A stretch of DNA of 64,000 nucleotides from Clostridiales bacterium (lineage in GTDB: Bacteria > Bacillota > Clostridia > Christensenellales > Aristaeellaceae). Positions 1-64,000 of this stretch are shown one piece after another. The notes under the pieces are model-generated. The model did no database searches and had not been told where the DNA came from. It saw nothing but the letters and a program-made list of their open reading frames with translations. Each line of letters opens with the position of its first letter. The stretch's first letter is position 1. Made by a program: the position numbers and the translations under genes. The stretch spans positions 31,961 to 95,960 of the forward strand of contig SVGU01000001.1 of the NCBI GenBank assembly GCA_015056155.1. Direction: 5' to 3'.

Positions 1-1
1 C

Positions 2-787
2 GGGGTGATCCCGTACCGGGAGAAGATCTCCGTGCAGGAGATCACCGAGCGCCTGGGCGGCGGCGTGTACCTGTCCACGCAGGTGATGGGTATCCCGCGC
101 GGCAGCGGTCTGGGCACGTCCTCCATCCTTGCGGGCGCGTGCGTCAAGGCGATCATGCGCTTCCTCGGCAAAACGCCAACGGAGAACGAACTGTACAACC
201 GCGTGCTGTGCATGGAGCAGATCATGTCCACCGGCGGCGGCTGGCAGGACCAGGTCGGCGGTCTGGCCCCCGGCATCAAGATGGTCACCAGCGAGCCCGG
301 CATGCACCAGGTCATCACCTGCACGCCCCTGCGGATGACCGAGGCGGCGAAGGCGGAGCTGAACGAGCGCTTCTGCCTGATCTACACCGGACAGCGCCGA
401 CTGGCCCGGAACCTCCTGCGCGAGGTGGTGGGCCGCTACATTTCCAGCACGCCCGACGCCCTCGCGGTGCTGGAGACGATCCAGCGCCTGGCCGTCCTGA
501 TGCGCTATGAGCTGGAAAAGGGCAACATCGACGGCTTTGCACGCCTCCTCAGCGAGCACTGGGAGCAGTGCAAGATCCTCGATTCCGGCTGCACCAACAC
601 CTGCATCGACCAGATGATCAACGCCGTCAGCGACCTCGTCGCGGGCCACTTCATCTGCGGCGCGGGCGGCGGCGGCTTCCTGCAGGTGGTGCTGAAGAAG
701 AGCGTGACCCCCGCGCAGCTGCAGGAGCGGCTGTATGAGGTCTTCCAGGACAGCGGCGCCTGCGTGTGGCGCTGTGCGCTGGTATAA
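2..787 (+). CDS. GHMP-kinase C-terminal part of an L-fucokinase / fucokinase-GDP-fucose pyrophosphorylase-like protein (5' end outside the window)
   Basis: Open to the left edge; GHMP motif PRGSGLGTSSILAG and C-terminal GAGGGGF; GDP-fucose genes downstream. Confidence 0.75.
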   Translation, partial: GVIPYREKISVQEITERLGGGVYLSTQVMGIPRGSGLGTSSILAGACVKAIMRFLGKTPTENELYNRVLCMEQIMSTGGGWQDQVGGLAPGIKMVTSEPGMHQVITCTPLRMTEAAKAELNERFCLIYTGQRRLARNLLREVVGRYISSTPDALAVLETIQRLAVLMRYELEKGNIDGFARLLSEHWEQCKILDSGCTNTCIDQMINAVSDLVAGHFICGAGGGGFLQVVLKKSVTPAQLQERLYEVFQDSGACVWRCALV

Positions 788-950
788 AAACTCAATCATC
801 GCGCTGCGATGTCCCTGCTGCGGAGTGCTCTTGCGCAGGGGCATCCGGCGCGATTTATGCGTCCGGAAAATACCCGCAGAATACGATCAGAACTGCAGCA
901 AATCGACCGGGAAATGCATAAATGATAAAGATGAATTGGATGAGATTATG

Positions 951-979
951 TTGACGCATGATTGATTAGATGGTATAAT
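951..979 (+). promoter_or_regulatory. Sigma-A-type promoter for the polysaccharide operon
   Basis: TTGACG - 17 bp - TATAAT with extended -10 TGG, followed by a ~160-nt leader. Confidence 0.75.
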
Positions 980-1139
980 TTATAAGGATTACTATGCCAA
1001 TGATTCTCAGAGATTGGTTCTCTGTTCCACTGGTACAGCCGCGCGGATACGTCCGCAGACGATCGAATGTCAGGGCAGCGTGCAGGGGTCTGCAATCTGC
1101 CGGAGATGATTACCTCACGGTGATAGGAGAGAGGAAATC

Positions 1140-3257
1140 GTGGATAAGATCAAACAGATTTTCAAGAGTGCAGCAAGGGACTGGTGGATCGCTGCGCTGG
1201 ATATCGTCGCGGTCAACGCGGCGTATTTTCTGGCGCTGCTGATCCGCTTCTATGTCAATTTTGAGTTCCGCCCGACGGTCACCTTCTATCTGACCGATTT
1301 CGCGACCTTTGCGCCCTTCTACACGGTCCTGTGTCTGGTCGTGTTCGCCGCCTTCCACCTCTACGGCGGCATGTGGAAGTACGCGGGCCTCAACGACCTG
1401 AACCGCATCATCGCTGCCTCTGCGGCGACGACGGTCATCCAGGTGCTGGGCACGATGCTGACCGTGGGCCGCATGCCCGTGACCTACTACTTCATCGGCA
1501 CGCTGATCCAGTTCGTGCTGATCGCGTCGATCCGCTTCGGCTACCGCTTCCTGCTGGTGGAGCAGAAAAAGCTCGCGAACCGCCGGAAGACCGGCGCTGC
1601 GACGATGGTCATCGGCGCGGGCGAGGCCGGCCGGTTCATGATCCGCAACCTGGAGGAGAGCACGTCCTACCAGCCCGTGTGCGTGCTGGATGTGAAGAAC
1701 GTCTCCCGCGGCCGGATGATGAACGGTATCCCGGTGTGCGGCGGCATGGACGACCTGGAGCGACTGCTGGACAAGTTCGGCATCAAGTGCGTCTTCATCG
1801 CCGAGCCCCTGCTGCAGCCGGAGATCAAGGAGCAGATCACCCGCCTGTGCAGCGAGCGCAAGCTCGAAATGCAGGACCTGGGCTACTCCTTCTACATGAA
1901 CGAAAGCGAGGCGGAGGTCCCCGCGAAGGCGATCGAGGCGACCAGCGTGAAGCCCGACGGCAAGCGCGCCATCCCCTTCAGCCCCCCGGACATCAGCGAG
2001 AGCGAGATCTCCGAGGCGGTGGAGGCCATGCGTTCCGGCTGGATCACTACCGGCCCCCGCACGAAGCTGCTGGAGCGCCGCCTGGCGGCCTTCATCGACA
2101 CCGGCTGCGTGGACGTCGAGGCAGGCGATGAGTACAGCAACCGCGTGGTCTGCCTGAACTCCGCCACGGCGGCGGAGGAACTGAACCTGCGCGTGCTGGG
2201 CGTGGGCCCGGGCGACGAGGTGATCGTGCCCGCCTTCACCTACACGGCCTCTGCGTCCGCGGCGATCCACTGCGGCGCGACGGTGAAGTTCGTCGATATC
2301 CAGAAGGACGGCGACAGCGTCACTCACATGCCCGAGATGGATTACGAAGCGCTGGAAAAGGCCATCACCCCGAAGACCAAGGCGATCATCACCGTCGATC
2401 TGGCGGGCATCGTCTGCGATTATGAGCGCGTGTTCGACATCGTGGAGCGCAGGAAGAACCTGTTCACGCCCATCGAGTCTGACGGCACGCCCCTGCGTGA
2501 CCTTTCCTCCCGCATCCAGAAGGCGCTGGGCCGCGTGGCGGTCATTTCCGACTGCGCGCACGGTCTGGGCGCATCCCGCGTGTTCCGGGGCGAGAAGAAG
2601 TACGCCGGCGCCATCGCGGACATGACCTCCTTCAGCTTCCACGCGGTGAAGAACTTCACCACCGCCGAGGGCGGCGCGAGCGCGTGGCGTCCCTTCAATG
2701 GCGTGGACAACGCGGAGATCTACAAGATGTTCCAGCTGCTGTCCCTCCACGGCCAGAACAAGGACGCCCTGGCCAAGACGAAGCTGGGCGCGTGGGAGTA
2801 CGACATCATCGGACCGTGGTACAAGTGCAACATGACGGACATCATGGCCGCCATCGGCCTGCGCCAGCTGGACCGCTATCCGGGTCTGCTGGAGCGCCGC
2901 GTGGAGATGATGAAGAAGTACGACGCGGTCTGCGACGAGCTGGGCGTGAGCCACCTGGTGCACCACACCGGTGACATGGACAGCTCCAACCACCTCTACA
3001 TCGTCCGCATCCCCGGCGTCACGGCGGAGCAGCGCAACGAGATCATCGAGAAGATGGCCAAGCGCGGCGTGGCTACCAACGTCCACTACAAGCCCCTGCC
3101 CATGATGACGGCCTACGGCAAGGACTGCTCCGGCTATCCCAATGCCTACGATTACTACCATAACCTGATCACCCTGCCGCTGCACACGCTCCTGTCCGAC
3201 GCGGATGTGGCGTATGTGTGCGACAACTTCCGCGAGGTCGTGAAGGAATACATCTGA
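1140..3257 (+). CDS. Fusion: N-terminal FlaA1/CapD-like TM + Rossmann (CoA_binding_3-like) region joined to a DegT/DnrJ/EryC1/StrS aminotransferase
   Basis: GTG start after RBS; four hydrophobic segments, then MVIGAGEAGRFMIRNL Rossmann motif, then IPFSPPDISESEI...SFHAVKNFTTAEGG (PLP lysine motif). Confidence 0.85.
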   Translation: MDKIKQIFKSAARDWWIAALDIVAVNAAYFLALLIRFYVNFEFRPTVTFYLTDFATFAPFYTVLCLVVFAAFHLYGGMWKYAGLNDLNRIIAASAATTVIQVLGTMLTVGRMPVTYYFIGTLIQFVLIASIRFGYRFLLVEQKKLANRRKTGAATMVIGAGEAGRFMIRNLEESTSYQPVCVLDVKNVSRGRMMNGIPVCGGMDDLERLLDKFGIKCVFIAEPLLQPEIKEQITRLCSERKLEMQDLGYSFYMNESEAEVPAKAIEATSVKPDGKRAIPFSPPDISESEISEAVEAMRSGWITTGPRTKLLERRLAAFIDTGCVDVEAGDEYSNRVVCLNSATAAEELNLRVLGVGPGDEVIVPAFTYTASASAAIHCGATVKFVDIQKDGDSVTHMPEMDYEALEKAITPKTKAIITVDLAGIVCDYERVFDIVERRKNLFTPIESDGTPLRDLSSRIQKALGRVAVISDCAHGLGASRVFRGEKKYAGAIADMTSFSFHAVKNFTTAEGGASAWRPFNGVDNAEIYKMFQLLSLHGQNKDALAKTKLGAWEYDIIGPWYKCNMTDIMAAIGLRQLDRYPGLLERRVEMMKKYDAVCDELGVSHLVHHTGDMDSSNHLYIVRIPGVTAEQRNEIIEKMAKRGVATNVHYKPLPMMTAYGKDCSGYPNAYDYYHNLITLPLHTLLSDADVAYVCDNFREVVKEYI

Positions 3258-3267
3258 GGTGCTTTGC

Positions 3268-3888
3268 ATGTACAAGAAGTTTGGTAAGCGTCTGCTGGAC
3301 ATCGTGATTTCGCTGATCGCCCTGCCCTTTGTGGGTCTGGTGATCCTGATCTTCGCGCCCATCATCTACCTGACGGACAAGGGCCCGGTCTTCTACAACG
3401 CCCCCCGCCGCGGCATGAACGGCAAGAACTTCAAGATGTTCAAGCTGCGCTCGATGAAGGTGAATTCCCCCGTCCTCAAGAATGCGGACGGCTCCACCTA
3501 CTCCGGCGACGATGATCCCCGCGTGACGAAGATCGGCCGGATCATGCGCAAGCTGTCCATCGACGAGCTGCCGCAGATCCTCAACGTCCTGATCGGCGAC
3601 ATGAGCTTTGTCGGCCCCCGTCCGAATCTGGCGACCGGCAACTACGCCGAGTTTGACGAGGTGCGCAAGAAGCGCCTGACCGTGCGTCCCGGCATCACCG
3701 GCTACTCCCAGGCGTACTTCCGCAATTCCATCACGCAGGACGAGAAGTTCGCCAACGATTGCTACTATGTGGATCACCTGTCCTTCATCTTCGATGTGAA
3801 GATCCTGATCCAGACGGTGCTGAGCGTCGTTGGCTCCAAGAACATCAACTACAAGGAAAGCAACCAGAAGAAGGATGTGGCGCAGTGA
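3268..3888 (+). CDS. Bacterial sugar transferase (undecaprenyl-phosphate phosphoglycosyl transferase, PglC/WcaJ C-terminal-like)
   Basis: KRLLDIVISLIALP TM segment, KGPVFYNAPRRGMNGKNFKMFKLRSM, SIDELPQILNVLIGDMSFVGPRP. Confidence 0.93.
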   Translation: MYKKFGKRLLDIVISLIALPFVGLVILIFAPIIYLTDKGPVFYNAPRRGMNGKNFKMFKLRSMKVNSPVLKNADGSTYSGDDDPRVTKIGRIMRKLSIDELPQILNVLIGDMSFVGPRPNLATGNYAEFDEVRKKRLTVRPGITGYSQAYFRNSITQDEKFANDCYYVDHLSFIFDVKILIQTVLSVVGSKNINYKESNQKKDVAQ

Positions 3889-5069
3889 TGAAGCGGCTGC
3901 TTGTGATCGGCGCCTCTGTCCTGCAGGTGCCGGCGATCCGCCGGGCGAAGGAAATGGGCCTGTATGTGGCGGTGGCGGACTTCAACCCCAACGCCGTGGG
4001 CATTCCGCTGGCGGATGAATACTACAACGTCTCGACCATTGACGAAGAGGGCGTGTACCAGGCCGCGAAGGATTTCGGGGCCGACGGCATCATGACCCTG
4101 GCGACCGATATGCCCATGCGCGCGCTGGCCTACGCCTGCGGAAAGCTGGGGCTGGTCGGTCTGGCCTATGACAGCTCTGTCAAGGCCACGGACAAGGGCG
4201 AGATGATCAAGACATTCGAAGCCGCGGGTGTTGAGCACCCGTGGTATCAGATCATCCCGGACGGGGCAAAACCCGCTCCGGGAAGTTATGCGTTTCCCCT
4301 GATCACCAAGCCTACGGATAATTCCGGCAGCCGCGGCGTGATGCTGGTGCATAACGAGGAGGAGCTGGCCGCAGCGCTGAGCTACTCCTCGGAGAACGGC
4401 CGCCGGGGCGACGTGATCATGGAGGAGTACATGCAGGGCCCGGAGGTCAGCGTGGAGGTCATGGTGACGGGCGGGGTGCCCCATGTGCTGCAGATCACCG
4501 ACAAGCTGACGACCGGCGCGCCGCATTTCGTGGAGATGGGGCATTCCCAGCCCTCGCGCCTGCCGGAGGAAGCGCAGGCGGCCATCCGCGATCTGGCCAG
4601 CCGCGCGGCGCTGTCCGTGGGCGTTGAGAACGGCCCGGCGCACGTGGAGATCATCCTGACGAAGGACGGCCCGAAGATGGTCGAGCTGGGCGCGCGCATG
4701 GGCGGCGACTGCATCACGACCCATCTGGTGCCCCTGTCCACCGGCATCGACATGGTGGGCAATACCATCCGCATCGCCCTGGGCGAGGAGCCCGACCTTA
4801 CGCAGAAGTTGCACAAGGGCTCTGCGATCCGCTACTTCAGCGTGCCCTGTGGCGTGATCCGCGCGATCGAGGGCGTGGAGGAAGCGCGGCAGGTCCCGGG
4901 CGTGCAGGAGATCACCTTCGTCAAGCAGGTGGGCGATACCGCCGGGGACATCGGCAGCAGCACCGACCGCGTGGGCTTCGTCATCGCCCAGGCTGACTCG
5001 GCGCAGGAGGCTGTGCGGGTCTGCGAGCAGGCGATGGAACGCGTGCATATCGAAATTGAGCAAGTGTGA
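3888..5069 (+). CDS. ATP-grasp protein (carbamoyl-phosphate synthase-like)
   Basis: TGATG overlap with upstream gene; KPTDNSGSRGV, MEEYMQGPEVSVEVMV, ELGARMGGDCIT. Confidence 0.88.
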   Translation: MKRLLVIGASVLQVPAIRRAKEMGLYVAVADFNPNAVGIPLADEYYNVSTIDEEGVYQAAKDFGADGIMTLATDMPMRALAYACGKLGLVGLAYDSSVKATDKGEMIKTFEAAGVEHPWYQIIPDGAKPAPGSYAFPLITKPTDNSGSRGVMLVHNEEELAAALSYSSENGRRGDVIMEEYMQGPEVSVEVMVTGGVPHVLQITDKLTTGAPHFVEMGHSQPSRLPEEAQAAIRDLASRAALSVGVENGPAHVEIILTKDGPKMVELGARMGGDCITTHLVPLSTGIDMVGNTIRIALGEEPDLTQKLHKGSAIRYFSVPCGVIRAIEGVEEARQVPGVQEITFVKQVGDTAGDIGSSTDRVGFVIAQADSAQEAVRVCEQAMERVHIEIEQV

Positions 5070-5083
5070 AAGACTGAGCATTC

Positions 5084-6340
5084 ATGAAAAAACTGCTGAT
5101 TCTCGGGGGCTTCCCCCAGATGATCGAGATCGTGATGACGGCGCGGAGGATGGGGGTGTACACCATCGTTGCGGACCGGGATGCAGCGTCGCCGGCCAAA
5201 CGGTTCGCCGATAAGGCGGTCAATATCAGTACGGACCGGATCGACGCGCTGGAGGCCCTTTGCAGGGCGGAAGGCGTGGACGGCGTGCTCAACGGCTTTG
5301 AGGATTTCAACATCCATATCGCCTGCGAGCTTTGCCAGCGCCTGTCCCTTCCCTTCTACGGTACGCGCCGGCAGATCGACACGGTGACGGACAAGCTGCG
5401 CTTCAAGGAGGCCTGCCGGGCGTACGGCGTGCCGGTGATCGAGCAGTATTCCATGGAGGCGGCGCTGGCGGAGGGGAAGTACCCCTACATCATCAAGCCC
5501 GCGGACAGCTACGGCAGCCGCGGCATCATCATCTGCCGCGATGCGGCGGAGCTGCGCGCAGGCGTTGAGAAGGCGGAGGCGGCGTCCAGGACGCATCGCA
5601 CGATCATCGAGCGCTTCGTCGATACGGATCATGGGACGGAGCTGTTTTACACCATCGTCAACGGCCATATCCACCTGACGGTCACGGCGGACCGCTATAC
5701 GATGCGCACCGGGAGCACGACGGTGCCGCTGCCGGTGGCGGAGGTCTTTCCTTCCAGACACCGCGACGCCATGGTCGGGCAGGTGGATCCGCAGATCCGC
5801 GCGATGCTGACCGGCATGGGCATCCGCAACGGTCTTGTGCTGGTGCAGGCGCTGTGGGATCAGCGGGACGGCAGGGATGAGTTCTTCGTGTACGAAATGG
5901 CCTACCGCTTCACCGGTGAACAGCATTACCGCCTGGTGGAAAAGCAGCACGGCGTCCATCTGGGGGAGATGATGATCCGCCTGGCGCTGGGGGAGGACGT
6001 CTCCGACTATGATACGGCGCTGCTGGATGACGAGGCGTTTGTTCGCCCGGCGATCAATCTGGCGGTGCTGCTGAGGCCCGGCGTCATCGGGCAGATCAGC
6101 GGCCTGGAAAAGGTCTACCAGATTGATGAGCTGATCTCCTATAACCGGACCCATGAGGAACGCGATGAGATCCGCCCCAGCGGCGATTATTCCCATATGC
6201 TGATCCGGGTGAACATGGTCGCCGATAGTGAAGCAGCGCTGTGCCGGGCGGTGGATGAGGTGGCGGCGTACGTCAGCGTAACATCCGACCAGGGTGAGGA
6301 TATGCTGATCACGCGCTTCCATCTGCCAGAGGTGATATGA
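5084..6340 (+). CDS. ATP-grasp protein
   Basis: IIKPADSYGSRGIIICRD; YEMAYRFTGEQHY; tandem with other ATP-grasp genes. Confidence 0.85.
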   Translation: MKKLLILGGFPQMIEIVMTARRMGVYTIVADRDAASPAKRFADKAVNISTDRIDALEALCRAEGVDGVLNGFEDFNIHIACELCQRLSLPFYGTRRQIDTVTDKLRFKEACRAYGVPVIEQYSMEAALAEGKYPYIIKPADSYGSRGIIICRDAAELRAGVEKAEAASRTHRTIIERFVDTDHGTELFYTIVNGHIHLTVTADRYTMRTGSTTVPLPVAEVFPSRHRDAMVGQVDPQIRAMLTGMGIRNGLVLVQALWDQRDGRDEFFVYEMAYRFTGEQHYRLVEKQHGVHLGEMMIRLALGEDVSDYDTALLDDEAFVRPAINLAVLLRPGVIGQISGLEKVYQIDELISYNRTHEERDEIRPSGDYSHMLIRVNMVADSEAALCRAVDEVAAYVSVTSDQGEDMLITRFHLPEVI

Positions 6341-6867
6341 TGAAACTGGTGAATCTGGTCAGATGCTGGCACGAGCGGCTGTTCTGCCTGACGCGCAGGG
6401 ATGCGGTGGCGCAGACGGCTTCGGTGCCGGTGAAGCTTGTGCCGGTGACGGAAGAGAATGCCGACCTTGTGGGGACGCTGCGCGGCGCGGAATATGTGAG
6501 CCAGTTCCGGCAGCAGCTGGCCCTTGGCGACTTCGGATACTACGCGTGCGTGGGTGACGAGCCGGTCGCATATGGCTGGGCGAAGCATCCGGGCTCGAAG
6601 GATTATTTTTTCCGCATCGGGGAAGGATGCTGCTACCTGTGCCGGTTCTTCGTGCATGAGAAAATGCGCGGAAAGCGGATCTATCCGCAGCTGATCTGCG
6701 CCCTGATGGCGCGGGAAACGGATGCGGAACGGTTCTGGATCGCGGTGGAAAGAGGCAATGAAGCCTCGGAGCGCGGATTGAAAAAAGTTGGTTTCACGTT
6801 TGTGAAGGAGTTTTCGTTTTTCCGGGTCTTGGGCAGAACGCTGAACATGCACCGCCTGACGCCCTGA
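6337..6867 (+). CDS. GNAT-like acetyltransferase
   Basis: ATGA overlap with upstream gene; CCYLCRFFVHEKMRGKRIYPQLICALM...NEASERGLKKVGF resembles the GNAT acetyl-CoA site. Confidence 0.65.
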   Translation: MMKLVNLVRCWHERLFCLTRRDAVAQTASVPVKLVPVTEENADLVGTLRGAEYVSQFRQQLALGDFGYYACVGDEPVAYGWAKHPGSKDYFFRIGEGCCYLCRFFVHEKMRGKRIYPQLICALMARETDAERFWIAVERGNEASERGLKKVGFTFVKEFSFFRVLGRTLNMHRLTP

Positions 6868-6932
6868 TCCATGCGCCGGGGGAGCCCGGCACAGCGGCAT
6901 GACGAGCTGAATACGAAAGGGAGAATCACGAT

Positions 6933-8000
6933 ATGAACAGATCCTACATGAAGGCGCGGACCATGGTGCTCAATACGAAGCTGGGCAAGATGCTCCGCCT
7001 GTGGATGCAGAAGCGTTCCTACAAGCTGGAGAAGGCGCAGAAGATCGCGCGCGAAGCCTACGGCAGCGAGAAGACGCCCGCGGAGATCGAGGCGATCGCG
7101 AAAGACATGATGACCGAAGCGAAGAAGTACAACGTCGGCTTCGATGAGTACGTCATGTACCATTTCGACAAGCGGGATCAGGCGGACCGCCGTCTGTTCA
7201 TCCCCACCCGCGAGCGCGCGCTGTACTGCGAGCGCCTGAACGACCCGAAGAACCAGATGATCTTCGACGACAAGGGCGAGACGTACAAGGTCTTCGGCAA
7301 GTACTTCAAGCGCGACCTGACCGAGGTGGTCGGGTGGAGCGCGGAGGCGACGGAGAGCTTCCGCAAGTTCGTGGAGAAGCACAACCGCTTTATCATCAAG
7401 CCCTTCAACGGCGGCAATGGCCGCGGGATCCGCATTGCCGACTGCGAGAAGGAAGGCGGCTTCGAGAAGTTGTGCGAGACGCTCAAGACGCAGTATGCCT
7501 CCGGCTTTGTGGCAGAGGAGCTGATCCGTCAGGTGAAGGAACTGAGCGCCGTGCATCCCGATTCGGTCAACACGATGCGCATCTTCACGGTCCGCTTTGA
7601 TGACCGCGTGATGTTCCTGCCCTGCGCGTGGCGCGTTGGCCGTGGCGGCAACTGCGTGGACAACGGCGGCTCCGGCGGTATCTTCTGCGCGCTCAACGAC
7701 GAGGGCGTGATTATCTCCACCTGCGACGAGAAGGGCCGCTCCTACGATGTGCATCCCGACACGAAGCACCCTCTGATCGGCTTCAAGGTGCCGCAGTTTG
7801 AGGAAGCGAAGGCGCTCGCAGCGGAGCTGGCGCAGGTTGTGCCCAGCAACCGCTACTGCGGCTGGGACCTGGCGCTGACGGATGACGGCTGGGTCATGCA
7901 GGAAGGCAACTGGCAGGGCGGCATTGTGGCCTTCCAGTGCCCGCTGCAGAAGGGCTACCGCAAGGAAATGGACGCCATCATGGATGAGCTGGGGCTGTAA
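6933..8000 (+). CDS. Sugar-transfer-associated ATP-grasp protein (PF14397-like)
   Basis: FIIKPFNGGNGRGI, HPDSVNTMRIFTVRF, NGGSGGIF, GWDLALTDDGWVMQEGNWQG. Confidence 0.82.
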   Translation: MNRSYMKARTMVLNTKLGKMLRLWMQKRSYKLEKAQKIAREAYGSEKTPAEIEAIAKDMMTEAKKYNVGFDEYVMYHFDKRDQADRRLFIPTRERALYCERLNDPKNQMIFDDKGETYKVFGKYFKRDLTEVVGWSAEATESFRKFVEKHNRFIIKPFNGGNGRGIRIADCEKEGGFEKLCETLKTQYASGFVAEELIRQVKELSAVHPDSVNTMRIFTVRFDDRVMFLPCAWRVGRGGNCVDNGGSGGIFCALNDEGVIISTCDEKGRSYDVHPDTKHPLIGFKVPQFEEAKALAAELAQVVPSNRYCGWDLALTDDGWVMQEGNWQGGIVAFQCPLQKGYRKEMDAIMDELGL

Positions 8001-8028
8001 AGCAGGGACAGAAGGGAGCGATGATTTG

Positions 8029-9114
8029 ATGAATATGTTCAGTATTCAACAGATGTATTTCGGGTTGTACGAGAAATGCAAGAAGATGATGATCTCCCGA
8101 TATGTCCGCAAGGTCGCCAAGGGATACACTTCTCCTTCCTTTCAGTTGACAAAGGAACAAAAACGGCAGATACTGGAGTTTTACAAGCCGTACGCGAAGA
8201 TCAACCTGGCTTTTCATCGCTTCTTTACGGAGAAGTCGGGCGAGTTCTCGCCGTATTACCTGCCCAACGACATGTACATCAATAAGGTTGATGAATACTT
8301 TAACAACCGCACCGAATCACAGGTGATGGACAACAAGTGCTACTACCCGATGATTTTTGACCGCAATGGTGTGAAGCAGGCGGAATGCGTTGCTCTGCGG
8401 ATGAATGGTTTCTGGTTTACGCCGGAGCAGCAGATGCTGACGAAGGAGGAGCTCGAGAGGATCCTGAATGCGGAGCCAGCTCTTTTCGTGAAGGAAGCAA
8501 CCCGGTCCTACGGCGGCAAGGGAGTCCAGTATATCGAACGGCCTGCAAACGGTGACTTGTTCTCGCTTGTGATGGAAAAGATTCACCCGAATGCCGGCGA
8601 TATTGTGGTCCAAAAGCCGTTGAAGCAGCATCCGGCGCTTGCAGCTTTCAATCCGAGCAGTGTCAATACTATTCGTGTTGTCACGCTCTTGAGTAAGGAT
8701 GGCGTGAAGGTCTATTCCAGCGTACTGAAAACGGGCGAAAAGGGCTCGAAGGTTGATAACGGCACCAGTGGTGGAATGACTGTTGGCATTACCGGCGACG
8801 GAAAACTGCGTAAGTATGCCCGTAAGGTCAGTGGTGAGCAGTTTGACAGGCATCCGGCCAGCGGTGTTGTCTTCGAAAACTATGAATTACCATGCTTTGA
8901 TGCTGTGCTGGAGCTCGTGAAGAAGGCGCATCCTCTTGTGCCGCATTTCAGGCTGGTTTCGTGGGATGTTGCGGTAGATGAGAATGGCGATGCTGTGCTG
9001 ATCGAAGCAAATCTCGCAAAGGGCAGCATCAACCTTCACCAGCTGAACAACGGCCCCCTCTTTGGTGAGGACACGAAGAAGATTCTGGACGAAGTATTCG
9101 GGAAAAACAAGTGA
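8029..9114 (+). CDS. Second sugar-transfer-associated ATP-grasp protein (PF14397-like)
   Basis: FVKEATRSYGGKGVQYIER, NPSSVNTIRVVTLLSKDG, NGTSGGMTVGI, SWDVAVDENGDAVLIEANLAKGS. Confidence 0.82.
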   Translation: MNMFSIQQMYFGLYEKCKKMMISRYVRKVAKGYTSPSFQLTKEQKRQILEFYKPYAKINLAFHRFFTEKSGEFSPYYLPNDMYINKVDEYFNNRTESQVMDNKCYYPMIFDRNGVKQAECVALRMNGFWFTPEQQMLTKEELERILNAEPALFVKEATRSYGGKGVQYIERPANGDLFSLVMEKIHPNAGDIVVQKPLKQHPALAAFNPSSVNTIRVVTLLSKDGVKVYSSVLKTGEKGSKVDNGTSGGMTVGITGDGKLRKYARKVSGEQFDRHPASGVVFENYELPCFDAVLELVKKAHPLVPHFRLVSWDVAVDENGDAVLIEANLAKGSINLHQLNNGPLFGEDTKKILDEVFGKNK

Positions 9115-9137
9115 TCGATTCGATCAGGAGGGTTCAC

Positions 9138-10445
9138 ATGGATCTGAAAGGCAAGACGCTTTTGTTGATGGGCGGCGGCGCATATGCCCGGGATATTGAG
9201 CGTTACAAGAAGGCGAAGGACTTCCGCATCGTGGCGCTGGGTCGGGACGCGGACACCCCCATTTCACGCATAGCCGATGCATTCTATCAGGTCAATACGC
9301 AGGATGTGGAGGGCGTGTGCGAGGTCGTGCGCAAGGAGAAGGTGGACGGCATTTTCGTCGGCTCCTCCGAGGTGAATATCGCTCCGGCGACCCGCGTGAG
9401 CGAGATGACCGATGCGCGCTTCTATGTCACCCGCGAGCAGTGGGACGTGCTGGCGAATAAGGCGCTGTTCAAGGAGTACTGCCGGAAATACAATGTGCCG
9501 GTGGTGCCGGAATACCGCCTGCCGGAGAATTACACCCGCGCGGATGTGGAGAAGCTGCCCTTCCCCGTGATGCTCAAGCCCACCGACAGCTCCGGCGCTC
9601 GCGGCATGAACGCCTGCTACAACGCGGATGATTTCGATGCGCTGTATCAGGAGGCGCTCCGCTGGTCTAAGAAGAAGGAAGTCATCATCGAGGAGCTTAT
9701 CGTCGGCGCGGATGAGGTGTTCTTCCAGTACACCCTGCAGGACGGCGTCTGCTCCCTGACGTCCTGCTTCACCAAGGTGTTCGTGCAGAGCGAGAACAAG
9801 AAGCTGATCCTGCCGATCTTCCATATGTACCCCAGCAAGTACATCGACGAGTATTTCGACGGCGTGCATGAGGGTGTGTGCCGGATGTTCGAGGCGATCG
9901 GCGTCCGCGACGGCGTGATGACCCTGCAGAGCTTCTATCAGAACGGCCGCTTCTACATCTTTGAGGCGGGCTTCCGTATGGGCGGCGCGCAGAACTATAT
10001 CCTCAGCGAGTACCAGAACGGCACGAATTCGCTGGAATACATGATCAACTATGCCCTGACCGGCAGCATGGACGATTCGCCGATCATCGAGCGCGACAAT
10101 GCGCGCTTCCGCCATCCCTGCTGTAACTATTACGTCGGCCTCAAGCCCGGAACCATCGCGAAGATGGGCGGCGTGGACGAGGTCCGCGCGATGGACGGGG
10201 TGCTGAATGTGACGGTCATGTGCGGCGAGGGCGAGGTCATCGAGGACACGAACGCACTGGAGCGGATCTGCCTGCGCATCCACGTGGTGGGCGAAACGGC
10301 CCAGAAGCTGGCGCAGAACCTCGTGGACATCAGCCGGACGCTCAAGATCATTTCCACCGAAGGCGAGGAGATGCAGCTGGAGCCGCTGGTGTATGAGCGG
10401 TGCCTGCAGGCGATCGGTGACACGACGATCTACTCGGGAGAGTAA
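9138..10445 (+). CDS. ATP-grasp protein
   Basis: AGGAGG RBS; VMLKPTDSSGARGMNACYN, VIIEELIVGADEVFFQ, FEAGFRMGGAQN. Confidence 0.86.
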   Translation: MDLKGKTLLLMGGGAYARDIERYKKAKDFRIVALGRDADTPISRIADAFYQVNTQDVEGVCEVVRKEKVDGIFVGSSEVNIAPATRVSEMTDARFYVTREQWDVLANKALFKEYCRKYNVPVVPEYRLPENYTRADVEKLPFPVMLKPTDSSGARGMNACYNADDFDALYQEALRWSKKKEVIIEELIVGADEVFFQYTLQDGVCSLTSCFTKVFVQSENKKLILPIFHMYPSKYIDEYFDGVHEGVCRMFEAIGVRDGVMTLQSFYQNGRFYIFEAGFRMGGAQNYILSEYQNGTNSLEYMINYALTGSMDDSPIIERDNARFRHPCCNYYVGLKPGTIAKMGGVDEVRAMDGVLNVTVMCGEGEVIEDTNALERICLRIHVVGETAQKLAQNLVDISRTLKIISTEGEEMQLEPLVYERCLQAIGDTTIYSGE

Positions 10446-10475
10446 ATTTACACATGCTTGAGAGGAGTTAACGGA

Positions 10476-11879
10476 ATGCCCATTGAGTTCCTGTATCTGG
10501 CTGCAGTGTTCGCCGTGGCGATCATCGGCTTTTCGATCCTGAAACGCCCGCTGTACGAGTGCATGCTGGCCGCGTTTGTTGTGCTGCTGACGGTGACGTC
10601 GATCTGGCCGAATGCCCCGATCACTGCGGAGAATCCCTGCACCTGGGCAAAGGTTGGCGAATACATCTGGGAGGCAATGACAGAGGACAGCCTGTATGTG
10701 ATCATCGTCTTTGTGATCTCCGCTGCGCTGCTGTCCAAGACGAGCGTCATTGACGACTGCATCGCGATCATCCTGTCCATCTTCGGCCGGATGCGCGGCG
10801 GCGCCGGCTTCGTAGCGATCATCGGCAGCTCCTATATGGGCAGCCTGTCCGGCTCCGGCCCCGGCAACGTGGCGACCACGGGCGTCTTTACCATTCCGGC
10901 GATGAAGCACTCGGGCTTCCCGCCCCATCTGGCGGCCAATGTCGAGGCGCACGCGAGCACCATGGGCAATATGATTCCGCCTGCGGGCATGATCGCTACG
11001 GCGTTTGCGGCGCTCAATGCGCTGTACCCGGATCAGTACACCATGCCGCAGTACTGGATGCTTCTGTGGGGCATTGCGCTGTGGTTCATCGTGCAGCGAA
11101 TCGTGACGCTGTATCTGATGTGCCGGTATTACAAGGTGGAGCCGATGAAGAAGGAAGACATCCCCAGCCTGCGGCATGCTGTGAAGCATGGCTGGAAGGC
11201 CGTGTTCCTGCCGATCATCGTGTTCCTGCCCTTCATGCTGACGACGGAGTATGCGGATTTCTTCACCAGCCGCCTGGGCGCGGCAGGTTCCAAGGCGCTC
11301 AACAGCAGTCTGCTGCTGTTCATCCCTTCGCTGATCGTCATCTGCGGCATTCTGCTTTCCGGGAAGGAGACCCGGAAGAAGATGAGCATGCCCTACATGG
11401 TGGAGAGCATCACCAAGGGCATGCTGAAGGTGGTGCCGACCTCGGCGCTGGTGCTGTTTGCGTATTTCGTGAGCAATGTCTTTGCCGACATCAATGTGGA
11501 AAAGGCGATCGGCGAGTATGTGAGCGCCTTCAACATGCCGGGTTGGGCGCTGGCGATCATCGTCCCGCTGTTTATGGCGGTGCTGGGCATGCTGCTTCCC
11601 GGTTCCACGCAGGTGAAGATCTTCGGCGGCATCATCATCTCGATCTTTGCCGCGGCGGGAACGAATCCCATGCTGGCGGCTGGTATGCTGCCCTGCATCT
11701 GCGGCGCCATGCACGGCGTCACGCCGCCCTATTGCGCCTGTGTGTATACGGGTATGGGCATCGCGCAGGCTGAACTGGCGCCGACGCTGAAGAACTGCAT
11801 GATCTGGGTGACGCTGCATTATCTGCTGTCCGTCCTGATCCTGAGCGGCTGGCTGCCTGTCTGGGGCCTGATTGTGTAA
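10476..11879 (+). CDS. TRAP transporter large-permease (DctM)-like membrane protein
   Basis: Multiple TM segments; SLSGSGPGNVATTGVFTIPAMKHSGFPPHLAANVEAHASTMGNMIPPAGMIATAFA is DctM-like. Confidence 0.75.
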   Translation: MPIEFLYLAAVFAVAIIGFSILKRPLYECMLAAFVVLLTVTSIWPNAPITAENPCTWAKVGEYIWEAMTEDSLYVIIVFVISAALLSKTSVIDDCIAIILSIFGRMRGGAGFVAIIGSSYMGSLSGSGPGNVATTGVFTIPAMKHSGFPPHLAANVEAHASTMGNMIPPAGMIATAFAALNALYPDQYTMPQYWMLLWGIALWFIVQRIVTLYLMCRYYKVEPMKKEDIPSLRHAVKHGWKAVFLPIIVFLPFMLTTEYADFFTSRLGAAGSKALNSSLLLFIPSLIVICGILLSGKETRKKMSMPYMVESITKGMLKVVPTSALVLFAYFVSNVFADINVEKAIGEYVSAFNMPGWALAIIVPLFMAVLGMLLPGSTQVKIFGGIIISIFAAAGTNPMLAAGMLPCICGAMHGVTPPYCACVYTGMGIAQAELAPTLKNCMIWVTLHYLLSVLILSGWLPVWGLIV

Positions 11880-11891
11880 GGGGAGCTTGTT

Positions 11892-12167
11892 ATGAGAGAA
11901 AAACTGTTTCAGAAGCTGAACAAGATTTACGGCATCGTGATGAGCATCGCGTTCTTCGGCGGTATCGTGCCGCTGCCCTTTTTCCTGGCGGCGCTGGTCA
12001 TCGGCGGCAGCGTGGGCGAGAACATGACGGTGTTCTTCTACAAGCAATTCTATCCCTGGGTCATCGCGCTGGCTTCCATCGCTGTCCTGATCGGAACGGT
12101 CGCGATGTATGTCGGCAAGGTGGAAGGCCTGTCTGTCAAGAAAGTAACGGCCGAGGAAGACAAGTAA
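11892..12167 (+). CDS. Small membrane protein (two TM segments), possible TRAP partner
   Basis: 91 aa, two hydrophobic segments, RBS, directly downstream of the permease. Confidence 0.55.
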   Translation: MREKLFQKLNKIYGIVMSIAFFGGIVPLPFFLAALVIGGSVGENMTVFFYKQFYPWVIALASIAVLIGTVAMYVGKVEGLSVKKVTAEEDK

Positions 12168-12209
12168 GCGAGCGTGCGCGCTGCGCATGCAGGAATGGAG
12201 AGTACAACG

Positions 12210-13475
12210 ATGCGGATTCTGAGACTGCCCGGCTACTATTCCCCGGAACAGATTTCCAGTACACACCTGTCCAGGGATCTGAGTGAAGCGTATAAGAAGG
12301 AAGGCTTTTCCTTTGTCGATTACGTGCCCACGCCGACGCGCGGTGTGACCGACGAGGTGCGGCGGGAGTACAGCAAGCGGAAGTATGAAGAGCTTGATGG
12401 CGGCCGGATCATTGTCCACCGCTTCTCCATGTTCCGCGAGGGAAGGAATCCCATCCAGCGTGCGCTCCGCTACGTGCTGGTCAACGTGATCCAGTATTTC
12501 AAGGGGAGCAGGGCGAAGGACGTCGACCTGATCTACTCGGGCAGCACCCCGCCCACCCAGGGCCTGCTGTGCGGCCTGGTGAAGAAGCGCCTCAAGGTGC
12601 CCTTTGTGTACAACCTGCAGGACATCTTCCCGGATTCCCTCGTGAATGCAAAGATGACGAAGAAGGGCTCCCTCATCTGGAAGATCGGCCGGAAGATCGA
12701 GGACTTCACCTACCGCAGCGCGGACAGGATCATCGTTATCAGCGAGGATTTCAAGCGCAACATCATGGAAAAGGGCGTTCCGGAGGAGAAGATCGTCCTC
12801 ATCCCCAACTGGGTCGATACCGGGAAGGTATACCCCGTGGCGCGGGAGGACAATGTGCTCTTTGACCGCTACGGTCTGGACCGGAACGGCTTCTACGTCT
12901 GCTACAGCGGCAACATCGGCCATTCGCAGAATCTGGAGCTGCTGCTGGACGCGGCGCGGGCGCTGAAGACCGAGCTGCCGGACATGCGCTTTGTGCTGAT
13001 CGGCGAGGGCGCGGCGAAGGAAGAGCTGGAGAAGACCGTCGCGGCAGAGGGCCTGGACAACGTGATCATGCTGCCCTTCCAGCCCTACGAGGAGATCGCG
13101 CACGTGTTCAGTCTCGGCGATGCGGGCATGATCATCTCCAAGCCGGGCATCGGCGGAAGCTCCGTGCCCAGCAAGACCTGGTCCGTCATGGCAGCCGAGC
13201 GGCCGATCATTGCCTCCTTCGACGAGGACAGCGAGCTGGCCAAACTGGTCAACGCGCAGCAGGTCGGCTATGTGGCGCCCGCCGGCGACAAGCAGGCGCT
13301 GGTCGATGCGGTGAAGAAGGTCTATCAGGATCGGGCTGCCGCAGCAGCGCTGGGTCGCGTGGGCCGCAAGTACCTGATCGAAAACCTCTCCAAGGAAAAG
13401 TGCACCGGGATGTACGTCAAGACGATCCTGGAGGCCGGCAAAATGAAGGATAAAGTGAGAAGCGGGAAGGAATAA
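12210..13475 (+). CDS. Glycosyltransferase family 4-like (WbuB-like)
   Basis: LPGYYSPEQISSTHLSRDL..., VYNLQDIFPDSLV, FYVCYSGNIGHSQNLELLLDAA, GMIISKPGIGGSSVPSKTWSVMAAERPI. Confidence 0.9.
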   Translation: MRILRLPGYYSPEQISSTHLSRDLSEAYKKEGFSFVDYVPTPTRGVTDEVRREYSKRKYEELDGGRIIVHRFSMFREGRNPIQRALRYVLVNVIQYFKGSRAKDVDLIYSGSTPPTQGLLCGLVKKRLKVPFVYNLQDIFPDSLVNAKMTKKGSLIWKIGRKIEDFTYRSADRIIVISEDFKRNIMEKGVPEEKIVLIPNWVDTGKVYPVAREDNVLFDRYGLDRNGFYVCYSGNIGHSQNLELLLDAARALKTELPDMRFVLIGEGAAKEELEKTVAAEGLDNVIMLPFQPYEEIAHVFSLGDAGMIISKPGIGGSSVPSKTWSVMAAERPIIASFDEDSELAKLVNAQQVGYVAPAGDKQALVDAVKKVYQDRAAAAALGRVGRKYLIENLSKEKCTGMYVKTILEAGKMKDKVRSGKE

Positions 13476-13477
13476 AC

Positions 13478-14632
13478 ATGAAGATTCTGCATATGATGCT
13501 TGGCAACTTCTATATCGACAACTATTCCTATCAGGAGAACATGCTGCCGAAGTTCCACAAGCAGATGGGTCACGATGTGGAGATCGTCGCGAGCCTCGTC
13601 AGCTTTGACGAGAACGGCAAGCCCTGCCGCCTGCCGAAGCCGACGAGCTACATCAACGAGCACGGGATCCCGGTCACGCGCCTTGCGGACAAGAAAAAGA
13701 CCCAGACGTGCAGAAGACTGCGCATGTACACGGGCCTGAAGGAAGCGCTGGAGAAGGCCGCTCCCGAGCTGATCTTCATCCACAACTGCCAGTTTGCCGA
13801 TATCGGGATCGTGACGGCGTATCTGGACAAGCACCCCGGGGTCAGGGTCTATGTGGACAACCACGGCGACTTCTCCAACAGCGCGACGAACTGGTTCTCC
13901 CGCAACATCCTGCACAAGATCATCTGGCGTCACTGCGCGCACAAGATCGAACCGTACGCAAAGAAGTTCTACGGCGTGCTGCCCGTGCGTGTGGACTTCC
14001 TGCGCAATGTGTACAAGCTGCCCCACGACAAGTGCGAGCTGCTGGTGATGGGCGCGGACGACAGCGAGGTCGAGGCGGCGGACAAGCCGGAGATCCGCAA
14101 GGAGATCCGCTCTCAGTACGGCCTGAAGGACGACGATTTCGTTATCATGACCGGCGGCAAGATCGACGCGTTCAAGACGCAGACCCTGCTGCTGATGGAG
14201 GCGGTGCAGAAGATCGACCGCGAGGACGTGAAGCTGATCGTCTTCGGCTCTGTGACGCAGGAGCTCAAGGAGAAGGTCAATGCGCTGGCCGACGGCAAAA
14301 AGGTGCAGTACATCGGCTGGGTGCAGGCGAAGGACTCGTACAAGTACTTCGCCGCGGCGGACCTGATGGTGTTCCCTGGCCGCCACAGCGTGTTCTGGGA
14401 GCAGGTCGTGGCGCAGGGCCGTCCGATGCTGTGCAAGGAGTGGCCCGGCACGACGCATGTGAACGTGAACGGCAACGTGCGCTTCCTGACGCAGGATTCG
14501 ACGGAGGAGATCCGTACGGAGATCGAGAAGCTGCTGGATCCCCAGGAGTATCAGAAGATGTACGACCTGGCCCAGAAGGCCCGCTCGGAGTTCCTGTACA
14601 GCGACATCGCCCGCAGGAGCATCGAGGAATAA
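13478..14632 (+). CDS. Glycosyltransferase (GT-B type)
   Basis: FVIMTGGKIDAFKTQTLLLMEAVQ, VFPGRHSVFWEQVVAQGRPMLCKEWPG. Confidence 0.75.
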   Translation: MKILHMMLGNFYIDNYSYQENMLPKFHKQMGHDVEIVASLVSFDENGKPCRLPKPTSYINEHGIPVTRLADKKKTQTCRRLRMYTGLKEALEKAAPELIFIHNCQFADIGIVTAYLDKHPGVRVYVDNHGDFSNSATNWFSRNILHKIIWRHCAHKIEPYAKKFYGVLPVRVDFLRNVYKLPHDKCELLVMGADDSEVEAADKPEIRKEIRSQYGLKDDDFVIMTGGKIDAFKTQTLLLMEAVQKIDREDVKLIVFGSVTQELKEKVNALADGKKVQYIGWVQAKDSYKYFAAADLMVFPGRHSVFWEQVVAQGRPMLCKEWPGTTHVNVNGNVRFLTQDSTEEIRTEIEKLLDPQEYQKMYDLAQKARSEFLYSDIARRSIEE

Positions 14633-14646
14633 CTGAAAAATCGAAA

Positions 14647-14703
14647 CCCGGCTCAGCCATCCTCCGGCAGGAAACTGCGGAGAGAGGTTGAGCCGGGCTT
14701 TTC
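14647..14703 (+). terminator. Rho-independent terminator ending the polysaccharide operon
   Basis: CCCGGCTCAGCC...GGTTGAGCCGGG with inner CTCCG/CGGAG stem, then CTTTTCT. Confidence 0.8.
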
Positions 14704-14723
14704 TGTGCGGCGGTTAAGCGCCC

Positions 14724-15587
14724 TCACCACTGCCTGCGGAATTCTGTCGGGGAGACGCCCTCGATCTTGCGGAAGGCACGGGAGAAGTAATTCGCCTCGG
14801 GCATGCCGCAGCGGGCGCCGATTTCCTCCACGGACAGCTCCGTGAAGCGCAGGAGCTCCTTCGCGCGGGAAATGCGCAGGGACAAAAGATAATTCACGAT
14901 CGTGGAGCCGTATTGCTCCCGGAACAATCGCGTGAGATGAAACTTGTTGATGAAGAATTTCTCAGCAAGGTCATCCAGCGCGATTTTTTCGTTGTAGTGG
15001 CTGTCCAGATAGACCTTCACGTCGGCGAGGCGGCTGCGGCTGCTTGCGCCGGAGCGGTGGGCGGCGGGTCGCCAGCCGGCCTGCATCAGAAGGGACAGCA
15101 GCGCGCAGAGCAGCTCGTTGATGTGCATGTCGCGCACGTGGTCATCTGCGGCGGCGGTCTCCTGCAGCTGTGCGAGCAGGTCAAGATAAGGCTGAACATC
15201 GCCGGGGCGGAAGCAGGGGAGACCGCCGCGGTCGACGTATTTCTGGTAGATGCCGTGCATGGTGGGGCCGTCAAAATGCGCCCATGCCAGCGACCAGAGC
15301 TTCCGGGAGGTCGCGTGGCTGTACGCCCTGCGGCAGTCGATGAACACGCAGCTGCCCCTGCTGAGCGCATGGACCGCGCCGTCATAGGTCAGCTCGCCCT
15401 CGCCCTCCAGCACGACGAAGAACAGGTAGGACGCAAGGTCGCTGCGCTGGCTCCTGTGGGGGCTGAGCGCGCGGAGCCTGCCGACCTCCTGCAGGTGCAC
15501 AAGGCAGCTGCGTGCAAAGGCGGACGGGGTGTACAGAATGCGCCGGGAATCGACCTGCTGCGGGTCGCGGAATGTGAGCTCGCTCAT
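14724..15587 (-). CDS. AraC-family transcriptional regulator
   Basis: C-terminal double HTH ...[31 protein letters not shown]...[32 protein letters not shown] before ATG. Confidence 0.93.
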
Positions 15588-15622
15588 GCGTGGGCCTCCT
15601 GTCGGGTTCGCTGCTTCCAGTA

Positions 15623-15646
15623 TGACACAGGATTCCACATGTGTCA
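15623..15646. promoter_or_regulatory. Inverted repeat TGACAC-N12-GTGTCA in the araC/gmd divergent intergenic region
   Basis: Perfect 6-bp arms located 36 bp upstream of the AraC ATG. Confidence 0.45.
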
Positions 15647-15765
15647 AGATAGTGCTAATGAAAGGCAACATTGCCTATGGTAATCCGGCTGGAATGCTGT
15701 ATAATGGACATCGTGCAGCAATGCATTTTCCGCTGAATCTGATTTTTACAAGGAGTAGATCGTAT

Positions 15766-16809
15766 ATGAAGAAGGCGCTTATCACCGGCATCACGGGTCA
15801 GGACGGCTCTTATCTGGCCGAGCTCCTGCTGGACAAGGGCTACGAGGTGCACGGCATCACCCGCCGCGCGTCCATCAGCAACACCGCCCGCATCGACCAC
15901 ATCCGCAGCCGTATCACCCTGCATGACGGCGACCTGACGGATTCCTCCAGCCTCATCCGCATCATCGGCCTGGTGCAGCCGGACGAGATCTACAACCTCG
16001 CCGCGCAGAGCCATGTGCAGGTGTCCTTCGACGTTCCCGAGTATTCCGGCGACGTGGACGCCCTGGGCGTGCTGCGCGTGCTGGAAGCCGTGCGCATCCT
16101 GGGCCTGAAGGACAAGTGCCGCATCTACCAGGCCTCCACGTCCGAGCTGTACGGCAAGGTCGAGGAGGTCCCCCAGAAGGAGACGACCCCCTTCCACCCC
16201 TACAGCCCCTACGCCGTCGCCAAGCAGTACGGCTTCTGGATGGTGAAGGAGTACCGCGAGGCCTACGGTATGTTCGCCGTCAACGGCATCCTGTTCAACC
16301 ATGAGTCCGAGCGCCGCGGCGAAAACTTCGTCACCCGCAAGATCACCCTGGCCGCCGGCCGCATCGCCGAGGGCATCCAGGATCACCTCGAGCTGGGCAA
16401 CATGGACAGCCTGCGCGACTGGGGCTATGCCAAGGACTACGTGGAGTGCATGTGGCTGATGCTGCAGCACGAGACCCCCGAGGATTTCGTCATCGCTACC
16501 GGCGAACAGCACACTGTGCGCGACTTCACCGAGAAGGCCTTCGCCGCCAACGGCATGACCATCCGCTGGGAGGGCACGGGCGTCGACGAGAAGGGCTACG
16601 ACGCGGAGACCGGCAAGCTGCTGGTGAGCGTCAATCCGCAGTGGTTCCGTCCCACCGACGTGGACAACCTCTGGGGCGATCCCACCAAGGCGAAGACTGT
16701 CCTGGGCTGGAACCCGCAGAAGACCACCTACGCAGAGCTCGTGCGCATCATGGCCGAGCACGACCGCCAGCTGGCCAAGCGCGAGAAGGCCATGCTGAAC
16801 GCCGAGTAA
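15766..16809 (+). CDS. gmd: GDP-mannose 4,6-dehydratase
   Basis: [84 protein letters not shown]. Confidence 0.96.
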
Positions 16810-16825
16810 AGAGAGGCGACAGACC

Positions 16826-17770
16826 ATGATGGAGAAGAATGCGAAAATCTACGTCGCCGGCCACCGCGGCATGGTGGGCAGCGCCATCGTCCGCGAGCTG
16901 AACCGGCAGGGCTATACCAACATCATCACCCGCACCCACGCGGAGCTGGACCTGACCCGCCAGGACCAGGTGGAGGCCTTCTTCGCGGCGGAAAAGCCGG
17001 AGTACGTTTTCCTCGCCGCGGCCAAGGTCGGCGGCATCGTCGCCAACCAGAGCGCGCTGGCGGACTTCATGTATGACAACATGATGCTGGAGATGAACGT
17101 GATCCACGCCGCGTGGAAGAACGGCTGCAAAAAGCTGGAGTTCCTCGGCTCCTCCTGCATCTACCCGCGCCTTGCGCCCCAGCCCATGCCGGAAAGCTGC
17201 CTGCTGACCAGCGCGCTGGAGCCCACCAACGAGGCCTATGCGCTGGCGAAGATCAGCGGCCTGAAGTACTGCGAGTACCTCAACCGCCAGTACGGCACGG
17301 ACTACATCAGCCTCATGCCCACCAACCTCTACGGCCCCAACGACAACTACCACCCCACCCACAGCCACGTCCTGCCCGCGCTCATCCGCCGCTTCCATGA
17401 GGCGAAGGAGAACGGCCTGACCACCGTCACCTGCTGGGGCGACGGCAGCCCTCTGCGCGAGTTCCTCTACGTGGACGACCTGGCGAACCTGTGCGTGTTC
17501 CTGATGAACAACTACTCCGGGAACGAGACCGTCAACGCGGGCACGGGCAAGGAAGTGACCATCAAGGAGCTGACGGAGATCGTGGCGAAGGTCGTGGGCT
17601 ACGAGGGCGAGATCCTCTGGGACGCCACCAAGCCCAACGGCACGCCCCGCAAGCTCCTGGACGTGAGCAAGGCCGAGAAGCTCGGCTGGAAGTACCGGAC
17701 CGAGCTGGAGGACGGCGTGCGCCTGGCCTACGAGGACTTCCTGAACAATCCCATGCGTGCGGAGCGGTAA
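16826..17770 (+). CDS. fcl: GDP-L-fucose synthase
   Basis: [37 protein letters not shown]; follows gmd. Confidence 0.95.
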
Positions 17771-17792
17771 GCGCCGCAGAAAGGGGCATCTC

Positions 17793-19127
17793 ATGCATTT
17801 CATCCTGCTCTCCGGCGGTTCCGGCAAGCGCCTCTGGCCGCTGTCCAACGATATCCGCTCCAAGCAGTTCATCAAGATCTTCCGCCGGGAGGACGGCGAA
17901 TACGAGTCCATGGTGCAGCGGGTCTATCGTCAGATCCGCGAGGTGGACCCCGACGCGACAGTGACCATCGCCACCTCCAAGACGCAGGTGAGCGCCATCC
18001 GCAACCAGCTGGGCGAGGAGGTCGGCGTGTGCGTGGAGCCGGCGCGCCGGGATACCTTCCCGGCCATCGCGCTGGCGGCGGCGTACCTGCATGACGTCAA
18101 GGGCGTGGACGAGAACGAGGCGGTCGTGGTCTGCCCGGTCGACCCCTATGTGGAGCGCGGCTACTTCGAGACCCTCGCCCGGATGCACAGCCTCGCGGAG
18201 GCGGGCGGCGCGAACCTCGTCCTCATGGGCATCGAGCCCACCTACCCCAGCGAGAAGTACGGCTACATCATCCCCAAGGACAAGGCAGACGTCAGCCGGG
18301 TGGACTGCTTCAAGGAGAAGCCCGATGCAGCCACCGCGGCGGACTACATCCGTCAGGGCGCGCTGTGGAACGGTGGCGTGTTCGCCTTCCGCCTCAGCCA
18401 TGTCCTGAACACCGCCCATCAGCTGATCGACTTCACCGGCTACAACGACCTGCTGGCGCAGTACGAGACGGTCACGAAGATCTCCTTCGACTACGCGGTG
18501 GTGGAGAAGGAAAAGGATATCGCCGTCCTGCGCTACAACGGCCAGTGGGCGGACCTGGGCACCTGGAACACCCTGACCGAGGCGATGGTGGAGAACACCG
18601 TGGGCGACGTGCGCATGAACGACCGGTGCGAGAACGTCCACGTCCTCAACGACCTGAACGTCCCGGTGCTGTGCATGGGCCTGAAAAACGTGATCGTCTC
18701 TGCCAGCCCCGAGGGCATCCTCGTGTCCGACAAGGAGCAGTCCAGCTACATCAAGCCCTTCGTGGACGACATCCACCAGCAGGTGATGTTCGCCGAGAAG
18801 AGCTGGGGCAGCTTCAACGTCCTGGACGTGCAGCAGGACGGCCTGACCATCCGCATCACCCTGCTGCCCGGCCACCGCCTGCACTACCACAGCCACGAGC
18901 ACCGCGACGAAACGTGGACAGTCATCAGCGGCGAGGGCATCGCCGTGGTGGACGATGCGGAGATCTCCCTGCGCCCCGGCACGATGGTGCGCCTGCCCGC
19001 CGGCTGCCGCCACACCCTCATCGCCCGGACGGAGATGAAGGTGATCGAGGTTCAGATCGGCGAGAACATCTCCGCTGCCGACAAGCACAAGTACTCGCTG
19101 GAAAAGCGGTACGGTAAGCATATGTAA
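17793..19127 (+). CDS. manC: Mannose-1-phosphate guanylyltransferase
   Basis: ILLSGGSGKRLWPLSNDIRSKQF; FKEKPD; C-terminal PMI type II-like LLPGHRLHYHSHEHRDETWTVISGEG. Confidence 0.94.
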   Translation: MHFILLSGGSGKRLWPLSNDIRSKQFIKIFRREDGEYESMVQRVYRQIREVDPDATVTIATSKTQVSAIRNQLGEEVGVCVEPARRDTFPAIALAAAYLHDVKGVDENEAVVVCPVDPYVERGYFETLARMHSLAEAGGANLVLMGIEPTYPSEKYGYIIPKDKADVSRVDCFKEKPDAATAADYIRQGALWNGGVFAFRLSHVLNTAHQLIDFTGYNDLLAQYETVTKISFDYAVVEKEKDIAVLRYNGQWADLGTWNTLTEAMVENTVGDVRMNDRCENVHVLNDLNVPVLCMGLKNVIVSASPEGILVSDKEQSSYIKPFVDDIHQQVMFAEKSWGSFNVLDVQQDGLTIRITLLPGHRLHYHSHEHRDETWTVISGEGIAVVDDAEISLRPGTMVRLPAGCRHTLIARTEMKVIEVQIGENISAADKHKYSLEKRYGKHM

Positions 19128-19131
19128 ACCC

Positions 19132-19175
19132 GGGACCAGCCGTTTTTTTCATGCAGGGCGGCTGGCCCTTTTTTG
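19132..19175 (+). terminator. Rho-independent terminator after manC
   Basis: GGGACCAGCCG...CGGCTGGCCC followed by TTTTTT. Confidence 0.85.
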
Positions 19176-19188
19176 TCTCGGCGTGCAC

Positions 19189-19218
19189 TTGAAAACCGGG
19201 GCGGGGATGTGGTATGAT
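19189..19218 (+). promoter_or_regulatory. Promoter upstream of the nucleotidyltransferase-like gene
   Basis: TTGAAA - 18 bp - TATGAT with TGG extended -10. Confidence 0.55.
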
Positions 19219-19253
19219 ATGCGCGTAAGCTGATCTGAAAGGTTGTGTATGGA

Positions 19254-20363
19254 ATGAATGAGGTGTACGGGAGTCTGCTGGCGCACCTCGCGCAGACGCT
19301 CTTCGGCGTACCGACGGAAGCGAAGGTCACGGACGAGGTGCTGCGGGAGGCGAGGCGGCATACGGTCCTGTCCCTGATGCCGATCACGGAATCGCAGGTG
19401 TTCTGGAAGATCATTTCGCAGAACACCAGAATGCGCGTGGAGCACCGCAAGGTGCATGATCTGATGACGCGCCTGGGGATTCCCTATGCGACGCTCAAGG
19501 GCGTCACCTCTGCGCGGTACTATCCGGAGCCTGTCCGGCGGCAGCTGGGCGATGTGGATCTGATCGTCAAGCCGGCGGACTTCGAGCGCGCCTTTGAGCT
19601 GCTGGAGAAGGACGGGCATCATGGCGTGCGGGAGATGCAGGAGCATCATGTGCGCTACGACGAGGGGCCCGCAGGCTGGGAGCTCCACTGGCGTGCGCCG
19701 GGCTTTCCGGAAAACCACGAGATCGAGCGGTATGTGGATGAGATGGTCGATAATGCCCGGGAGTATGAGGGCTGCATGTGCCTGTCGGACTTCCATCATG
19801 GCCTGATCCTCCTAACGCACAGCGCCTATCACTGGATCAACGCGGGCTTCAATCTGCGCGCGGTCTGCGACTGGGCGGTGTTCTATTCCCACTTCCCGGA
19901 GGACGAGTTCACCGGGATGTTTGAGGAGACGCTCAGGCGGCTGGGGCTGTGGAAGTATGCGCAGTACCTGACGGCGCTCTGCATCCGCTACCTGAAGGCG
20001 CCGGAAAGGGCGTTCGTCGGCGAGCAGGATGAGGCCTTCCTGGAGGCGCTGATGGAGGATATTCTGATCCCGGACAGCGAGCGGATCAATCAGGCGAAGC
20101 TGCTGATGGATGAGGGCAGCATGACGGTGGACGATACCGGCATGGTCCGCCGGTTCTTCATCATCCTGTCCCGCAAGGCGTGCCTGGTCTGGCCGGCGTG
20201 CGAGAAGTACAGGATCCTCCTGCCCTTCGGCATGATCGCGCATCTGGTGAAATACGCCGTCAAGGTCGTGAAGGGAAAGAAACCCAAGGTGCATCTCGGA
20301 CAAATGGTCACCGGCGCGAAGAAGAGGAAGTCGCTCTATCAGCGCTTTGAGCTGTTCAGATAA
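19254..20363 (+). CDS. Nucleotidyltransferase-family protein (NTP_transf_5-like, PF14907)
   Basis: LGIPYATLKGVTSARYYPEPVRRQLGDVDLIVKPADFERAFELLEKDG; ELHWRAPGF. Confidence 0.75.
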   Translation: MNEVYGSLLAHLAQTLFGVPTEAKVTDEVLREARRHTVLSLMPITESQVFWKIISQNTRMRVEHRKVHDLMTRLGIPYATLKGVTSARYYPEPVRRQLGDVDLIVKPADFERAFELLEKDGHHGVREMQEHHVRYDEGPAGWELHWRAPGFPENHEIERYVDEMVDNAREYEGCMCLSDFHHGLILLTHSAYHWINAGFNLRAVCDWAVFYSHFPEDEFTGMFEETLRRLGLWKYAQYLTALCIRYLKAPERAFVGEQDEAFLEALMEDILIPDSERINQAKLLMDEGSMTVDDTGMVRRFFIILSRKACLVWPACEKYRILLPFGMIAHLVKYAVKVVKGKKPKVHLGQMVTGAKKRKSLYQRFELFR

Positions 20364-20378
20364 TCGCATATCGCACAG

Positions 20379-20425
20379 ACCCGGCGTCCGAAGTCGCACC
20401 CCGCGATGACGACGCCGGGTTTCTT
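20379..20425 (+). terminator. Rho-independent terminator
   Basis: ACCCGGCGTC...GACGCCGGGT followed by TTCTT. Confidence 0.75.
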
Positions 20426-20494
20426 CCTGTTCCGGCGGATGAACGCTGTCCCTGCTGGACAAAGTAGCCATGATGAAAGCGAGGGATCAGCATC

Positions 20495-22636
20495 ATGGCG
20501 AAAAAGCACCGTGAGATCCTGGCGCCCCTGAGCGGACAGGCCGTTCCGCTGGGAGAGGTGCCGGATGAAGTGTTCTCCCGGGAGGTCATGGGCGGCGGCG
20601 CGGCGATCCTCCCGGCGGACGGGCGGCTCGTCAGCCCAGTGGACGGCGTGGTCTCCGCCGTTGCGGAAACCGGTCATGCTTACGGCTTCACGACGGACGA
20701 CGGTCTGGAGCTGCTGGTGCATGTGGGGCTGGACACGGTGGACATGCGGGGCGAGGGCTTCCGGCCCTGCGTCCGGACGGGCGACAGGGTGCGCGCGGGC
20801 GAAACGGTGGCGCAGATCGACCTGGCGCTGCTGCGGAAGAGCGGGCGGAATGCGGTCACGCCGGTCGTGGTGTGCGGCGGCGCGGAAGGCTGCCGGATCA
20901 TCCCGGCGCAGGGGCCGGTCCGGGCAGGGAAGGACGCACTCCTCACCCTGGCGGAGGACGCTGTGCCGTCAGCGCAGAACGTCCCCGTGCGACGCAGGCC
21001 GGTGGTCAGCTTTGACCTGCTGCAGAAGCTGGGCAAGGTGCTCATGACGGTCATCGCCGTGATGCCGGCGGCGGGTCTGGTGCTGTCCGTCGGCAAGCTG
21101 ATCCAGATGGCGGGTGCGGCGCTTCCGGCTGTCGTGACCGTCGGCGCGGTGATGGAGCAGATCGGCTGGGCCATCATCGGCAACCTGCATCTGCTGTTCG
21201 CCGCGGCCATTGGCGGCAGCTGGGCGAAGGACCGGGCGGGCGGCGCCTTCGCGGCGATCCTCGCCTTCGTACTCATCAACTGCATCACCGGCGCGGTGTT
21301 CGGCGTGACGGGCGATATGCTGTCGTCGGCGGAGGCGGTGACGCATTCCGTGTTCGGGCAGGAGATGCGCGTCACGGATTACTTCACGGAGGTGCTGGGG
21401 CGGCCGGCGCTGAACATGGGCGTGTTCGTGGGCATCATCTCCGGCTTCCTCGGCGGCATGGTGTATAACCGGTATTACAGCTTCCGCCGCCTGCCGGATG
21501 CGCTGGCGTTCTTCAACGGCAAGCGCTTCGTGCCGCTGATGGTGATCGTGTATTCGGCGGCGGCGTCGCTGCTGCTGGCGGTGGTCTGGCCGGTGATCCA
21601 GTCGGGGATCAATGCCTTCGGCGTGTGGATCGCGGGCTCGGCCGATACTGCGCCGGTGCTGGCGCCCTTCATTTACGGCACGCTGGAGCGCCTGCTGCTG
21701 CCCTTCGGACTGCACCACATGCTCACCATCCCCATGAACTACACCTCCTTCGGCGGGGAGTACCTCATCCAGACGGGCGCGGCGGCGGGGACGGTGGTCT
21801 ACGGGCAGGATCCGTTGTGGCTGGCGTGGGTGACGGATCTGATCAACCTGCGCAGCGCGGGCGACGCGGCCACGGCGCAGCGGCTGATGCAGATGGTGGT
21901 GCCGGCAAGGTTCAAGGTCGGGCAGATGATCGGCTCCGGCGGCCTCCTGCTGGGCTTCGGGCTGGCGATGTACCGCCGGGTCGAAAAGCCGCGCCGCCGG
22001 GCATACCGGTCCATGTTCGTGTCCACGGCGCTGGCGGTGTTCCTGACCGGCGTGACGGAACCGATCGAGTTCATGTTCATGTTCTGCGCGCTGCCGCTGT
22101 ACATCGTGTATGCGCTGCTGCAGGGCTGTGCCTTCGCGCTGGCGGGGGTGGTGGATCTGCGGCTGCACGCCTTCGGCAGCCTGGAGCTCCTGACCCGCGT
22201 GCCCATGAGCCTGCAGGCGGGGCTGGGCGGGGACATCGTCCGCTTTGTCATCGCCTGCGCCGCGTTCTTCGTGATCGGCTATGCGGTGGCCTACTGGATG
22301 ATCGGCCGCTTCCGGTATGCCACGCCCGGACGGCTGGGAAACTACAATGACGACAGCGCGCAGGAGTCTGCCGGAGCGCCCCGGACGGCGGAGGCAGGCG
22401 AACCCTCGCAGGCGGAGCGCATCATTGCGCTGCTGGGCGGCCGGGAGAATATCGTGCTGGTGGACGCCTGCATGACGCGGCTGCGCGTGACCGTCCGGGA
22501 TGCGGAGAAGGTCGCGGATGCGGCGGCGTGGCGCGCGGAGGGCGCGATGAGCCTGCTCGTCAAGGGAAACGGCATCCAGGCGGTCTACGGCCCCAAAGCG
22601 GACGTATTGAAATCGGACGTGAACGACATCCTGTGA
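20495..22636 (+). CDS. PTS sugar transporter, glucose superfamily, single polypeptide with domain order IIA-IIC-IIB
   Basis: IIA: LLVHVGLDTVDMRGEGF; IIC: GLHHMLTIPMNYTSFGG, TGVTEPIEFMFMF; IIB: VDACMTRLRVTV. Confidence 0.92.
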   Translation: MAKKHREILAPLSGQAVPLGEVPDEVFSREVMGGGAAILPADGRLVSPVDGVVSAVAETGHAYGFTTDDGLELLVHVGLDTVDMRGEGFRPCVRTGDRVRAGETVAQIDLALLRKSGRNAVTPVVVCGGAEGCRIIPAQGPVRAGKDALLTLAEDAVPSAQNVPVRRRPVVSFDLLQKLGKVLMTVIAVMPAAGLVLSVGKLIQMAGAALPAVVTVGAVMEQIGWAIIGNLHLLFAAAIGGSWAKDRAGGAFAAILAFVLINCITGAVFGVTGDMLSSAEAVTHSVFGQEMRVTDYFTEVLGRPALNMGVFVGIISGFLGGMVYNRYYSFRRLPDALAFFNGKRFVPLMVIVYSAAASLLLAVVWPVIQSGINAFGVWIAGSADTAPVLAPFIYGTLERLLLPFGLHHMLTIPMNYTSFGGEYLIQTGAAAGTVVYGQDPLWLAWVTDLINLRSAGDAATAQRLMQMVVPARFKVGQMIGSGGLLLGFGLAMYRRVEKPRRRAYRSMFVSTALAVFLTGVTEPIEFMFMFCALPLYIVYALLQGCAFALAGVVDLRLHAFGSLELLTRVPMSLQAGLGGDIVRFVIACAAFFVIGYAVAYWMIGRFRYATPGRLGNYNDDSAQESAGAPRTAEAGEPSQAERIIALLGGRENIVLVDACMTRLRVTVRDAEKVADAAAWRAEGAMSLLVKGNGIQAVYGPKADVLKSDVNDIL

Positions 22637-22695
22637 TCCGCCGGGAGCTGTCGGGTCCCTGCCGCTGCACGCGCATCCCGCTATACATTCCCCGA

Positions 22696-22724
22696 TTGCG
22701 CTTTTCCTCCGCTGCTGGTATAAT
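22696..22724 (+). promoter_or_regulatory. Upstream promoter of the GH gene cluster
   Basis: TTGCGC - 17 bp - TATAAT with extended -10 TGG. Confidence 0.55.
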
Positions 22725-22749
22725 GGACAGGTCGCAGGCGAGATTATCG

Positions 22750-22778
22750 TTGCATTTGCAACCAGTTTGTGATATGAT
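22750..22778 (+). promoter_or_regulatory. Second promoter overlapped by inverted repeat GTTGCA-TT-TGCAAC
   Basis: TTGCAT - 17 bp - TATGAT; IR 22749-22762 covers the -35. Confidence 0.55.
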
Positions 22779-22838
22779 ACCCATGACGGCGCACAGGCGC
22801 CCCAATTGTTCTGACAATGAAACATCGGAGGAGACAGC

Positions 22839-24596
22839 ATGGGTAACTATCGCAATTTCAAACTTGTCGTGTATTTTGTGGCGGGCGGCGTGAAACGGGC
22901 GACCCGCGAGCAGCTGGAACAGGACCTTGCTTTCTTCGGCCGGCATATGCGGCTGGACAAGGTGTATCTGGAGCCTTATCGGGATGAATTTGCCGGCGAG
23001 GAGCAGTTCGACCTGTGCAAGGCGGTCTTCGAGGAGCACGGCGTGGAGGTATCCGGCGGCATCACGACCACGTATCCCACCCTGCCCGGCGACGACCGGC
23101 AGCGCATGTTCAACACCTTCTGCTACAACGATGAGAAGATGCTGGAGCAGCTGCGCGAGGTGAGCGCCTTCCTCGGCGGCAAGGTGAAGGAATTCATCAT
23201 CGACGACTTCTATTTCACCAACTGCACGTGCGAAAAGTGCCGCGCGGGCCGCGACGCGTTCAATGCCGCGCACGGCATCGCGGACGGCAGCTGGGAGCGG
23301 TACCGCCTGGACCTGATGCAGCGCGTCAGCCGGGAGTATATGATCGCCCCGGCGAAGGCCGTCAACCCGGACTGCTCCATCACCATCAAGTACCCCAACT
23401 GGGCGGAGAGCTATCAGGAGACCGGCTACAATCCCGCGGAGCAGCGCACCGTCTTCGACAACCTCTACACCGGCACCGAGACCCGCGACCCGGTCACTAC
23501 CGACCAGCATCTGCCGCGCTACCTGAGCTACTCGCTGATGACCTATTTCGAGAACATGTGGCCTGGGCACAACGGCGGCGGCTGGTTCGATCCCTTTGAC
23601 ATGCACATCACCGAGCACTATCTGGAGCAGGCCTACCTGACGGCCTTCTCCAAGCCGAAGGAGCTGATGATGTTCTGCTTCCAGGCGCTGGCGAACACGA
23701 TGAACGTGCCCGCCCTCGGCTTCCAGCTGGACCGGCTGGATGCGGTGCTGGACCACTGCGGCGCGCCGGTGGGCGTCGCCTGCTATCTGCCGGACAACTG
23801 TCAGGGCGAGGACAACGTGCAGGACTTCCTGGGCATGGTGGGTCTGCCGGTCGTGTGCACGCCGTATTTCCCGGAGGACGCGAAGGCGGTCCTCCTGACC
23901 CGCTCCTCCGCCTGCGACTCCGATGTGGTGGAGAAGCTGGAGCGCTATGTCGCTGCGGGCGGCCGCGCGCTGGTCACCCACGGCTTCGTGGAGGCGACGA
24001 TGGACCGCGGCATCCAGCGCATGACCTCCATCCGCTTTGCCGGACGTAAGGTCCTCGCGCAGGACTTCCTCGTCGAGCAGGCGGATTCCCGCATGCACGG
24101 CCGTCTGCTGACCTATCCCCACGGGGAGAAGGCCGTCCTCGTCACCGTGCCGGAGCACCGCAACAACAGCAGCTGGGCGCTCATCAAGACCCGCGTGGGT
24201 CAGGAGAGCTACGGCATGCTCCTGCGGGACACCTACGGCAAGGGCGAGATGCTGACGCTGGCGGTGCCGGATTCCTTCAGCGACCTGTACCATCTGCCGG
24301 TGGATGTGCTGTCGCGCCTGCGCGCTGCCTTCCCGGTGAACGGCGTGCATCTGGAGTGCGAAGCCCTCATCAGCATGTTCGCCTATGACAACGACACCTT
24401 CATCCTCTATCCCTACGTGGACGAGGGCACGCAGCCCAGCCTTGGCCGCATCCATATCGCCGGTCAGGTGAAGGAGCTGGCGCTGCCCGTCTCCTGCAGG
24501 AGCGTGAAGCCCCTGTATCGGACGGAACGGGAGACCGTATTCGAATTCCGCGCCATGCCCGGGCAGTATGTGCTCTACCGCATCGTGCGCGAATAA
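22839..24596 (+). CDS. Uncharacterised protein, possibly a TIM-barrel glycoside-hydrolase-like enzyme
   Basis: KEFIIDDFYFTNCTCEKCRAG motif resembling GH-like barrels, glutamine-amidotransferase-like middle, small beta C-terminus; coupled to GH10. Confidence 0.5.
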   Translation: MGNYRNFKLVVYFVAGGVKRATREQLEQDLAFFGRHMRLDKVYLEPYRDEFAGEEQFDLCKAVFEEHGVEVSGGITTTYPTLPGDDRQRMFNTFCYNDEKMLEQLREVSAFLGGKVKEFIIDDFYFTNCTCEKCRAGRDAFNAAHGIADGSWERYRLDLMQRVSREYMIAPAKAVNPDCSITIKYPNWAESYQETGYNPAEQRTVFDNLYTGTETRDPVTTDQHLPRYLSYSLMTYFENMWPGHNGGGWFDPFDMHITEHYLEQAYLTAFSKPKELMMFCFQALANTMNVPALGFQLDRLDAVLDHCGAPVGVACYLPDNCQGEDNVQDFLGMVGLPVVCTPYFPEDAKAVLLTRSSACDSDVVEKLERYVAAGGRALVTHGFVEATMDRGIQRMTSIRFAGRKVLAQDFLVEQADSRMHGRLLTYPHGEKAVLVTVPEHRNNSSWALIKTRVGQESYGMLLRDTYGKGEMLTLAVPDSFSDLYHLPVDVLSRLRAAFPVNGVHLECEALISMFAYDNDTFILYPYVDEGTQPSLGRIHIAGQVKELALPVSCRSVKPLYRTERETVFEFRAMPGQYVLYRIVRE

Positions 24597-24617
24597 ACGC
24601 AAAAGGAGGCGGCATTC

Positions 24618-25853
24618 ATGGACCGCTACGCACACCGCAAATCCACCTGCCGGATCCGTCTGGTGGAGGGCGACGGAACGCCCTTTGCCGGCCGCAAGGT
24701 CACGGTGGAGCTGAAAAAGCATGAATTCAAGTTTGGCTGCAACATCTTCTGGCTCAGCGCGATGCTGGACCCGGCCGTTCCGACGGAGCACCGGGCAAAG
24801 CTGGAGAAGATGTGGGAGAGCTGGTCGGCGCTGTTCAACTTCGGCACCCTGCCTTTCTATCAGGGTCAGTACGAGCGGACCGAGGGCGTGACCCGCGAGG
24901 AGAGCACCCTGCGCGCCGCCCGGTTCCTCAAGGAGAACAACGTGGACATGAAGGGCCACCCCCTGTGCTGGCACACCGTGTCCGCCAAGTGGCTGCTGGG
25001 CCGCGACAACAAGGACGTGCTGGAGAACCAGCTCAGCCGCATCTGCCGCGAGGTGACGGCCTTCAAGGATTACATCCACATGTGGGACGTGATCAACGAG
25101 GTGGTCATCATGCCCGTCTTCGACCGGGAGGACAACGCCATCACCCGCCTGTGCGCCGAGATGGGCCGGGTTCCGCTGGTCAAGGCGGTGTTCGATATGG
25201 CGCGCCGGATGGACCCGGACGCGACGCTCCTGCTCAACGACTTCAACACCAGCGACCGCTACCGCGAGCTGATCGCCGACTGTCTGGCGGCGGACGTGCC
25301 CATCGACGTGATCGGCATCCAGTCCCACCAGCATCAGGGCTTCTGGGGCCTGGAGAAGCTGCATGAGGTGCTGGAGCGCTTCGAGACCTTCGGGCTGCCG
25401 CTGCACTTCACCGAGAACACCTTCGTCTCCGGCGATCCCATCCCCCCGCACATCACCGACCTGAACGACTGGCGCGTGGACGAGTGGCCGACCACCCCTG
25501 CCGGCGAGGACCGTCAGGCGCGGGACCTGCTGAGCATGGTCGATACGCTCTTTGCCCACCCGAAGGTGGAGGCCTTCACCAACTGGGACTTCGCCGACGG
25601 CGCATGGCTGGGCGCGCCCTCGGGCCTGGTGCGCAAGGACGGCAGCCACAAGCCCGCCTACGACGCGCTTAAGCAGCGCATCACCCAGGACTGGCACACG
25701 AAGCTGACCCTCACGACGGACGAGAACGGCTACTGCGAAGTGACCGGCTTCCGCGGCGAATACGAGGCGGTCGTGGACGGCCTGATGGGTACCTTCACGC
25801 TGGACAAGTCCGGCGAGGACAAGACGGTGCTGCCCTGCTGGCTGGTGCTGTAA
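24618..25853 (+). CDS. Glycoside hydrolase family 10 (endo-xylanase-like), no signal peptide
   Basis: GHPLCWHTVSAKW, HMWDVINEVV (acid/base), IGIQSHQHQGFW, LPLHFTENTF (nucleophile position). Confidence 0.88.
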   Translation: MDRYAHRKSTCRIRLVEGDGTPFAGRKVTVELKKHEFKFGCNIFWLSAMLDPAVPTEHRAKLEKMWESWSALFNFGTLPFYQGQYERTEGVTREESTLRAARFLKENNVDMKGHPLCWHTVSAKWLLGRDNKDVLENQLSRICREVTAFKDYIHMWDVINEVVIMPVFDREDNAITRLCAEMGRVPLVKAVFDMARRMDPDATLLLNDFNTSDRYRELIADCLAADVPIDVIGIQSHQHQGFWGLEKLHEVLERFETFGLPLHFTENTFVSGDPIPPHITDLNDWRVDEWPTTPAGEDRQARDLLSMVDTLFAHPKVEAFTNWDFADGAWLGAPSGLVRKDGSHKPAYDALKQRITQDWHTKLTLTTDENGYCEVTGFRGEYEAVVDGLMGTFTLDKSGEDKTVLPCWLVL

Positions 25854-26000
25854 GACAACGGAATGCAAATATTTGCGGCGGATGGCGTGGCTGTCCGCCG
25901 CTTCTGCGTTGCCGTAAGGGCGTTTTCCATTGCAGAAAGCTGTTTTCATCCGGCACATCCTGTGCTATAATGTCGATGAATCAACCGAAGGAGTCTGCCC

Positions 26001-26651
26001 ATGGAGACGAACCTGCTGCCGACTCATCTGCGCCCCCTCGCTGCCGGGCTGTCCCGGTATGCCGGCTGCCTCACCATGACTCTGCGCTGCCCCTGCGGCT
26101 GCACCCGTTTCCGGCTGGAGGAGGCCACGCACAGCGCGGCGGAGCAGGCGGCCATCGAAGCGTGGCTGGCGGCGGAGAAGGCTGCCCGGAAGGGACGGAT
26201 CCTTCGCTTCCGCAAAAATGCGCATGGTCAGACGGAGCTGATGTGCCGCCGGATCTTCTTCGGGCGCTGGGAGTCCTTCAAGGCCCTGATCCCGCCGCCG
26301 CCCTGCCATATGGATGTGCGGGCCCTGCGCGGCGCCTGCCGGAAATGCGGCAGGACGCACCTCATCTACGACAACCGCCTGCACGGCTTTGATGCGCTCA
26401 TGGGCGAATACACCGGCGAGGCGATGGCCTGGCAGCCCCAGTGGCGGGAGATCGACATGCAGGCCCTCGATGTACCGGAGGGGGAGATGATCCGCGTGGA
26501 TATCCCCGAGGCCGACGAGCGCAGCCTGGCGGATATGCGCGAATTCATCCCCGGCTTCACCCCGGAGATGGCCTGCGACGCCTTCAGCTGCATTGAGGTC
26601 TGGAGCGACGTCGGCGGCAAGCGCGATGCGATGCTCTTTGACGCCGGATAA
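26001..26651 (+). CDS. Hypothetical protein with two Cys clusters
   Basis: 216 aa, RBS, TATAAT at 25966-25971; CPCGC and CRKCGRTH possible metal sites. Confidence 0.55.
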   Translation: METNLLPTHLRPLAAGLSRYAGCLTMTLRCPCGCTRFRLEEATHSAAEQAAIEAWLAAEKAARKGRILRFRKNAHGQTELMCRRIFFGRWESFKALIPPPPCHMDVRALRGACRKCGRTHLIYDNRLHGFDALMGEYTGEAMAWQPQWREIDMQALDVPEGEMIRVDIPEADERSLADMREFIPGFTPEMACDAFSCIEVWSDVGGKRDAMLFDAG

Positions 26652-26680
26652 ACGAACAAAACCGTGGAGGTTCAACAGAT

Positions 26681-27853
26681 ATGCACACCACTCAGCACTG
26701 GTCTTCCATCTGGGGCAACGCGGTCTCCATCGCCGAGAACCGCCCCGAGCGCTATGCGAAGAACATCACCATCCGCTATCCCATCCGCATCCCCTTCGAT
26801 GGCAGCGCCCTGCGCCTGACCTTCGACAACTACTGCGGTACCGAGCCGGTGACGATCGACAGGACGACCCTGCTGGCTCCCCCCGGCTCCTGCGGAGCTT
26901 CCCCCCTCGGCGAGGGGGGCTGCGGCGTGTTCCTGCCGGTGACCTTCGGCGGCGGGCGCAGCGTCACCATCGGGGCAGGGGAGTGCGCCACCTGTGACCC
27001 GGTGGAGGTCACCCTCCGCGCCGGGGAAACGGTCTACATCAGCTTCTATCTGGCGGATTTCACCCTCATGCGCTCCGTGGTGTTCACCTGCGGCAAGCTC
27101 TCCGGCGGCCTCTATGCCAACGGCGATGAGACGGAGACGGTCGATATCGACATCAACACCTCCCGCGCGACGAAGCTGAACTACTTCCTGTCCAACGTGT
27201 CCATCCTGACCGCGCCGGAAAACCGGACGATCGTCTGCTACGGCGACTCCATCACCGCGCAGGACTGGCCGGACGATCTGCAAATCCGCTGCCAGCGGGA
27301 GGGCTTCTCCCGCACGGCCATCATCCGCAAGGCCGCCAGCGGCACCCGCATCCTTCGCGAATACGCCTGCCTGACCTACGAGAGCTACGGCCTGATGGGT
27401 GCGCACCGCTTCCTGCATGAGCTGCCAGCTGACGGCGCAGACGCGGTCATCATCCAGCAGGGCATCAACGACATCATCCATCCCGTGGGCGAGGAGGTCA
27501 ACATCTTCCGTCCCATGAGCGATCTGCCGACGGTGGAGGAGCTGATTGAGGGCCTCAAGGTGTATATCGCCCAGGCGCGGGCGATGGGGCTGAAGGTCTA
27601 TGTGGGCACGCTGATCCCCATGGGCGGCTGGCGCACGGACGCTCCCTTCCGGCAGGAGATGCGCCACGCGTACAACGACTTCATCCGCACGACCGACCTG
27701 ATCGACGGCTGCATCGACTTCGACGCGGCCCTGCGCGACCCGGAGCGGCCGGACTGGTTCCTGCCGGAGTACGATTCCGGCGACCACCTGCACCCGAGCA
27801 AGAAGGGCTATGAGCGCATGGCGGCCGAGGTGCCGGCGGAGCTGCTGAAATGA
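26681..27853 (+). CDS. SGNH/GDSL-family hydrolase with N-terminal beta domain
   Basis: TIVCYGDSITAQDWPDDL (block I), QGINDIIHP (block III), DHLHPSKKGYERMA (block V). Confidence 0.88.
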   Translation: MHTTQHWSSIWGNAVSIAENRPERYAKNITIRYPIRIPFDGSALRLTFDNYCGTEPVTIDRTTLLAPPGSCGASPLGEGGCGVFLPVTFGGGRSVTIGAGECATCDPVEVTLRAGETVYISFYLADFTLMRSVVFTCGKLSGGLYANGDETETVDIDINTSRATKLNYFLSNVSILTAPENRTIVCYGDSITAQDWPDDLQIRCQREGFSRTAIIRKAASGTRILREYACLTYESYGLMGAHRFLHELPADGADAVIIQQGINDIIHPVGEEVNIFRPMSDLPTVEELIEGLKVYIAQARAMGLKVYVGTLIPMGGWRTDAPFRQEMRHAYNDFIRTTDLIDGCIDFDAALRDPERPDWFLPEYDSGDHLHPSKKGYERMAAEVPAELLK

Positions 27854-28344
27854 GCGGCGCAGCCATCGGGGAGTACCCGCTGTGCATCGACACCCCCGAC
27901 GGCCCCGTCACAGTTACGGCGGCGCATGAGACCGTGATCTGCGATGACGAAGTGCAGCGCGCCTCCGTCACGCTCCATCTGTCTGGAACGGCATATGCAG
28001 GGCATGGCTCCGACACGGAGTACGCGCTGTACGACCTGGAAAAGCGCCTGCCGGAGGGCTGCACGCTCCGATGCTGCCTGAGCTGCCGCCACGGGCACTT
28101 CTGCCCCGTGGGCGATGCGGACAACGAGGTGTTCTGCGTCACGGACTTCGAGCCGCGGACAAAGAGCGACCTGTATCACGTCACCGAGGACGAGCAGGAG
28201 CGGGCTACCCGCAGCCGGACGCTGTTCCACCTCTGCGACGGCTGGCAGGCGCAGTCGGAGGAAACCTACACCTATACCAGTTACCTGGAACACACGAAAA
28301 GAGGCCATACGAATGAAACGGATCCTGACCTGGCTGAAGCATGA
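27850..28344 (+). CDS. Hypothetical Cys-rich protein (~164 aa)
   Basis: ATGA overlap with SGNH gene; CTLRCCLSCRHGHFCPVGDADNEVFCVTDFEP. Confidence 0.6.
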   Translation: MSGAAIGEYPLCIDTPDGPVTVTAAHETVICDDEVQRASVTLHLSGTAYAGHGSDTEYALYDLEKRLPEGCTLRCCLSCRHGHFCPVGDADNEVFCVTDFEPRTKSDLYHVTEDEQERATRSRTLFHLCDGWQAQSEETYTYTSYLEHTKRGHTNETDPDLAEA

Positions 28345-29422
28345 GGTCGTGCTGACGGTCGCGCTGATCGCGGCGCTGGCGTCCTTCCTGCTGGTGCCGC
28401 CGGGGATGCACACCCTCGCCGGCATCGACACGACGACCCTGCTGATGCTCTTTTCGCTGATGACCATCGTGGCGGGATTCCGGCACATGGGCGCCTTTGA
28501 CAAGCTGGCCGCCGCAGTCACCTCGCGCATCCGCACCCTGCGGGGGCTGGCGTTTGTGCTCACGTGCGGCTGCTTCCTGCTGGCGATGGTCGCCACGAAC
28601 GATGTGGCGCTGATTACCCTCGTGCCCTTCACGCTCCTGTTGATGCGGGGCGCGGAGATGAAGCACCTGACGCTGACGGTGGTGCTGGAGACCATCGCCG
28701 CCAACCTGGGCAGCATGGTCACGCCCATCGGCAACCCGCAGAACCTGTACCTGTATTCCAGCCAGAAGCTGGCGGCGCTGGATTTCCCCCGGCTGACGTG
28801 GCCCTATGCGGCGCTGGCGTTTGCGATGCTGGCCGGGTGCTGCCTGCTGATCCCCCGGGAAAGCGTGCGCGCCGGAAACGGTGAGGCATCGGCCCTGCCC
28901 GGGCGGAAGCTGGCCCTGTATGGCGGGCTGACCGTCCTTGCGCTGCTGGCGCTGGCGAAGGTGATCCCGGACTGGGCGCTGGCGGCGGCGGTGCTGCTGC
29001 TGACGCTGCTGCTGGACCGGCCGGTGCTCCGGCAGGTGGACTACACGCTGCTGGCGACGTTCGTATGCTTCTTCGTGTTCGTCGCGTCGGTGAAGGCGTA
29101 TGCGCCAGTTTCCGCGTGGCTGGAGGGGCTGATGGCGGGCAGTCCGCTGCTGACGAGCCTCCTGGCTTCGCAGGTCATCAGCAATGTCCCGGCGTGCCTG
29201 CTGCTCTCGCCCTTCACCGGGGATGCGTCCGCGCTGATGCTGGGCGTGAACCTCGGCGGCCTGGGGACGCTCGTGGCGTCGCTGGCGAGCCTCATTTCCT
29301 TCCGGCTCTACGGGCAGGCGGAGGGCGCGGCGCGCGGCAGGTTCATGCTCGTCTTCACGGCGATGAACGTGCTGTTCCTCGCGGCGCTGCTGATGCTGGC
29401 GTGGGCGCTGGGCGCGGTGTGA
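28313..29422 (+). CDS. SLC13/ArsB/NhaD-type anion permease
   Basis: ~10 TM segments; TNDVALITLVPFTLLL; NLGSMVTPIGNPQNLYLY; SQVISNVPACLLLSPF. Confidence 0.88.
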   Translation: MKRILTWLKHEVVLTVALIAALASFLLVPPGMHTLAGIDTTTLLMLFSLMTIVAGFRHMGAFDKLAAAVTSRIRTLRGLAFVLTCGCFLLAMVATNDVALITLVPFTLLLMRGAEMKHLTLTVVLETIAANLGSMVTPIGNPQNLYLYSSQKLAALDFPRLTWPYAALAFAMLAGCCLLIPRESVRAGNGEASALPGRKLALYGGLTVLALLALAKVIPDWALAAAVLLLTLLLDRPVLRQVDYTLLATFVCFFVFVASVKAYAPVSAWLEGLMAGSPLLTSLLASQVISNVPACLLLSPFTGDASALMLGVNLGGLGTLVASLASLISFRLYGQAEGAARGRFMLVFTAMNVLFLAALLMLAWALGAV

Positions 29423-29466
29423 ACTTGCATTTTTGACGGCAGAATTGCATTTTGAGAGGTTTTGAC

Positions 29467-29495
29467 TTGCAAAATTCCCTTCATTCGCGTATAAT
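29467..29495 (+). promoter_or_regulatory. Promoter of the RpiR-regulator operon
   Basis: TTGCAA - 17 bp - TATAAT. Confidence 0.6.
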
Positions 29496-29612
29496 GATGA
29501 ATGCCTGCGCAGGCAGGACTCAGCGGACAGAAAACCCGGCAGACGCAAGCTGCGACGGGATATGCCGGACGATCGGCCGGCAGGTGCGCCGCAGGAAGCG
29601 AGATGAAGGGTC

Positions 29613-30488
29613 ATGCAGGATATGCAGGACATGATCGAACGGCTGAATCAGTCGGGCAAGCGGCTCAGCAAGGGCCACAGGAAGATCGCGCAGTACATCG
29701 TTGAGCACTACGAGAAGGCGGTGTTCATGACCGCCAGCCGCCTGGGCGAAAGCGTGGGCGTGAGCGAATCGACGGTGGTCCGCTTTGCCTCCGCGATGGG
29801 CTACGAGGGCTATCCCCAGCTGCAGCGCTCCCTGCAGGAGCTGGTCAGCCACCGCCTCACCGCCAATCAGCGCTTTGAAATGGCGACGGAGATCGACCCC
29901 AGCGCCGCGCTGGGCATGGTGCTCAAGAGCGACATGCAGAACCTGCGCGCCACGCTGGAGCAGATGGACAACGCCGTGTTTGACGACGTGGTGCGCCGCC
30001 TGCTGTCCGCCAAGGCCGTGTACGTGATGGGACTGCGCTCGGCGGCCCCGCTGGCGCAGTTCATGGGCTATTACCTCAATTACATCTTTGACAACGTGCA
30101 TCTGGTGTCCTCCGGGGCGACGGACGTGTTCGAGGAGATCTCCAAGCTCAACGAGGACGATGTGCTGGTGGGTATCTCCTTCCCGCGCTACTCCACGCGA
30201 ACGCTGGAGGCGATGCGCTTTGCCAAGCGCTGCGGTGCGCAGGTGGTCGCCATCACCGACGGCCCCATGTCGCCGCTGACGGACATCGCCGATGCGACGC
30301 TGACCGCGCGGACGGACATGGCCTCCTTCGTGGACAGCCTTGCCGCGCCGCTGTCGCTGATCAACGCGCTGCTGGTGGCGCTGGGCCTGCACCGCAAGGA
30401 AGCGCTGACGCAGCACTTCCGCAAGCTGGAGTCCATCTGGGAGACGTACGAAGTCTACCTGGAGGAAGAAGGGAGACCCCGTGCATAA
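29613..30488 (+). CDS. MurR/RpiR-family transcriptional regulator (HTH_6 + SIS)
   Basis: KGHRKIAQYIVEHYEKAVFMTASRLGESVGVSESTVVRFASAMGYEGYPQLQ; SIS region YVMGLRSAAPLAQFMGYYL. Confidence 0.95.
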   Translation: MQDMQDMIERLNQSGKRLSKGHRKIAQYIVEHYEKAVFMTASRLGESVGVSESTVVRFASAMGYEGYPQLQRSLQELVSHRLTANQRFEMATEIDPSAALGMVLKSDMQNLRATLEQMDNAVFDDVVRRLLSAKAVYVMGLRSAAPLAQFMGYYLNYIFDNVHLVSSGATDVFEEISKLNEDDVLVGISFPRYSTRTLEAMRFAKRCGAQVVAITDGPMSPLTDIADATLTARTDMASFVDSLAAPLSLINALLVALGLHRKEALTQHFRKLESIWETYEVYLEEEGRPRA

Positions 30489-31716
30489 TGTGATCGTGAT
30501 CGGCGGCGGCGCGGCCGGAATGATGGCCGCGATCCACGCCTCCCGCCTCGGCGCGGCAGTGACGCTGCTGGAGCGGAACCAGAAGCTGGGCAAGAAGGTC
30601 TATATCACCGGCAAGGGCCGCTGCAACGTGACCAACGACTGTACGCTGGATGAGTTCATGAAGGAAGTCCCGCGCAATCCGCGCTTCCTCTACTCCGCGA
30701 TGAGCTACTTCTCCCCGCAGAGCATGATGGAGCTGCTGGAGGATGCGGGCTGCCCCGTGGTCGTGCAGCGGGGGCGGCGCGTGTTCCCCGCGACGGAGAA
30801 GGCCAGCGACGTGACCCGCGCGCTGGAGAAGCTCCTGCGGGAGGGCGGCGTGCACATCGTCTACGACGCGCGGGTGAAGGAGATCAACGAGGCGGACGGC
30901 GCGGTCACGGGCGTGACGCTGATGAACGGCGCCGTGTACCCGGCGGATCGCGTCATCATCGCCACGGGCGGCCTGAGCTGCCCGCTGACCGGCTCGACGG
31001 GCGACGGCTACCGGATGGCGGCGTCGCTGGGGCATACGGTCACGCCGCGCAGCGCTGCGCTTTCCGCGATCGAAACGGCCGTGGACTGGCCCGGCGAGCT
31101 GCAGGGCCTGAGCCTGCGGAACGTCACCCTGACGCTGAAGAAGGGCAGGAAGACCCTCTACACCGAGCTGGGCGAGATGCTCTTCACCCATTTCGGCATT
31201 TCCGGCCCGCTGGTGCTGACGATGAGCTGCCACCTGCCGGACGAGATGAAGGACGCGGATGTGACGCTGAACCTCAAGCCAGGCCTGGATGCGCAGCAGC
31301 TGGACGCGCGGCTGCAGCGGGATTTCGACGACAACAGCCGCAAGATGCTGCGCAGCGTCCTGCCGGGACTGCTGCCGGCGAGGCTGGCGGAGATCTTCCC
31401 CCGGCTGTGCGGCGTGGACGGCGACAAGGTCTGCGCGCAGATCACCCGCGAGGAGCGGGAGACCATCGCGCGGATGATGCAGGCGCTGCCCATCCCGCTG
31501 GAGAAGCTCGCGCCCATCGAGGAAGCGATCGTGACCCGCGGCGGCGTCTCCGTGAAGGAGATCGACCCCTCCACGATGGAGAGCAAGCTCGTTTCCGGGC
31601 TGTACTTCGCGGGCGAGGTGATCGACGTGGATGCGCACACCGGCGGCTATAACCTGCAAATCGCGTGGGCGACCGGCGCACTGGCCGGAACCTGCGCCGC
31701 GGAAGAAATGTTCTGA
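30481..31716 (+). CDS. NAD(P)/FAD-dependent oxidoreductase, HI0933/BaiN-like flavoprotein
   Basis: VIVIGGGAAGMMAAIHASRLGAAVTLLERNQKLGKKVYITGKGRCNVTND; GLYFAGEVIDVDAHTGGYNLQIAWATG. Confidence 0.95.
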   Translation: MHNVIVIGGGAAGMMAAIHASRLGAAVTLLERNQKLGKKVYITGKGRCNVTNDCTLDEFMKEVPRNPRFLYSAMSYFSPQSMMELLEDAGCPVVVQRGRRVFPATEKASDVTRALEKLLREGGVHIVYDARVKEINEADGAVTGVTLMNGAVYPADRVIIATGGLSCPLTGSTGDGYRMAASLGHTVTPRSAALSAIETAVDWPGELQGLSLRNVTLTLKKGRKTLYTELGEMLFTHFGISGPLVLTMSCHLPDEMKDADVTLNLKPGLDAQQLDARLQRDFDDNSRKMLRSVLPGLLPARLAEIFPRLCGVDGDKVCAQITREERETIARMMQALPIPLEKLAPIEEAIVTRGGVSVKEIDPSTMESKLVSGLYFAGEVIDVDAHTGGYNLQIAWATGALAGTCAAEEMF

Positions 31717-31832
31717 GCAACGGGTGTCGGGCAGGTCGAAGCACCTCCGCTGGGAGCGCAAGCGATCCAGCAAGCCCGGCCAAAGGAGCAGCACGCGAAC
31801 GCAGCAACAAAGGAAAAGACAAGAAAGATCGC

Positions 31833-31898
31833 GCAACGGGTGTCGAGAGGGTCGAAGACCCTTCGCGGGTCCAGGGCAGAGCCCTGGGGGCACCGGCG
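31833..31898 (+). repeat. GC-rich palindromic dispersed repeat, copy A
   Basis: GCAACGGGTGTCGAGAGGGTCGAAGACCCTTCGCGGGTCCAGGGCAGAGCCCTGGGGG; degenerate partial copy at 31717-31760. Confidence 0.75.
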
Positions 31899-31914
31899 CT
31901 AAGGAGATATTGTT

Positions 31915-32913
31915 TTGCATTACATTGTGGTGGACCTGGAATGGAATCAGCCGCTGTCCTTCGATACGCATGTGTACCGCGAGGTGGGCGACCGGCTGAT
32001 CTTTGAGATGATTCAGATCGGTGCGGTGAAGGTCGGCGAGAACTTTGAGGTGATCGACTCGATCTCCATCCCGATCAGACCGACGCATTATGTGAAGATC
32101 CATCCGCGCATCCGCAAGATGACGCAGCTGGGTGCGGAGGAGCTGGCGGACGCGCCGCAGTTCCTGGAGGCGATGGATCAGTTTGCCGCGTGGTGCGGCG
32201 AGGACTATACCCTGCTGACGTGGGGCTGCGACGACGTGAGCGTGCTGAAGCAGAACATGGACTTCTTCGGCTGCAAGGTGGCGCTGCCGCCCCTGTGCGA
32301 CATCCAGCGCCTCTTCTCCGATGTGCACAAGTGCCGCGAGCGCAAGGGCCTCAAGGCGGCGATGGAGATGCTGGACATCCAGCCGGACGAGGCGCGCTAT
32401 TTCCATAACGCCCTGCACGACGCGTACTATACCGCGCTCGTCTTCGCCAAGCTGCCCAACCCGGAGGACGTGCTCAAGTATCCCCAGCAGCCGCGCCCCC
32501 TCATCCATTCGGATAAGCACGAGCGCCGCAAGGGACACAGCTTCGCGTCCATCAAAGAGGCCTTCGAGAGCGAGTTTGCGCGGGAGCCCCGCTGCCCCGT
32601 GTGCGCCAAGAAGGCGAAGCTGGAGGAGGAGGGCTATGTCCGCCAGACCGCGGACAAGTACATCGGCCTGGCCAAATGCCCGCAGCACGGGATGCTGCTG
32701 GTGCGGCTGCGGCTTCAGCTGACCCACTCCGGCGAGCGCCTGCTGAGCATGAACCTCGCCAAGGCGGCCCCCAGCAACCGCGCCTACGTCCACACCAAGC
32801 GCCTGCAGCAGCAGCAGCGGGACGCGGAGTACGAGGCTGCGCACGGTCATCCCCGTGACCTGGAGGCGGAGCTGGCGATGGTCGACCGCAGCAGCATGCC
32901 CTTTGACGACTGA
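31915..32913 (+). CDS. DEDD 3'-5' exonuclease (ExoX/KapD-like)
   Basis: TTG start; HYIVVDLEWNQP (ExoI), HNALHDAYYTALVF (ExoIII). Confidence 0.9.
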   Translation: MHYIVVDLEWNQPLSFDTHVYREVGDRLIFEMIQIGAVKVGENFEVIDSISIPIRPTHYVKIHPRIRKMTQLGAEELADAPQFLEAMDQFAAWCGEDYTLLTWGCDDVSVLKQNMDFFGCKVALPPLCDIQRLFSDVHKCRERKGLKAAMEMLDIQPDEARYFHNALHDAYYTALVFAKLPNPEDVLKYPQQPRPLIHSDKHERRKGHSFASIKEAFESEFAREPRCPVCAKKAKLEEEGYVRQTADKYIGLAKCPQHGMLLVRLRLQLTHSGERLLSMNLAKAAPSNRAYVHTKRLQQQQRDAEYEAAHGHPRDLEAELAMVDRSSMPFDD

Positions 32914-33002
32914 CAATAGAATAAGCAAATCCGGCCGTGACCGGCTGCCGGGGCGATCGCCGCCCGGGAGCAGCCGGCGGAGCCGGGGATTGGAGGCATT
33001 GT

Positions 33003-34652
33003 ATGAGGATTGTGTATCGTGGCAGAAGCATTGATGTGGAGGCCGGCATGACGGTCATGCAGTGCCTTCTTGCGTCCGGCGAGCCTGCGGAGGGCGCGCT
33101 GGCGGTGCAGCAGGGCGGCGTGGTGCTCGAGCTGGGCGACCCCGTCCGGCAGGAGGGCGAGCTGCGCCTGCTGACCCTCGCGGACGAGGAGGGTCGCCGC
33201 ACCTACGAGCGTGGGCTGCGCTTCGTGGCGCTGCTGGCGATGCGCCGCCTGATGCCCGGACGCCGCGTCCGCATCGAGTACAGCGTGGGCGGCGGCGTGT
33301 TCCTCTGTACGCCGGGGCATGAGCTGACCGCGGCGGACTGCGAGGCGATCCGGGAGGAAATGGAGCGCATCACCGAGGACGACCTCGCATTCGACAAGCG
33401 GGAATGGTCCCTGGACGATGCGATCGCCTATTTTGAGGAGGAGGGCATGCCCGACAAGGTGGAGCTGCTCAATCGCCGCCCGGTGCCCTTCTTCAACATG
33501 TACGAATGCGGCGGCATGTGGGAGTACTTCTACGGCGCAATGCCGCCCAGCACGGGCTATGTGAGCGTCTTCGGCGTGGAGCACATGCCGGGGCGGGGCA
33601 TTGCGCTGCTGATGCCCGGCGCGGACGACCCGCTGCACCCGGCGGCTTACATCGACCGCCCGAAGCATCTGCGGGTGTTCGACCAGTCGGCGGCGTGGTG
33701 CGCGATCCTCGGGGTGAAGAATGCCCCCGATCTGGACCGGTTGATCGAGCAGCGGCAGCTCCGCTCCTTCATCCGCGTCAACGAGGCGCTCCATGCCAAG
33801 GCCATCGACGAGATCGCCGACGCCATCGCACAGCGCGGCAGGCGCATCATCCTCATCGCCGGGCCGTCCTCCTCGGGCAAGACGACGACGACCGGCCGTC
33901 TGGCGGTGGCGCTGCGGGTGCTGGGGTATCAGCCGACGCTCATCTCCCTCGACGATTACTACCGCAACCGGGAGGAGCTGCCCGTGGAGCCGGACGGCAC
34001 GATCGACCTCGAGGGCATCCACACCATTGACGTGCCGCTGTTCCGGGAGCACATGCTGCGATTGCTGGCGGGCGAAACGGTCGAGATCCCGCGGTACTCC
34101 TTCGCCACGGGCCGCCGGATGGAAACGGGCGTGCCCACGTCCCTCGCGCCCGGTCAGCCGGTGCTGATCGAGGGCATCCACGGCCTGAATCCCCAATTGT
34201 CCGAGGGCGTGCCGGAGGAGCTGATCCACCGCGTGTTCGTTTCCGCCCTGACCTGCATCAACCTCGACGACCACAACCGCATCCGCACCACCGATGTACG
34301 CCTGCTGCGCCGCATCGTGCGGGACAATCAATTCCGCTCCACCCCGCCGGAGGAGACCCTCGCCATGTGGCCCAGCGTCCGCAAGGGCGAGGAGACCTGG
34401 ATCTTCCCCTATCAGGAGAACGCGGACAGCATGTTCAACACCGCCCTGCACTACGAGCTGCCGGTGCTCAAAAAGTACGCCTACGGCATGCTCCGCGCCA
34501 TCCCGCCGGAAAGCCCGCACTACCTGACCGCCCGCCGGCTGGTGAAGATGCTCAACTACTTCACCGAGGCGCCGGACGAGGTGATGGACGAGGTACCGCC
34601 GCTGAGCCTGCTGCGGGAGTTCGTCGGCGGCTGCACCATCGACAAGGAATAA
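33003..34652 (+). CDS. Uridine-kinase/phosphoribulokinase-family nucleoside kinase with N-terminal TGS/ThrRS-like region
   Basis: AGPSSSGKTTTTGRLAVAL Walker A; SLDDYYRNREELP; N-terminal TGS-like/HxxxH-bearing region. Confidence 0.9.
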   Translation: MRIVYRGRSIDVEAGMTVMQCLLASGEPAEGALAVQQGGVVLELGDPVRQEGELRLLTLADEEGRRTYERGLRFVALLAMRRLMPGRRVRIEYSVGGGVFLCTPGHELTAADCEAIREEMERITEDDLAFDKREWSLDDAIAYFEEEGMPDKVELLNRRPVPFFNMYECGGMWEYFYGAMPPSTGYVSVFGVEHMPGRGIALLMPGADDPLHPAAYIDRPKHLRVFDQSAAWCAILGVKNAPDLDRLIEQRQLRSFIRVNEALHAKAIDEIADAIAQRGRRIILIAGPSSSGKTTTTGRLAVALRVLGYQPTLISLDDYYRNREELPVEPDGTIDLEGIHTIDVPLFREHMLRLLAGETVEIPRYSFATGRRMETGVPTSLAPGQPVLIEGIHGLNPQLSEGVPEELIHRVFVSALTCINLDDHNRIRTTDVRLLRRIVRDNQFRSTPPEETLAMWPSVRKGEETWIFPYQENADSMFNTALHYELPVLKKYAYGMLRAIPPESPHYLTARRLVKMLNYFTEAPDEVMDEVPPLSLLREFVGGCTIDKE

Positions 34653-34710
34653 GGCGGACGAAGCGTGTGCGGCATCATCTGTCTGCAAATCAGAAAGGAG
34701 GACGAAGTCC

Positions 34711-34998
34711 TTGATCCGTCACATCTGCATGTTCACCCTGAAGGACGACAAGGCTGCCAACGCGGCCGAGTTCTGCCGCCGCGCCGAGACGCTGCGCCCG
34801 ATCGCCACGGTGCGCGCCTTTGAGGTCGTGACCAACGCTCCGGGTACGCCGGGCAACAACTACGACGTGTCCCTCATCATCGACTTTGACGACGTGGAGG
34901 GCCTCGATTTCTACCGCGTATCGCCGGAGCACGTGGCCTTCGGCAAGTTCGTCGGCACGATCCGCATCGATCGCGCCTGCATCGACTACGAGTTCTGA
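34711..34998 (+). CDS. Dabb-family (stress-response alpha/beta-barrel) protein
   Basis: TTG start; IRHICMFTLKDD...YDVSLIIDFDDVEGLDFYRVSPEHVAF. Confidence 0.85.
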   Translation: MIRHICMFTLKDDKAANAAEFCRRAETLRPIATVRAFEVVTNAPGTPGNNYDVSLIIDFDDVEGLDFYRVSPEHVAFGKFVGTIRIDRACIDYEF

Positions 34999-35010
34999 GG
35001 AGGAATGCAT

Positions 35011-35928
35011 ATGCCGCGCGAGATCCTGAAGCCCTACGCCTATGACGACCCGGCGTATCCGGAGAATCACGCCCTGCCCGAGGGGGCGCGGGAGGTCCGC
35101 TGGCAGGACAGCTTCGGCTACGGCGTCGCGTTCCGCCCGGACATCCCCTATGCCGAGCGCGACGGCGAGCGGCTGACCATCCAGTACCTCACCCCCCGCA
35201 ACGACCGCCGGGACAACCCGCTGATCGTCTACGTGCAGGGCAGCGCATGGTTCCGGCAGGACGTGTACATCCATCTGCCGGAAATGATCCGCATGTGCCA
35301 GAAGGGCTACTGTGTGGCGCTGGTGCAGTACCGCCCGTCCACGACGGCGAAGTTCCCCGCGCAGGCGGAGGACGTCAAGACGGCGATCCGTTTCCTGCGC
35401 GCCCGGGCGGAGAAGTACCGCTTCGACCCGGAGCGCGTGGCCGTCTGGGGCGACTCCAGCGGCGGCCACACGGCGCTGATGGTGGGCTTCACAGGCAACG
35501 ACTGGCCCAATGCCGGGGGTGACGAGGGCGATGCGTCCGTGAAATGCATCGTCGACTGGTACGGCCCGACGGTCGTGAGCGAGATGGGCTACGAACCCAG
35601 CTGCGGCGAGCATGTCAGCGCGGACTGCCCGGAGGGGTGGCTGATCGGTCATCTGTCCGTGCCGGAGAACCCGGAGCTGGCGGCGCAGACCGTACCCCAG
35701 CGCTACATCACCCCGGACAAGCCCACCCCGCCGGTGCTCATCATGCACGGCAGCCGCGACCGCACTGTCAACTTCCAGCAGAGCGTCCACCTGTACGAGG
35801 CCCTGCGCGCCATGAACAAGGAAGTCGACTTCATCAAGGTTCTCGGCGGCGACCACGGCTTCGGCGGCTTCTGCTGCGACGCGGCGCTGGACGAGGTGGA
35901 TGCGTTCCTGCGGAAGTGGTTGGGGTGA
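35011..35928 (+). CDS. Alpha/beta hydrolase (esterase/lipase-like)
   Basis: RVAVWGDSSGGHTALMVG nucleophile elbow; PVLIMHGSRDRTV; GDHGF. Confidence 0.9.
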   Translation: MPREILKPYAYDDPAYPENHALPEGAREVRWQDSFGYGVAFRPDIPYAERDGERLTIQYLTPRNDRRDNPLIVYVQGSAWFRQDVYIHLPEMIRMCQKGYCVALVQYRPSTTAKFPAQAEDVKTAIRFLRARAEKYRFDPERVAVWGDSSGGHTALMVGFTGNDWPNAGGDEGDASVKCIVDWYGPTVVSEMGYEPSCGEHVSADCPEGWLIGHLSVPENPELAAQTVPQRYITPDKPTPPVLIMHGSRDRTVNFQQSVHLYEALRAMNKEVDFIKVLGGDHGFGGFCCDAALDEVDAFLRKWLG

Positions 35929-35944
35929 GTGAGAGGGCGGGGGG

Positions 35945-36008
35945 CCTCCGGCGGGGAGGGACTCTGTCCCTCCACCCTGCAAGGGTCTTCGACCCTTGAC
36001 CCGTTTTG
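35945..36008 (-). repeat. GC-rich palindromic dispersed repeat, copy B (inverted)
   Basis: Reverse complement AAAACGGGTCAAGGGTCGAAGACCCTTGCAGGGTGGAGGGACAGAGTCCCTCC matches copy A. Confidence 0.7.
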
Positions 36009-36454
36009 GGGGATGTTTGTTGTCTTTGCCTTTGCGGGGGTCACGGGGCGTGACAGACGCCCCGCGACGCGCTCCAGCGGCATCGCCATGCGGAGTTGTG
36101 CGCCCGCCGTGCGGAGCACGGCGGATCACGGCTGCACTTTTGTGCAGCGTGGGGACGAAGGCTTGTGTACCTTGTTGCGTTCGCTTTGGCTCGAATCTGT
36201 GAGCGGAGCTCACAGAGTTCGAGCGTCGCCCCGGCTCGCCTTTCCTTTTGGTGTAGTGGGAGGCGGCCCCCACCTGCGGTGGGGTACGGGATTTACTGCG
36301 GCTGATGGGGTGGCGTGCTGACGCACGCATTCCCCCCAAGGAAGCGGTGTGCTGCGGCATATGCCGCGCGGGTCGATGACCCTTCGACGCGCGAAAGCGG
36401 CCTCCAAGCTGCAACACAAGTCAGCCCCAAAATGATAAGCCACCTGCGGCAGAG

Positions 36455-36490
36455 TACAAAAAAGGACGGCTCATAGCGAGTCGTCCTTTT
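36455..36490 (-). terminator. Terminator of the minus-strand XRE gene
   Basis: AAAAGGACGGCT...AGTCGTCCTTTT; minus strand ends in TTTTTT. Confidence 0.75.
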
Positions 36491-36491
36491 G

Positions 36492-36824
36492 TTATTCTTC
36501 AAGCGATTTCAGGAAGGTGTCCAGCAGGCGCAGAGCTGTTTCGCGATCCTTCGGATTGCAGGCGTGCAGCCGGGCGAGAATCTCGTTTTCGCGGGCGGAG
36601 GCTTGTGTGCTGTCGTCTGTCAGGATCTCGTCGGGCGTTATGTGAAGTGCGTTGCACAGCTTGATCAGCGTGTCGGTTCTGATATTCAGCGTGCCGCGTT
36701 CAAGACGGGCGTAGGTTTTGTCAGCGATACCCGCCGCTTCGGCAACCTCGTGCTGCGTCAGACCATAATGCTTCCGGATACGGAAAAGCTTCTCGCCAAT
36801 GTGTACCATGTCTTGAATCAGCAT
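36492..36824 (-). CDS. XRE-family HTH regulator
   Basis: LFRIRKHYGLTQHEVAEAAGIADKTYARLERGTLNIRTDTLIKLCNAL. Confidence 0.92.
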   Translation of the reverse strand: MLIQDMVHIGEKLFRIRKHYGLTQHEVAEAAGIADKTYARLERGTLNIRTDTLIKLCNALHITPDEILTDDSTQASARENEILARLHACNPKDRETALRLLDTFLKSLEE

Positions 36825-36940
36825 GATGTCACCACCTCTATTCTACCGGTATATCGGCATTATACTGCCGATATGAATTGACATCGAGGACAGATAGTGG
36901 TAGTATTATGGGTAGAATATGACCGATTTAGAGGTGAAAT

Positions 36941-37252
36941 ATGATCGATTACACAGCCTTAGGCCATCGCATCCGCACCCTGCGCACCGCATCAGGCCTG
37001 ACGCAGGCGGAGCTTGCGGAGCGGGTCGGCATATCCGCGTCCTTCCTGGGGCATATCGAGCGCGGGACGCGGGTGCTCAGTGTGGATACGCTGGCGGCCC
37101 TGTGTGCGGCGCTGTCCGCAACGCCCAACGACCTCCTCGGCATGGCGCATGCCGCCCTCGCTGCGCAGCTGCCCGCCCGGGTGACCGTTTCCGTCCCGGC
37201 GCTCCTGCAGGATGTCGCCGATTTGCTGAAAAAACAGCAAATTTCCGAATGA
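36941..37252 (+). CDS. XRE-family HTH regulator
   Basis: IRTLRTASGLTQAELAERVGISASFLGHIERGTRVLSVDTLAALCAAL. Confidence 0.92.
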   Translation: MIDYTALGHRIRTLRTASGLTQAELAERVGISASFLGHIERGTRVLSVDTLAALCAALSATPNDLLGMAHAALAAQLPARVTVSVPALLQDVADLLKKQQISE

Positions 37253-37267
37253 ATACAGCAAAACCTC

Positions 37268-37296
37268 TTGCAAATTCCGGAACCTTCGCATATAAT
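37268..37296 (+). promoter_or_regulatory. Promoter of the T-box/ileS transcript
   Basis: TTGCAA - 17 bp - TATAAT. Confidence 0.7.
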
Positions 37297-37302
37297 AGGT
37301 CG

Positions 37303-37576
37303 TAACGTTCACGCAGATGGGGACGGCAGGGCAGCGCGCCTTCAGCGAGCCGGTGGTTGGTGAAAGACCGGCAGGTATGTGCGCCTTCGCAGATCACCCC
37401 GGAGTGAGTCGTGCTGAATCAAGTAGGCGCGACCGGGCGCTCCCGATACAGGGCAAGCATGTGGCGTCTCCGCATGCGCAGAGTGGACAGCATATGCTGT
37501 CAAGCTTGGGTGGTACCGCGGATAGAGTAAATCATCCGTCCCAGTGATTGTTTGCTGGGGCGGATTTTCTTTTTTC
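37303..37576 (+). ncRNA. T-box riboswitch leader, Ile specifier (ATC at 37393-37395)
   Basis: AGCGAGCCGGTGGTTGGTGAAAGACCGGC, AAGTAGGCGCGACCGGG, T-box GGGTGGTACCGCGG (37508-37521), terminator ATCCGTCCCAG...CTGGGGCGGATTTTCTTTTTT; upstream of ileS. Confidence 0.95.
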
Positions 37577-37709
37577 GCCCCGAGGAGAGGTTTCGCCTCT
37601 GCGGAGGCGGCCAAGGGGCTTTCCGATCGCCCTTTGGAAACCTTCGGCCGCTTCCTTTGAAGGCTGGACGAGGGTGCAGAGAATCGGTATACATCAGGAG
37701 GGAACAACC

Positions 37710-40700
37710 ATGTACAAGAAAGTAGCAACCGACATGAACTTCCCGGTGCGCGAGAAGGAGATCGCAGCGCTGTGGAAATCAAATGACGTGATCCGCCGCT
37801 CCTTCGGGCACCGCAAGGACGGCGAGACCTTCACCTTCTACGACGGCCCCCCGACCGCCAACGGCAAGCCCCACATCGGCCACATCGAGACCCGCGTCAT
37901 CAAGGACCTCTTCCCCCGCTTCCAGACCATGAAGGGCAAGAACGTCCTGCGCAAGGCCGGCTGGGATACCCATGGCCTGCCCGTTGAGCTGGAGGTCGAG
38001 AAGATCCTTGGCCTGGACGGCAAGCCGCAGATCGAAAAGTACGGCATCGAGCCCTTCATCGGCGAGTGCAAGAAGTCCGTCTGGAAGTATCTGCACGACT
38101 GGGAGGAGATGTCCGAGCAGGTCGGCTACTGGGTCGATATGGAGCACCCCTACATCACCTATCATGACGATTACATCGAGTCCGAGTGGTGGTCCCTCAA
38201 GACCATCCACGAGAAGGGCCTGCTGTATCAGGGCCACAAGATCGTGCCCTACTGCCCCCGCTGCGGCACCGCGCTGTCCTCCCACGAGGTCGCGCAGGGC
38301 TACAAGACCGTCAAGGAGGTCTCTGCCTATGTCCGCTTCAAGGTCGCGGGCGAGGAGAACACCTACCTGCTGGCCTGGACGACCACTCCCTGGACCCTGC
38401 CCTCCAACCTGGCGCTGTGCGTGAACCCCACCGACATGTACGCCAAATTCAAGGCTGAGGACGGCAAGGTCTACATCATGGCCAAGGCGCTGATCGAGGC
38501 GTGCTTCCCCGGTCAGGAGGTCGAGGTCATCGAGGAGATGCCCGGCAATGCCCTGTGCGGCATGCACTATGAGCCCCTGTTCGACTTCGCCAAGGGCAAG
38601 GTCGACAAGGACGCCTGGTTCGTCGTGGCGGACAACTATGTCACCATGACCGACGGTACCGGCATCGTCCATATCGCCCCCGCCTTCGGTGAGGACGACA
38701 ACCGCGTCTGCCGTGAGAACAACGTGCCCTTCGTCAACTTCGTGGACAATCAGGGCTGCATGACCGAGGAGACCAAGTGGGCCGGCGTGTTCGTGAAGAA
38801 GGCCGATCCCATGGTGCTGGAGGACCTGAAGGAGCGTGACCTGCTCTTCAAGCCCCAGCCCTTCGAGCATGACTATCCCTTCTGCTGGCGCTGCGACACG
38901 CCCCTGCTGTACTACGCCCGCCCCACCTGGTTCATCGAGATGACCAAGGTGCGCGACCAGCTGGTCCGCAACAACCGCACCATCAACTGGATGCCCGACA
39001 ACATCAAGGAAGGCCGCATGGGCACCTGGCTGGAGAACGTGCACGATTGGGGCCTGTCCCGCGAGCGCTACTGGGGCACCCCCCTGCCCGTGTGGCAGTG
39101 CTCCTGCGGCCACATGCACGTTGTGGGCTCCCGCGCCGAGCTGCGCGAGATGGCCGTGACCGATCCCGGCGAATCCATCGAGCTGCACCGTCCCTTCATC
39201 GACGCCGTGAAGCTCCGCTGCGAGAAGTGCGGCGGCGAGATGCAGCGCGTAAAGGAAGTCATCGACTGCTGGTACGATTCCGGCTCCATGCCCTTCGCCC
39301 AGTGGCACTATCCCTTCGAGAACAAGGAGATGTTCGAGAAGAACTTCCCCGCCAACTTCATCTCCGAGGCCGTTGACCAGACCCGCGGCTGGTTCTACAC
39401 GCTGGAGGCCATCAGCACCCTGCTGTTCGACAAGGCTCCCTTCCAGAACTGCATCGTCATGGGCCACGTGCAGGACGCCGAGGGCCGCAAGATGTCCAAG
39501 CATCTGGGCAACGTCGTCAACCCCTTCGAGGCGCTGGACGCTTATGGCGCGGACGCGCTGCGCTGGTACTTCTACACCACCGCCGCTCCGTGGCTGCCCA
39601 AGCGCTTCTCCAAGGAGGCCGTGCAGGAGGTGCAACGCAAGTTCCTGGCCACCCTGCAGAACGTGCACTCCTTCTTCTCCATGTACGCCCAGATCGACGG
39701 CTTCGATCCCAACGCCCACAAGCTGGAGGACGTGGAGCTGTCCCTGATGGACAAGTGGATCCTGTCCAAGCTGAACAGCCTGATCCAGAAGGTGGACGAG
39801 GACCTGAACGCCTACCGCATCGTCGAGCCCGCCAGCGCCATCCAGGACTTCGTGGATGAGCTGTCCAACTGGTACGTGCGCCGCGGCCGCGAGCGCTTCT
39901 GGGGCAAGGGCATGGCCGGCGACAAGGAAGCCGCCTTTGCCACCCTGTACCATGTGCTGGTGACCCTGGCGAAGGTCTGCGCGCCCTTCATCCCCTTCAT
40001 GGCCGAGGATATCTACCAGAACCTCGTCGTGGCGAACGTTCCCGGCGCGGTCGACTCCGTGCACCTGTGCGACTTCCCCGTGGCCGACGCTTCCCGCATC
40101 GACAAGGAGATGGAGGAGCAGATGGACGCGCTGGTCGAGGCTGTGCAGCTGGGCCGTGCCTGCCGCGCGCTGGCGAACATGAAGACCCGTCAGCCCGCCG
40201 CGAAGCTCTACGTCAAGGGCGCTTCCTTCGGCGCGGATTATCAGGCGCTGTGCGAGGATGAGCTGAACGTGAAGGAGGTCGTCTTCACCGACAACACCCG
40301 CGACTACACCACCTACCAGCTCAAGCCCCAGATGCGCACCCTGGGCCGCAAGTACGGCAAGCTCCTGGGCGCCATCGGCCAGAAGCTGGCCTCCATGGAC
40401 GGCAACGAGGTCGTCGACGCCTTCGAGCGCGGCGAGATCGTGTCCTTCGAGCTGGACGGCACCCTGGTCGAGCTGGCCAAGGACGACGTGCTGACCGCGC
40501 CCATGCAGAAGCCCGGCTTCGTGGCGCAGGAGGATCGCGGCGTGATGGTCGTGCTGGACACCAACCTGACCGAGGCGCTGATCAACGAGGGCTACGTCCG
40601 CGAGGTCATCAGCAAGATCCAGACGATGCGCAAGGAGAACGGCTTCGACGTGACCGACCGCATCGAGGTGCTGTACGCCTGCAAGGAGAAGCTGGCCGCG

Positions 40701-40844
40701 GCGATCGAAACCGGTCTGGAGATGATCCAGAACGGCACGCTGGCTGTGTCCGTCCAGGCGGGCGAGGCCGACGAAAGCTACACCGCGCAGGAGTGGAAGA
40801 TCAACGACCAGAAGGCCGTCATCGCCATCCGCGTGGCCAAGTAA
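37710..40844 (+). CDS. ileS: Isoleucyl-tRNA synthetase
   Basis: YDGPPTANGKPHIGHIETRVIKDLFPRFQTMKG (HIGH), GRKMSKHLGN (KMSKS), AGWDTHGLPVELEVEK. Confidence 0.98.
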   Translation: MYKKVATDMNFPVREKEIAALWKSNDVIRRSFGHRKDGETFTFYDGPPTANGKPHIGHIETRVIKDLFPRFQTMKGKNVLRKAGWDTHGLPVELEVEKILGLDGKPQIEKYGIEPFIGECKKSVWKYLHDWEEMSEQVGYWVDMEHPYITYHDDYIESEWWSLKTIHEKGLLYQGHKIVPYCPRCGTALSSHEVAQGYKTVKEVSAYVRFKVAGEENTYLLAWTTTPWTLPSNLALCVNPTDMYAKFKAEDGKVYIMAKALIEACFPGQEVEVIEEMPGNALCGMHYEPLFDFAKGKVDKDAWFVVADNYVTMTDGTGIVHIAPAFGEDDNRVCRENNVPFVNFVDNQGCMTEETKWAGVFVKKADPMVLEDLKERDLLFKPQPFEHDYPFCWRCDTPLLYYARPTWFIEMTKVRDQLVRNNRTINWMPDNIKEGRMGTWLENVHDWGLSRERYWGTPLPVWQCSCGHMHVVGSRAELREMAVTDPGESIELHRPFIDAVKLRCEKCGGEMQRVKEVIDCWYDSGSMPFAQWHYPFENKEMFEKNFPANFISEAVDQTRGWFYTLEAISTLLFDKAPFQNCIVMGHVQDAEGRKMSKHLGNVVNPFEALDAYGADALRWYFYTTAAPWLPKRFSKEAVQEVQRKFLATLQNVHSFFSMYAQIDGFDPNAHKLEDVELSLMDKWILSKLNSLIQKVDEDLNAYRIVEPASAIQDFVDELSNWYVRRGRERFWGKGMAGDKEAAFATLYHVLVTLAKVCAPFIPFMAEDIYQNLVVANVPGAVDSVHLCDFPVADASRIDKEMEEQMDALVEAVQLGRACRALANMKTRQPAAKLYVKGASFGADYQALCEDELNVKEVVFTDNTRDYTTYQLKPQMRTLGRKYGKLLGAIGQKLASMDGNEVVDAFERGEIVSFELDGTLVELAKDDVLTAPMQKPGFVAQEDRGVMVVLDTNLTEALINEGYVREVISKIQTMRKENGFDVTDRIEVLYACKEKLAAAIETGLEMIQNGTLAVSVQAGEADESYTAQEWKINDQKAVIAIRVAK

Positions 40845-40923
40845 CAGGAATATACGCCGGGGGAGGCTCCAATGCGGGTCTCCTCCCGGTTTGCGTTATG
40901 AATCAGTTGGAAAGGAGCGCACG

Positions 40924-41310
40924 ATGATGAAGATGAAGAGAATGCTGGCGGCGATGATGACGGCCTGCCTGCTGCTGCTGACCGGCTGCGAATTCAGCAG
41001 CAACAGCATGCTCATGTCGGTCGAGAAGGAGACGCGGACCAGCTGCAGCGTCCGGTATGCGAAGTTCAACGGCCGGAAGCAGCATGTCATCCGTACCTAC
41101 GGGGATACCCGGACGATCCTGCTGGATGTGGTCACGGAGAGCGGGACGCTGGGCGTAACGGTCAAGGACAAGGACGGCCAGGTGATCTACGAGGCGGAGG
41201 GCCTGAAGACCGGCACCAGTGTGATCGCTCTGCCGGAAAGCGGCAAGTATACCGTCATCATGCGCGCCGAGGAGCACAGCGGCAGCTATGCTCTGGATTG
41301 GGCGGATTAA
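40924..41310 (+). CDS. Small predicted lipoprotein
   Basis: Signal with lipobox LLTGC; beta-rich C-terminus. Confidence 0.7.
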   Translation: MMKMKRMLAAMMTACLLLLTGCEFSSNSMLMSVEKETRTSCSVRYAKFNGRKQHVIRTYGDTRTILLDVVTESGTLGVTVKDKDGQVIYEAEGLKTGTSVIALPESGKYTVIMRAEEHSGSYALDWAD

Positions 41311-41322
41311 CCGGAGGTAACC

Positions 41323-42654
41323 ATGAAGATCGCACTTATCGGTCAGGACATCCCGACGCTGCTGCCGACGCTGCTGACGGATCTGCTGTTTGTCGGCAGG
41401 CAGTCGGCGGAGGTCGCGCTGGAGGAGAAGAACGCTGCCATGCAGGACGTGCTCCAGCGCTACGGTGATGCGGTGATCCGCGATGCGCAGACCCGCCATC
41501 CCGGTCTCCGGGCGAGCCTGAACGTCACCGGCAGCCGCCGCGAGGCGCTGCGCGGGGCGGACTGCGTGATCTACGCAGGGGACTGCATGGCTGCCAGCCG
41601 GTTCAAGATGGACCGCGAGGCCCTCTCCGGCGTGGAGGAGGACGATCCCGGCCTGATCGAGCAGGCGCGCGTCAACGGCGGCATCGGCGGCCTCATGCAC
41701 ACGCTGCGGCAGGGCGAGGTCGTTCTGGACCTGTGCGAGGCGATGCAGGACAGCTGCCCGGAGGCGCTGGTCGTCAACCTCGGTCAACCGGTGGCGCGCA
41801 CGACGCTCATCTTCGAGCGCATGGGCTTCCGCTGCTTCGGCCTGGGCCGCACGCCCCTGCGCGGCGCCAACGGCCTGGACAGCCTGACCAAGAAGCTCAG
41901 CTGCAAGCCGGAGGACGTGAAGGCGACCATCGCCGGGCTGCCGGGCTTCAGCTTCCTCGTGGGCTTGAAGGATGTGAAGGCCGGCGACGACCTCCTGCCC
42001 CTGCTCTTTGACCTGGCTGACGAGGATCAGCTGGGCCAGCTGACCCGCCGCTGGCTTGACTGGTACGGCGCGATCGCCATCGGCGACGTGACCGACCATG
42101 CCGAGTGGCTGCCCGCGCAGGACGACTTCATCCCCGAGGAGGAGCCGGTCTTCGGCGAATCCGTCGAAAGGCGCAAGGAGCGCATCCTGTGGATGAACAC
42201 CGTGGGCGAGAAGGGCGCGCAGGAGAAGGAAGGCAAGATGGCGCAGATCCTGCTGCTCTCCAAGGCCGTTCCGATCCGCCCGATGCAGCTGGCGCTGGCG
42301 CTCCTGCGCCGGGAGGACTGCGACATCCCCGCCGTCACCCGCGTGAACAACGGGGAGTTGCCACAGCTCGCAAAATCTGCTATGATAGAGGCAGAGCTGT
42401 CCATCCGCGGCGGGGAGATCGTACCCCACGGGATGCTACTGCCCGCGCCGCTGGCGGAGATCTGCGGCGAGATCGACGAGACGAACCGCCTGGCCGCGCT
42501 GGCGGCTGCCGGAGACCGCATCGCCCTGCGCGAATGCATCGAGATCGACCCCGCGCTGGCGGGGCTGGATCGGCTGTATGTGCAGGATGTGGTGGACAGG
42601 ATGATCGAAATGCACTCGGACGTGCTGGGACGGCTGACGGACGAGGAAGACTGA
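41323..42654 (+). CDS. Glycoside-hydrolase-family-4-like protein with degenerate catalytic/cofactor motifs
   Basis: Overall GH4-like layout (N-terminal KIALIGQD, NGGIGGLMHTLRQGEVVLDLCEAMQDSCPEALVVNLGQPVARTT, FLVGLKD) but motifs altered. Confidence 0.65.
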   Translation: MKIALIGQDIPTLLPTLLTDLLFVGRQSAEVALEEKNAAMQDVLQRYGDAVIRDAQTRHPGLRASLNVTGSRREALRGADCVIYAGDCMAASRFKMDREALSGVEEDDPGLIEQARVNGGIGGLMHTLRQGEVVLDLCEAMQDSCPEALVVNLGQPVARTTLIFERMGFRCFGLGRTPLRGANGLDSLTKKLSCKPEDVKATIAGLPGFSFLVGLKDVKAGDDLLPLLFDLADEDQLGQLTRRWLDWYGAIAIGDVTDHAEWLPAQDDFIPEEEPVFGESVERRKERILWMNTVGEKGAQEKEGKMAQILLLSKAVPIRPMQLALALLRREDCDIPAVTRVNNGELPQLAKSAMIEAELSIRGGEIVPHGMLLPAPLAEICGEIDETNRLAALAAAGDRIALRECIEIDPALAGLDRLYVQDVVDRMIEMHSDVLGRLTDEED

Positions 42655-42677
42655 CCTGAAATAAAGGAGACCCGGAG

Positions 42678-43533
42678 ATGTTCTTAGCCAACACATGGGA
42701 AGATTACGAAGTGCTCGACACCGGCGACGGTGAGAAGCTGGAGCGCTGGGGCAATGTCATTCTGCGCCGCCCCGACCCGCAGACCATCTGGCCCAAGGCC
42801 GATCCGGCGCTGTGGCGCAAGGCGCAGGCGCATTACCACCGGTCGGAGAAGGGCGGCGGCGAGTGGGAGTTCTTCACCCGGCTGCCGGACCGCTGGACGA
42901 TCCGCCATCAGGACCTGACCTTCTACGTCCGCCCCACCAGCTTCAAGCACACCGGCCTGTTCCCCGAGCAGGCGGCCAATTGGGTCTGGATGAGCGATCT
43001 GATCCGCTCCTCCGGCCGCGCGGACGTCAAGGTGCTCAACCTCTTCGGCTACACCGGCGCGGCGACCATCGCCTGTGCGGCGGCGGGCGCGCATGTGACC
43101 CATGTGGACGCCTCCAAGGGCATCGTCCAGTGGGCGAAGGAGAACCGCGAGCTGAGCGGGCTGCCGGAGAACCGCTTCCGCTTCATTGTCGAGGACGCGC
43201 TGCGCTTTGTGCAGCGGGAGATCCGCCGCGGCAACCGCTACGACGGCATCCTGATGGACCCGCCCAGCTACGGCCGCGGTCCCTCGGGCGAGGTGTGGAA
43301 GCTGGAGAACGAGCTGTTCGGCCTGGTGGACACCTGCGCCCAGGTGCTCTCCGACAATGCGCTGTTCTACCTCATCAACAGCTACACCACCGGCTTCCAG
43401 GCCAGCGTTCTGTCGAACATGCTGGAGAAGTGCGTCGTCAGCCGCTTCGGCGGAAAGATCGACTCGCAGGAGCTCTGCCTGCCCGTCACGACCGGCGGCG
43501 TCCTGCCCGCAGGCGCCAGCGGAAGGTGGTACC

Positions 43534-43541
<8 letters not shown>
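42678..43541 (+). CDS. Class I SAM-dependent (rRNA) methyltransferase, RlmI/RlmL-C-like
   Basis: VLNLFGYTGAATIACAAAGAHVTHVDASKGIVQWAKEN; GILMDPPSYGRG. Confidence 0.92.
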
Positions 43542-45431
<1,890 letters not shown>

Positions 45432-45434
45432 TGC

Positions 45435-45476
45435 ATCCCCCCGGTCTGGTTTTTGCTCCGGCCGGGGGATTTCTTC
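45435..45476 (+). terminator. Rho-independent terminator after tgt
   Basis: ATCCCCCCGG...CCGGCCGGGGGAT then TTCTTC. Confidence 0.8.
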
Positions 45477-45539
45477 ACAGCAGGACAATGCTTATGGAGT
45501 GTATATGGTGCTAATAGTACGATATTCGAGGTGATACGG

Positions 45540-46436
45540 ATGAAGAAGCTGCTGTTCTTGCTGCTGCTTGTGCTGCTTCCCTGCGCGGCGCTGGCAGATC
45601 TGGAGGTCCACTTTCTCGACGCCGGGCATGGCGTCTGCACGATCCTCCTGTGCGACGGTGAGGTCATGCTCGTTGACGGCGGTCCGGCCAGCAGCAGCGA
45701 CCTGGTCTTCGCCCGCCTCCGCAGCCTCGGCGTGGCTGAGGTGAAATTCGCGGTCGCGACGAATCCGGATGCAGACCATGTCGGCGGCCTGCCCGCGGCG
45801 TTCCATGCCGCACAGGTGCAGACGCTGCTCCTCCCTGTGGAAAGCCACGGCGGGGAGCGCTACCGGGTTCGGACGGACAAGGCGGCGGAGATGGGCGCTG
45901 CGGCGCGCGCGGCCGGGGAGGGGGAAACGCTGGCGCTTGGCGGCGCGGAGGTCACGGTCCTGCGTCAGGAGATGACGCTGTCCCTGCTGGTCCGGTACGG
46001 CGCGCATACCTTCCTGCTGTGCGGCGATGAGGGCAGCCAGGCCGGGCGTGTGCCGCCTGCCGACGTCCTCCGCGTCAGCTATGCCGGCGCGGGCAGCCTG
46101 GGCGAAGTCAAGGGCGCAGCCGGCTCGGCCTATGCGGTCGTCAGCTGTGCGGAGCTCGTGAAGTCGCCGGACCGGGCGTACATGGAGTGGCTCCTGCGCC
46201 GCGATGTGCTACCGCTGTGCACGGACTATGTCGGCGATGTGGTCTTCCGCAGCGACGGGATTGCCCTGACATTCGCGACGGAGACGTACTATGTCGCCAA
46301 CAGGAACAGCAAGGTGTTCCACCGGATGACCTGCAGCTCGGTGGGCAAGATGAAGGAGAGCAACAAGCGCATCGTGTACAGCTGCGAGCAGGCGGAGCTG
46401 CTGGAGTACAGAGGCTGCAAAAACTGCAGCCCGTGA
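45540..46436 (+). CDS. Secreted ComEC-like metallo-beta-lactamase-fold protein with C-terminal Ada/Zn-ribbon-like Cys module
   Basis: Signal peptide; LEVHFLDAGHGVCTILLCDGEVMLVDGG; ATNPDADHVGGL; C-terminal YYVANRNSKVFHRMTCSSVGKMKESNK...YRGCKNCSP. Confidence 0.85.
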   Translation: MKKLLFLLLLVLLPCAALADLEVHFLDAGHGVCTILLCDGEVMLVDGGPASSSDLVFARLRSLGVAEVKFAVATNPDADHVGGLPAAFHAAQVQTLLLPVESHGGERYRVRTDKAAEMGAAARAAGEGETLALGGAEVTVLRQEMTLSLLVRYGAHTFLLCGDEGSQAGRVPPADVLRVSYAGAGSLGEVKGAAGSAYAVVSCAELVKSPDRAYMEWLLRRDVLPLCTDYVGDVVFRSDGIALTFATETYYVANRNSKVFHRMTCSSVGKMKESNKRIVYSCEQAELLEYRGCKNCSP

Positions 46437-46464
46437 GCGCGCGTCTTCGCCATGAAAACAGAAA

Positions 46465-46510
46465 AAGCCCGGGATGATCGGCAAAACAGGATCATCCCGG
46501 GCTTGGTTTA
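46465..46510. terminator. Bidirectional terminator
   Basis: AAGCCCGGGATGATC...GATCATCCCGGGCTT between convergent genes. Confidence 0.8.
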
Positions 46511-47089
46511 TGTTGTCAGGAAATGCGCGTCCATCTCCGGCCAGCGCCTGTGGAGAACCCGCCACGTTCCCGCGCCGAGCATCGACCCGGCGAAGTTGAG
46601 CAGGATGTCGTCCACCTCGAAGTAGCGGTCGATGAACAGCTGCGTGCATTCGATCGCGCAGGTCAGCAGCAGCGCCATCCCCACCATCCTGAGCGGACGG
46701 CGGAACCGCTCCCACAAAAGCGGCAGGCAGAATCCCCACGGCACGAACAGCAGCGTGTTGCCCAGCAGCTGCGTCACGGAGTTGAACTTGTGCAGCGTGC
46801 CCAGCTGCTTCGCGATGGTAGAGAAGGGCGTCAGGCGCAGCTTATCCCCTGTCTGCAGGCGCGTCCATGCGCTCCTGAGCATGCTGACGGGGTTCGCCCA
46901 GTCGCCGTCCAGCGCCAGATACAGCAGCGCCGCCATGAAGGGGATGAACAGCCCCAGTGCGATCTCCCGGGGGAGCGGGCGGCGCTTCCATGGCCGGCGC
47001 AGAAGCAGCCACACAGCCAGCACGATCAGCGCGACAATGATTCCGGCGCGCAGATCCTTCTTGAAGGCGATCAGTGGCCAGTTCTTCAA
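46508..47089 (-). CDS. VanZ-family membrane protein
   Basis: TTG start overlapping upstream TGA (TTGA); NTLLFVPWGFCLPLLW...ECTQLFIDRYFEVDDILLNFAGSMLGA. Confidence 0.8.
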   Translation of the reverse strand: MKNWPLIAFKKDLRAGIIVALIVLAVWLLLRRPWKRRPLPREIALGLFIPFMAALLYLALDGDWANPVSMLRSAWTRLQTGDKLRLTPFSTIAKQLGTLHKFNSVTQLLGNTLLFVPWGFCLPLLWERFRRPLRMVGMALLLTCAIECTQLFIDRYFEVDDILLNFAGSMLGAGTWRVLHRRWPEMDAHFLTT

Positions 47090-48378
47090 GCGTTGAGCGC
47101 CTCCAGCGCCTGCGCGATATCGGCGATCAGGTCCTCCTTGCCCTCCAGACCGCAGGAAACGCGCACCAGACCGGCAGGGATGCCCGCCGCGGCCAGCTGC
47201 TCCTCGCTCATCTGGCGGTGCGTGGAGGTCGCGGGGTTCAGGCAGCAGGTGCGGGCGTCGGCCACGTGGGTCTCGATGGCGGCCAGCTTCAGGTGCTTCA
47301 TGAAGGTCTCCGCCGCCGCGCGGCCGCCCTTGAGCTCGAAGGAAACGACACCGCAGCCGCCCTCGGGCATGTACTTCATGGCGAGGTCGTGGTACTTGTC
47401 GCCGGGCAGGTGGGGGAAGGAGACCGCCTTGACCGCCGGGTGCTCCTTGAGGAAGGAGGCGACCGCCAGACCGTTCTCGCAGTGGCGGGGCATGCGGACG
47501 TGCAGGCTTTCCAGGCCGAGGTTGAGGTAGAAGGCGTGCTGGGGGCTCTGGATGCAGCCCAGATCGCGCATCAGCTGGCTGGTGCACTTGGTGATGAAGG
47601 CGCCCTCCTTGCCGAACTTCTCCGCGTAGGTGATGCCGTGGTAGCTCTCGTCCGGGGTGCACAGGCCGGGGTACTTGTTCGCGTGGGCCATCCAGTCGAA
47701 CCGGCCGGAGTCGATGATCGCGCCGCCCACCGCCACGCCGTGGCCGTCCATGTACTTGGTGGTGGAGTGGGTCACGATGTCCGCGCCCCATTCGATCGGG
47801 CGGCAGTTGACCGGGGTGGGGAAGGTGTTGTCGATGATCAGCGGCACGCCATGGCGGTGCGCCGCATCGGCGAACTTCTCGATGTCCAGCACGGTCAACG
47901 CGGGGTTGGCGATGGTCTCGCCGAACATGGCGCGGGTGTTGGGCTTGAAGGCCGCGTCCAGCTCCTCGGCGGTGGCGTCCGGGGAAACGAAGGTGGACTC
48001 GATGCCCATCTTGCTCAGGGTGACGCTGATGAGGTTGAAGGTGCCGCCGTAGATGGAGGAGGAAGCGACGATGTGGTCGCCGGCGTTGCAGATGTTGAAC
48101 AGGGCGAAGAAGTTGGCCGCCTGACCGGAGGAGGTCAGCATGGCGGCGGTACCGCCCTCGAGCGCGGCGAGCTTGGCCGCGACATAATCATTGGTGGGGT
48201 TCTGCAGGCGGGTATAGAAGTAGCCGGAGGCTTCGAGGTCGAAGAGCTTGCCCATGTCCTCGGAGGTAGCATACTTGAAGGTGGTGGACTGAACGATCGG
48301 AATCTGACGGGGTTCGCCATTACCGGGCGTATAGCCTGCCTGCACACAACGGGTATCAATAGAAGCCACAACAATCAT
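47086..48378 (-). CDS. O-acetylhomoserine sulfhydrylase-like Cys/Met-metabolism PLP enzyme
   Basis: CVQAGYTPGNGEPRQIPIVQSTTFKY; VDNTFPTPVNCRPIEWGADIVTHSTTKYMDGHG (PLP lysine). Confidence 0.93.
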   Translation of the reverse strand: MIVVASIDTRCVQAGYTPGNGEPRQIPIVQSTTFKYATSEDMGKLFDLEASGYFYTRLQNPTNDYVAAKLAALEGGTAAMLTSSGQAANFFALFNICNAGDHIVASSSIYGGTFNLISVTLSKMGIESTFVSPDATAEELDAAFKPNTRAMFGETIANPALTVLDIEKFADAAHRHGVPLIIDNTFPTPVNCRPIEWGADIVTHSTTKYMDGHGVAVGGAIIDSGRFDWMAHANKYPGLCTPDESYHGITYAEKFGKEGAFITKCTSQLMRDLGCIQSPQHAFYLNLGLESLHVRMPRHCENGLAVASFLKEHPAVKAVSFPHLPGDKYHDLAMKYMPEGGCGVVSFELKGGRAAAETFMKHLKLAAIETHVADARTCCLNPATSTHRQMSEEQLAAAGIPAGLVRVSCGLEGKEDLIADIAQALEALNA

Positions 48379-48411
48379 CCTTTCAAAGTCAATCAACAAG
48401 AAAGCAGAAAA

Positions 48412-48476
48412 AAAGGGTGTCGAGAGGGCCGATGGCCCTTCGCGGGGTCAAGGGGCAGCGCCCCTTGCCGTCGGAG
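48412..48476 (+). repeat. GC-rich palindromic dispersed repeat, copy C
   Basis: AAGGGTGTCGAGAGGGCCGATGGCCCTTCGCGGGGTCAAGGGGCAGCGCCCCTTG matches copy A with compensatory arm changes. Confidence 0.75.
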
Positions 48477-48641
48477 ACCTCCCGTCCGCAGACGAAAAAA
48501 TCATGCGCCTTTTCCGAATCCCCGGATTCGGAAAACAGCCGCTCACCCCCAAAGGAAAAGACCAAAAGAGAAAGCCACAAAAGAGGAATGCCGAAAAGCG
48601 CCCCAAAACGCGAGCGCAAATCACAATCCAGAATCCCTCAA

Positions 48642-48670
48642 AGTATAGCACGCCGGAAAAACCATGTCAA
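48642..48670 (-). promoter_or_regulatory. Promoter of the OAH-sulfhydrylase-like gene
   Basis: Minus strand TTGACA - 17 bp - TATACT; lies within IR GCACGCCGG...CCGGCGTGC (48648-48680). Confidence 0.7.
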
Positions 48671-48711
48671 TCCGGCGTGCAGGATGTACTGAATTGAGAA
48701 CAAAAGAGCGG

Positions 48712-49446
48712 TCAGTCCTCCCCGGAAACCGGCGTAGCGCGCAGATGGGAAAACACCTTCCCCACGCTGTCATGCAGCACCAGGTCGGCGGAAGTGTCCA
48801 TGGGCGTCGCGTCCCGGTTGACCAGCACCAGATGCCGTCCGCGGAAGTACCGCACCAGCCCCGCCGCCGGATAGACCGTCAGGGACGTTCCGGCGATGAT
48901 CATCGCGTCCGCCTGCCGGATGTGGTGCACGGCGGAGGACAGCACGTCGTCGTCCAGCCCCTCCTCGTACAAGACGACCTCCGGCTTGATCAGCCCGCCG
49001 CAGCGGCATTTCGGCACGCCCGCGCTGTCCCGGATGAACTCCGGCGGATAGAACGCGGCACATTTCAGGCACCGGTTGCGGTGGATGGAGCCGTGCAGCT
49101 CCAGAACGGTCCGGCTCCCTGCTTTTTGATGCAGCCCGTCGATGTTCTGCGTCACGATGGCGCTCAGGCGGCCTGCCTGCTCCAGCTGGGCGAGGAAGCG
49201 GTGCGCGGCGTTCGGCTGCGCGTCCAGAGGAAGCATCTTGTCCCGGTAGAAGCGATAGAACTCCTCCGTCCGCCGGTGGAAGAAGGTCGCGGAAAGGATC
49301 TCCTCCGGCGGCCAGTCGTACCGCTGATGGTACAGCCCGTCCACGCTGCGGAAATCGGGAATCCCCGACTCGGTACTCACGCCCGCGCCGCCGAAAAAGA
49401 CGATGCGCCGTGAATCGTCAATGATCTGCTGAAGCTCCTCGTACAC
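48712..49446 (-). CDS. Sir2-family NAD-dependent protein deacylase
   Basis: GTG start after GGGAGG; VFFGGAGVSTESGIPDFRS; TQNIDGLHQKAG; ELHGSIHRNRCLKC. Confidence 0.96.
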   Translation of the reverse strand: MYEELQQIIDDSRRIVFFGGAGVSTESGIPDFRSVDGLYHQRYDWPPEEILSATFFHRRTEEFYRFYRDKMLPLDAQPNAAHRFLAQLEQAGRLSAIVTQNIDGLHQKAGSRTVLELHGSIHRNRCLKCAAFYPPEFIRDSAGVPKCRCGGLIKPEVVLYEEGLDDDVLSSAVHHIRQADAMIIAGTSLTVYPAAGLVRYFRGRHLVLVNRDATPMDTSADLVLHDSVGKVFSHLRATPVSGED

Positions 49447-49481
49447 GCGATGACCTCCCTCGTTCGTACGGTCGATGAATG

Positions 49482-49748
49482 TTATCCACAACGCCTGTGG
49501 CAAACTTTGTGGATAACCTGTGGATGTTCGCCTAATTTGTCATCCACAGCGCCACTTATCCACAGGATTCCGCTGATTTCTGCGCCAGAATGCGGCATGT
49601 GCAGCGAAAAATGTCCGATGTGGGCTGTTTACAATTGTTAAATGGACATCCGCCTGGGATGGGTTATCCACAGGGAAATGCGAACACGCCGCCGGAATAA
49701 TCCACAGTATCCACAGGTTATCCACAACTATGCACCGCATTATCCCCA
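49482..49748. promoter_or_regulatory. Cluster of DnaA boxes
   Basis: Five perfect TTATCCACA (49482-49490, 49508-49516 minus, 49556-49564, 49664-49672, 49718-49726) plus four 8/9 matches (49540, 49698, 49707, 49740). Confidence 0.9.
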
Positions 49749-49807
49749 ATGAGGGGCGAAAATTGCCGGAGAAATCCTGTGGAATGTTCGGAAATCTGGT
49801 CGAAGCA

Positions 49808-51160
49808 TCACTTGCCGACGCAGAACATGCCGAACACCCGGTCCAGCAGGCGCTCCTCGACCTCGTCGCCGGTGATCTCCGCCAGGGCGAGCTGGGCAGA
49901 CTGCAGGTCGATGGAAGCCATGTCCACGGAGAGCATTCCGGCGGTTTCAGCAGCCTGGCGAAGGTGGCGCGCGGCGCGGCGTGCAGCCTCCACATGGCGC
50001 GGCTGGGTCAGGGCGAGGCGGTCGCTGACGGCGGCCTGTTCGGCGAGGTACTGCTTGAGCGGCGCGAGGCTTCCCGCGTCCGCCGCGCTGACCACCATGA
50101 CGGGCGCGTCCGGCAGCAGCGGAGCGACGTCCTTCGGCCCGATGGCGGCGGGCAGGTCAGCCTTGTTCAGCACGACGGCGCAGTTCCGCCCGGCGAGGGC
50201 AGCCAGCAGGGCGTGGTCGTCCCCGTCGGGGGCGCGGCTGGCGTCCAGGACGGCCAGCACCACGTCCGCCTCCTCCATCGCGCGGCGTGCGCGCTGAACG
50301 CCCAGCTGCTCCACCGGGTCGTCCGTGGCGTGGAGCCCGGCGGTGTCCGTCAGGTGGACGACGCTGCCGCCCAGCAGCACCTCGCCCGTTACCATGTCGC
50401 GGGTCGTGCCGGGGATGGGGGTGACGATCGCGCGCTCCTCGCCCAGCAGGGCGTTGAGGAGGCTCGATTTGCCGACGTTGGGCTGTCCGCACAGGGCGAC
50501 GCGCAGGCCGCTTTGCAGGATGCGGGCGGAGCGCTCGTCGCAGGCGGCGTCCAGCTCGTCCGCCAGCGCAGCGGCGCGGGGGATCAGGTCGGAAGCGGCT
50601 TCCTCCTCGGAGATCTCCTCCGGATAGTCGATGCATGCCGCCACGCCCGCCTGCAGCTCGTAGAGCGTATCCGCCGCTTTGCGGATGAACCCGGAGGCGC
50701 CGCCGTCCAGCTGGCGCATGGCCGCGCGGTGGCTCTGCTCGCCCTGCGCGGCGATGAGCGCCATCACGGCCTCCGCCTGGCTCAGGTCGATGCGCCCGTT
50801 GAGGAAGGCGCGGCGGGTGAACTCGCCCGGCTCGGCCAGACGCGCGCCCTCCCGCAGGCAAAGGGCCAGCACCCGCTGGCTCAGGTACGCGCCGCCGTGC
50901 AGCTGCAGCTCCGCCACGTCCTCCCGCGTGTAGGAGCGGGGCGCGCGCATGAGCACCGCCATGCACTCGTCGATGCGGTGTTCGCCGTCCATGACATGGC
51001 CGTAGACGAGCATGTGGCTCGTCAGGGGCAGCGCCTGCTTGCCGGCGGGCCGGAACACGCGCAGCAGGATCGCCTCCGCCTCCGGGCCGCTCAGGCGCAC
51101 GATGGCGACGCCGCCCTGTCCCGGCGCAGTCGCGATGGCGGCAATGGTATCGTTGATCAC
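49808..51160 (-). CDS. mnmE: tRNA modification GTPase MnmE
   Basis: DTIAAIATAPGQGGVAIVRLSG; GQPNVGKSSLLNALLGEERAIVTPIPGTTRD; C-terminal CVGK (FCIGK). Confidence 0.97.
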   Translation of the reverse strand: MINDTIAAIATAPGQGGVAIVRLSGPEAEAILLRVFRPAGKQALPLTSHMLVYGHVMDGEHRIDECMAVLMRAPRSYTREDVAELQLHGGAYLSQRVLALCLREGARLAEPGEFTRRAFLNGRIDLSQAEAVMALIAAQGEQSHRAAMRQLDGGASGFIRKAADTLYELQAGVAACIDYPEEISEEEAASDLIPRAAALADELDAACDERSARILQSGLRVALCGQPNVGKSSLLNALLGEERAIVTPIPGTTRDMVTGEVLLGGSVVHLTDTAGLHATDDPVEQLGVQRARRAMEEADVVLAVLDASRAPDGDDHALLAALAGRNCAVVLNKADLPAAIGPKDVAPLLPDAPVMVVSAADAGSLAPLKQYLAEQAAVSDRLALTQPRHVEAARRAARHLRQAAETAGMLSVDMASIDLQSAQLALAEITGDEVEERLLDRVFGMFCVGK

Positions 51161-52005
51161 AGTGATTCCTCCATATGGGACCAGTATTCCCCGCTGGTCA
51201 TCTTTTCCGCCCATGGGTAGCTGCGGTCGGCGAGCTTCCAGGCCGCCTCATCACCGAAGGAGAGGCCGTTTTCCGCCGCGACCCGCTGCACATGGCGCAT
51301 CAGCTTCAGCACGCCCTGATATTCCGCCGTCAGCAGCACCCTTGCGCACGCGCGGCAGATCTCCGGCGCAGCCTTGCACATGCCGGTGTCGATGAAGGCG
51401 CGCAGCGTCCGGCGGACGTCGTAGGGGACCAAATGCCGCGTCAGGCGCATCGCCCCGCCGTCCGTCTCGAGCACCGCGAAGGGCGCAGCCGCGCCGACGC
51501 CGTCCTCCGCCATCCCGACGCTGCCGGGGTTGAAGGCCCGACGGCCGCCGTGGGTCACGTCCCACTGGTGATGGTTGTGCCCGGAGAGCAGCAGCGTCAC
51601 GCCCTCCGGCAGCGTCTCCAGCACCGCTGGCAGCTCCGGCGGCTGCACCAGATGATAGGGCGCGCCGGGGGTGCCGTGGGTGAAGAGCACCCCGTCCCGG
51701 CGAAGATCCGTGGGCAGACGCAGGTCGATCCCCGCCATCTGCGCCGCCGTCCAGCGCACGGGCGCCCAGTTGTACGCGTCAAATTCGCTGTCCGCGGGCC
51801 GGGTGAGGCGCTCCTCGTGGTTCCCCAGCAGCATCACCGCGCCCAGCGACGCAAGCCGCTGATGGACCTCGCGGCTTTGCGCGCAGAAGCTGACATGATC
51901 CCCCAGGGACACGATCCCGTCGCAGGCCTGCGCCTCCGCCGTGGCCAGCACCGCCTCCAGCGCGGGGAGATTGCCGTGGATGTCCGACACGATCAGCGTC
52001 CGCAT
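51157..52005 (-). CDS. Metallophosphoesterase
   Basis: LIVSDIHGNLPALEAVL; GDHVSF; LLGNHEE; LSGHNHHQW. Confidence 0.92.
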   Translation of the reverse strand: MRTLIVSDIHGNLPALEAVLATAEAQACDGIVSLGDHVSFCAQSREVHQRLASLGAVMLLGNHEERLTRPADSEFDAYNWAPVRWTAAQMAGIDLRLPTDLRRDGVLFTHGTPGAPYHLVQPPELPAVLETLPEGVTLLLSGHNHHQWDVTHGGRRAFNPGSVGMAEDGVGAAAPFAVLETDGGAMRLTRHLVPYDVRRTLRAFIDTGMCKAAPEICRACARVLLTAEYQGVLKLMRHVQRVAAENGLSFGDEAAWKLADRSYPWAEKMTSGEYWSHMEESL

Positions 52006-52078
52006 GCCGCCCACTTCCTTTCATATTTCATATCCTTCATTATACCATGCCCCGCGCGGAAAGCAAGCGTTCGGCCAA

Positions 52079-52115
52079 AAAGCAGAAAAGGCCGCCCGGC
52101 GCTGGGCCGGACGGC
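52079..52115 (-). terminator. Terminator of the phage-like operon
   Basis: Minus strand GCCGTCCGGCCCAGCGCCGGGCGGC then CTTTTCTGCTTTTT. Confidence 0.65.
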
Positions 52116-52125
52116 ATGGGTTGGG

Positions 52126-52362
52126 TCAGTATTCCATGGCGCGGGCGGAGTCTGCTGCGCCTTCGGTCGTGGGGTCGATCACCACGCCCAGGCCGCTCAG
52201 CAGCGTCAGCACGGCAGTCACCAGCTGCATCACCGCGTCCTCCGTCACCGAGGGGACGACGTCCAGCATGGCCAGCACGTCAAAGGCGAATGCGCACACC
52301 GTCGCGGCCATGGTCATCAGCCAGACCCGGTTGCGGAAACGTACCTTCCAGTTGATCTTCAT
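52126..52362 (-). CDS. Phage holin (phi LC3-like)
   Basis: MKINWKVRFRNRVWLMTM...LLSGLGVVIDPTTEGAADS. Confidence 0.88.
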   Translation of the reverse strand: MKINWKVRFRNRVWLMTMAATVCAFAFDVLAMLDVVPSVTEDAVMQLVTAVLTLLSGLGVVIDPTTEGAADSARAMEY

Positions 52363-52384
52363 CGTGTTCCTCCTTTCTGTTGCC

Positions 52385-52618
52385 TCATGGCTTGTGGTAT
52401 TCCTTCAGGTCGCGCACCTCGTGCTCCATTTCGGTCATCCGCCCCTCCAGGCGGAAGGTGCGCTCGATCACCTGATTGTGCTTCCCGACCTGCTCCTCCA
52501 GGCGCTTGAGCCGGTAGGCGGTCAGGGACGAGGTGGCCATCACGCCGCCAAGGCTCCCCAGCAGCGTGCATGCGCCGGAGATCACGGCCACCAGGATCGC
52601 CTCACTCACAGCCTTCAC
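52385..52618 (-). CDS. Small phage protein, N-terminal TM plus coiled coil (XhlA/lysis-accessory-like)
   Basis: N-terminal hydrophobic segment, then LKRLEEQVGKHNQVIERTFRLEGRMTEMEHEVRDLKEYHKP, next to holin. Confidence 0.55.
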   Translation of the reverse strand: MKAVSEAILVAVISGACTLLGSLGGVMATSSLTAYRLKRLEEQVGKHNQVIERTFRLEGRMTEMEHEVRDLKEYHKP

Positions 52619-53258
52619 CTCCCAGCGCCGCCCAGGTCTTCGGGCCGACGATCCCGTCGCGCTCCAGGCCGCAGCGGCTCTGATAGGTCTTCACGCAGTT
52701 TTCCGTGATGTATCCGAAGATGCCGTCGATCTCCAGCTCGTACCCTTCGTCGCGCAGCGCGCGCTGGAGCGCCTTGACGTCGCTGCCCCGGCTCCCGCGC
52801 CGCAGGCAGGCGCTCACGGGCAGCCGCTCCGCGCCGGACTCCATATCCACCGCCGACAGCACGCCCCAGTACTGCCATTTGCCGAGCTTGCTGTCGGCCC
52901 GGACGCGCATGCCGTCGGTGGATGCGTGGACGATGCGGAGGGGATCGACACCCGTGACCAGCCCGATGTGGCAGAAGTCGCCGAGGTCGTCGGAGAATTT
53001 CTCCGGGGTCTTTTCCTTCCATTTGAAGACGGCCATGCCGGGGCGAAGGTCGCCTACGGAGAGGATCAGCCCCTTTGCGAAGAGATATTTGCGCCAGATG
53101 GTGTTGCTGCCGTGGTAGATGCGTGCGCCCTGGCGGCGGTATGCGCGCACGAACATGCCGGAGCAGTCGATCCCCCGCTCGTCGTTGGAGCCGGGGGACA
53201 CATAGGGCCAGCCGATGCAGGCCTCGAAATCAGCGATCAGCTGCTGAAGATCAAGCAT
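52602..53258 (-). CDS. Endolysin: NlpC/P60-like amidase/peptidase + peptidoglycan-binding domain
   Basis: GIDCSGMFVRAYRRQG; HIGLVTG; C-terminal GSDVKALQRALRDEGYELEIDGIFGYITENCVKTYQ. Confidence 0.88.
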   Translation of the reverse strand: MLDLQQLIADFEACIGWPYVSPGSNDERGIDCSGMFVRAYRRQGARIYHGSNTIWRKYLFAKGLILSVGDLRPGMAVFKWKEKTPEKFSDDLGDFCHIGLVTGVDPLRIVHASTDGMRVRADSKLGKWQYWGVLSAVDMESGAERLPVSACLRRGSRGSDVKALQRALRDEGYELEIDGIFGYITENCVKTYQSRCGLERDGIVGPKTWAALGGEGCE

Positions 53259-53306
53259 CGCCGGCACCTCCCTGATGATGGTTGCGGTTCATGGTTTCCT
53301 CCTGGT

Positions 53307-54698
53307 TCAGATCTTTTCGATCACTTTCATCGCGACGCTTGTGTTGACCGCGCCTTCATTGGGGAAGACGGTGAAGGTGTGCCGCCCGGCGGTGATCACG
53401 CCGAGGTCGTTTCGCTTCAGGTAGGGCAGCGCGTCGAAGCTGCCGTCTGCATAGACGACGCCGGGGACCTCGTTGCCGTCCACGCTGACGCCCACGACGC
53501 GCACGCCGTCGTCGGGATCGAAGCGCATCGTGCAGGCGAGGACGGCGGCCCAGTCCTCCGTGTGGAAATAGTGGACGATGGGGCTGGCGGCGGTGCCTTC
53601 TGCGCGGTTCTCGAAGGTCACGTCGGTCACGCGGCCGCCGATGAGGTGGCTTGCCATCACCTCGCGCAGCATGTCCGCGATCTCGTCCGATGCGTCGTGC
53701 ACCCGGCTGCACAGCGTGACCGTGACCTGCCCGGGCGCGCCGAACACGTCCGGCTTGCGCAGCCCCGTCACCCGCTCGTGCATCACCATGCCGTATTCGG
53801 GCATGGCCAGGCGGCACATGCGGCCGAGGCGGAAGCTGTCCGCGTCCTCGCCGGTCATGGCGCTCAGGTCGAGGGCGTCTGCGGTCACGCTGACGGCGGG
53901 GACGCTGTGGCGCTCCAGGTACTTTTCGGCGACGGACTTCAGCGTGGGCATGTCGAAGATGGTGTTTGCGGTGAAGGTGCGGCAGACGCGTCCCCACTGG
54001 CTGACGGCGGCGGATTCGAGCCAGTCCGTGCCTGTCAGGGGCGTAAGGCTGATGCGCTCGGTGCCCTGCCCGGCGCCGTAGGGGTAGACCCGCGTGCACA
54101 GGTCGGATGCGTCCATGGCGATCTGCACCCCGGAGAGGTTCCGGCTCAGGCGGCCCTCGCAGGCGTCGGCGTCGCTCATCTGCCGCAGGTGCATCACCCA
54201 TGCCTGGCTGCTCTGCTCGCATTGCAGCATCAGCGTGTCCGGCAGCATGTCGATCAGGTTCATCAGCGCTGTGAGCAGGTTCGTGCAGCCGCAGGTGAAG
54301 ATCACCGTCGTTTCCGCCGGAAGCTCGAGATCGCCCAGCACCCAGCGCATCGCCGCCTGATGGGACAGGAGCCGGTCGATGACGGACTGCGGCGTGCCGG
54401 TCAGGCTCATCGCGGGAACCACGCCGTCGGCCAGGGTCGCCAGCGAATGCTCCAGATACACCGTCCGGATGAGACCGGGCTGCAGGTCAACGCCGGTGAC
54501 GCGGAAGATCCCGACGCTGCCCGCTTCGTCGAACAGCTCGATCAGGTCGCGCACAGCCACGGCAGGGTCGGATTCCGGAAGGTGCATCACCGCCGTGGAC
54601 AGCGGGCGCAGCTGCAGATCCAGCGTCAGCCGGGTCGGGGACAGGCGGGCGCGCTCGCGAAGGCCTGCGTCCAGCAGCCTTGGCAGCCGTATGGTCAC
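53307..54698 (-). CDS. Phage tail-associated/Tal-like minor structural protein
   Basis: GTG start; position after Dit; beta-rich, receptor/endopeptidase-tail-like architecture. Confidence 0.65.
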   Translation of the reverse strand: MTIRLPRLLDAGLRERARLSPTRLTLDLQLRPLSTAVMHLPESDPAVAVRDLIELFDEAGSVGIFRVTGVDLQPGLIRTVYLEHSLATLADGVVPAMSLTGTPQSVIDRLLSHQAAMRWVLGDLELPAETTVIFTCGCTNLLTALMNLIDMLPDTLMLQCEQSSQAWVMHLRQMSDADACEGRLSRNLSGVQIAMDASDLCTRVYPYGAGQGTERISLTPLTGTDWLESAAVSQWGRVCRTFTANTIFDMPTLKSVAEKYLERHSVPAVSVTADALDLSAMTGEDADSFRLGRMCRLAMPEYGMVMHERVTGLRKPDVFGAPGQVTVTLCSRVHDASDEIADMLREVMASHLIGGRVTDVTFENRAEGTAASPIVHYFHTEDWAAVLACTMRFDPDDGVRVVGVSVDGNEVPGVVYADGSFDALPYLKRNDLGVITAGRHTFTVFPNEGAVNTSVAMKVIEKI

Positions 54699-55453
54699 AG
54701 CAGCCGCCCCCTTCCGCTGAAGACAGCCTGTACGGGCTGGTCAGCCGTCACGCTCACGGGCGTTGCGGCGCCGCCGTCCGCCAGCAGCAGGTCGCTGGAG
54801 TCGCCGCTGCGCAGCATCAGTGCGCCCGTGCCGTTCGCGTCCGCATAGAGCAGGCCGTCGGACATGCCGAGGGTGAATTTCTTTCCGGCGGCGAGGGAGA
54901 GGCCGGAAAAGGTCATCTGCGTATCGCCGCAGCGCAGGGTGAGCGTCGTCAGTGCGGCGGAGCCGTTGTTGGTCACGACCGCGCCGACCGGGCATTCGTC
55001 GGCGTTCCCGGGGAGGGTGAGGGTCGCGCTGCTGCCGGTGGTGACCTTCGCGGATTCGTCCGTCTCCCAGAAGGGGACGGCGTAGGCGGTGAACTCGATG
55101 GCAAGCTCGTCCGTCCAGCACAGCGCGCTCATGGTCGGCAGCGTGTCGCACTGTACGGTCAGGTGCTGCCCGGGGCGGTCGCTCACGGTCAGCAGCCCGC
55201 CGGGTTCCGCCCAGCGGTGCAGGGCCTGCAGCACCGTGCGGCGGCGGACCGGGTCCTCCTCGGCAATGAGGAAGCTGACCCGGACGGTCAGACTCTCGCG
55301 GACGCGCCGGAGCAGCCGCAGGCCGTGGCGCGCGGTGGGGACCGTCACGACCCTGCGCCGGGGCGGCAGCTCCGTCAGGTCGGTCACGCGGACAGCCGGG
55401 TCGATGCTCGCGGGCGAAATGCCGTTGAGCGTGCAGGAAAAGCGTTCGTTCAA
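54695..55453 (-). CDS. Distal tail (Dit)-like protein
   Basis: TTG start with AAGGAGGT RBS; NERFSCTLNGISPASIDPAVRVTDLTELPPR...; AIEFTAYAVPFWE typical of Dit. Confidence 0.65.
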   Translation of the reverse strand: MNERFSCTLNGISPASIDPAVRVTDLTELPPRRRVVTVPTARHGLRLLRRVRESLTVRVSFLIAEEDPVRRRTVLQALHRWAEPGGLLTVSDRPGQHLTVQCDTLPTMSALCWTDELAIEFTAYAVPFWETDESAKVTTGSSATLTLPGNADECPVGAVVTNNGSAALTTLTLRCGDTQMTFSGLSLAAGKKFTLGMSDGLLYADANGTGALMLRSGDSSDLLLADGGAATPVSVTADQPVQAVFSGRGRLL

Positions 55454-55659
55454 GGGGTGTACCTCCTTTGTCTTGCAATGCGGGCGATGGCTGCGGAGAG
55501 CCTCGGCGTGAGCATTTCGCACAGCGCGTCTGCGTCGGGGAAAGCGGGGGATTGGGCGGATTCGCTGCCTGCCCGCCCGGTCGGGGACGGCAGCGGCGTG
55601 CGCAGCTCAGCGGCGGGAAGCGTCCAGCTGCGGATCGCCGGGAAGGACTGGTCAGTCAT
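55450..55659 (-). CDS. 69-aa protein at the tape-measure position
   Basis: Start/stop overlaps with both neighbours (ATGA and TTGA). Confidence 0.6.
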   Translation of the reverse strand: MTDQSFPAIRSWTLPAAELRTPLPSPTGRAGSESAQSPAFPDADALCEMLTPRLSAAIARIARQRRYTP

Positions 55660-56167
55660 CGGCAGCGCCTCCTTTCATGGGCCGGAGCGTCCGGGGCATG
55701 CCGCCGGGAGCGCCGCCGCCGTCCTCCTCCGGGAAGAGAGAGAGAGCATCGGGCAGGGCTTCGTCGCCGCAGATGCGCCACATCAGCTGCAGCGCGTAGC
55801 GGGCCATGGCCTGCTGCTGCCGTTGATGGGCGATCAGCTGCGCCAGCGCGTCCATCGTGGGCGGAAAATGGCACTGACAGAGCGCCTGCAGCACCTCCGC
55901 CGGGCTGCACTGCCCGCAGATATGGAAAAATGCCAGCGCCTCGCGGTCGAAGCACTGGCGGATGGTCTCGGTGGTCAGGTCGCTGCCGCCCAGCAGGGAC
56001 ACGGCTGCTGCCGCGTCCTCCGGGTGGGCATGCAGCGTAAGGGAGAGCACGTCGTACCGCGCATCCGATTCGCCGTCGGAAAAGGCGGATACGGCGCGGC
56101 GGACGACGGCATCGCGGGACAGGCGGCACAGGTGCGGCGTCAGGGCGCACAGGGTCGTTACAGTCAT
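55652..56167 (-). CDS. Phage tail-assembly protein (chaperone-like position)
   Basis: Overlaps neighbours; location between tail tube and Dit. Confidence 0.5.
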   Translation of the reverse strand: MTVTTLCALTPHLCRLSRDAVVRRAVSAFSDGESDARYDVLSLTLHAHPEDAAAAVSLLGGSDLTTETIRQCFDREALAFFHICGQCSPAEVLQALCQCHFPPTMDALAQLIAHQRQQQAMARYALQLMWRICGDEALPDALSLFPEEDGGGAPGGMPRTLRPMKGGAADD

Positions 56168-56736
56168 GTCGTCGCCTCCTTCGGCCACAGCAGGCGGCAG
56201 GGGAGGCCAGCGGTGTTCGTCCTGTGTGCCAGCAGCGTGAAGGGCATTTCGCCAAAGCCGCTTCGGGCGGTGCGCAGCGCCATGCCGCCGGTGCTGACGG
56301 GGCAGTGCAGCTCAATGGCCATCAGCCCGGAGCCGGTCATGCCGAACCAGCAGAGGTTGTCAGCGGAAGCCGCGAAAACCGGGGGACAGGGCGGAGCCAT
56401 CGGCGCGCTCTGCGGCAGGTTCAGCAGCATAGCGGCGTTGCCGGGGCTGATCTCCAGGAGCGTGCCGGACAGGGTGACCGTCCAGCGGCGGACGAGGGTT
56501 TCGCCCGGCATGGGAGTGCGGCAGCCGCGGGTCGTGTCGAGCATGTCCGGCGTGCAGCGGAAGACGCAGCCGTCCCGGGTCGCGCCCAGCAGACGGCTTT
56601 CGTCCTGCATGGCCTGCGCCAGCGCGGCGGCGGGATCATTCGCGTTCATCACGCCGTCCGCGTCAACGCCGCGCAGCAGCACGCCCTCGCCCAGCTGCAG
56701 GTGGGCGCCGGCGGAAGTGTGAATGGAATCAAGCAT
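56164..56736 (-). CDS. Putative major tail/tail tube protein
   Basis: Order after tail-completion protein; beta-rich 190 aa. Confidence 0.5.
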   Translation of the reverse strand: MLDSIHTSAGAHLQLGEGVLLRGVDADGVMNANDPAAALAQAMQDESRLLGATRDGCVFRCTPDMLDTTRGCRTPMPGETLVRRWTVTLSGTLLEISPGNAAMLLNLPQSAPMAPPCPPVFAASADNLCWFGMTGSGLMAIELHCPVSTGGMALRTARSGFGEMPFTLLAHRTNTAGLPCRLLWPKEATT

Positions 56737-56754
56737 GTGGGTGCCTCCTTTGGC

Positions 56755-57126
56755 TCATTTGTGCGCCAGCCGCAGGGCCAGGCGGATGCGGACGCCCATC
56801 GCGCCCCGCTTTTCGGGGAAGGACAGGAGCCGTTCGTCCGGGCGGAAGACGGCGGCGATCCCGCCTGGAAGCGGCAGCAGCCGGCCGCCGGGCGGAACGC
56901 ACTGAAGCAGCCGGTCCGCCATGAGCAGGCGCTCTGCGTGGGGAATGTCCGGGGTCGTCCACAGGGTCAGCGTGATGCTGCCTGCGCCGGCGTATGTGGC
57001 GGGCGGGTCGATCAGGCAGGTGACCAGGGGCAGCGCGGCGGCGGCGGGGACTGCGTCCTGCGGATATGCGGTGAAGCCGGACTGCTCCAGCAGCGCGCGC
57101 AGGCGGTCGTAGAGCGACATCAGCAT
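56755..57126 (-). CDS. Putative tail completion/terminator (neck) protein
   Basis: MSLYDRLRALLEQSGFTAYPQDA...LTLWTTPDIPHAERLLMADRL; positional (start could be 57120). Confidence 0.5.
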   Translation of the reverse strand: MLMSLYDRLRALLEQSGFTAYPQDAVPAAAALPLVTCLIDPPATYAGAGSITLTLWTTPDIPHAERLLMADRLLQCVPPGGRLLPLPGGIAAVFRPDERLLSFPEKRGAMGVRIRLALRLAHK

Positions 57127-57551
57127 GGCGTCACCAGCCTTTTGGGGTACATGCGCCTGTACGGCGCAAGGGCGGAGGCGAACACCTTCGTCCAGTCCGC
57201 GCAGTTCGGACTGCGGCTGACGTCGCCCAGATGCTCGCTGACGGTCGTGGGGTAGGGGTGCTTCTCCGTCCAGTCGGCGATCTCGGCGCACAGGCGCAGG
57301 AAACCGGCGGGGGGCGACAGGCGGCAGATGCAGCCCGTCCATTCGGCGCTGCCTGCGCCGGGGATCGCGCCGTTTTCGTCCAGCTGCCATACGCCGCGGG
57401 CGGGGCCTTCTGAGATGGCGATCCATTCGCCGGGATAGAAGTGGGAGGCGGGCTGAAGCATGTCGTCAGCGAGCGTCCAGCGGGTGCAGACCTGTTCAGC
57501 CGGGAAATAGTTGCGGACGTGACGCATCACATCCGGTACGGTAATGATCAT
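57120..57551 (-). CDS. Head-tail connector-like protein
   Basis: MIITVPDVMRHVRNYFPAEQVCTRWTLAD...; immediately downstream of capsid gene. Confidence 0.55.
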   Translation of the reverse strand: MIITVPDVMRHVRNYFPAEQVCTRWTLADDMLQPASHFYPGEWIAISEGPARGVWQLDENGAIPGAGSAEWTGCICRLSPPAGFLRLCAEIADWTEKHPYPTTVSEHLGDVSRSPNCADWTKVFASALAPYRRMYPKRLVTPC

Positions 57552-57625
57552 GTGAACCTCCTGTATTGGGGTCGGTGAGGTACAGAAAAAGAGGCTCCCC
57601 CGGAGAAGGAGGAGCCCCTGAAGGA

Positions 57626-58438
57626 TCAGCCGGTGATGGTGTAGACGCACACGGCCGCGGGCAGCACGACCTTCGCGCCGCTCAGGCACAGACCCTTCAC
57701 GCCGTCGCTGAAGCCGCGCTCGGGACGGTAGGCGTCCACGCGGGTGATCTGGTTGGCGAAGGTGACTGCTTCGGGGATCATGGCGATGATCTCCTTGCTC
57801 AGGTCGGCGCTGATGTAGATGTCGAAGCCGGCCGCGCGGGCGACGGAGCCCTCGGTCAGGCGGTGCGCCGCGTCGGAGGTGCCGGTGACGAAGCGGTTGT
57901 CCAGCAGCAGCTCCGTCTCCAGCGCGGGAGGCAGCACCAGCTTGCGGTCGCTGCGGGGAACGCCTGCGGTGTCCATCACGTCCTTGATCTGCAGCAGCAG
58001 CGCATACAGGCCGCCGTCGCCTTCGCTGGGGATGGCAGCGCTCTTCTTCACGCCTGCGCCGCTGCGGATGACGGACAGGATGTAGGTCTCCGCGTCGCGG
58101 GCCAGGCGCTCGGCGGCGTTCTTCATCGCCGCGTCCATCAGGTCGGCGCGGGCCTGCACCGCATCCACGTCGTTGATGCGGAAGTTGTAGTAGGCGCCGT
58201 GGTCGATGGTCAGGGTGGTGTCGGTGCCGGAAAGCTCCTCGGGATCGTCGATGGCGACGCTGGGGTCGTAGGCCTTGACGGTGATGTCGTTGATGGTGTT
58301 GATGTGCACGGTGTCGCCCCACTGGCGGATGTCGCCTTCATAGCTGCGGTTGCACAGCAGGCCGAAGACCAGCGCATGCTGGAGCTTCTCCTGCAGACGG
58401 GCGGACCAGACCTGGGGGATGAAATTGGAAATAGCCAT
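57626..58438 (-). CDS. Major capsid protein (P22-coat/HK97-like)
   Basis: MAISNFIPQVWSARLQEKLQHALVFGLLCNRSYEGDIRQWGDTVHINTINDITVKAYD. Confidence 0.85.
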   Translation of the reverse strand: MAISNFIPQVWSARLQEKLQHALVFGLLCNRSYEGDIRQWGDTVHINTINDITVKAYDPSVAIDDPEELSGTDTTLTIDHGAYYNFRINDVDAVQARADLMDAAMKNAAERLARDAETYILSVIRSGAGVKKSAAIPSEGDGGLYALLLQIKDVMDTAGVPRSDRKLVLPPALETELLLDNRFVTGTSDAAHRLTEGSVARAAGFDIYISADLSKEIIAMIPEAVTFANQITRVDAYRPERGFSDGVKGLCLSGAKVVLPAAVCVYTITG

Positions 58439-58484
58439 ATGTGTGATTCCTCCTGAAATATCAATATTGATCGTATGTTTGGTG

Positions 58485-59066
58485 TTATCTGCGCTGCATC
58501 AGCGCGGAGCGTACCTGGCTCCAGTTGCGGTTGATCTCCTCGGGGGACATGAGGCGCACATCGTCGGGCGAAAGTGCGCTGCCGTCCAGCGGCGGGGAGA
58601 CGCGGTCGGTCGGGATGGGAACGGGGGATGAGAAGAATGCGCCGTACTGGCTGACAACGGGGGAGATGACGTCTGCATCCGCCCGGAGCTCGGTGCCGTT
58701 CCAGTCCTCCTCGGTGGTCTGTACGGCGCGGGCCAGCAGGGGCAGGGCCTGCTCGTTCGCGCCTGCGCGGCGCAGCAGCTCGCAGATGGCGTCTGCCCGG
58801 CCCTGGGCGGTCCGCTCGGTGTGGACCTGCTGGCGGAAGGTCTCCAGCTCGGTGCGGAGCTGGTCTGCCTCCTGCTGGAATGCGCCGGCTTCCTCGCGGA
58901 ACCGGTCGCGCTCGGAGGCGGTCTGTTCGTGTGCCGCGGCAGAGGCGAGGGCTTCGTCGCGTTCGGCCTTGAGGGCCTGTACGGTCTCCGCATGGGCGGC
59001 AATGATGCGTTCGATGCTTTCGTCGGTCAGCTGAAGCTCGCGGAGGAGCTTGCGGGTCAGGGACAT
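58485..59066 (-). CDS. Scaffolding protein (GP20-like)
   Basis: Long coiled coil LKAERDEALASAAAHEQTASERDRFREEAGAFQQEADQLRTELETFRQQV; between portal and capsid. Confidence 0.75.
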   Translation of the reverse strand: MSLTRKLLRELQLTDESIERIIAAHAETVQALKAERDEALASAAAHEQTASERDRFREEAGAFQQEADQLRTELETFRQQVHTERTAQGRADAICELLRRAGANEQALPLLARAVQTTEEDWNGTELRADADVISPVVSQYGAFFSSPVPIPTDRVSPPLDGSALSPDDVRLMSPEEINRNWSQVRSALMQRR

Positions 59067-59114
59067 GGGTCCCTCCTTTCTGTGCATTTCGCTGCACGCA
59101 AAGGGGCAGGCGCG

Positions 59115-60485
59115 TTACTCTGCGTCTGCCCGGCTGCCCGGCGCTGCGCTGTGCAGCAGGCCGGGGATGTGTTCGTCGGAAATGTAGGGATTGAGGCGCA
59201 GCGCCGTCTCCTGGTCGATGTCCTGCCGCATCACGGCGATGTCGGCGACCGTCTCGGATTCGTTGGCGATGGCCTGTCGCTTGAAGCGGACGTTCTCACA
59301 GGGGCAGCCGATGAGGCGGAGCAGCTCGGTGATGAACTGCCGCACCTGCCATTCGTAGCGGTCGGCCTTCAGGTTGAGGTTCGCGGCGGCCACGCGGATG
59401 GCGACGTTCGTGAGGCTGGAGCCGGTGAGCGCGTCCATGTCCAGGGCCATGTAGTCCTGGTAGAGGCTGCGCTCGAGCAGGTCGAGGGCGGCTCGGCGAG
59501 CGGCGTAGGGCACCTCGATGGTCTTCGGCTCGGCGGATGCGCCGCTGCCCGTTCCGTCGGACAGATTGGCGACTGCCTTCACGCGGTTGATCTGCTCAAG
59601 CATTTCGGCCACGTCGTCCATCGTGCCGCCGAAGTTGTTCAGCACCCAGTAGACGTCGTTGGCGCGGTCGAGGTTGTCGGCGAAGTCGGAGAGGATGGCG
59701 TCATACGCGTCGATCTTGGCGCGGATGGCGGGGGTGAATTCGCTCAGCCCGTCGCTGTTGGCGCGCAGGGGAATGAGCGGCAATCGGCCGTAGCCGGGCT
59801 CGGTGCGGGTGGTTTCGCCCAGGGCGTCGCGGCGCAGGCTGCGGCGGTAGGGCTGGCAGGGCGTCATGAGCGTCAGACCGTCGCCGTCCTGCCGCATGAG
59901 CGTCACACCCTCCTGCGAAAACACGCGCAGGTACATCGGCCGGTCGGCGGCCAGCTGCCAGAACTGCACGCCGAGCATCGCTTCGCCCGTCATTTCGTCC
60001 AGCAGCGGGAAAAAGCCGCTCCAGCTGTTGCGGGCGGCCTCGATCACTTCGATATGGTCGGCGTTCCAGTAGCCCCAGGCGCAGCCGTGCAGCAGCGCGC
60101 GCTCGCCCAGCCGCTCCAGCTGATGGTCGAAGTCCGCGCCGAGGCGGCGCTTGACCTCCTGCGGCAGGCTCACGCCCTCGGACAGCAGGAACTGGTTCTG
60201 CTGGGTCACGAAGCGGAACAGGAAGCTGCTGCCGATGCGGTTTCCTACCACATCCTCTGCGGCGGAGCGCACGCGGCGGCGGCCCTGGGCGTCGCGGGTC
60301 TCGATCTTCCGGGCGCGCAGGATGGTCTTGCGCGCCACCTGCGTGTTTTCGCCCCGGAAGTAGCAGTTGGCCTCCAGTGCATGCTGAAAGCCGCGCGACG
60401 CCTTGTAGCGCTTTACCGCCTCCAGCAGCAGCGTGGGCTGGTCCTGTGCGCCGAGGTAGTCCTGATAGGTGACAGTGGTGAACAT
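59115..60485 (-). CDS. Portal protein (SPP1 gp6-like)
   Basis: 456 aa; NRIGSSFLFRFVTQQNQFLLSEG, GCAWGYWNADHIEV, SDFADNLDRANDVYWVLNNFGG. Confidence 0.88.
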   Translation of the reverse strand: MFTTVTYQDYLGAQDQPTLLLEAVKRYKASRGFQHALEANCYFRGENTQVARKTILRARKIETRDAQGRRRVRSAAEDVVGNRIGSSFLFRFVTQQNQFLLSEGVSLPQEVKRRLGADFDHQLERLGERALLHGCAWGYWNADHIEVIEAARNSWSGFFPLLDEMTGEAMLGVQFWQLAADRPMYLRVFSQEGVTLMRQDGDGLTLMTPCQPYRRSLRRDALGETTRTEPGYGRLPLIPLRANSDGLSEFTPAIRAKIDAYDAILSDFADNLDRANDVYWVLNNFGGTMDDVAEMLEQINRVKAVANLSDGTGSGASAEPKTIEVPYAARRAALDLLERSLYQDYMALDMDALTGSSLTNVAIRVAAANLNLKADRYEWQVRQFITELLRLIGCPCENVRFKRQAIANESETVADIAVMRQDIDQETALRLNPYISDEHIPGLLHSAAPGSRADAE

Positions 60486-60518
60486 TGGTTTATCTCCTTA
60501 TATGGTTCGTTGGGGGAT

Positions 60519-61760
60519 TCAGCCATGGCGGTCCATGGCGCGGAGCAGACAGGCGGCGCTGTCGGGCGCGTCGTCGTGGGCGGCGTCCGGCGTGTAGTCC
60601 AGGATCTGGTCGATATACGCGCGGTCTGTCCCCTTGATGAACACGGCGTCCGGCCACCATTTTCGCAGCCATGTGCCGATTTTGATGTGCTTGTTCGTCT
60701 GCTCCGTATAGGTGCGGACGGCCGCGCCGCGCCGACGGAGCTCCCGGGCCACATAGCCCTTGTCGCCGTTGGTCTCGCAAAGGATCGGCGCGCATTGCAG
60801 CCGATCGCATTCTGTGATGATCTCGTCCATCACAGCGTCCACCGGCTTACGCCAGAGGCGGCCGTACAGGAAGGCGTGATGCCCGTCGATGCGTCCGCAG
60901 GTCAGGGCAGTGAAATCGCTGCCGCCGTAGGCCGCGTCGATGTGCGCCATGCCGTCCCGCAGCAGCAGGGGGTCGCCGTCCTCCGGCGGGCGCTGCCCAA
61001 AGAGCGCTTCCTCTGCCGCGATGTGCTTCAGCTCATAATTCGCCGCGAACAGCGACGGCGTCATCGACCGCTGCAGCGCCTTTAGCTTGCCCTCGCTCAG
61101 CAGCCCCGTGCGCCAGCAGTCGTACCTGCGCACGTTGGGCATCAGGGAGATCGCGTCCTCCGGGTGCCAGGGCGTGCCGGTGTTGATGATGCGGCCGCCG
61201 GGGTTGCGGATGTTCTGCAGCTCCTGATAGACTCCGCGGATACGCCGCCGTTCTGTGCCGGAGCTGCGGTCGTGCAGGTTGACGATGTCGTCCGTCAGCA
61301 CGATGTCCGCGTGCTTGCCCGTCAGGGAACCGAGGGTTCCCAGGCCCAGCAGCTGCGATGCACCCCTGGGGGCGGAAAAGCAGGTGGTGTGCACGGTGTA
61401 CATGTCGCTGCGCAGCAGCTGCACGGGCTCGTCGTAGATGCATGCGCTCAGATACTGCATGGCGTCCGTGCGCAGGAGCATCTTCACCTGCCGCAGCACC
61501 TCGACCACATCCTCGTCCGTCTTGCGCAGGAAGATGATGTTCTTCGTCGGGTACAGCAGGAGCATCGCCGTCATCGAGAAGGCGAGGCAGGTCGTCTTGT
61601 AGCTGCCGCGGTGGGCGAGCAGCGTCATGTCGTCCCGGCCGGCGATCATGTCCCGGAGCCATATCCCGTGGAGCCCGTCCGTCAGCCGGTCAAGTCCGCA
61701 CCACCGCGCCGCCAGTGCCGGGCGGGTCAGGAGCAGCTCAATGGCTGTCCGACGGTGCAT
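60519..61760 (-). CDS. Terminase large subunit
   Basis: LAHRGSYKTTCLAFSM (Walker A-like), DIVLTDDIVN (Walker B), nuclease Asp IDAAYGGSDFTAL and CETNGDKGYVARELRRRG. Confidence 0.93.
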   Translation of the reverse strand: MHRRTAIELLLTRPALAARWCGLDRLTDGLHGIWLRDMIAGRDDMTLLAHRGSYKTTCLAFSMTAMLLLYPTKNIIFLRKTDEDVVEVLRQVKMLLRTDAMQYLSACIYDEPVQLLRSDMYTVHTTCFSAPRGASQLLGLGTLGSLTGKHADIVLTDDIVNLHDRSSGTERRRIRGVYQELQNIRNPGGRIINTGTPWHPEDAISLMPNVRRYDCWRTGLLSEGKLKALQRSMTPSLFAANYELKHIAAEEALFGQRPPEDGDPLLLRDGMAHIDAAYGGSDFTALTCGRIDGHHAFLYGRLWRKPVDAVMDEIITECDRLQCAPILCETNGDKGYVARELRRRGAAVRTYTEQTNKHIKIGTWLRKWWPDAVFIKGTDRAYIDQILDYTPDAAHDDAPDSAACLLRAMDRHG

Positions 61761-62001
61761 CGTCCGCCTCCTGCGGCCGGGTGAGCTCCCGGACGGCGGC
61801 TTCGATCTCAGCGATCAGCTCCGGCTTGTAACCGGCGCTTTCCTTCGGTGTGAACAGGCTGTGGTATTTCGCCAGCTGTTCAGCCGCCTTGAGCTGCTCG
61901 CTGGTCTTCTCGCTGCGCATCAGCTGCGTGAAGGTCTCCAGCACTTCGTCCGGCGTGGCAATGTCCGGCTCGTATTCAGCTGGGTTCATGTCGGTGTTCA
62001 T
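61738..62001 (-). CDS. Putative terminase small subunit
   Basis: DEVLETFTQLMRSEKTSEQLKAAEQLAKYHSLFTPKE; upstream of terminase large gene. Confidence 0.65.
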   Translation of the reverse strand: MNTDMNPAEYEPDIATPDEVLETFTQLMRSEKTSEQLKAAEQLAKYHSLFTPKESAGYKPELIAEIEAAVRELTRPQEADDAPSDSH

Positions 62002-62198
62002 CCTTTCTATATAATGTAGTGTTCCGTACGGATGGGAACAGAAAAGGCGCTCTCCGCGAAGGAGAACGCCTGAATGTTTGCGTGGAATGGGAATGCTTGT
62101 TCTGTTTTCCACGATACCATCATACCACGGATGGGGTGATAATGCAAGCTAATCTTTGCTGAACTTTGTCAGCCGGTGACAGCCTGCGTCAATCCATG

Positions 62199-62594
62199 TC
62201 AGCCGACCTGCGCGATATAGTCGTTGCGGATCTGGTTGATCCGCGCGCGGCTCATGCTGAGCTTGCGGGCGATATCTGTGTCGGTGGAGGCCTGCAGGTA
62301 ATAATTCTGAATGACCATAAAGGTGCGGAAGTTGCCGATCTGCGACAGGAGCATCCCCACCGGAACGGCGAGGTCTGCAAGCTCTGTGCGCTTGCGGTCC
62401 ATCATCTCCTCGATCCCGTCGGACGCCTGCATCGCTGCCGCGACCGGGTCATTCGTGCCGGGCAGGGTGTCGAGCCGGAGCCCGGCGGCTCCCCTCGGCG
62501 TTCCGCTGGAGCCGGTCCTGTCCAGCTGCACCGCCAGGTCGTGAAGGTCGATCACCGCTGCCCGATAAGCCTGCAGCATTTCCAGATTCGTCAT
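62199..62594 (-). CDS. Phage sigma-70-region-4/RinA-like regulator (DUF1492-type)
   Basis: C-terminal HTH FMVIQNYYLQASTDTDIARKLSMSRARINQIRNDYI. Confidence 0.7.
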   Translation of the reverse strand: MTNLEMLQAYRAAVIDLHDLAVQLDRTGSSGTPRGAAGLRLDTLPGTNDPVAAAMQASDGIEEMMDRKRTELADLAVPVGMLLSQIGNFRTFMVIQNYYLQASTDTDIARKLSMSRARINQIRNDYIAQVG

Positions 62595-62660
62595 ATGTCA
62601 TCATCCTCCTCAGATGTGGAATGCATAGGGAACACATATTCGGTATGTGAACTTGAGGTT

Positions 62661-62689
62661 ATTATATAGCACCTGCTGGTTTATGTCAA
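62661..62689 (-). promoter_or_regulatory. Consensus promoter of the phage-like structural operon
   Basis: Minus strand TTGACA - 17 bp - TATAAT (perfect hexamers). Confidence 0.85.
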
Positions 62690-62712
62690 GCAGAAAATTA
62701 AACTTTTGGGTA

Positions 62713-62741
62713 TTGCAAAATGAAACCACAGGTTATATAAT
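62713..62741 (+). promoter_or_regulatory. Promoter of the XRE-ImmA pair
   Basis: TTGCAA - 17 bp - TATAAT, divergent to the structural-operon promoter. Confidence 0.75.
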
Positions 62742-62759
62742 GTAGAAGAGGTGATCAAC

Positions 62760-63101
62760 ATGCTTGCAGATCGTATCAAGGAACTTCGCCTGAAGGCAGG
62801 GATGTCGCAGCAGCGGCTGGGCAGCCTGATGGGCGTATCGGCGGTGGCCGTAGGCAAATGGGAGCGCGGGCAGACGCAGCCGGACATCGCAACGCTGACC
62901 CGTCTGGCTGACCTGTTCGGCACGACGATGGACGAGCTGTGCGGCCGAGATGTGCGGGAGACGCCGCAGGAGGGCAGCATCAGCATCATGACCCGCGCCT
63001 TCCGCCAGCTCACGCCCGACGAGCAGGAGAAGTACATCGCCGTCGGCAGGGCGCTGTTTGCGCATGCCTTTGACGCGGCGGAGGGGAAGGGGCAGCCGTG
63101 A
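62760..63101 (+). CDS. XRE-family repressor (ImmR-like)
   Basis: ADRIKELRLKAGMSQQRLGSLMGVSAVAVGKWERGQTQPDIATLTRLADLF. Confidence 0.95.
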   Translation: MLADRIKELRLKAGMSQQRLGSLMGVSAVAVGKWERGQTQPDIATLTRLADLFGTTMDELCGRDVRETPQEGSISIMTRAFRQLTPDEQEKYIAVGRALFAHAFDAAEGKGQP

Positions 63102-63661
63102 CCGGACTTCCTGACCTTTTCCGTGCTGCCCGAATGGCATACCGCGTCATTGCGGCCCGCGGGATCACGGCTTTGCCGGTGCATCCGCTCCCGATCCTCC
63201 GGGCTTGCCGCGATACCACGGTCATGACCGGGGAAGAGGCGGCGGAGCAGATCGGGATGCGGCCGCATGAATTCGAGCGGTTCTTCGACCGGGCGGACGC
63301 GTTCACCCTGCGTCAGGAAGCGGCGGGGAAGACGAGGTACATCGTCGTCTACCGGCCGGGCGGGAATCCGGAGCACCTACGCTTCACCCTCGCGCACGAG
63401 CTGGGCCACCGGCTCCTCGGGCACACAGGCGCCGGCCAGTCGGAGGAGCGCGAGGCGGATTGCTTCGCGAGCCATCTGCTCTGCCCTCAGCCATATATAG
63501 ATGATATGAGGGAACAGCACGGAGAACTGTGTGCGGAACAGATCGCCCAGGCGTGCTATGTTTCCATCGCCTGCGCCCGGAATCTGGCGCGCCGTCCGAG
63601 GTATCCGGAGGAGGATCCGGTGCTGTTGCGGGTGAAGGCGCTGCTGACGACCAAAGAATAG
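63098..63661 (+). CDS. ImmA/IrrE-family metallopeptidase
   Basis: ATGA-type overlap with repressor; HELGHRLLGH zinc motif; EREADCFASHLLCP. Confidence 0.95.
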   Translation: MTGLPDLFRAARMAYRVIAARGITALPVHPLPILRACRDTTVMTGEEAAEQIGMRPHEFERFFDRADAFTLRQEAAGKTRYIVVYRPGGNPEHLRFTLAHELGHRLLGHTGAGQSEEREADCFASHLLCPQPYIDDMREQHGELCAEQIAQACYVSIACARNLARRPRYPEEDPVLLRVKALLTTKE

Positions 63662-63811
63662 CGGGAATCCTGCGCCAAAAAACCCGAACGATCGCTTGAA
63701 GCTGAATGCCAAAACGATGCGAATCCCCGGACACACAAAGCGCTGAAGGCAAGATGCCGTTCGCAAAACGAAAAAGAAGGCAAAAAAGTCGAAAAAAAGT
63801 GAAAAAAGGTG

Positions 63812-63840
63812 TTGACGAAAGTCTGGAACCGTGATATTAT
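63812..63840 (+). promoter_or_regulatory. rRNA operon promoter with upstream phased A-tracts
   Basis: TTGACG - 17 bp - TATTAT; A-tracts starting at 63771, 63782, 63792, 63802. Confidence 0.8.
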
Positions 63841-63984
63841 AACCAAGCTGACTCGCGCGGCCGCAAGCCGCAGGGGTGAGCACTGAACCTTGAAAACGAT
63901 ACAGAACAGAAATAACGCAAACAAGAGACAGTAATTCCGAATGAGTTGAACTTGGCCGGTGAGACCGGTTAAGGATAAAGGATT

Positions 63985-64000
63985 AAACGCAAGAGTTTGA
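63985..64000 (+). rRNA. 16S rRNA 5' end (truncated by the window edge)
   Basis: ...AACGCAAGAGTTTGA matches the conserved 5' AGAGTTTGA of 16S. Confidence 0.85.

Follow-up and report, generated by a model that had tools for sequence, protein, structure and literature searches.

A clade-restricted cluster of DnaA boxes outside oriC as a candidate DnaA sink in gut Clostridia

In Bacillus subtilis, the joint removal of six DnaA-box clusters (DBCs) located outside the origin leads to early initiation, according to reviews of the work of Okumura et al. 2012 (PMC5295017, PMC13220808), and any single cluster matters little (PMC5295017). The datA and DARS loci of Escherichia coli provide further non-origin precedents (PMC5010248, PMC12371093): datA needs IHF and promotes the hydrolysis of DnaA-ATP, DARS1 and DARS2 regenerate ATP-DnaA, the latter with IHF and Fis (PMC5295017), and chromosomal titration of DnaA proceeds with a contribution from datA and DARS (PMC12371093). 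Among clostridia, C. difficile has a bipartite oriC with the DnaA-trio CACCTACTACTATTACTACTATGA (PMC7561715). No work on oriC in Christensenellales came up in a literature search. Here we analyze a dense cluster of DnaA boxes, cluster A or element A, in a stretch of 64,000 nucleotides (the window) from contig C129 of bin G000 (2.9 Mb, 158 contigs, 74% complete); among named genomes, the bin is closest to gut 'Clostridia'/Christensenellaceae metagenome assemblies. We argue that this element is probably a non-origin DnaA-binding cluster acting as a DnaA sink or regulator, as the B. subtilis DBCs or datA do.

Element A (49482..49748) contains nine TTATCCACA boxes, five perfect and four with one mismatch, arranged as two groups flanking a variable spacer; the preliminary description had reported five perfect and four 8/9 boxes in about 270 bp, and the cluster was recovered exactly at the stated position. 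It resembles the B. subtilis DBCs in that several boxes lie within a short stretch outside oriC, in a Gram-positive genome holding multiple clusters, and differs from them in being clade-specific, rigidly spaced and mostly placed between convergent genes. With datA it shares about five strong boxes, a non-coding nature and a single copy, and with DARS1 and DARS2 the character of a non-coding DnaA-box site outside oriC, to which it adds a possible motif for a second protein; the activities outlined above are those of the E. coli loci. In box type and density it is also comparable to the bipartite oriC of C. difficile (PMC7561715), but, unlike clostridial bipartite origins, it has no DnaA-trio, unwinding element or skew switch, features that in this genus are found in the region upstream of dnaN.

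The clustering is far beyond expectation. The window has 19 sites with at most one mismatch to TTATCCACA, and nine of them fall in the 267 bp of element A; shuffling predicts 3.9 such sites for the whole window, and the maximum in any 267-bp stretch of 100 simulated windows was two. Perfect boxes number 40 across the G000 genome, versus 8 for a reversed control pattern, and two G000 contigs scanned completely yielded one further comparable stretch, cluster B, with eight boxes.

Pattern scanning and alignment with four relatives define the architecture of the element. The left group opens with a perfect plus-strand box (49482..49490) that is the same in all five genomes, followed by the invariant core CTGTGGCAAACTTTGTGGATA (49495..49515, plus strand), delimited by five-way alignment and family search. 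A minus-strand box (49508..49516) is perfect in G000 and carries one mismatch in the four relatives. The plus-strand box TCATCCACA (49540..49548) has one mismatch and an invariant portion, CATCCACAG, and a perfect plus-strand box (49556..49564), invariant in the five genomes, closes the group. In the right group all boxes are oriented uniformly on the plus strand, with start-to-start distances of 34, 9, 11 and 22 bp: a perfect box (49664..49672) unchanged across the five genomes; TAATCCACA (49698..49706), with one mismatch and invariant; GTATCCACA (49707..49715), with one mismatch in G000 and one or two in the relatives; a perfect, invariant box (49718..49726); and TTATCCCCA (49740..49748), with one mismatch in G000 and replaced by the perfect TTATCCACA in G007 and G010. 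In G000, a perfect 19-nt inverted repeat pairs two boxes of the left group with two of the right, its left arm (49507..49525, a box and a weak box, leftward) matching the right arm at 49709..49727. The intervening spacer (49566..49661) is unconserved, is not AT-rich in G011 and includes the AT-rich patch noted previously at 49626-49645; the patch is present, but it is only mildly AT-rich (63% AT in the best 30 bp) and is not conserved among relatives.

Element A was found, always as non-coding sequence, in five of the 308 genomes of the family: besides G000, it occurs as a single copy in G007, G010, G011 and G001, with 71-74% DNA identity to G000, and the mnmE proteins of this set are about 80% identical to that of the window. 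The exact CTGTGGCAAACTTTGTGGATA core is likewise confined to these five genomes among the 308, and allowing two mismatches adds seven more genomes, in which the matches mostly resemble ordinary box pairs. Order, orientation and spacing of the boxes are kept across the five genomes and the central spacer drifts. Invariant columns make up 76 of 81 box positions (94%) versus 54 of 186 non-box positions (29%), a difference with a Fisher p of about 1e-24 when columns are taken as independent in five genomes that share ancestry. The alignment thus indicates strong selection on the boxes. Within the genus, no copy of the element turned up in 13 of 18 genomes, including close relatives such as G016, an absence that missing contigs could explain; G016 is the single genome in which the element-free site was actually read. 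In an mnmE tree, the bearers fall within one nine-member clade and require two changes, on a weakly supported backbone.

The genes around the element are less constant than its boxes. In G000, the left neighbor is a Sir2-family gene (Pfam SIR2, 48712..49446, minus strand) and the right neighbor is mnmE (TrmE_N, MnmE_helical, 49808..51214, minus strand), beyond which come a phosphoesterase gene and a phage-like block, likewise on the minus strand. In G007, G010, G011 and G001 a low-molecular-weight-phosphatase-like gene takes the left position; mnmE lies on the right in three genomes, and in G011 and G001 a DUF1292-like gene is found there, so that the conserved element is found within three flank combinations: Sir2|mnmE, phosphatase|mnmE and phosphatase|DUF1292. 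In the latter four genomes it sits between converging gene ends. The preliminary description was right that genes do not diverge here, since they converge towards cluster A, but the rRNA operon it placed to the right is not in the window, where Rfam finds no rRNA. At the element-free site of G016 (G016:C42, L274 about 1945-2250), the phosphatase-like gene is followed by a hairpin-like terminator and then the DUF1292-like gene. Elsewhere in the window, the only Rfam match, a T-box leader (RF00230, 37305-37546), lies directly 5' of an ileS-like gene.

This arrangement bears on whether DnaA bound here controls the transcription of a neighboring gene such as sir2, a role with precedent in B. subtilis, where DnaA is a transcription factor (PMC4447404), and consistent with the position of the G000 element just upstream of sir2, its first box about 36 bp from the likely start. 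We nevertheless consider such control unlikely, because the convergent gene ends in four of the five genomes, which also lack sir2 beside the element, leave no downstream gene for a promoter to serve; in addition, a search of 49300-49900 for promoters and terminators found neither, so that no promoter-like site accompanies the boxes.

Element A could also be an active switch of the DnaA nucleotide state, through datA-like hydrolysis or DARS-like reactivation, that would need a second protein bound to ATGTTCG motifs. Three conserved motifs of the GTTCG type, distinct from DnaA boxes, do lie within or beside the element: ATGTTCGC (49524..49531, plus strand), invariant in the five genomes; GCGAACAC (49680..49687, minus strand), in which GAACA is invariant; and ATGTTCGG (49784..49791, plus strand), immediately beyond the boxes. 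The motif is about 30-fold enriched over background around clusters A and B, and the two box groups keep a fixed spacing. Yet the motif is absent at another cluster of the genus (cluster D, below), its positions are inherited, so that the enrichment does not represent many independent cases, and a review (PMC5295017) knows of no B. subtilis site of this type. We therefore regard the switch as a doubtful reading, and equally tentative is its bolder form, a lineage-specific, context-independent element at which DnaA and a second, ATGTTCG-binding protein would actively switch DnaA, as a separately evolved Firmicute counterpart of datA/DARS. As a separate observation, ATGTTCG/CGAACAT occurs at 49524-49531, 49680-49687 and 49784-49791 and in the flanks of cluster B. 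We also considered ATGTTCG as a general dnaA-promoter motif and discarded the idea, the motif being found upstream of dnaA only in G011 and G001 and farther out in G016.

A third reading, raised in the preliminary description, is that the element is the chromosome's true oriC, drifted away from dnaA. Element A does present a cluster of DnaA boxes, dense, in both orientations and adjoining mnmE. As had been stated, no dnaA or dnaN is in view; both are missing from the whole bin, where only a weak partial AAA+ match turned up. With both genes absent from this 74%-complete bin, the oriC of G000 was assigned from relatives. In the genus, dnaA is an orphan: its neighbors, named by eye from a home-made gene caller, are neither dnaN nor recF, and in G012 rnpA, yidC and jag (also named by eye) lie some 15 kb from it. 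We rejected dnaA as an oriC marker: it is an orphan preceded by one to four perfect boxes, and neither G008 nor G016 shows a clear skew minimum there. After dnaN come recF and an addA-like helicase gene (named by eye). Computed contig by contig, cumulative GC skew reaches its minimum at dnaN in G007, G011, G015, G016 and G012, is less clear in G006 and is flat in G008.

Upstream of dnaN, several DnaA boxes precede a DnaA-trio-like run, which in G016 reads CACCTACTACTACTGCTGACTATAATATATC / CACCTACTACTACTGCTGA, nearly the C. difficile trio; G016 and G012 show the run clearly, and it has degenerated further in G007, G011 and G001. Perfect parS sites lie on the dnaN contig, a few kb from dnaN, in 13 of the 15 genomes having parS-like sites, the sites of G003 and G013 being on a different contig of a fragmented bin. 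Because skew minimum, trio-like repeats and parS proximity coincide there, we place the oriC of the genus, as predicted from these signatures, upstream of dnaN and apart from the orphan dnaA (G007:C87, about 13.6-14.3 kb, G011:C77, G016:C25 and G012:C28; L246, L255, L258 and L126+L262).

The premise of an oriC parted from dnaA is hence real for the genus, but the origin remained with dnaN and not at element A. G007, G011 and G001 carry both the dnaN-oriC locus and element A, on separate contigs, with perfect parS sites at the former and not at the latter. The skew at element A is positive on either side in G000, G007 and G011, with no sign switch; the element has neither a DnaA-trio nor a conserved AT-rich element; parS is never found at it; and 13 of 18 genus genomes did not yield it. 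ParA/ParB genes near the element, beside mnmE in G007 and G010, were considered as a sign of oriC and set aside, as parS was found at dnaN instead; no parS was found in the G000 bin, from which the dnaN contig is missing. The preliminary description had stated that a GC-skew minimum together with a second, stronger box cluster beside dnaA would reject oriC, and this test rejects an oriC at this site: element-bearing relatives have the skew minimum, the other DnaA-box group, the trio-like repeats and parS at dnaN, which makes it very improbable that element A is a relocated origin.

That the element is a relic of an origin once carried by a plasmid or phage is hardly credible: a phage-like block does start about 2.4 kb rightward, but plasmid and phage collections gave no match, no recognized replication gene adjoins the element in the five genomes, and its boxes appear to be under selection. 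The block itself (52126-62594, one strand) encodes a terminase, portal, scaffold, major head, tail/minor head, endolysin and holin, apparently without long-tail genes, is syntenic with a phage-like block near mnmE in G016:C37 (about 0.5-10 kb) and is possibly a domesticated prophage.

We return to the reading of element A as a DnaA sink or regulator. Several DnaA boxes are clustered here outside an oriC whose position is taken from relatives, and constrained boxes, independence from gene context and a location between convergent genes indicate a task for bound DnaA other than gene control or on-site initiation. The DnaA of relatives keeps the usual DNA-binding signature NRDHTTVLH, and binding to TTATCCACA is predicted on that basis. 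DnaA would probably load cooperatively onto both groups of about five boxes, and the loaded groups would form a nucleoprotein complex that withdraws DnaA from the free pool; with less free DnaA, re-initiation at the oriC proper, next to dnaN, would be delayed or dampened. DnaA binding, titration and an effect on initiation at element A are what we infer from this pattern. The second option of the preliminary description, that of a cluster like datA, DARS or those of B. subtilis with a titrating or regulatory role, agrees with the selected boxes, the lack of origin features and the convergent surroundings. Titration is the simplest reading, and nucleotide switching is a possibility. As the element was not found in most genomes of the genus, its function may be dispensable or covered by other clusters.

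The genus has several such clusters; of these, element A is the one whose presence was observed to differ between close relatives. Cluster B (four of its eight boxes perfect; G000:C155 52447-52595, L119 9848-9996) precedes an Amidase_3 gene, a position where it is found again in most of the genus genomes examined. Cluster D (up to 11 boxes; L246 4982-5089), flanked by a DUF1858 gene and a rubrerythrin-like gene and about 8-12 kb away from dnaN, has equivalents in G001, G002, G006, G008, G011, G012, G014, G016 and G017 and is the densest cluster in G016, G017 and G001. Two to three perfect boxes also recur within the addA-like gene beside recF (L123 6453-6544, L257 10339-10430, L258 14065-14156), where they could reflect protein-coding constraint or a real site.

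The analysis places oriC in an uncultured gut lineage and describes an element restricted to part of a single genus, with its boxes fixed, where dnaA is separate from oriC. Non-origin DnaA clusters have so far been tested in few organisms, and related species that either carry or lack a candidate titration site would offer a natural comparison.

Follow-up and report, generated by a model that had tools for sequence, protein, structure and literature searches.

The phage cassette in the 64,000-nucleotide stretch of DNA analysed here (the window) is likely to be what remains of a siphophage, domesticated and passed on vertically, and to encode a gene transfer agent (GTA)-like particle rather than an ordinary prophage. 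We label it a GTA-like viriform, a variant within the already known GTA kind. What is shown is the gene set, its single-copy inheritance at the same locus, purifying selection, a tree congruent with that of the host, SOS boxes shared with lexA and recA, a sister genus (g63) whose genes are divided between loci bearing this box, and erosion of the tail.

The cassette comprises 16 minus-strand genes (52126–62594) with one promoter and a divergent XRE–ImmA pair (Table 1). The initial annotation, made from sequence alone, had placed a regulator, terminase, portal, scaffold, capsid, connectors, tail, endolysin and holin here. This gene set held, as did the perfect-consensus promoter and the divergent pair; the count of about 14 genes is corrected to 16, and the statement that the frames are intact held only in part, as the window copy has lost its stopper gene. 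The absence of an integrase held for the locus, and the PF00589 matches of this genome are all on contigs other than the window's. No replication genes flank the cassette, and no att-like direct repeat of at least 11 nt was found between its immediate flanks. The criterion for a functional temperate prophage (integrase, att sites and a replication module) is unmet. Observations that would have refuted domestication (a nearby integrase or replication module, att sites, or variable presence with frameshifts) were looked for, and none applied genus-wide.

The adjoining rRNA operon also proposed by the initial annotation held as adjacency. The window ends where the contig ends, at the 5′ end of a 16S rRNA gene; no rRNA gene was detected inside the window, only this 5′ end and the leader at its last bases, and 64 nt of 16S lie at the matching place in the relative G016. 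On the other side, the metallophosphoesterase and mnmE order is found on one contig in G001, G011, G016 and G017, with partial evidence from G005 (up to the phosphoesterase), G013 (an adjoining lysin fragment) and G008 (mnmE). Within the cassette, the sigma-like regulator was found in every genus member with that stretch assembled, the G009 counterpart of the chaperone-like protein matches phrog_18646 (function unknown), and the hairpin after the capsid gene could be an attenuator.

Table 1 Features of the cassette and its flanks, in window positions
Feature	Position	Strand	Evidence or remark
16S rRNA gene 5′ end	63988–64000	+	CGCAAGAGTTTGA at contig end; remainder past contig end; transcribed away from capsid operon
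rRNA operon leader	63757–63991	+	Two other contigs of same genome end in copies (99% and 88%)
ImmA-type metallopeptidase	63098–63661	+	Peptidase_M78 E 9e-10; HELGH motif
XRE/Cro-CI repressor	62751–63101	+	HTH_3 E 5e-16
Candidate XRE operator 1	62724–62734		AACCTGTGGTT; AACY-N3-RGTT palindrome
Operon sigma-70 promoter	62661–62689	-	TTGACA-N17-TATAAT; 12/12 consensus match
Candidate XRE operator 2	62671–62681		AACCAGCAGGT; between -35 and -10; imperfect
Candidate XRE operator 3	62650–62660		AACCTCAAGTT; at expected transcription start
LexA (SOS) box	62629–62642		CGAATATGTGTTCC; one mismatch; 18-19 nt past -10
Sigma-70-region-4-like regulator (sig)	62199–62594	-	Weak Pfam/PHROG matches
Small terminase TerS	61738–62001	-	phrog_51 E 2e-4; start by codon-usage call
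Large terminase TerL	60519–61760	-	phrog_38 E 4e-63
Portal	59115–60485	-	SPP1_portal E 2e-30
Scaffold	58485–59066	-	Phage_scaffold E 1e-6, slightly under Pfam cut-off; phrog_1793
Major capsid protein	57626–58438	-	P22/HK97-type; phrog_267 E 4e-49
Terminator-like hairpin 3′ of capsid gene	57590–57619	-	Consensus scan
Head-completion adaptor	57120–57551	-	In-frame fusion to last residues of deleted stopper gene; stopper identity by fold
Tail-terminator-like connector	56755–57126	-	Position and conservation only
Major tail (tube) protein	56164–56736	-	phrog_885 E 4e-5 here; 6e-32 in G009
Tail-assembly-chaperone-like protein	55652–56188	-	Position between tube and Dit
Probable tape measure remnant (C terminus), 69 aa	55450–55659	-	Aligned with 464-, 164-169- and 92-aa tape measures
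Distal tail protein Dit	54695–55453	-	Model pLDDT 90; SPP1 Dit match E 6e-11, TM about 0.7
Tail-associated hub/endopeptidase Tal	53307–54698	-	Prophage_tail E 5e-18
Endolysin, NlpC/P60-like and PG-binding	52602–53258	-	Domain matches; start by codon-usage call
Small membrane protein of lysis module	52385–52618	-	phrog_1863 E 1e-12
Holin	52126–52362	-	Phage_holin_1 (PF04531) E 2e-22
Intrinsic terminator closing operon, 3′ of holin	52091–52115	-	10-pair stem and T run
Host flank: metallophosphoesterase and mnmE	49808–52014	-	Outside element; gene order kept in relatives

The genus to which the window belongs consists of ruminant-gut Clostridia. TerL is present as a single copy in 16 of its 18 genomes and the capsid gene in 15 of 18; no copy was detected in G002 and G004, whose assemblies are 88% and 87% complete. 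The same rRNA leader adjoins the element in all 15 members in which the start of the locus is assembled, and the mnmE flank is kept in most of clade 1. Element proteins are 64–85% identical across the genus, and the capsid spans the same range across 15 species with core frames intact. A host tree built from mnmE and rpoB agrees with the element tree (Mantel r 0.79, p 0.0005), with clades largely matching. In the TerL tree, multi-copy prophages of the same family and the domesticated lineages fall into separate groups, with support of 0.93; the element trees were made with FastTree, and single domestication is supported by this tree only, the portal tree placing G219 closer to the prophages. 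ComEC is encoded in 16 of the 18 genomes, and its presence is no more than permissive for transfer to recipients.

Because NG86 dN/dS estimates take no account of codon bias and saturation, we trusted close pairs alone. In the closest unsaturated pair the structural genes gave values of 0.04–0.3, and every comparison was below 1; closest-pair values were 0.044 for the capsid, 0.040 for the major tail protein (MTP), 0.10 for TerL, 0.11 for the portal and 0.013 for the XRE repressor. Element values exceed those of mnmE where both are comparable, some small connector and chaperone genes reach 0.8, and the portal of G019 is broken by a stop. Single-copy presence at the same locus, together with vertical inheritance and purifying selection, argues for domestication, and supports that part of the initial reading.

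The ancestor was a siphophage rather than a podovirus, because the Dit fold matches that of SPP1 and both a stopper fold and a major tail protein are present; a podovirus-derived origin was rejected on the same three features. The earlier label of a short-tail phage therefore failed as to origin: the relatives are siphophages and the short tail is derived. From this long-tailed ancestor the tail was lost stepwise, the tape measure falling from 464–501 aa in related prophages to 164–169, 92, 56–71 and 45–55 aa, then to zero. Stopper, tube and tape measure have been lost in several lineages, which are left without tail genes normally required for injection; holin and endolysin are kept in most members. 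In the window copy, an in-frame deletion of ~340 bp removed the head-to-tail stopper gene, which is retained in all other members of the genus where this part of the locus is assembled. An assembly error is not excluded here, and it is possible that the window copy is inactive given this loss.

The sister genus g63 has the same genes, again in single copy, at two unlinked loci, whereas in the window's own genus they are all in one place. All ten g63 genomes with TerL have one capsid gene, on another contig, and host genes surround both loci; the long contigs with host genes on either side measure, for example, 90 and 200 kb in G173 and 84 and 60 kb in G175. The idea that g63 holds a motor-only relic was rejected once the capsid half was located at the second locus.

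The operon promoter is kept in nearly all genus members. As the standard for LexA boxes we used RAAC-N4-GTTY, which equals the boxes at the lexA and recA promoters of the same genomes. The criterion for a LexA regulon is met: the box is exact in 17 of 34 promoter regions at loci A and B, against 0.74 expected, and the window's box is one mismatch off. Five g63 genomes have an exact box at locus B; none was found at the locus-B promoters of G174, G177 and G181, and in some relatives, as in the window, the box is degenerate. The XRE operators are proposed from palindromes alone, without a shuffle test. Operator 1 is missing from the three members that lack XRE–ImmA, and the XRE-bearing G013 has no operator by the strict pattern. 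Stress induction, part of the earlier reading, is an inference from sequence that the LexA boxes support and with which an XRE–ImmA switch and its candidate operators are compatible. The element also satisfies those GTA criteria that can be judged from sequence: it keeps phage genes for head, packaging and lysis but none for integration or replication, is inherited vertically at a conserved site and is under purifying selection, and in g63 its dispersed genes share control.

We hypothesize that in undamaged cells XRE, together with LexA at the nearby box, would hold the consensus promoter closed. DNA damage would remove LexA, and cleavage of XRE by ImmA would free the second lock. Scaffold and capsid protein would then build small heads on the portal, and TerS and TerL would load them with any DNA present; as the element has no means of excision or replication, most of this would come from the host chromosome. 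Dit and Tal would seal the particle, forming either a bare baseplate or a tail of very small length, and the cell would be lysed by holin and endolysin. Particle formation, random packaging, delivery to recipients, repressor binding and the ImmA step are all inferred, as no particle, expression or packaged DNA has been observed; the earlier suggestion that host DNA may be packaged likewise remains an inference. A bolder reading, on which we are evenly divided, is that of a siphophage-derived GTA family in Gram-positive gut Clostridia that is turning near tail-less species by species (tape measure 166, 92, 69, 51 or 0 aa, then tube loss), with heads, packaging motor and baseplate under selection and with the two clusters split in the sister genus joined as one regulon by LexA boxes.

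The cassette could instead be a domesticated PBSX-like weapon or lysis device: the SOS-induced particle or the lysis genes would kill neighbouring cells, or lyse the producer itself as a source of public DNA or in altruistic death, and no DNA would be delivered to recipients. The SOS box and the retention of holin and endolysin in most members fit this possibility, and the loss of stopper, tube and tape measure in several lineages would impede injection. However, TerL and portal, which are useless for killing, are strongly constrained by purifying selection in the closest pair and kept even at a separate g63 locus, and PBSX-type killing uses a contractile tail, which is absent here. Slow decay of an ordinary cryptic prophage would account for the missing stopper in the window, the tail genes missing in several members, the stop in the G019 portal and the two genomes without a detected copy. 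We consider it unlikely in view of intact core frames in 15 species, a single copy at one locus, a host-congruent tree, core-gene dN/dS far below 1, conserved promoter and control sites, and split loci with a common control site.

Two further explanations are very improbable. One is that the element is satellite-like or depends on a helper, and packages either its own DNA or that of a partner. A terminase, portal and capsid of its own without replication genes recall capsid-forming phage-inducible islands, but there is no integrase, excisionase or attachment repeat, inheritance is vertical at one locus, and the g63 genes at split loci could not package themselves as a single unit. The other is that broken assemblies or several unrelated phages, not one divided gene set, explain the g63 split. 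All these genomes are fragmented assemblies, but both loci are flanked by host genes inside long contigs and 10/10 genomes have one capsid copy.

The GTA-like cassette can be compared with several known systems, of which FpGTA and RcGTA come closest. Related to it are siphovirus-like prophages of the same family (G312, L103/L104), with TerL 58–62% and portal 49–52% identical and adaptor, stopper, MTP, chaperone, tape measure, Dit and Tal in the same order. They differ in capsid type, in their full 464–501-aa tape measures and in lying near further phage genes (ParB-like), and one genome holds two copies. A phage database search gave only distant matches (best 31–43% identity), and a close free phage relative is not excluded. 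PBSX of Bacillus subtilis is domesticated and damage-inducible without a working integrase and, as here, has terminase, portal, capsid and lysis genes. It is a much larger cluster with a long contractile sheathed tail and a large tape measure, and it kills rather than injects. The PBSX-like criterion of a sheathed contractile tail and long tape measure is unmet here, as no sheath gene was matched in the cassette and the tape measure is a 69-aa remnant.

RcGTA-type GTAs of Alphaproteobacteria share a siphophage-like set of head, adaptor, stopper, tube, Dit and hub, as well as vertical inheritance and more than one locus; their recipients take up DNA through competence proteins. The host phylum is different here, and XRE–ImmA and LexA boxes are found instead of GafA/CtrA-type control, none of which was seen. 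The RcGTA tape measure is also shortened (about 216 residues by segments in PMC7296036), whereas here it is cut much further or absent.

FpGTA of Faecalibacterium prausnitzii (PMC12946183) likewise has an operon of about 10.5 kb with TerS, TerL, portal, scaffold and capsid, no replication genes, a Gram-positive gut anaerobe as host and a tail that is very short or unseen; several strains carry a second unlinked operon of baseplate and lysis genes, resembling g63. FpGTA is described as podovirus-like, whereas Dit, Tal, MTP and a shrinking tape measure show a siphophage origin for our cassette, and the rRNA-linked single piece, LexA boxes and XRE–ImmA also set it apart. Particles and packaged DNA have been demonstrated for FpGTA and not for this cassette, and the likeness drawn here rests on gene content and organization. 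No paper on the cassette genes of this lineage was found in the literature searched. In the 2026 report (PMC12946183), PBSX is the one GTA-like system of Gram-positive bacteria counted as known before FpGTA, and Christensenellaceae are found to package random host fragments, the responsible genes not being identified. In an apparently related lineage, the cassette offers a concrete candidate for packaging machinery of this kind, and comparison of its species provides a natural series in which the tail of a domesticated phage is lost and control passes from the phage repressor to the host SOS system.

The cassette held up: the initial annotation had described a phage-type capsid cassette, which is present as stated and, with the additions made here, comprises 16 consecutive phage genes (see table). 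The operon begins at a single perfect promoter and ends at a terminator, and the XRE and ImmA genes are transcribed in the opposite direction. The window ends with its contig (G000:C129, 95,960 bp) in a sequence that recurs at other contig ends and consists of a 16S leader and the first 16S bases; Rfam detected the 16S start at the equivalent place in the relative G016. The window's sole Rfam match is a T-box leader.

Features of the cassette, its surroundings and related loci
Feature	Locus	Position	Strand	Remark
Phage genes 1–16	Window	62594 down to 52126	−	Regulator at start, holin at end
Genes 1–8	Window		−	Sigma-70-region-4-like regulator, TerS, TerL, portal, scaffold, capsid, adaptor, tail terminator
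Genes 9–16	Window		−	Major tail protein, chaperone-like protein, 69-aa protein, Dit, Tal, endolysin, small membrane protein, holin
Promoter	Window	62689–62661
T-box leader	Window	37305–37546	+	RF00230
Sir2-type deacetylase and O-acetylhomoserine sulfhydrylase genes	Window	48001–49446	−	Near mnmE
Same two genes	L098 (G173)	12–1319, 17030–17782		Near g63 locus A
Insertion	L034 (G016)	10111–12403		ECF-like sigma factor and 587-aa protein, between holin and metallophosphoesterase
Stop in portal frame	L039 (G019)	5838–5842		Leaves 333- and 105-aa parts

A capsid search of 61 genomes was followed by TerL and capsid profile searches of 309 genomes of the family. TerL is present in one copy in 16 of the 18 genomes of the window's genus, and capsid in 15 of 18; most other genera among the 309 gave no match. 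TerL relatives are multi-copy in genera such as g46, the pattern expected of ordinary prophages. The start of the element adjoins the same rRNA leader in all genus members in which it is assembled (15/15), and in clade 1 the other flank is usually metallophosphoesterase–mnmE (G016 carries an insertion there). The hosts are metagenome-assembled Clostridia or Clostridiales (one labelled Christensenellaceae), many of them recovered from the guts of deer, goats and sheep. A concatenated TerL–portal–capsid tree recovers the clades of the mnmE plus rpoB host tree, namely (G007,G010)+G000, (G016,G017)+G005, (G008,G014) and the G006/G012/G009/G015 group, with slight shifts of G001, G011, G003 and G013 (Mantel r 0.79, p 0.0005). 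The least diverged pair, G012 and G006 (dS ~0.2), gives dN/dS values of 0.013 (XRE), 0.04 (capsid and tube), 0.10 (TerL) and 0.11 (portal); values for more diverged pairs are higher, still <1. This pattern of inheritance and constraint is unlike that of a decaying prophage.

In the sister genus g63, the genes are divided between locus A (ImmA–XRE–regulator–TerS–TerL–portal, alone amid host genes) and locus B (scaffold, capsid, neck, Dit, Tal, lysin and holin), and capsid is single-copy in 10/10 genomes having TerL. Both loci are flanked on both sides by host genes in long contigs of several genomes. With the set divided in this way it cannot pass on as a phage; both halves nevertheless persist. 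Contiguous versions occur in G219 (genus g66) and G019 (g3), the latter with a broken portal frame. All these lineages cluster together, apart from prophages, in the TerL tree (support 0.93); the position of G219 is less clear in the portal tree. The deacetylase and sulfhydrylase genes that lie near locus A in G173 and near mnmE in the window hint at a common ancestral neighbourhood.

The siphovirus-like prophages L104 and L103 of G312 encode tape measure proteins 464 and 501 aa long, respectively. These compare with 164–169 aa, both ends kept, in G009, G012, G006 and G015, 92 aa in G219 (ending EPISRGLARQAYARRYGL), and a probable remnant of 56–71 aa in the window's clade (ending, for example, EPAISAAIARKARQRRYTP); in g63, pieces of 45–55 aa are assigned by position only. 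G005, G016 and G017 have no tape measure, tube or chaperones, and in G008 and G019 the tube is followed directly by Dit. A fold match to SPP1 Dit (E 6e-11) confirms the identity of Dit in the element. Relatives encode a 112–115-aa protein between adaptor and terminator that matches phage stoppers by fold, including those of SPP1 and RcGTA, the gene transfer agent (GTA) of Alphaproteobacteria. The window genome lacks this gene through an in-frame deletion of ~340 bp that fuses the adaptor to the stopper's last residues. Because the stopper is also absent from G019 and G182, and tape measure and tube are lost elsewhere, we regard neck and tail gene loss as a trend across lineages.

GAAC-N4-GTTC-like boxes occur at the promoters of loci A and B, in genomes whose lexA and recA promoters carry CGAACATATGTTTGA- and GCAAACATATGTTCGC-type boxes, respectively. 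Exact RAAC-N4-GTTY is found in 17/34 element regions, versus 0.74 expected from dinucleotide shuffles; the window's own LexA box, CGAATATGTGTTCC, has one mismatch. Among the XRE-bearing genus members, all except one have the box starting ~18–19 nt downstream of the −10. The three members without XRE–ImmA also lack its AACY-N3-RGTT palindromes, and in two of them the box starts 2 nt after the −10, from which we infer that LexA took over from the phage repressor. No SOS box was found at the locus-B promoters, upstream of scaffold, of L179 (G177) and L180 (G181), which have in common an ATGTCC-rich stretch and a GTGCTCAnnTGGGCAC palindrome; control of locus B may differ there.

The element retains SOS control and the genes for filling heads and for lysis, and lacks genes for mobility and self-replication. 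The simplest function would be stress-triggered packaging, into a particle, of DNA resident in the cell, most of it from the chromosome. This is inferred from gene content; particles, their DNA content and transfer have not been shown. Recipients could import the DNA through ComEC (present in 16/18 genus genomes), on the model of RcGTA, whose DNA is imported by competence proteins (PMC7296036). Whether almost tail-less particles could deliver DNA at all is the open point of this reading, and its main rival is a killing or DNA-release role for the particle and lysis genes. For the window's copy, inactivity is another possibility, as is an assembly error at the stopper deletion. We consider the element GTA-like by four tested features, and leave its membership of the GTAs in the strict sense open.

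Other capsid clusters were also met. A podovirus-like cluster (L044 of G051, L261, L262, L263 and L264; family f16, genus g35), with capsids 66–86% identical between species and parC adjoining in three, may be a further GTA-like element from the same order. L043 (G052:C54, family f17) holds a contractile set like that of PBSX, the B. subtilis phage-like element (sheath-like 362 aa, tube-like 147 aa, tape-measure-like 936 aa), with adjoining host genes and a capsid 40% identical to the window's.

The nearest known system, by gene organisation and with no sequence comparison behind the likeness, is FpGTA of Faecalibacterium. The study describing FpGTA also lists Christensenellaceae, without naming genes, among taxa with random packaging (PMC12946183). 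FpGTA is encoded by one 10.5 kb operon, to which several strains add a second, 5.5 kb operon of baseplate and lysis genes, and its heads are ~40 nm with no visible tails (PMC12946183).
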